From positions 1-20,453 of IMG/VR virus record IMGVR_UViG_3300027754_003706: DNA of 20,453 nt. One strand, 5' to 3'. How positions within the stretch are numbered: the stretch's first letter is position 1; every line of letters begins with the position of its first letter. Origin of the DNA: a virus. The notes under the pieces are model-generated. The model did not search any database, was not told where the DNA came from, and was given only the letters and a program-made list of their open reading frames with translations. The translations under genes were made by a program, and so were the position numbers. Of the stretch, positions 1-20,453 are shown in pieces.

Positions 1-45
1 AAAGATATTATCAGTCATCAAAGGCATTTTAAAATTATTAATCAT
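1..45 (-). CDS. Probable DegT/DnrJ aminotransferase, N-terminal fragment
   Basis: Only the first 15 codons are inside the window; they read MINNFKMPLMTDNIF and stay open to the edge. The 'PLMTDNI' stretch resembles the N-terminus of PLP-dependent sugar aminotransferases of the DegT/DnrJ/EryC1 family, which often begin with a similar 'IPLMKNNI' segment. The ATG lies six bases after the stop of the E1-beta-like gene, so it would be the next gene of the same operon. An alternative start is the ATG at 27. The family call rests on very few residues and on context, since sugar aminotransferases are common in such cassettes. The gene is certainly incomplete here. Confidence 0.45.
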   Translation of the reverse strand, partial: MINNFKMPLMTDNIF

Positions 46-51
46 TATAAA

Positions 52-582
52 TTATTTTTCGTTATAGTAATCACCCCACTCAACTAATATAGTTGATTTT
101 CCATCAGTTCTATTGTAAGCTTTTTTATAAGCCTCAAATATTTGTTCAGGCTCATCTAATCTGATAACCTCAACATTGGTTAGCATCTTTTTAAATGCTT
201 CCGTATAATCTCCAACATGCTGCCATTGTGGATGTAGTGGTCTTTCTGACCCAATAGCTGTTCTTATAATTACTTTAGTTTTGTAATCTGAAATCATTGG
301 TAATTTATCCAAATGATTTATTAATTGATTAACACCTAATAATAAGAAATTCCAACGAGGGTATATTGAAACGGGTACATATCCATTCATAGCCAATCCA
401 TTAGTAATACCCATTTGCATATCTTCATTAACAGGCATTTCCATTAATTTATCAGTACTAACATCTTTTAAAGTATTAGTCATACCAGTTCCAGCATATT
501 CAACTGCTTGTCCAATAAAGATAGTATCATTTTGCTCACCCAACCACTCCATAGAGCGTTTTAATTCATCAAAATATTTCAT
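52..582 (-). CDS. Minimal E1-beta-like (pyrimidine-domain) subunit of a thiamine-diphosphate enzyme
   Basis: 176 residues matching only the pyrimidine-binding domain of the 2-oxoacid dehydrogenase E1 beta/transketolase family. The 'EMPVNEDMQMG' segment at 48-58 matches the family's E-x-P-x-x-E motif. E53 sits where E1 beta has the glutamate that activates the thiamine aminopyrimidine. The following 'NGLAMNGYVPV' and 'NFLLLGVNQLINHLDKL' correspond to conserved helices of the fold. Usual E1 beta chains are about 325 residues; the C-terminal transketolase domain is absent. It starts nine bases after the alpha-like gene, so the two probably form one enzyme with the cofactor at the interface. No E2 or E3 gene is visible, so a full dehydrogenase complex is unlikely. 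A ligase or decarboxylase role in sugar building is inference. The family call is firm, the substrate unknown. Confidence 0.8.
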   Translation of the reverse strand: MKYFDELKRSMEWLGEQNDTIFIGQAVEYAGTGMTNTLKDVSTDKLMEMPVNEDMQMGITNGLAMNGYVPVSIYPRWNFLLLGVNQLINHLDKLPMISDYKTKVIIRTAIGSERPLHPQWQHVGDYTEAFKKMLTNVEVIRLDEPEQIFEAYKKAYNRTDGKSTILVEWGDYYNEK

Positions 583-591
583 ATATAACTT

Positions 592-1200
592 TTAAAATTG
601 TATTCTCACACCTGTTCCAGCATGTGGATATTTGTTTTCGTATTCGTAATAGATAATCTTATCCATACCATTTTTGTATGTAAGTTCATCTTGCTTCCAA
701 GTTTTTAAAGTATCGGTACATACTGATTTATTATTATTTTCAATAACAAATGTAATTGGTAAATCGTAGTTTATAGCGTACTTATAATTCTCAGCAAAAC
801 ATCCAGTTTCAGATGTCATATCTCCTACAAAACAATAAACATGTCCTTCTTTATTTTGTAATTTATTTGCTAAAGCAACTCCTGTTGCAACAGGTATATT
901 ACCAGTTACAATTGCTGATGAAAATACTTTATAATCTTTAAAATTCAAAGATATTGATTTACCTGCTTTAATCTCATCCAACAATAAATCAGATGGTACT
1001 CCTTTCAATAAACATTGATAGTGACTTCTCCAAGAACAAAATATCCAATCTTCTTCTTTTATGTTTTGGAATATCTCCAACATTTTTTCTTCGTTGTTGC
1101 TATACAAATGTACAGGTGCCTTCACTTCTTTGTTCATAAAAGCTTCACATACACTGTCCTCAAATTGTATTAAGCTTTCTTTTGTGTGATTTGTAATCAT
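592..1200 (-). CDS. Minimal E1-alpha-like (diphosphate-domain) subunit of a thiamine-diphosphate enzyme
   Basis: 202 residues resembling the E1 alpha chain of pyruvate/acetoin dehydrogenase-type enzymes. The thiamine-diphosphate/metal motif is present at 126-156: GD at 126-127, then 'ETGCFAEN', 'LPITFVIENN' and N155-N156. The usual third glycine of GDG is methionine 128. An 'RSH' at 58-60 fits the conserved histidine region, and 'PVATGVALANKL' at 103-114 is typical of the family. Family members are usually 320-400 residues; this one ends soon after the cofactor motif at a tidy 'PHAGTGVRIQF' terminus. It is therefore a reduced form rather than an obvious frameshift. It is followed nine bases later by its beta-like partner and preceded by an epimerase gene, which places it in sugar metabolism rather than central carbon metabolism. 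Confidence 0.8.
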   Translation of the reverse strand: MITNHTKESLIQFEDSVCEAFMNKEVKAPVHLYSNNEEKMLEIFQNIKEEDWIFCSWRSHYQCLLKGVPSDLLLDEIKAGKSISLNFKDYKVFSSAIVTGNIPVATGVALANKLQNKEGHVYCFVGDMTSETGCFAENYKYAINYDLPITFVIENNNKSVCTDTLKTWKQDELTYKNGMDKIIYYEYENKYPHAGTGVRIQF

Positions 1201-1205
1201 TTTTA

Positions 1206-2171
1206 TTATTTTATAAATGTACTTCCGTTATAATTTGCTTTGTACCAATCACTTGTTTTTTTCATTCCTTGTAAAATGTTAGTAGTTGGTTTCCATCCTA
1301 ACACTTGCTCAGCTTTTGTACAATCCAAAATTACAGTTGTTGGTATATTTGGTTTTGATGTGTTATATTCTAATGTAAGTGATTTATCATTAACAGCCAT
1401 AATAGCATCTGCTAATTCTGCGATTGAATATGCTCTACCAGCACCGCAATTGAATAACTCATACTTAGTATCTTGCTTATCAATTATCTTTTCAACCATA
1501 TCAATTAAATCATCAATGTAAACAATATCTCTCTTAGCTTCACCAGTTCCCCAAACCTCTAATGTGTTTTCTGAATTGATAATCTTATTGATGAATGCTG
1601 GTACTACATGACACTTATCTAAATCATATTTATCATAAGGCCCAAATACATTTGAGTGTCTAATTGCTGTGAATTTAGTTTCTCCTATTTGAGAATAAAA
1701 ATCACACATATTTTCCAAATATACTTTAGTATTTCCAACACCATAATAGTTAGAATATATTCTATCAGCTGCTGACCAATCTTCTTCCGATTGTGCTACA
1801 TCTTTTGATTGATACATTACCGTACAACTAAAGAATATAAGATGTTCAACTTTATTCAATACAGCCTCTCTAAATATCCAAGAGTTCATAACTGCATTAT
1901 CAGTTACATGCAAATATGGACTGTTGATAACATCCTTTGCTCCGGTTGTAGTTGCTGCTGCCTGAACAATGATATCCTTTCCTTTCATTATTTCTTTAAC
2001 AGCTGATTCATCTCTTAAATCAACTTTTATAAATTCCACGCCTTCAACAGGTTCGTATTTTTGTTCAGAAAAGTAAGTAGCAGTTATTTTATATTCAGGA
2101 TTCTTTGAAAAGTGCTCAACACAATTTCTTCCAATAAAACCACTACCACCACATATAAGTAAATTTTTCAT
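1206..2171 (-). CDS. NAD(P)-dependent sugar-nucleotide epimerase/dehydratase (extended SDR)
   Basis: 321 residues of the extended short-chain dehydrogenase fold. The Rossmann glycine motif GGSGFIG is at 8-14, an acidic 'VDLRD' segment follows at about 50-54, and 'FFSCTVMY' (113-120) is the active-site serine strand. 'FGPYDKYD', 'VVPAFI' and 'RDIVYIDDL' are typical of GDP-fucose synthase/NDP-sugar epimerase relatives. The usual YxxxK is not intact: Y142-Y143 are followed by N147, with lysine at 149, so the catalytic pair is shifted or replaced. The gene starts one base after the upstream methyltransferase stop and ends five bases before the E1-alpha-like start. Likely role: epimerisation, reduction or dehydration of a nucleotide sugar; the exact substrate cannot be read from sequence. 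Confidence 0.85.
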   Translation of the reverse strand: MKNLLICGGSGFIGRNCVEHFSKNPEYKITATYFSEQKYEPVEGVEFIKVDLRDESAVKEIMKGKDIIVQAAATTTGAKDVINSPYLHVTDNAVMNSWIFREAVLNKVEHLIFFSCTVMYQSKDVAQSEEDWSAADRIYSNYYGVGNTKVYLENMCDFYSQIGETKFTAIRHSNVFGPYDKYDLDKCHVVPAFINKIINSENTLEVWGTGEAKRDIVYIDDLIDMVEKIIDKQDTKYELFNCGAGRAYSIAELADAIMAVNDKSLTLEYNTSKPNIPTTVILDCTKAEQVLGWKPTTNILQGMKKTSDWYKANYNGSTFIK

Positions 2172-2172
2172 A

Positions 2173-2862
2173 TTAATTGTTTATATAGTAAGCTATACCC
2201 ACTTCCTTAGAGTGTTTAATTAAAGTTATATCCTTTCCAATTTCACTTAATACTTTTGGAGTACCATATCTTTCTGCATCTAAACAAGCATCATGAAATG
2301 CAACAATACCATTTTTCTTTACCAACTTAGAATAATTTTCCCAATCTAATTTCACATATTCGTAACTATGGTTACCATCAATAAAAACTGCATCAAATTC
2401 TCCAAAAGATTTAATTTTGTTAATAACAGACGCATCAATGGATGAACCATATACAAAATGCTCTTTATTTTGATTATGCAATAACTCTCTATTTGAATAG
2501 TTTGTTATATTTTTAATATCATACTCAACAGTTACAACTTCATCACAAATTAAACTTAAACAAAAATGAGTTGAACCAAAATGACCTAATCCAATTTGTA
2601 AAACTTTCTTAACATCATTCTCAATAAGTAACTTTAAAAAATCATAAAGTTCTTCTCTGATTTGCTGAATGATTTGTGGTTTACTATTAACAATATCTTC
2701 ATTTGGGTCAATCCAAAGTTGCTTATATGTTTCGTAGTTATGTACTAAGTATTCACTACCTCTATGCTCTAACATAAGAAGTACATCATTAATCGTTTCA
2801 TCGGTTGTTGAGTTCTTATGCTTTTCTTTAAAGTATGTATTAAACCAATTGTAGTATGCCAT
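2173..2862 (-). CDS. Class I SAM-dependent methyltransferase (Methyltransf_24-like)
   Basis: 229 residues. The SAM-binding motif I is 'VLQIGLGHFGSTH' (87-99), ending the first strand of the Rossmann-like fold; 'VVTVEYD' (109-115) gives the acidic residue expected after strand 2. 'DAVFIDGNHSYEYV' (157-170) is the hallmark of the Methyltransf_24/cephalosporin-hydroxylase-like group, and 'GIVAFHDA' (185-192) is the later strand. No signal peptide or membrane segment is apparent. Start and upstream stop share a base (TAATG), implying translational coupling to the epimerase upstream. In this cassette it may O- or N-methylate a sugar; FkbM-type or protein methylation remain possible. Confidence 0.75.
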   Translation of the reverse strand: MAYYNWFNTYFKEKHKNSTTDETINDVLLMLEHRGSEYLVHNYETYKQLWIDPNEDIVNSKPQIIQQIREELYDFLKLLIENDVKKVLQIGLGHFGSTHFCLSLICDEVVTVEYDIKNITNYSNRELLHNQNKEHFVYGSSIDASVINKIKSFGEFDAVFIDGNHSYEYVKLDWENYSKLVKKNGIVAFHDACLDAERYGTPKVLSEIGKDITLIKHSKEVGIAYYINN

Positions 2863-3869
2863 TATTTATTTGTTTTTAATTTTGTATCTTCACCATTGAA
2901 AGCATCATATCTTCCCATATGATTTGAGTTTTGTTGATACCACTCATATGTCTCTCTAATACCATCTTCCAATGAAACGGTAGAAACAAATCCAGTTGCT
3001 TTTAATCTATCAATGTTAGCAACTCTAGCATCATCGCCGGTTGGTTTAGTTGCATCTAATACAATATCCAATTGCTTACCAGAAACTTTAATAGTAGTTT
3101 CTACCACAGTTCTAATTGTAATTGCTTCACCATTGCCAACGTTTACAGGTTGTGCAACTTTATTAGCTACCATATGTATTGCTGCTCTAGCTACGTCTCT
3201 AGCGTGAATGATATCTCTCTTTGATAATCCAGTTCCCCACACATCAACTTGCGTATCTGCTTCTGAAACTTTCCTTACTAAAGATGGAATTAATGTAGAA
3301 GTTCTTAAATCAAAATTATCAAACTTACCATATATGTTTACAGGCTTAATGATAGAAATGTTTCTCTTACCAGTTTGTTGCTCATATGCATCAATTTGTA
3401 CTTCCGCCATTCTTTTAGACCAGCCAGCAAACCAATCATTACGTGATGGCATTTGGTCCCATAATTTAGATTCTTCGAATATCTCAGCTGGTCCGTATGT
3501 ACCAACAGTTGATGTGTACAATCCCCACTCCATAGTTTCAGAAGCGTTCATCGCTGTAATCATATTAGTATTCATCAAAATAAAGTTAGTGAAGAATGCG
3601 TAAGGCTTTTCTTTTACTAAGACAGGTGAACCTTTAATACCTGCTATATGGAATACATAATCTTGTCCTTTAACAGCTTCAAAACAATTGTTAATATCTC
3701 TCAAATCTGCGTTTATATAGTTTACGTTCCAATCCGATTCAAAATTGTTTTCATCTAACGATATTGAAGTTACCTCAGCTCCTTCTTTTACCAATAGTTC
3801 TACCAATTCTCTACCTACTAGTCCAGTTCCACCGGTTACTAATACTTTCTTTTCTTTAAATGTTATCAT
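2862..3869 (-). CDS. NAD-dependent epimerase/dehydratase (extended SDR)
   Basis: 335 residues with a clear Rossmann motif TGGTGLVG (12-19), 'NADLRD' near 53-58 and 'STVGTYGP' at about 120-127. 'GTGLSKRDIIHARDVARA' near 214-231 is the substrate-domain segment seen in UDP-glucose 4-epimerase and GDP-sugar relatives. The active-site helix reads 'DWFAGWSKRMAEVQ' (145-158): K152 is present, but the canonical tyrosine four residues before it is replaced, F147 being the only aromatic candidate nearby besides W150. The gene begins 14 bases inside the end of the CgeB-like gene and shares TAATG with the methyltransferase. It is the second SDR of the cassette, so two sequential modifications of one sugar are plausible. 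Substrate unknown. Confidence 0.85.
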   Translation of the reverse strand: MITFKEKKVLVTGGTGLVGRELVELLVKEGAEVTSISLDENNFESDWNVNYINADLRDINNCFEAVKGQDYVFHIAGIKGSPVLVKEKPYAFFTNFILMNTNMITAMNASETMEWGLYTSTVGTYGPAEIFEESKLWDQMPSRNDWFAGWSKRMAEVQIDAYEQQTGKRNISIIKPVNIYGKFDNFDLRTSTLIPSLVRKVSEADTQVDVWGTGLSKRDIIHARDVARAAIHMVANKVAQPVNVGNGEAITIRTVVETTIKVSGKQLDIVLDATKPTGDDARVANIDRLKATGFVSTVSLEDGIRETYEWYQQNSNHMGRYDAFNGEDTKLKTNK

Positions 3870-4839
3870 AGTTTTTGTTTTTCCAATTTATTAATGTTTT
3901 ATCTTTTGTTTTTATAAACTCAAATATATTTTCTACCGAATATTTTTGAACTTGCTCATATGCAGCTTCAATCATTGGTATATAATTTTCAAAATTCTTA
4001 TCAACATCATTTAAGATATCTTCTAATTCTGAGTTGTTTTCAAAATATATGAAATGCTTATTTGGTTCATAGAAATCTTCTATTAAATTCCAAGGGTCTT
4101 TTTTACAAAGTATTAAAGATTTACAAGTAGCAATTTCATGCGTTCTAACTTTAAATTGTGGTAATATACCATCACTTGCGTAAGAGTCCCAAATCTTAAG
4201 TTCATTTCCCTCATAACCCGGATTATATTGAATGCTTGGTGCTTTATATAATTTATTAAATGTAAGTGAACTTTTTGATTTACTAACTTCTTTTAATTTA
4301 TCTTCAGTTGATATATTAACATGCGTACATTTGTTATATTCATATGGATGGTGTAACCAAGTGTTTTGCTGAGATGTAATGTATTTGTAAGGGAACTTAC
4401 TAATAACATCAATTGCGCCGGCATGCTCATCTCCGTTTATAGAACCAAACCAAGAAGATACTGCATCATAGTTTCCAAATGAATCTAATGAATAGTTTGT
4501 GTATGGATATGGAATGTATATAAATTTCTCATAACCAAAATGTTTATTCATAAATGCACAAGTGAATGGACAGACACAATATACTTCAGTAAATTGCTCA
4601 TATGCATCCATATAATAGTAATTTGGTTTTAATAAAAATTCACAAGGTGACCAATGTGCTAATAAAGCTTTTCTATTATAATCCATATATTCACCTAACA
4701 TATAAGGTGCATCTATAAACTGAACTCCATTAAAGAATAAATCTTTGGAATTTTCATCAGATAGATTATCTAATATTTTTTGTATATATGGTATTATACC
4801 ATATGGTGCATCTCCACCAAAGTTTTTAATTACCTTCAT
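3856..4839 (-). CDS. Probable GT-B glycosyltransferase (CgeB/GT group 1-like)
   Basis: 327 residues. The C-terminal half carries 'QFKVRTHEIATCKSLILC' (228-245) followed by a 'FIYFENNSELEDIL' segment (263-276). This pattern, an R-x-x-E helix, a loop and then a per-residue 'interval' segment, is seen in the Glyco_trans_1_2/CgeB group of GT-B enzymes. The N-terminal region is divergent; 'GGDAPYG' at 8-14 may be a phosphate-binding loop. No transmembrane segment is apparent. The start shares one base with the aminotransferase stop (TAATG), and the end overlaps the next epimerase by 14 bases. It probably transfers one of the sugars made by this cassette. Donor and acceptor are unknown. Confidence 0.6.
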   Translation of the reverse strand: MKVIKNFGGDAPYGIIPYIQKILDNLSDENSKDLFFNGVQFIDAPYMLGEYMDYNRKALLAHWSPCEFLLKPNYYYMDAYEQFTEVYCVCPFTCAFMNKHFGYEKFIYIPYPYTNYSLDSFGNYDAVSSWFGSINGDEHAGAIDVISKFPYKYITSQQNTWLHHPYEYNKCTHVNISTEDKLKEVSKSKSSLTFNKLYKAPSIQYNPGYEGNELKIWDSYASDGILPQFKVRTHEIATCKSLILCKKDPWNLIEDFYEPNKHFIYFENNSELEDILNDVDKNFENYIPMIEAAYEQVQKYSVENIFEFIKTKDKTLINWKNKNYDNI

Positions 4840-5471
4840 TATTCTATTACTTTGTTATTTTTGAAAACAGTGAATTCAGTTAAATCTCTATAACCATTTA
4901 ATTCACCTTGGTCTGAATTGTGTATTGATAGGTTTTGAAACATTGCCAATCCATGTGCTGCTTGCTGTGGAGTCATATACATATTCCATCCCAAAAATGT
5001 AATATCATCATCTTTATAATATTTTTCACTTCTACCTTCGTAACGGGCTTTCTTAAACCAATCAGCTGCCTCAGCGTTATCAGTTAGAATCATACCACCT
5101 TTCCAAATTGGTAATATTTTTTTAATATGAAACGATAATCCCATAAACGTTCCGGGCATATACATATCTTTTGTTAATCTCTTAGCAGCATCCCAAATTG
5201 GATATGGCTTCAATTGATATGCACCTACCCAATGATTTGTTTCAGGTCTTTTATCAAATATAACTTCACCACCAGCGTGAATAATTGATTGTGGTACTGA
5301 TAAATAGGTTTTAGATGGGATGGTTACCTCTTTAACTTTGTTGTATTTACAAATTAAAAATAGTGCATTAGTACAACTATCAATTGAAATAGCGTATGGT
5401 GCTCCCGTATAAGCTGCTATTTCTTCTTCAAACATTCGTACTACTTTGTACGGATTGTGTAACATTGGCAT
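4839..5471 (-). CDS. Minimal DegT/DnrJ/EryC1-type PLP aminotransferase
   Basis: 210 residues, about half the usual 360-400. The family landmarks of the PLP domain are present. 'YAISIDSCTNAL' (26-37) is the phosphate/cofactor loop, and 'IPSKTYLSVPQSIIHAGG' (51-68) matches the conserved strand-helix. D94 in 'WDAAKRL' fits the pyridine-nitrogen aspartate. K118 (or K117) in 'LSFHIKK' fits the Schiff-base lysine, and 'GGMILTD' follows at 125-131. 'LGWNMYMTPQQAAHGLAMFQNL' matches the region that closes the large domain. The small C-terminal domain is missing, so it is either a reduced aminotransferase working as a dimer or a degenerate one. A second start at the third codon is possible. Expected role: transamination of a 3- or 4-keto sugar nucleotide. 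Confidence 0.8.
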   Translation of the reverse strand: MPMLHNPYKVVRMFEEEIAAYTGAPYAISIDSCTNALFLICKYNKVKEVTIPSKTYLSVPQSIIHAGGEVIFDKRPETNHWVGAYQLKPYPIWDAAKRLTKDMYMPGTFMGLSFHIKKILPIWKGGMILTDNAEAADWFKKARYEGRSEKYYKDDDITFLGWNMYMTPQQAAHGLAMFQNLSIHNSDQGELNGYRDLTEFTVFKNNKVIE

Positions 5472-5473
5472 AA

Positions 5474-5689
5474 TTAATTATTTTCTTCTTCTATGATTTC
5501 AATGCAAAGTATATTCTTATCATTAACCATTACTAATCTACCATCAGCTGTTTCAAACTTGGTAAATTGACCTTGCTTAATAGAATGTGTATCTACATTA
5601 TTAAAAGTTCTTTTCTCACCACCTACAAAATGTAAGATTTGTGAAACGTATCTTCCTTTTTTTATAATTGAACTTTTTAAGTTTGTCAT
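5474..5689 (-). CDS. Small hypothetical protein in the sugar cassette
   Basis: 71 residues that I do not recognise. It begins with a basic stretch ('SSIIKKGRYVSQ') and then shows alternating hydrophobic residues suggesting a small beta-rich fold ('RLVMVNDKNILCIEII'), ending in an acidic tail. No cysteines pair up as a metal site and no membrane segment is visible. It is placed with only one- and two-base gaps between the acetyltransferase and aminotransferase genes, so it is translated as part of the cassette and is unlikely to be a chance ORF. An accessory or structural role for a neighbouring enzyme is possible but not shown. Confidence 0.65.
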   Translation of the reverse strand: MTNLKSSIIKKGRYVSQILHFVGGEKRTFNNVDTHSIKQGQFTKFETADGRLVMVNDKNILCIEIIEEENN

Positions 5690-5690
5690 A

Positions 5691-6071
5691 TTATTTTTTG
5701 AATATTATATAAGCTTCCGTAAATCCACAAGACTTAAATAAATTCATACTTGCCTCATTACCTATCTTAACCTTCCCTTCTGCAGTTGGCCATATTTTCA
5801 TAGCTTCCTCAATCATAAACTTACCAACACCTTTTCCCTGATAATCAGGATGTGTACATACTCTTATATCATCTTCTATTACTCCCACATATCCTGCGGG
5901 CTTTCCATCAACTAAAGCAACACGATAACACGTATGATAAGTGTTCATATAACTTCTTTGTTGCTGTTCGGTAATAAAAGTAGTTGCTATAAAACCACTA
6001 ATTACTCTTTCATCAATTCTTAGTTCTCTTACAAACTCCCAATACTCTTCGCTACATTTTACTAATTCCAT
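5691..6071 (-). CDS. GNAT-family N-acetyltransferase (possible amino-sugar acetyltransferase)
   Basis: 126 residues from the chosen start. Motif A of the GNAT fold is 'VCTHPDYQGKGVGKFMIEEA' with the acetyl-CoA pyrophosphate loop Q78-G-K-G-V-G83. 'GNEASMNLFKSCGF' is the usual C-terminal motif B. The N-terminus 'MELVKCSEEYWEFVRELR' resembles GNATs that acetylate 4-amino sugars (PseH/FdtC-like). The frame is open to an ATG at 6167, but that would overlap the GT-D-like gene by 106 bases and add 32 residues unlike the family. The ATG at 6071, which overlaps by 10 bases, gives a normal GNAT start (6077 is also possible). With an aminotransferase two genes downstream, N-acetylation of an amino sugar is the natural reading. 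Confidence 0.8.
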   Translation of the reverse strand: MELVKCSEEYWEFVRELRIDERVISGFIATTFITEQQQRSYMNTYHTCYRVALVDGKPAGYVGVIEDDIRVCTHPDYQGKGVGKFMIEEAMKIWPTAEGKVKIGNEASMNLFKSCGFTEAYIIFKK

Positions 6072-6841
6072 ATACATATTTTTTGAATGTCCTGTCCGCC
6101 TGTGTAATTCCAAAATGCTTTTAGGTAACCTCTTTCGGTTGGCATATTCATCATTGGAGTTAAACATGTTCCTATATCAACGTAAGAATTAGTTGGAAAC
6201 TCTTTGAATAACTCGTATATTGCCAAATTAGAAAACGTTGAAGCTGAAAATAAGAATAGATGATTTTCAATGTTATTTTCTTTAATCCATATTTTAATTT
6301 CTTCAATTTTACCATAATCATTTATCATTGCGTTATATCCTACTCTAAAATCTTTTTTTATAAATGGTAACTTTGATGTATCTGCACTTTCGTGTCCAAC
6401 AAATACACAATCCTTGCTATAAAAAATTGGAAGTGTATTCATTATGAATAATGGATAATTTCCATTAACCCATAAATTTGCCCAACTTAAGCTTTCATCA
6501 TCACCACCATGTAAATTAATTTGCCAATCAAATGCTTCTTTACCAACACAACAACTGCAACTAATACCTTTGTAATAATTTGTTTGTCTATGCTTATAAG
6601 CCTCTACTAACTTTTGTTGATAGAATCCATGCTCCTTAGGGTCATAGTGTTTGAAATCAGCAGGTTGATAAAATCCTCCTTGCTTTTGCTCTCCAATTTG
6701 AATTAATCCATTATCTAAAACTAATTCTTTGTTTTGAAGAATATACAATTCACCATCTGAATATCTAGCAAATGCAAAGTGTTCATCTTTACGAATCATA
6801 TCAGTAAACTTAGCAAAGTGCTCTCTAAAATTCTTCTGCAT
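6062..6841 (-). CDS. Probable GT-D-fold glycosyltransferase-like protein (DUF1792-like)
   Basis: 259 residues. 'FAFARYSDGELYIL' (22-35) resembles the 'RFGDGE' nucleotide-sugar/metal motif of the GT-D (DUF1792) glycosyltransferases. The late 'NSYVDIGTCL' segment near residue 220 resembles that family's conserved C-terminal strand. The middle contains a cysteine cluster ('SCSCCVG', about 94-100) that I cannot explain. No membrane segment is visible. The gene starts 17 bases inside the wecB end and overlaps the acetyltransferase by 10 bases, so it is within the operon. The family assignment comes from short motifs only; a different Rossmann-type protein is possible. Confidence 0.5.
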   Translation of the reverse strand: MQKNFREHFAKFTDMIRKDEHFAFARYSDGELYILQNKELVLDNGLIQIGEQKQGGFYQPADFKHYDPKEHGFYQQKLVEAYKHRQTNYYKGISCSCCVGKEAFDWQINLHGGDDESLSWANLWVNGNYPLFIMNTLPIFYSKDCVFVGHESADTSKLPFIKKDFRVGYNAMINDYGKIEEIKIWIKENNIENHLFLFSASTFSNLAIYELFKEFPTNSYVDIGTCLTPMMNMPTERGYLKAFWNYTGGQDIQKICIWN

Positions 6842-7832
6842 CTAATATCTTTTTAATGTGTTTTGCTGCGTACCCATCCCCATATGGTGAATCTTTACAA
6901 ATATACGAATCTTTTTCCAAAGTAACAAATAAATCTTTTAATTTATCAGTAGTTTTACAAATATGCAAATGTCCGGTATAAATTGCTTCAGGTCTTTCGG
7001 TTACTTCTCTACAAACAATTACTTTCTTATTAAGGAAAGAAGCTTCTTCCTGTATTCCACCACTATCACTTATTACTAACTTACATTCTAATAGTATAGA
7101 TATCAGTTCATCATGTGAAAGTGGTTCTACTACTTTAACGTTAGTTAGTAAATCTCTATGTTTTTGTACATTTGGATTTGGATGCATTGGAAGTATAAAT
7201 TCTAACTCTGGATATTGTCCAGCTAAATCATTTACTTCTTTAAACCATTCGTGCATTATAGGATGGTTCTCTCTACGATGTAAAGTAACTAATACTTTGT
7301 TTCCGTATGTTGGTTCAGGTAACTCCACTAAGTTATCTAACACAGTGTTACCAACTAACCAAACATCACCTAAACATTTTTCTTCAAATATATTAACCAT
7401 TGCCGTTTGAGTAGGTGCAAAGTTTACATCAGCTATACGAGCTATCATTTGTCTATAACCTTCCTCTGGGTATGGATGTTTTAAACTCTTACTTCTTAAT
7501 CCTGCTTCTAAGTAATAAATTCTAAGTCCTCTATGATATGCCCCAATAGCACAAGCAAAAGCAGATGCGGTATCACCTTGAACCATAACACCTCTAAACT
7601 CACCTTCCGGTAAATCCAAACACCCCTTTACTACTTCATCTAATCTATTGAATAATTTACCTTCGGCAATAAATGCTTTGTAATCTACTTCTACTTCTTT
7701 AAGTAAGTCTTGATGTTGGCCTGTAAAGAATAATTTATATTCACTACGGTCCATTATTTTTATTAAAGGTTTTATCTTTAACCACTCCGGTCTAGTTCCG
7801 AAACATATTAATATGGGTAATTTATTTTTCAT
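6825..7832 (-). CDS. wecB: UDP-N-acetylglucosamine 2-epimerase (non-hydrolysing)
   Basis: 335 residues, slightly shorter than the 370-380 typical of WecB/MnaA. It interconverts UDP-GlcNAc and UDP-ManNAc in the cytoplasm. Landmarks are GTRPE (12-16), 'FTGQHQDLL' (36-44) and GDT with D87. E109 in 'LEAGLRS', the 'PYPEEGYR' glutamates (123-124) and H217 in 'PMHPNP' align with the catalytic residues of E. coli WecB. 'TLHRRENH' (183-190), 'SDSGGIQEEA' (255-264) and 'REVTERPEA' (275-283) complete the GT-B-like fold. The start ATG is followed by a four-lysine-rich stretch and overlaps the GT2 gene end by 11 bases. In this cassette it should supply a ManNAc-type sugar or a precursor of further modified amino sugars. 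Confidence 0.95.
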   Translation of the reverse strand: MKNKLPILICFGTRPEWLKIKPLIKIMDRSEYKLFFTGQHQDLLKEVEVDYKAFIAEGKLFNRLDEVVKGCLDLPEGEFRGVMVQGDTASAFACAIGAYHRGLRIYYLEAGLRSKSLKHPYPEEGYRQMIARIADVNFAPTQTAMVNIFEEKCLGDVWLVGNTVLDNLVELPEPTYGNKVLVTLHRRENHPIMHEWFKEVNDLAGQYPELEFILPMHPNPNVQKHRDLLTNVKVVEPLSHDELISILLECKLVISDSGGIQEEASFLNKKVIVCREVTERPEAIYTGHLHICKTTDKLKDLFVTLEKDSYICKDSPYGDGYAAKHIKKILDAEEF

Positions 7833-8592
7833 TTACTAATTTCCAGCCTTTTTGTCTTTGTTCGTTAAAATACTGATTCATCAATTGTTTGAATGGTACA
7901 CCTTCATTACTTCTTTGATTTGATTCCCAAAGTGAGTTAGCATCACCACCATAAGTTCCACCCTTCAAACTTCCCCACATTTCCATATCAGAACGAGGAT
8001 GTGGTGGTACGAATGTTTTTATTCCGGCATACTTTTGTAACATATATGAGAAGTGCATATCCTCACCACAGGTATTGTATTTAGGGTCTGGTAATTCTCT
8101 AACCATAATAGGTAACCATTCTTTCTTAAAGAACCAACTATGCCCCACTAAATCAACTTCAACAGTCCTATCGTTGTTACCTTGCTCCGGCCATCCAAAT
8201 CTTAAGTAGTGTTCGTAGTATGAAGATTGTTGAGGTGGTAATGGATTTAGGTAAAGTAATCCTACAGTTCCTAATAATCCTTCTTTCTCTTTCATTGTGT
8301 TCATACAATTTTCTAACCATTTCTTACCAGGAATTGTATCATCATCAAATACACATACATACGGATTCTTAGCGTTCATAGCAAAGTAGAATCTTGCCCA
8401 AACTCCAAAGTTGTAATTACAATATGCAACAGGAACTTCTGTACCAATATCGTAATTAATCAAATCATTATCGCCGGGATTATTGTACCATACTAATATC
8501 TCATCCGGCGGTAATGTTTGATTTTTGAGAGCCTCTAATTGTTCATTCAGATTCTCTCCTCTTTTGTAACCATTTAATATAACTGTTATCAT
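7822..8592 (-). CDS. GT2-like glycosyltransferase (GT-A fold)
   Basis: 256 residues. It begins with a GT-A nucleotide-binding pattern: 'ITVILNGYKRGENLNEQLEALKNQTLPPDEILVW' is spread over 2-35. The metal-binding 'VFDDDTIPGKKWLENC' follows, with D83-D84-D85. 'VGHSWFFKKEWL' and 'CGEDMHFSYMLQKY' correspond to the acceptor side, including an E-D pair typical of the catalytic base region in GT2 enzymes. No transmembrane helices are visible, so it is likely cytoplasmic. It overlaps the GT-B gene upstream by four bases (ATGA) and wecB downstream by 11. Marine T4-like phages commonly carry such genes. Donor and acceptor cannot be deduced. Confidence 0.85.
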   Translation of the reverse strand: MITVILNGYKRGENLNEQLEALKNQTLPPDEILVWYNNPGDNDLINYDIGTEVPVAYCNYNFGVWARFYFAMNAKNPYVCVFDDDTIPGKKWLENCMNTMKEKEGLLGTVGLLYLNPLPPQQSSYYEHYLRFGWPEQGNNDRTVEVDLVGHSWFFKKEWLPIMVRELPDPKYNTCGEDMHFSYMLQKYAGIKTFVPPHPRSDMEMWGSLKGGTYGGDANSLWESNQRSNEGVPFKQLMNQYFNEQRQKGWKLVNEK

Positions 8593-9584
8593 TTTAAATA
8601 ATTTTTAATTCTTTTTGTCCAAACTTCTTGTGAAAAGAGTTCTTTATAATTTTCTTTTGCTACTTTAGAGCATTTATCATAAAACTCTTTATCTTCCTTT
8701 AACATAATTGCCATCTCTCTTGCACTTTCTAAATCGTGTACCATTACTGATGTAGATGGGTGGCATAGCATTTGTGTATCTACATCCATATTTCCAATAC
8801 AAGGAATACCAAAGTATGCACAATTTATAGCGAATGTACCAGCTGCTACCGTTGGCATCATATGAATACCATATTTGAATGTTGATAATTCTGCCATCCA
8901 TTCACACCACATCATTCTTGGTAAGTGATTTAAGTTATCCATACTATCTTCACCTACTCTCATAGCGTGCGATGTTTGAGCCCAAATAGGAACTTCAAAA
9001 TTACCAGCTATAATATAACTTTCAAATCCACCATACCATCTTGCAAAGTTACCACCTATAATTGCTTTATCTTCTTTTGTAGGTATTATATCTTTTATTA
9101 GAGTATCAATCATTAAAGTACCAATAGGTTGGATTGTTTTGTTAGGAAATAACCCCTTATAATACATCACATCACTATCATTGTGTGTAAAGATTGTATC
9201 GCAAGATTGTAAAAAATTAAAGAAGTAAATTTGGTCTGCTACTTCATAATCATTGTACCACCAATGCGGTCCTTCTTGTACATAATGAACATTGTTATTA
9301 CCTTGTTGTTTTATTTTACCAACTATATCTTCTCTAAGTAATTGTGAAACTGGATTAAGTCCATTTACCAATGTACTTCCTTCCGAACTTAAGAATGTTT
9401 TACCTTTTGGAAATATAACAAAGACATGGTCATATCCTTTTAACTCATCAATCATATGAATATTGAAATGGTCAGCATCCAATGCGTACATCCAAGCAAA
9501 CTCCGTTCTCATATTTGGATGATTAGCTGGAACTTTACCCATAAATCCCATTTCAGTTAGGAAAGCTATTTTAGATTGTATCAT
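8589..9584 (-). CDS. Probable GT-B glycosyltransferase
   Basis: 331 residues. The C-terminal donor domain is suggested by 'TVAAGTFAINCAYFGIPCIGN' spread over 245-265 and the following 'LESAREMAIMLKEDKEFYDKCSKVAKENY', a layout typical of GT-B enzymes. The N-terminal half has 'VFVIFPKG' (54-61) and 'DTIFTHNDSDVMYYKGLFP' (129-147), where a conserved acidic/aromatic pattern precedes the linker. It lacks the classical E-x7-E signature of GT4. The gene overlaps the upstream GT2 by 14 bases and the downstream GT2 by four. Function beyond 'glycosyltransferase' is not readable from the sequence. Confidence 0.7.
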   Translation of the reverse strand: MIQSKIAFLTEMGFMGKVPANHPNMRTEFAWMYALDADHFNIHMIDELKGYDHVFVIFPKGKTFLSSEGSTLVNGLNPVSQLLREDIVGKIKQQGNNNVHYVQEGPHWWYNDYEVADQIYFFNFLQSCDTIFTHNDSDVMYYKGLFPNKTIQPIGTLMIDTLIKDIIPTKEDKAIIGGNFARWYGGFESYIIAGNFEVPIWAQTSHAMRVGEDSMDNLNHLPRMMWCEWMAELSTFKYGIHMMPTVAAGTFAINCAYFGIPCIGNMDVDTQMLCHPSTSVMVHDLESAREMAIMLKEDKEFYDKCSKVAKENYKELFSQEVWTKRIKNYLK

Positions 9585-10203
9585 AGTAATCGTTTTGCTT
9601 TTCTTGTCTTTCTATTTGTTTATGATGATATAAACAATATTGTTCTTCTGATGGTAATACTGAAAGTGTGTTATATCCAATAATTCTTTCATGCACTTTA
9701 CCTTGCCATTCTATTTCAGATGTTCTTCTATATAGTCTTGTTTGATAATCAGGAAAATTAACCCATCCTGCATCAGTTACATTCCACTTCCATTTTTTAA
9801 TATGTTCCGCTGTCAATCCTTCAACTGTATTAATTCTTGGTACAAAGAAAAGGTCTACATCTTTATTATATTCTATAAATTCATGTATATTTTGCATAAG
9901 ATATTCGGATGGAATTTCATCAGCGTCAATTTGAAATATAAAAATACCTTTAGCATGGGTTTTTAAGTTATTTTTGTATGATGCAAAATCATTATTAAGT
10001 GGAAATCCAATAACTTTAATATTAGTATTATGCAATTGAGATATTATATTTAAATAATTTTTAATAGCATCTGTTGCGGAGTCCTCATCATATTGAATTA
10101 AAATTTCATCTTCTTTTTCAATTTTATCTTTTAAAAAATCTATTAATTTTGTAATTTCTTGAAGTTCGTTACAAACAGTAATTGCATATGTTATATTAAT
10201 CAT
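9571..10203 (-). CDS. GT2-family glycosyltransferase, first gene of the sugar cassette
   Basis: 210 residues. 'INITYAITVCNELQEITKLIDFL' (2-24, here only summarised by its ends) opens a GT-A domain. 'FQIDADEIP' holds the metal-binding D93-x-D95. 'YQTRLYRR' and 'WQGKVHE' (166-172) are characteristic of the WaaE/SunS-like GT2 branch. The frame remains open to a TTG at 10224, but that codon is inside the promoter's TATATTTG element, so the ATG at 10203 is chosen. It follows the terminator of the fibre gene and a promoter-like site, so it should be the first gene of a separate transcript. The WaaE/SunS resemblance leaves both lipopolysaccharide core and protein glycosylation open. Confidence 0.85.
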   Translation of the reverse strand: MINITYAITVCNELQEITKLIDFLKDKIEKEDEILIQYDEDSATDAIKNYLNIISQLHNTNIKVIGFPLNNDFASYKNNLKTHAKGIFIFQIDADEIPSEYLMQNIHEFIEYNKDVDLFFVPRINTVEGLTAEHIKKWKWNVTDAGWVNFPDYQTRLYRRTSEIEWQGKVHERIIGYNTLSVLPSEEQYCLYHHKQIERQEKQNDYYDTI

Positions 10204-10221
10204 AGTATTTTTATTTGAATA

Positions 10222-10252
10222 CAAATATACAAAATTTATATGAGTTTACCAA
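10222..10252 (-). promoter_or_regulatory. Bacteroidetes-type promoter of the sugar cassette
   Basis: On the minus strand TTG (10252-10250) is followed by exactly 20 bases and then TATATTTG (10229-10222). This matches the primary-sigma promoter of Bacteroidetes (TTTG, 19-21 bases, TAnnTTTG). Transcription would begin about seven bases on, near 10215, leaving a leader of roughly a dozen bases before the ATG at 10203. It lies downstream of a terminator and upstream of 14 tightly packed genes. The match is by eye and not tested. Confidence 0.6.
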
Positions 10253-10308
10253 ATATATCTTTGTATATGTATATATAGATATAAATATACAATTTTTATA
10301 GAAAGCAT

Positions 10309-10344
10309 AAAAAAATGGGTAACTTTTTTAGAATTATCCATTTT
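10309..10344 (-). terminator. Rho-independent terminator of the collagen-like gene
   Basis: An 11-bp stem pairs 10312-10322 (AAAATGGGTAA) with 10334-10344 (TTATCCATTTT), with one G-U pair in RNA and an 11-base loop. Read on the minus strand the stem is followed by a run of seven T (complement of 10309-10315, partly overlapping the stem base). It begins 12 bases after the stop of the fibre-type gene, the normal place for an intrinsic terminator, and separates that gene from the sugar cassette. Confidence 0.75.
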
Positions 10345-10356
10345 ATTTATTTTATA

Positions 10357-12423
10357 TTAAGCTATTTTAATCCAAGTTGAACCATTATAATATACCAAAT
10401 CCCCAGTACTAAGACCAAATGATGATGATACCGTCAATGTACCAATTGCTGGGGTTATGAATGCGGGTGGATTATTACCTGTCCACAAATTAGGCCTTAA
10501 CCTAGTTGCTACATATATATCAGCAGAACCACTTAATGTTAATATACTAGTAGGTGTATCAAATGTAAGTGCAGGTTCAACAACTCCAGCGTTTGTAACT
10601 ATACCATCATAAGTAATAATTCCATTATTAGATGTACCACTTAATGTAATAGAACCATTAGTTCCACTTATACCAGATGTTCCAGATGACCCAGATGTAC
10701 CACCTGCTCCACTCAATCCAGTTCCGGAAGTGCCAGAAGTTCCTGATGTGCCAGATGTACCAAATGAACCAAGACCATTAGCCCCTGATGTTCCGTTTGT
10801 TCCAGAAGTGCCAGACGTTCCATCTGTTCCAATTCCTGCAGTACCACCTGCTCCACTTATTCCAGAAGTACCACTACTACCATTTATGCCAGACGTACCA
10901 TTAGCGCCTGATGTTCCGGATGAACCACCCGTACCATTTATACCAGATGTCCCAGATCCATTAACACCAGATGACCCATTAACACCAGAAGTTCCTGCTG
11001 TTCCATTTGCGCCAGATGTTCCTGAAGTTCCACCACCACCAGATGTAGATGCATTTATTGTTATCCTTGCCACACCACTACCCATATCACTAACATCAAC
11101 GGCAGAACCACTAAATGCTATTGTTGTGAAATTGGTTACGGAAGTTGGACCAAATCCACTACCTGCATAATTTCTTGCGGTTATTGATTGTCCAAATGAA
11201 GATGTTGGTACTAATCTTGTAACATTATTTGCACCACCAACCCAAGCATATCCACTTGCTAAAGAAGCTGATAGTGAACCTGTTAATTGTATATCGTTTG
11301 AAGTTGCATAAACATTACCGGCTACTTGTGCGAATATACCAGCACCAAACGATGATGTTGCTACTAATCTAGAAACATTTCCAATACCACCAACCCAAGC
11401 ATATCCACTTGCTAAAGATGCGGTGAATGTACTTGATGCAGATACAGTACCTGTTATTGATAATATATTACTATTGAATGTTAAATTTGATTGTACGTTT
11501 GAAGTAGGTGCGTTAAATGTAATCACACCACCCAAAGTTGTACCACTTAAAGATAATGCTCCGCTTGTTCCAGAAGTTCCCGAAGTTCCAGACGTACCGG
11601 CTCCACTTGTTCCAGACGTACCTGCCGTACCAATACCGCTTGTTCCAGAAGTTCCTGATGTACCGGCTCCACTTGTACCAGAAGTTCCAGAAGAACCTGC
11701 CGAACCACTAGCTCCAGAAGTTCCCGATGAACCAAAGAATGTACCATTTGCTCCAGATGTACCAGCAGACCCAGATGTTCCAGAAGTTCCTGATGAGCCA
11801 CTACTACCACTAGAACCACTTTCTCCAGAAGTTCCTGATGTGCCTCTAGTTCCAGAAGTTCCCGATGAGCCACTACTTCCGCTTGTGCCACTACTACCAG
11901 ACGTTCCTGATGTTCCTGATGAACCAGATGTGCCACTGCTACCACTTGTACCAGATATTCCCGGTGCACCTACTGTATTTATATACCAAGTTCCCGTTTG
12001 AGAACCACTACCTGCTCCAATTGAATATGCTTCTGCAACAACTACACCAGTACCACTATCATAAGATGTTACTGTTACATACATAAAATTGCTTATATTA
12101 TAAGCAACTACCATTTGTTGACCCACTGTCCAAGACAATCCAGTTCCTATTGTGAAAGTTTTAGTTCCACTTGCTGATATTGTTAAAGTTGTTGATGTAG
12201 CTTGAGATGTAAATAAATCTCCTTTTATTCCAGAAGTTCCTGATGTTCCTGATGTTCCTGAAGAGCCACCACTTCCCGCCGCTCCAGATGTGCCCGTTAC
12301 ACCAGATGTACCAGAAGTTCCAGATGAACCTGCTGATATTTGATTTTGTAAAAAATCTAGATTAGTATCCATTTCCAGTGCGGTTAATGGAGAACCTTTC
12401 GTAAGTCTTTTAACTAATGCCAT
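10357..12423 (-). CDS. Collagen-like (Gly-Thr-Ser repeat) phage fibre/structural protein
   Basis: 688 residues. 'LVKRLTKGSPLTALEMDTNLDFLQ' (3-26, summarised) resembles the N-terminal attachment segment of phage tail-fibre proteins ('KGSPLT..E.D.N...L'). Three tracts with glycine at nearly every third residue (about 32-68, 152-289 and 462-590), mostly GTS/GSS/GAN triplets, are collagen-like. Between tracts 1 and 2 lies a beta-rich domain (69-151) of a kind recurrent in phage fibres ('GLSWTVGQQMVVAY', 'VTSYDSGTGVVV', 'TWYINTVGAPG'). Between tracts 2 and 3 are two copies of a 51-residue unit containing 'ASLASGYAWVGG' (335-346 and 386-397). The C-terminus (about 591-688) is another beta-rich region. 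There is no signal peptide. It is probably a trimeric virion fibre or decoration protein. The Ser/Thr-rich tracts and the glycosyltransferase genes on both sides make glycosylation plausible, not proven. Confidence 0.85.
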   Translation of the reverse strand: MALVKRLTKGSPLTALEMDTNLDFLQNQISAGSSGTSGTSGVTGTSGAAGSGGSSGTSGTSGTSGIKGDLFTSQATSTTLTISASGTKTFTIGTGLSWTVGQQMVVAYNISNFMYVTVTSYDSGTGVVVAEAYSIGAGSGSQTGTWYINTVGAPGISGTSGSSGTSGSSGTSGTSGSSGTSGSSGSSGTSGTRGTSGTSGESGSSGSSGSSGTSGTSGSAGTSGANGTFFGSSGTSGASGSAGSSGTSGTSGAGTSGTSGTSGIGTAGTSGTSGAGTSGTSGTSGTSGALSLSGTTLGGVITFNAPTSNVQSNLTFNSNILSITGTVSASSTFTASLASGYAWVGGIGNVSRLVATSSFGAGIFAQVAGNVYATSNDIQLTGSLSASLASGYAWVGGANNVTRLVPTSSFGQSITARNYAGSGFGPTSVTNFTTIAFSGSAVDVSDMGSGVARITINASTSGGGGTSGTSGANGTAGTSGVNGSSGVNGSGTSGINGTGGSSGTSGANGTSGINGSSGTSGISGAGGTAGIGTDGTSGTSGTNGTSGANGLGSFGTSGTSGTSGTSGTGLSGAGGTSGSSGTSGISGTNGSITLSGTSNNGIITYDGIVTNAGVVEPALTFDTPTSILTLSGSADIYVATRLRPNLWTGNNPPAFITPAIGTLTVSSSFGLSTGDLVYYNGSTWIKIA
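10654..12330 (-). repeat. Three tracts of 9-bp-type TSG/collagen-triplet repeats inside the fibre gene
   Basis: Coding repeats at about 12330-12220, 11970-11557 and 11040-10654 encode G-x-y triplets, dominated by Gly-Thr-Ser. On the plus strand they appear as units like CCAGAAGTTCCTGATGTACC. Synonymous codons alternate (Gly as GGA/GGC/GGT, Ser as TCT/TCC/AGT, and so on), so DNA identity is much lower than protein identity. The reading frame stays open across all three tracts. Confidence 0.9.
11233..11418 (-). repeat. Exact 33-bp direct repeat within the fibre gene
   Basis: The 33 bases at 11233-11265 recur identically at 11386-11418, an offset of 153 bp (51 codons). They encode the 'SLASGYAWVGG' core of the two 51-residue units at about 335-385 and 386-436. 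The flanks are diverged but recognisable ('RLVATSSFG' and 'RLVPTSSFG'), so this is an in-frame tandem duplication of a protein module. Confidence 0.9.
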
Positions 12424-12432
12424 AATCTATAT

Positions 12433-12466
12433 TTTACTATTATAATTGTAATGTTATAACAGTAAA
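12433..12466 (-). promoter_or_regulatory. Stem-loop in the leader of the fibre gene
   Basis: 12433-12445 (TTTACTATTATAA) pairs with 12454-12466 (TTATAACAGTAAA) as a 13-bp stem. The single non-Watson-Crick position becomes G-U in the minus-strand RNA, and the loop has eight bases. It ends nine bases before the ATG at 12423 and is not followed by a T run, so it does not look like an intrinsic terminator. It could modulate initiation or protect the 5' end of a processed late transcript. I found no convincing promoter in this 65-bp gap. Confidence 0.5.
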
Positions 12467-12488
12467 TATATACGAATGGAAAAATAAA

Positions 12489-13046
12489 CTATTTTTTTGT
12501 TTGTTCTACTGGCGGAGGTGCTGCAGGATCTGTGATTGGTTTTGGTAAGGGTTCTTTCTCTGCTATATCAGTCCTTTTAATTCCATATATTTTTTCAATT
12601 GCTTCTAATTTAAATTCGCACCAAGCTATTTGTTTGATATTTGGTAAAATATATGTTCTAAATGGAGATGGATTTCCCTTCATAATAGTTTTACCCTTTA
12701 CGGATGACCCATATAATTTAGTACCTGCTTTATCTGCCTTTGGTGTAAGATTTTCCAACCATTTTAAATTATCAAAATCCGATTCCTTTAAATTTTTAAA
12801 CATTATTGTTTTTAACCAACGAAAAAATTTATCAGGTTTTATTTCAGTAACTTTTAAGCAATAAACTTTTTTACGAAAAATACCCAACACAAAAATTAAT
12901 ACAGAATTTGAACCTCTAAATTGTTTGGCTTCACCATCAGCGTATTCATATGAAATAATTTTATAAAGTTTTCTTACTCTTATCCTTGATTTGGATGTGG
13001 CTATTTCTGATTGTATTAAAGGTTTATATAAAGCTGCGTATGGCAT
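12489..13046 (-). CDS. Hypothetical phage protein with proline-rich tail
   Basis: 185 residues, not recognised. The first half is basic and beta/alpha mixed, with a hydrophobic strand 'SNSVLIFVLGIFRKKVYCLKV' near 46-66. I read this as a buried strand pair rather than a membrane helix, because charged residues interrupt it. The middle has 'FFRWLKTIMFKNLKESDFDNLKWLENL'. 'RTYILPNIKQIAWCEF' near 129-144 precedes an acidic, proline-rich tail (about 160-180, 'PLPKPITDPAAPPP'). It sits two bases after a GT4 gene and 65 bp before the fibre gene, so a structural or fibre-accessory role is possible, but nothing in the sequence proves it. Confidence 0.6.
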   Translation of the reverse strand: MPYAALYKPLIQSEIATSKSRIRVRKLYKIISYEYADGEAKQFRGSNSVLIFVLGIFRKKVYCLKVTEIKPDKFFRWLKTIMFKNLKESDFDNLKWLENLTPKADKAGTKLYGSSVKGKTIMKGNPSPFRTYILPNIKQIAWCEFKLEAIEKIYGIKRTDIAEKEPLPKPITDPAAPPPVEQTKK

Positions 13047-13047
13047 C

Positions 13048-14340
13048 TTATAATTTATTTAATTTAGGTATTTGCATCTTTGATGAATTTACCTTTGGAA
13101 TATTAAATGGAACTAATTTTGGTTGTATCTTAACGTAGTGCTCCAACATTTGAGTAAATCTATCATTCATTTTATCTAATGTAAAATTATCCAATGTATT
13201 AGTTTTTAATCCTTCAGATTTATTACTATAAGTATCATAATTCTTATAAACATCGTATAACTTATTAGCTGCAGCTGAATAATTTGCTGTAAACCATTGT
13301 GCTTCTTTCATACAAAATTGGTCTGCTGCTGATTCATGTACTGGTGTTAAACTACCTTCTAATAATACTGCATTTTCTGCCGGTAAGAAATCCAATTGCC
13401 CACTCCAACCACTAGCTATAATTGGTTTACCTGTCAAAGTAAACTCAGCCATTGGTCTACCATATCCTTCTCCTTTAGTAAATGAAACCATTGCTTTAAC
13501 TTTTGGATGATGATATAAATTACTCATATCAGTTTCTTCCATATCACCATGTATCAAATATACAGATGGGCACTTATCACCAAATGTTTTTAATACACCT
13601 TCTAATTTTTCTCTAGTTCCTTCTCTATCTATTACACTAAATCCAGCATGTGATGTTTTAACAATAAGACCAGGTCTTTTATCTTTTGGCATATATTGGA
13701 ATACCGTAGCAAATGTTTTAATTGCCATACCAATATCTTTTCTATCTTGTCCCAAATCTCCCTTCAACCAATGTCCTACAATTAAGAAATTAAAATCTTC
13801 TTTTACATTCTCTAATACATCTTTACCACTTCCTTTGGAAAATATTTCAGTATCAACTCCTTCAAAAAGAACTTCAATTGGTTTTATTACTTTAATTTCA
13901 CCAACTATTTGTCCACTTGCTTCATCTTTTTGTTGATATACAGTTCCACCAACATTTTGTTTTGTAAAATTAGATGGTACTATTATTAAATCCATATTAT
14001 TACAGCCATCAATAAAATCCTTTGGACAAATTGTAGTTTCAACGCCGGCAGTTATACCAATATTATAACCACCCTTTGCACTAAACTCATTTGCTACTGA
14101 TACCTGAATGAATACATCCGGCTTATCACTAACTTCGGTAATAACTCTTTCTAGCATCCATCTTCCAAAATCACTTTCACCATCAACATTATTTTGTGGA
14201 GTATTACCCCAACGTAGTGGTATAATTTTAATATCATACTTGTCCATTTTACGAAGTGACTTTAATAGGTCACGACTATGGTCCCCATATCCAGAACGAG
14301 TAAAACATGGGCTTTGAAATACTAATGTTGGTTTATTCAT
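13048..14340 (-). CDS. GT4-type (GT-B) glycosyltransferase
   Basis: 430 residues. The N-terminus 'PTLVFQSPCFTRSGYGDHSRDLL' (4-26, summarised) has the glycine-rich loop usual in GT4 enzymes. 'IIVPSNFTKQNV' (119-130) and 'VLFEGVDTEIF' (157-167) mark the end of the N-terminal domain. The donor-binding domain contains 'FLIVGHW' and the E-x7-E signature E291-G-Y-G-R-P-M-A-E299, followed by 'GKPIIASGWSGQLDFL'. It starts eight bases after the upstream GT4 gene stop. Together the two GT4 genes precede the fibre gene on the same strand, so modification of a virion component is plausible. The substrate is unknown. Confidence 0.9.
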   Translation of the reverse strand: MNKPTLVFQSPCFTRSGYGDHSRDLLKSLRKMDKYDIKIIPLRWGNTPQNNVDGESDFGRWMLERVITEVSDKPDVFIQVSVANEFSAKGGYNIGITAGVETTICPKDFIDGCNNMDLIIVPSNFTKQNVGGTVYQQKDEASGQIVGEIKVIKPIEVLFEGVDTEIFSKGSGKDVLENVKEDFNFLIVGHWLKGDLGQDRKDIGMAIKTFATVFQYMPKDKRPGLIVKTSHAGFSVIDREGTREKLEGVLKTFGDKCPSVYLIHGDMEETDMSNLYHHPKVKAMVSFTKGEGYGRPMAEFTLTGKPIIASGWSGQLDFLPAENAVLLEGSLTPVHESAADQFCMKEAQWFTANYSAAANKLYDVYKNYDTYSNKSEGLKTNTLDNFTLDKMNDRFTQMLEHYVKIQPKLVPFNIPKVNSSKMQIPKLNKL

Positions 14341-14348
14341 ATTATAAC

Positions 14349-15731
14349 TTATTTTATTTTAAAAACTTCAAATCTTTCTCTTGGTTTCCAATTTTCAAAT
14401 GTTGATTCAATTCCATCAACTAATGTTTGGCACATATTTGTATGTGTTAATCCCATCTCTCCAATAAATGTTTCTCTACCTATCAATGCGTTTGCTTTAC
14501 GAATATCTTTTGGTGTGTTGTACACTTTCTCAATTGCTTCCGCAACATCCTCTATATCAACTCTATCATCCCAAATATAAGGTGTAGGTACTGAACCCGC
14601 TAATGCTAATGCTCTACTCCAAACCGGCGTAACCCAAGGACCAGGTTTAGCTTTACCTTCCCACTTTCTCCACTCATGTAAAGAACCAATTTTAATATAA
14701 TCTTCATGTGTTAATAACTTATCATCAACCTCAAATCCACATTGGTCTTGCAATCCACCAGTTACGTTTACAATGATTGGAGTTCCAGCCATTACTGATT
14801 CTGCAGTTGCTAATCCAAATCCTTCGTTGTTAGCAATGTTGATTGTTACATCTGCTATATTATAGATAAGATTTAATTCTTCTTGTGGTCTTCTCTTTTC
14901 TGAAAATATAATATTACATTCAGGTGCCATTACATCTATTACTGCAGGTAAATCAGTTCCATTCTCATCAACAGGTTGTGTATGCATTACTAAACAAACT
15001 TTCTCTGCTTTCTCTTTACCAATCTTATCACAAAACTTTTTAAATGCTACAATAACGTCTGCAGGTTGTTTTCTTCTGATATTACGATTACTCCAATATA
15101 GAACAAAATCGTATTCTTTACCACCTAAAATTTCTTTACGGAATTCGGCAGATACGTCTGTTGGCTTATACACATTTGTATTAATACCATGTGGTACATA
15201 ACTTACTTGCCAATCTTTTTTAGGTTTCCAAGTTGGTTTTGTATCCAATGCTGATAGTCTTTTAATTATACCATATGTTTGCCTAGAGATACAACCAATC
15301 CAATCACAACTCTCATAGTAGTTACGATTATATAATGGGTCTGGTAAATCATCCCAAATTGCGTAGAATAATAAAGGAACATTTTGTCTAATTTCATGTT
15401 CTATATCATACAACCATGTCCAATAACGAGGGTCAGTAAAGTGTAAGATAGCATCAGGCTTTTCAGTATTTATTAATTGTCTAATCAAATCCGCGTTACC
15501 ATAACCATTCCAAGGTAAAATCTTTACATTAGCATCAGCGACACCATATGATTTTTGAATATCTTCACTAACATCTAAAACCTTCCCAGCTTCAGGATGA
15601 TTTATAGCTGCTCCCACCTGAAACCAATCGTATTTGTGTACTGTACCAAGTACTAATTCTTTTGACACAGTAGCGATACCACTTGCCATTCTTAAATCAT
15701 CCGAAAGTAAAAGGATTTTCTTTTTTGCCAT
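14349..15731 (-). CDS. GT4-type (GT-B) glycosyltransferase
   Basis: 460 residues. 'KKILLLSDDLRMASGIATVSKEL' (4-26, summarised) is the N-terminal strand and glycine loop. 'YVPHGINTNVYKP' (178-190) is the conserved GT4 linker motif. The donor site has 'LYWSNRNIRRKQPADVIVAF' (211-230) and the E-x7-E signature E303-G-F-G-L-A-T-A-E311, then 'GTPIIVNVTGGLQDQ'. No signal peptide or membrane helix is visible, so it probably acts in the host cytoplasm. It is only distantly similar to its neighbour, so the pair is not a recent duplication. It lies 15 bases after the ribbon-helix-helix-like gene on the right and eight bases before the second GT4. Donor and acceptor are unknown. Confidence 0.9.
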   Translation of the reverse strand: MAKKKILLLSDDLRMASGIATVSKELVLGTVHKYDWFQVGAAINHPEAGKVLDVSEDIQKSYGVADANVKILPWNGYGNADLIRQLINTEKPDAILHFTDPRYWTWLYDIEHEIRQNVPLLFYAIWDDLPDPLYNRNYYESCDWIGCISRQTYGIIKRLSALDTKPTWKPKKDWQVSYVPHGINTNVYKPTDVSAEFRKEILGGKEYDFVLYWSNRNIRRKQPADVIVAFKKFCDKIGKEKAEKVCLVMHTQPVDENGTDLPAVIDVMAPECNIIFSEKRRPQEELNLIYNIADVTINIANNEGFGLATAESVMAGTPIIVNVTGGLQDQCGFEVDDKLLTHEDYIKIGSLHEWRKWEGKAKPGPWVTPVWSRALALAGSVPTPYIWDDRVDIEDVAEAIEKVYNTPKDIRKANALIGRETFIGEMGLTHTNMCQTLVDGIESTFENWKPRERFEVFKIK

Positions 15732-15746
15732 AACTTATTTTGTTTC

Positions 15747-15947
15747 TTAAAATTGTGAACCTGAAATTTGTAGTTTTAAGTATTCATTCATTTCTTCTCT
15801 AAATTCGATATCAGTTACATATCTCTCCACAGTTCTATTAACTAGCTTTTGAAGTGTAACATCGGATGTAAAAGAAACTTTTTTAAAACTTGAATATACA
15901 TCTTTTAGTATTTTCACTGTTGTTAGTTTTGTGCTTTCTTCGTTCAT
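15747..15947 (-). CDS. Small ribbon-helix-helix-like protein, possible transcription regulator
   Basis: 66 residues from the ATG at 15947. The order is a polar N-terminus, a strand 'TKLTTVKILKD', helix 'VYSSFKKVSFTSD', helix 'TLQKLVNRTVERYVTD', and a short charged tail. This strand-helix-helix layout, with a '(V)NRTVERYV' second helix, is what MetJ/Arc-type DNA-binding proteins show. The frame stays open to an ATG at 15992, but that adds a Phe/Tyr-rich AT-coded stretch ('FFLFHYTYIYKY') that looks like untranslated leader, so the shorter start is preferred. It lies just after the nuclease gene and before the glycosyltransferases, where a regulator of early or late transcription would make sense. 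The fold call is by pattern only. Confidence 0.55.
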   Translation of the reverse strand: MNEESTKLTTVKILKDVYSSFKKVSFTSDVTLQKLVNRTVERYVTDIEFREEMNEYLKLQISGSQF

Positions 15948-15954
15948 TGTTATA

Positions 15955-15962
15955 TATTTATA
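15955..15962 (-). promoter_or_regulatory. Possible T4-late-type TATAAATA box
   Basis: Minus-strand TATAAATA is identical to the core of the T4 late promoter. It lies in the 51-bp gap between the nuclease and the ribbon-helix-helix-like gene, seven bases before the ATG at 15947. The start site it would direct falls almost at the ATG, giving a leaderless message, and the surrounding DNA is so AT-rich that a chance match is likely. Confidence 0.2.
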
Positions 15963-15998
15963 TATATAAGTATAATGAAATAAAAAAAACATAAAATT

Positions 15999-16871
15999 TT
16001 ATTTTGTAGCCTTTTTATCACATATTCCTCTATTCCCAAACTCACAATACTTGCAATTCTTTTTAGCTGCACCTGGCACTTTTGGATACTCCATATCTCT
16101 ATGCTTTCCCTCATCATCAAATACTGCATTGATGAATCCCATAAACTCATCATATACTTTTGTAACTGATGGCGAACCATGAGCTGGAATGTGTTTTGAT
16201 ACATGTGGTACTGGAAATGCGGAGTCTTCCGGCAGCTTCCTACGAAGTATCTGATACTCCACTTTAATTTTGTTTAAAGGAATATTGAATAGTTCTGAAT
16301 AATACTTTTTGTATAGGAGAATTTGAGAGTTCTTCATTTTATCAGCTTTTTGATACTGATTCCATCCCATAGTAGATGTCTTAAGGTCAATGATAATAAT
16401 TTCATTAGATGCTAAATCTCTAATAGCAATATCTATGAATCCAATAAAATGTACGCCCTCTTTAATAGTGGCATTTAATGGAATCTCAATACCAACTAAT
16501 TCAAATCCACTCTTTGAGTAAAATTTGTGCATATGCTTATCTAACCAAGCTAATATACGTCTACCATCACCATAAAATTCTTCTAATTGAATTTGAGTAC
16601 AAGGAGTTCCTTCGCTCATTTTATCAGCTTCACTTTTGTAAGCTTCTCTCATTTTTTCTAATAAGAGTTTATCTTTATTAATTTCATCTGCTTGCTTTTT
16701 AGAAACACCATACATTACCGAAAGATAATGTTGGATAGTTTCGTGCATAGCAGTTCCAAAGATTGTATGAACATTAGATGAACTTTCACCTAATTTATCT
16801 ATGTAGTTTAACTTATATTGATGCGGGCAGCTACTCCACATTGAGTACTGCGAAAATGATACTTTTGCCAT
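15999..16871 (-). CDS. PD-(D/E)XK nuclease, RecB/Cas4-like, with Fe-S cysteines
   Basis: 290 residues. The active-site series is complete: H43 in 'GTAMHETIQ', D147 in 'FIGFIDIAI', D162-L-K164 in 'IIIIDLKTS' and Q183-x3-Y187 in 'QILLYKKYY'. Four cysteines, C15 ('SSCPHQYKLNYI') and C273, C276, C284 near the end ('NCKYCEFGNRGIC'), match the split Fe-S cluster layout of Cas4/AddB-type nucleases. It is about 290 residues against 200 for Cas4, with extra sequence between H43 and D147. No Cas genes or CRISPR array are present. It is probably a phage recombination or replication exonuclease acting on DNA ends. It has its own promoter-like site and follows the clamp-loader genes. Confidence 0.85.
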   Translation of the reverse strand: MAKVSFSQYSMWSSCPHQYKLNYIDKLGESSSNVHTIFGTAMHETIQHYLSVMYGVSKKQADEINKDKLLLEKMREAYKSEADKMSEGTPCTQIQLEEFYGDGRRILAWLDKHMHKFYSKSGFELVGIEIPLNATIKEGVHFIGFIDIAIRDLASNEIIIIDLKTSTMGWNQYQKADKMKNSQILLYKKYYSELFNIPLNKIKVEYQILRRKLPEDSAFPVPHVSKHIPAHGSPSVTKVYDEFMGFINAVFDDEGKHRDMEYPKVPGAAKKNCKYCEFGNRGICDKKATK

Positions 16872-16885
16872 TATGTTTATTTATG

Positions 16886-16917
16886 TAAAGATACGAAAAT
16901 TATCCCAATAAACCAAA
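16886..16917 (-). promoter_or_regulatory. Bacteroidetes-like promoter of the nuclease gene
   Basis: On the minus strand TTTG (16917-16914) is followed by 20 bases and TATCTTTA (16893-16886), one base off TAnnTTTG at the last position. Predicted start is near 16879, giving a leader of about eight bases before the ATG at 16871. The spacing and the TTTGGT context equal those of the site at 10252-10222, which supports both. It begins directly at the stop of the gp62-like gene. Confidence 0.5.
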
Positions 16918-17367
16918 TTAAACTTTGAGTTTTAATTTAGTAATTTGCTTTGGGTCAGTACCATAATTTTCTGCGATTTCCTTTATGTGCATTTTACCGC
17001 TTGTAGTTTCATAAAGGATTTTAAGATATTCTTCTGATTCGGTTTCTGATACCTCATAGAATTGTGCAACTAATTTTACAATCCAATCTTCATACTTTTC
17101 AGATGAAGCAGGTTTCATATACTTTAAGAATGCTCTTGTCTTTGGAATCAATCCTATCAAACATAAGTACATCGCTTTAGGCGGTGCCTCCTGAATGTAA
17201 GGTTGTATATCTGCAATTAGTTCTATCCACTCAGGTTTCATAGAAAGAAAACGGAGTATCATATAGTTACTCCATGTCTTTTTATCACTCTCATCAAGTG
17301 TGTCCCAATACTTTGGGTCCTTCTTATCACAAATTGCGTTTAGATGGTCAAATAATGTTTTAGCCAT
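16918..17367 (-). CDS. Clamp-loader small subunit, T4 gp62-like
   Basis: 149 residues. The N-terminus 'TLFDHLNAICDKKDPKYWDTLDESDKKTWSNYMILRFLSM' (4-43, summarised) has the pattern of T4-type gp62, a helical N-terminal domain with an 'N..I..RFLS' segment. 'PKAMYLCLIGLIPK' and 'FLKYMK' follow, and an all-helical C-terminus ends in 'DPKQITKLKLKV'. gp62 clamps the gp44 ATPase ring and helps open the sliding clamp for loading at primer ends. The gene lies one gene downstream of gp44, as in T4-like phages, although a small zinc-ribbon-like gene is inserted between. Sequence similarity is low, as usual for gp62, so context carries much of the call. Confidence 0.7.
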   Translation of the reverse strand: MAKTLFDHLNAICDKKDPKYWDTLDESDKKTWSNYMILRFLSMKPEWIELIADIQPYIQEAPPKAMYLCLIGLIPKTRAFLKYMKPASSEKYEDWIVKLVAQFYEVSETESEEYLKILYETTSGKMHIKEIAENYGTDPKQITKLKLKV

Positions 17368-17368
17368 A

Positions 17369-17635
17369 TTATGCTTCTTCTTCTACTTTTAAACCCGGAG
17401 GTAATAATTCATTTAATACTTCACCGCAATCTCCACAAAGGAATAACTCTACCGGTAATACTTCATCTTTTGGTTTTCCAGTTAATAACTTTGAAATCTT
17501 ACGAAATCCAAACCCTTGTACGAAAATCTCGCCACCGCATTTTTTACATGCAATTGCTTCGGTTTTTTCTAAAGGTATTGGTTTTTCTTCTTGTCCTCCT
17601 ATTGGTTGTCCACCTGCTCCTAAAATGTTTGCCAT
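17369..17635 (-). CDS. Small four-cysteine zinc-ribbon-like protein between clamp-loader genes
   Basis: 88 residues. Two knuckles, C30-KK-C33-GG and C67-GD-C70-G, lie 33 residues apart and form a probable zinc ribbon. The first 24 residues are glycine- and proline-rich and probably disordered. The tail is acidic ('KVEEEA'). The start shares one base with the gp44-like stop (TAATG), and the end is one base from the gp62-like start, so it is co-translated with both. I do not recognise the family. It could be a replication accessory factor or a small nucleic-acid-binding protein. Confidence 0.7.
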   Translation of the reverse strand: MANILGAGGQPIGGQEEKPIPLEKTEAIACKKCGGEIFVQGFGFRKISKLLTGKPKDEVLPVELFLCGDCGEVLNELLPPGLKVEEEA

Positions 17636-18576
17636 TATATAATATTTAAAATTTGAATTAATGTAGCTGCTGCGATAATTTCTTTATCAATTGCTACTGC
17701 TGATTTACTTACACCATCTCCTAATAAAAGAATGATGTTCGCTGTGTTCTCTCCACCATACTCATCTACCTTATCATATAGCATTGTATATAAATCGGTA
17801 AAGTCCGTAACTTTAGAATCAATAAGAGCCTGTCTTACTTTCATATACTTATTTCTCTTATCATCTTTTGAAGATAGGATATCAATAATTTTATTTCGGT
17901 AATCATTCTCTAATAGATTTTGTACATCTACTTTCAACTTACCTTTAATTGAATTCAATTGGCAAGTATTAATCACCTTACGAATATCAGGATAAGCTGC
18001 GTCAATAATTGGAACTAAATCCTTAACTTCAAATTCAATATCCTCATTCTTTAAGATTTTACTAATTTGCATAGCAACATCTTTTTTAGTTGGGGGTACA
18101 ATTTGAAATGATTGACATCTACTTTGAATCGGGTCAATTACTTTCTCAACATAGTTACAAGTTAATATGAAACGGCAATGTGCTGAAAATGTTTCCATTA
18201 AGTTTCTTAAGATAGCTTGTGCGTTGTGAGTCATATAATCAAACTCATCTAATATGATAATCTTAAATGGCTTGAATCCCATAGAAGATGCAAAGTTAGT
18301 TACTTTATTTCTAACGGTATCAACATTGTTTTCCGAAGATGCGTTGATAATCATATAATCACATTCAATTGATTTTACAATTAACTTTGCTAATGTAGTT
18401 TTACCAGTTCCCGCTTTTCCGTACAAAAGTAAATGTGGAATTTCGCCTGTTTCTAAGTAACCTTCTACTTTTGATTTTAGATGTTCGTTACCTACATAAT
18501 CAACAAGCTTCGTTGGGCGATACTTCTCTACCCATAAATTATTATTTACCTTTTCTTCCGTTTGTTCTATAAACAT
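17635..18576 (-). CDS. Clamp-loader ATPase subunit, T4 gp44-like
   Basis: 313 residues of the AAA+ RFC-small-subunit family. 'LWVEKYRPTKLVDYVGN' (14-30) is the RFC N-terminal box. Walker A is GKAGTGKT (53-60), Walker B 'IIILDEFD' (106-113), sensor 1 'LTCNY' with N141, and the SRC arginine-finger motif is at 152-154. The rest is the helical lid and collar domain ('PDIRKVINTCQLNS' is the sensor 2 region). It loads the sliding clamp of the phage polymerase using ATP, with the gp62-like protein encoded two genes on. Length and order fit T4 gp44 (319 residues). The sliding clamp and polymerase genes are not in the window. Confidence 0.95.
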   Translation of the reverse strand: MFIEQTEEKVNNNLWVEKYRPTKLVDYVGNEHLKSKVEGYLETGEIPHLLLYGKAGTGKTTLAKLIVKSIECDYMIINASSENNVDTVRNKVTNFASSMGFKPFKIIILDEFDYMTHNAQAILRNLMETFSAHCRFILTCNYVEKVIDPIQSRCQSFQIVPPTKKDVAMQISKILKNEDIEFEVKDLVPIIDAAYPDIRKVINTCQLNSIKGKLKVDVQNLLENDYRNKIIDILSSKDDKRNKYMKVRQALIDSKVTDFTDLYTMLYDKVDEYGGENTANIILLLGDGVSKSAVAIDKEIIAAATLIQILNII

Positions 18577-18586
18577 ATTTTATTTT

Positions 18587-19012
18587 TTATTTTCCAGTTG
18601 AACCAAATCCACCATCACCTCTTTCAGTATCCGATAACTCAGCTACTTCATCAAACTCAATCGGAGGATATGGTATAATCATAATTTGTGCAATTCTATC
18701 ACCTACTTTATATGCAAGTGAATCTAATCCATTTTCTTTTTTGAATGTAGCTTGTAGTTCACCTCTATACCCACTATCAATTACACCAACTGAATTTGAT
18801 AATACTAATTCATATTTTCTAATTGATGAACGAGGAAATACTAATCCTACAAATCCGTTAGGAATTTCTATTGCTAAATCAGTACCATAACTTACATCAA
18901 ATGTAGTATTGGATATAATTCTAGTTGCTACTAAATCCATTCCAGCATCCCCACCTTTTGCATATGATGGAATTACTGCATTTTGATTAAGCTTCTTTAT
19001 TTGTACTTTCAT
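18587..19012 (-). CDS. dut: dUTPase (dUTP diphosphatase, trimeric type)
   Basis: 141 residues, the full length of the homotrimeric family. All five motifs are present: GDAGMDL (21-27), PRSSI (60-64), GVIDSGYRGE (76-85) with the catalytic D79, GDRIAQIM (104-111), and RGDGGFGSTG (131-140), the C-terminal lid with its phenylalanine. It hydrolyses dUTP to dUMP and pyrophosphate, which lowers uracil incorporation and supplies thymidylate synthesis. The first 26 bases overlap the preceding small-protein gene, and it ends 10 bases before the clamp loader start. Nothing suggests truncation or loss of activity. Confidence 0.97.
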   Translation of the reverse strand: MKVQIKKLNQNAVIPSYAKGGDAGMDLVATRIISNTTFDVSYGTDLAIEIPNGFVGLVFPRSSIRKYELVLSNSVGVIDSGYRGELQATFKKENGLDSLAYKVGDRIAQIMIIPYPPIEFDEVAELSDTERGDGGFGSTGK

Positions 19013-19343
19013 TTTCTATATTTGTTTTTACTAATTCAGATTGTTGTGTTTGAAATTCTCTTAATTTTTTACCAGCATCAGTTAATTCTCTAGCAAATAA
19101 TTTAAGCTTCTTACCACTATCTCTATTTGTAAAAGATATGTATGCATCTTTAGTATTTGATATTGTAAATGTTACTGTTGGTTCTTCATTTGTCATATCT
19201 TCGCTTGTCCATGCAAAAATTTGTGGTTCATCTTCATCAAATTGAAATACCCACTCGCATTGCTCTAATTTTTCAGATGGTGCCATTTTTACTTCACCAA
19301 TTGGTTCTAATTTTTCTTCTTTTGTTTTTTTAGCCTTTGCCAT
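18987..19343 (-). CDS. Small hypothetical phage protein
   Basis: 118 residues, not recognised. It has a Lys-rich N-terminus ('MAKAKKTKEEKLEP'), a central region with alternating hydrophobic residues that suggests a beta-sandwich ('WVFQFDEDEPQIFAW', 'PTVTFTISNTKDAYISFTNRD'), then a charged helix 'LKLFARELTDAGKKLREFQTQQSELVKT' and a polar tail. There are no metal-binding cysteine pairs and no membrane segment. It overlaps the dut start by 26 bases and begins 16 bases after the DUF4338-like gene, so it belongs to the same transcript. A replication accessory role is possible by location only. Confidence 0.65.
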   Translation of the reverse strand: MAKAKKTKEEKLEPIGEVKMAPSEKLEQCEWVFQFDEDEPQIFAWTSEDMTNEEPTVTFTISNTKDAYISFTNRDSGKKLKLFARELTDAGKKLREFQTQQSELVKTNIENESTNKEA

Positions 19344-19359
19344 AATTTTTGTTTTATTT

Positions 19360-20453
19360 TTATCTCCCTACTTCTGATAGGTATTTTGCTTTCATTTCTT
19401 CCCAACTAATTCCAATAGCATCTATGTAGAATAAGTGCTCTGGTTTAATTCTTCCTTCATCATGTAGTTTTGTATATCTACTGATTGCATGTTTCTTCCA
19501 CCATTTGTTAATGTATTCAGTACCTTGTTTAAACTTATCTTTAAGTATTAATTTATCTTCGGTAATTTCATTTCTTAAAAACTCACTTCCATTCTCATAC
19601 ATCATAGCCATATAAACACCTCTTTTAAATCCGTGATGATATTGAGTTGCCTTAATACCACACTCTTTAAAAATTTGTCCTAATATCTTTTGTTTAATAC
19701 CACTAACAGGTCCGTTAGCTTCATATCCCATATTAGCACCATTACGAGCTCTCTCATCCGATATATTATCTTTATACCATTGTGCTCTATTTTCCTTAAT
19801 CCATTGATGCCAAGGGTCATAGAATTTATCATCCGGTTTTAAACTAATCTTACCAGCTGATTCACCTAATGTTTTAAATAAAGGAATACCATTATATTGT
19901 GAATGAATACCATACAAAGATGTTGTACCAACTGCAATCAAAACATTCTTATACTTCTCTTTCCAATATGCCCTAACCTCCGGCGTAGTTGTCATCATAG
20001 CGATTAACTTACCACCTAAAAAGTTATAACCTAATGGTTGAGTACATACAATAGTAGAAGCAATGGTAGTGTTATTTAACTTACCATCAACAAATTTATT
20101 ATCCTTAGTCCAACCAATAAAGTTATCTCTAACTCCCATAGCGGTTACATCGGATGCTAATGAAATTTGTCCTAATAGTTTTCCACTTACTCTATCCTTT
20201 ACATTAATCTTTACATTACGGCCAGGGTTTGCTGTAAAATCCATTGTATGAATCATACGTCTTACCGCTGCCCACTTAGTAGATTCCTTCGGGTCATCAA
20301 TAATCTCAACGTAAGGTTCTAACGATTCAATTTCTTTTATCGTTAGCTCCTTATTGTTGATATCAGTTGGTTTCCATTGTAAATCATAATAAGATGCGAT
20401 TTGGGATTTTGCTTGAATCATTGTAGGTTCTTGCAATTCAACCCACTTCTTAT
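19360..20453 (-). CDS. DUF4338/DruA-like protein, 5' end outside the window
   Basis: At least 363 residues are inside the window, and the frame stays open to the edge. A TTG at 20436 is not a convincing start, because the codons before it read KKWVE in frame. Numbering from that TTG, 'GKLLGQISLASD' (85-96), 'RDNFIGWT' (103-110), 'QPLGYNFLGGKLIAMM' (133-148) and 'AVGTTSLYGIHSQYNGIPLFKTLGESAG' (168-195, summarised) resemble the conserved blocks of DUF4338. That family includes DruA of the Druantia anti-phage system, whose biochemical activity is not known to me. A helical, basic C-terminus follows ('KKHAISRYTKLHDEGRIKP'). No DruB-E partners are present. It lies upstream of replication genes, so a role in phage DNA metabolism is as likely as defence or counter-defence. 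Confidence 0.5.
   Translation of the reverse strand, partial: KKWVELQEPTMIQAKSQIASYYDLQWKPTDINNKELTIKEIESLEPYVEIIDDPKESTKWAAVRRMIHTMDFTANPGRNVKINVKDRVSGKLLGQISLASDVTAMGVRDNFIGWTKDNKFVDGKLNNTTIASTIVCTQPLGYNFLGGKLIAMMTTTPEVRAYWKEKYKNVLIAVGTTSLYGIHSQYNGIPLFKTLGESAGKISLKPDDKFYDPWHQWIKENRAQWYKDNISDERARNGANMGYEANGPVSGIKQKILGQIFKECGIKATQYHHGFKRGVYMAMMYENGSEFLRNEITEDKLILKDKFKQGTEYINKWWKKHAISRYTKLHDEGRIKPEHLFYIDAIGISWEEMKAKYLSEVGR

Follow-up and report, generated by a model that had tools for sequence, protein, structure and literature searches.

Gene organization of the locus

The window, meaning the whole stretch of DNA analysed here, is a virus record of 20,453 bases in which nearly every gene lies on the minus strand. 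Read along that strand, the replication genes (clamp loader, dUTPase and exonuclease) lead into the glycosyltransferase (GT) genes GTB_A and GTB_B, followed by p185, the fibre, GT2_D, the gene at 8589–9584, another GT2 and the sugar genes. The GTs are located within the replication gene block, beside the clamp loader and exonuclease, and the genes downstream of the fibre run on into a nucleotide-sugar cluster. The features are as follows.

14349–15731, minus strand: GTB_A, GT4-type glycosyltransferase, 460 aa, first core GT (Pfam Glycos_transf_1, 35 bits; GT4-conflict, 28.8 bits)
13048–14340, minus strand: GTB_B, second glycosyltransferase, predicted GT4 / GT-B fold, 430 aa (PHROG 2170 glycosyltransferase, E 1.1e-21; AF2 and Foldseek)
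12489–13046, minus strand: p185, conserved protein of 185 aa with no family match, between GTB_B and the fibre
12453–12470, minus strand: late-type element TATATTTACTGTTATAAC upstream of the fibre; similar elements occur at the fibre genes of relatives
10357–12423, minus strand: collagen-like fibre, 688 aa (Pfam Collagen, 83.7 bits, E 7.5e-24; PHROG tail-fibre families)
10312–10344, minus strand: terminator-like hairpin after the fibre (−6.4 kcal/mol, z −2.2, one mismatch)
10222–10253, minus strand: Bacteroidota-type promoter TTTGG-N-TATATTTG before GT2_D
9571–10203, minus strand: GT2_D, SunS/GmaR-like GT2, third core GT (Pfam GT2, 36.8 bits; DADE (DxD) and VHE motifs)
8589–9584, minus strand: conserved protein, previously called GT-B, strongly conserved beside GT2_D
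7822–8592, minus strand: GT2 glycosyltransferase (Pfam GT2, 36.5 bits)
6825–7832, minus strand: UDP-GlcNAc 2-epimerase, WecB type (Pfam Epimerase_2, 195.7 bits; TIGR00236, 202.6 bits against a cut-off of 210)
1206–6167, minus strand: remaining sugar cluster, comprising a GNAT acetyltransferase, a short DegT-like aminotransferase, a GT-like protein, two NAD epimerases and a methyltransferase

A preliminary description of this DNA had placed two GT4 genes upstream of the fibre and a GT2, GT-B, GT2 series downstream, within an interval of 9571–15731. Both GT4 genes are present, GTB_B being recognized by its fold, and the p185 gene between this pair and the fibre had been overlooked. Both downstream GT2 proteins are found in Pfam. 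The protein at 8589–9584 has no GT match in Pfam, PHROGs, NCBIfam or PDB sequence profiles, and its assignment to GT-B was dropped. The third of these GTs and the remaining sugar genes fall outside the chosen interval.

Several further genes of the window deserve mention. The DegT-like aminotransferase (4839–5471, minus strand) has 210 aa against about 360 in its family and is matched in two stretches, and it is 80–99% conserved in relatives. A thiamine-dependent enzyme (E1/transketolase-like) is represented by two minus-strand ORFs, 52–582 and 592–1200, which match separate halves of one 405-aa PHROG family. In the replication block, the gene at 19360–20436 (minus strand), which is kept in relatives, matches Pfam DruA (Druantia protein DruA, E 1.1e-18). 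A near-DNA search of the phage collection with the window gave no match.

The collagen-like fibre

The fibre contains 154 Gly, 142 Ser and 111 Thr in its 688 residues. Eleven strict Gly-X-Y runs, in which GTS and GSS triplets predominate, occupy 308 of these residues, 145 of which are Ser or Thr, in agreement with the roughly 300 repeat residues previously attributed to a Gly-Thr-Ser repeat protein. The longest run has 26 triplets, against a maximum of 9 across 2000 residue shuffles of the fibre. With its long uninterrupted Gly-X-Y runs and a Pfam Collagen match above cut-off, the protein has the repeat pattern of a collagen-like phage tail fibre. It is built from a short N-terminal motif (MALVKRLTKGSPLTALEMD), the Gly-X-Y blocks, and internal and C-terminal non-repeat domains. 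It is probably a trimeric tail or whisker fibre, which would form a triple helix and reside in the virion; pointers to the virion are its likeness to PHROG tail-fibre families, the N-terminal motif, which other phage ORFs share, and the late-type element. The N-terminal motif was also considered as a fibre marker and was abandoned, as it occurs in phage ORFs lacking collagen repeats as well.

A subtilisin-like serine protease of about 530 aa (Pfam Peptidase_S8, E 2.3e-32) directly follows the fibre in locus L043 and in about 20 other fibre loci, where it sits between the fibre and GT2_D; the window is without it.

The glycosyltransferases and p185

The top PDB match of GTB_A is chlorovirus B736L (E 1.9e-11), and its conservation in relatives reaches down to 44% identity. 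GTB_B has no significant Pfam match. Its AF2 model (pLDDT 89.6) has the same B736L as the top Foldseek match (E 7.6e-15), which points to a GT4 enzyme of GT-B fold closest to the chlorovirus protein. The acceptor of B736L itself is not known (PMC9614988). The neighbouring p185 has no match in Pfam, PHROG or NCBIfam and has diverged in relatives to 34–42% identity, except for one copy at 90%.

The kinship of GT2_D with peptide glycosyltransferases, already proposed from the sequence, held up in three comparisons. Its AF2 model (pLDDT 92.2) has the peptide S-glycosyltransferases SunS/ThuS as top Foldseek matches (E 8e-11); its best PDB profile match is the flagellin glycosyltransferase GmaR (E 1.3e-9); and its sole NCBIfam match is SunS, at 25.2 bits against the TIGR04195 cut-off of 350 bits, which leaves it outside the SunS family proper. 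The DADE (D100-A-D102, the DxD) and VHE motifs are invariant in the alignment, consistent with the GT2-family GT-A domain found. The likely start codon of GT2_D is the ATG at 10203 rather than the TTG at 10224, because the latter overlaps the −7 box of the promoter and most relatives align from the ATG.

Gene order in relatives with and without the fibre

Relatives were gathered in two scans, one retaining the best 80 loci with GTB_B and the other the best 80 with GT2_D; the loci are mostly metagenomic fragments and are not independent of one another. The annotated relatives among the matches are Flavobacterium phage immuto and Microcystis phage Mel-JY01. The order of GTB_A, GTB_B, GT2_D and the replication block is kept down to about 40% identity, and p185 is retained in the nearer clades only. 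Within the GT4-GT4-p185-GT2 order, the interval between p185 (or its place) and GT2_D holds a collagen ORF in 36 distinct loci and none in 31 (n = 67, from the best 80 per scan).

When the three GTs were concatenated for a tree, 40 rows, 36 of them with the fibre, formed a clade with full support, and 24 fibreless rows fell outside it. Fibre presence requires four label changes on this tree, and every deep branch is fibreless, so the simplest reading is that an older GT operon gained the fibre once and that it was lost again three times. The tree was made by a quick method under a simple model, and its long branches meet at the root; only the inner clades are therefore relied on. One of the relatives, represented by contigs L112 and L114, lacks the local fibre and carries, some 20 kb away from the core GTs, a 796-aa collagen fibre that has a similar N-terminal motif and an identical upstream late-type element. 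Contigs L030, L069 and L113 are too short to judge such a relocation. Most members of the fibre clade keep the fibre beside the GTs, so a functional tie between the two may exist.

The distribution of collagen elsewhere in these genomes is uneven. In immuto (MW353176; 160 kb, deposited as complete), the GT core is present and no collagen-like match was found anywhere in the genome; the 198-kb record G009 likewise has no collagen match. Mel-JY01 carries a 1016-aa collagen ORF, and giant collagen-like ORFs of 2,000–4,600 aa occur elsewhere in many relatives, also where the local fibre is missing. Collagen could therefore still be a GT substrate, whether local or giant, while the operon does not require one. 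Giant ORFs were seen in G003, G004, G005, G010, G012 and G013; the ones inspected (L167–L169) lie near tail genes, and the C-terminus of one of them resembles, by eye, an S74-type chaperone domain.

Transcription signals around the fibre

All 36 fibre loci have the Bacteroidota consensus TTTG-N17-23-TAnnTTTG immediately ahead of GT2_D, and none of the 31 fibreless loci has it (distinct loci, best 80 per scan); in the fibreless ones p185 and GT2_D often abut. The TAnnTTTG box is the Flavobacterium promoter consensus (PMC9723704). Because this Bacteroidota-type pattern is so clean, the hosts of the phage group are probably Bacteroidota. A second conserved element, TATATTTA...TATAA, which is unlike the Bacteroidota promoter, lies upstream of the fibre, and a similar late-type element precedes all 30 fibre genes listed. 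In the 207-kb relative G010, the late-type element precedes the sheath, giant-fibre and head-completion genes, whereas ssb, PolA and GT2_D have the Bacteroidota promoter in front of them; genome-wide, the late-type element is only modestly enriched there (7 occurrences against 1.3 expected, with a maximum of 7 in 30 simulations). Judging by these motifs, the fibre is probably expressed late and the GTs early.

Of the terminator and new promoter previously placed between the fibre and GT2_D, the promoter stands and is of Bacteroidota type. The window's own hairpin is weak (−6.4 kcal/mol), but hairpins at the same place are strong in several relatives (−10.5 to −14 kcal/mol). General scans of the window carried little information: no terminator was called on the coding strand, and promoter-like sigma-70 sites were less frequent than in shuffled sequence. 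As for the T4-type late promoter TATAAATA, it does not occur upstream of the fibre; its coding-strand occurrences in the window are at 15962 and 11983. A further Bacteroidota-type promoter match lies at 6898–6929 (minus strand), upstream of a 259-aa gene (6062–6841) in the sugar cluster, and is also seen in L108.

A probable older glycan operon with an inserted fibre cassette

We consider it quite probable that a separately transcribed cassette with a collagen-like fibre has been inserted here into a glycan operon that is conserved among phages. This reading draws on comparison across relatives: the gene order, the pattern of fibre gain and losses, the promoter pattern, the one relocation, and the collagen-free GT operon of immuto. 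GT4-GT4-p185-GT2 would be a glycan operon of long standing in large T4-like phages, continued by a variable cluster of nucleotide-sugar and GT genes, and one lineage would have gained the cassette between p185 and GT2. The cassette would consist of the fibre with its own late-type element and of an early host-type promoter restarting the GT genes behind it, and in many relatives it would also include the subtilisin-like protease. The fibre would be made as a separate unit, probably late, and the GTs would be expressed without it, probably early. The GTs may act in the cytosol on an acceptor that is not lipid-linked, most likely a virion protein and not necessarily the fibre. Virion-protein glycosylation is our leading guess and the most likely role of the operon, because GT2_D is closest to the peptide glycosyltransferases SunS/ThuS and GmaR.

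The preliminary description had gone further and proposed a candidate glycosylated-fibre system. On this view the flanking GTs would attach sugars to the Ser/Thr residues in the Gly-X-Y triplets and give a sugar-coated virion fibre, for which the exosporium protein BclA offers a parallel. The 145 Ser/Thr within the repeats, the likeness of GT2_D to peptide GTs and the adjacency kept in 36 loci all speak for this proposal, but we judge it improbable. The GT core predates the fibre and is common without it (31 of 67 distinct loci, best 80 per scan), immuto has the GTs and no collagen-like protein, the fibre was relocated once, and the fibre and GT2_D stand under separate promoters. In addition, a collagen-like protein from an E. 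coli prophage is a stable trimer when made unglycosylated in E. coli (PMC3368898). The evidence for a joint system was the adjacency, and it is weakened by the comparison across phages, which reveals an older GT operon; since the cassette was inserted into this older set, the proximity of fibre and GTs looks like an accident of history. A broader form, in which virion proteins receive a phage-specific glycan made by the operon, which in the fibre clade also decorates the Gly-Thr-Ser collagen stalks of this and the giant fibres as a counterpart of BclA glycosylation, also strikes us as unlikely.

The main rival places the product on the host: the GTs and sugar genes would modify the envelope (LPS core or O-chain), thereby blocking superinfection or altering receptors. 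The GT2 and the nucleotide-sugar genes are of LPS type, and the same role has been proposed for the GTs of pelagimyophages, SAR11 phages (PMC7029224). Against it, a search of 12 records, mostly fragments, that included the window and immuto gave no match to the flippase, initiating-transferase and WecA families (PF01943, PF02397 and PF00953; Wzx, WbaP and WecA), while the controls were positive; the LPS core could be changed without these genes, and we hold the envelope to be a possible but doubtful target. A counter-defence role, with phage DNA or a defence protein of the host as the glycosylated target, is suggested by the position of the GTs in the replication block beside the clamp loader and exonuclease, by the GT4-conflict match of GTB_A (28.8 bits), and by a paper on related-looking phages that mentions DNA glucosylation in connection with their core GTs (PMC12619734). 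It appears to us to have a small probability. DNA glycosylation in particular is not favoured, because of the ThyA motif of relatives and the 7-deazaguanine pathway of immuto. The LPFN motif marks dTMP synthase, and Asp in place of its Asn marks the dCMP hydroxymethylase form; four ThyA proteins, all from relatives as the window spans only 20 kb of its genome, read RSVDTFLGLPFN and keep LPFN. Immuto already encodes the DpdA/Que 7-deazaguanine pathway. Furthermore, GTB_B is closest to GT4 enzymes, with no T4 DNA GTs among the 50 Foldseek matches listed. In a Tet/JBP search, none of the controls scored.

These results correct an easy mistake, as GTs beside a Ser/Thr-rich fibre do not imply a joint system. 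The promoter pattern (36/36 against 0/31) illustrates a way for a late gene to enter an early operon of a phage while the genes downstream of it stay active. Because a cultured Flavobacterium phage has the conserved GT core, the target of these enzymes is open to direct testing.

Comparison with known systems

GT2_D shares the GT-A fold and GT2 family with SunS/ThuS and GmaR, its nearest solved structures. Compared with SunS (417 aa), it has about 210 aa, is without the extra C-terminal part and scores far below the SunS family cut-off. BclA is a collagen-like surface protein with glycosylation, the anthrose system. Mimivirus L230 with collagen L71 is a glycosylated collagen case (PMC9614988). 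Both are known cases of a glycosylated collagen-like surface protein, to which the fibre and GT genes of the window may be likened by description. EPclA, from E. coli prophage fibre proteins (PMC3368898), likewise has a collagen Gly-X-Y stalk between end domains, but the fibre of the window has Ser/Thr triplets, almost no Pro and other end domains.

Among phage loci, the GT cluster of immuto (MW353176) has the same order of GT4-GT4-small gene-GT2 and then sugar genes, at 40–47% identity to the window. It differs in having no collagen fibre at the locus or elsewhere and no extra promoter before GT2, and its small gene has no match to p185. The Moraphages (PMC12619734) are also aquatic and large, with predicted Bacteroidota hosts and four glycosyltransferase orthogroups in the core genome; they are compared by description, and PMC12619734 makes no mention of collagen. 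The host recognition cluster of pelagimyophages likewise combines tail fibres and GTs in a variable region of T4-like phages, and triple collagen repeats occur among their structural proteins (PMC7029224). However, that cluster lies in the structural region and carries mainly GT8, whereas the window occupies a replication block with a conserved GT4/GT2 core.
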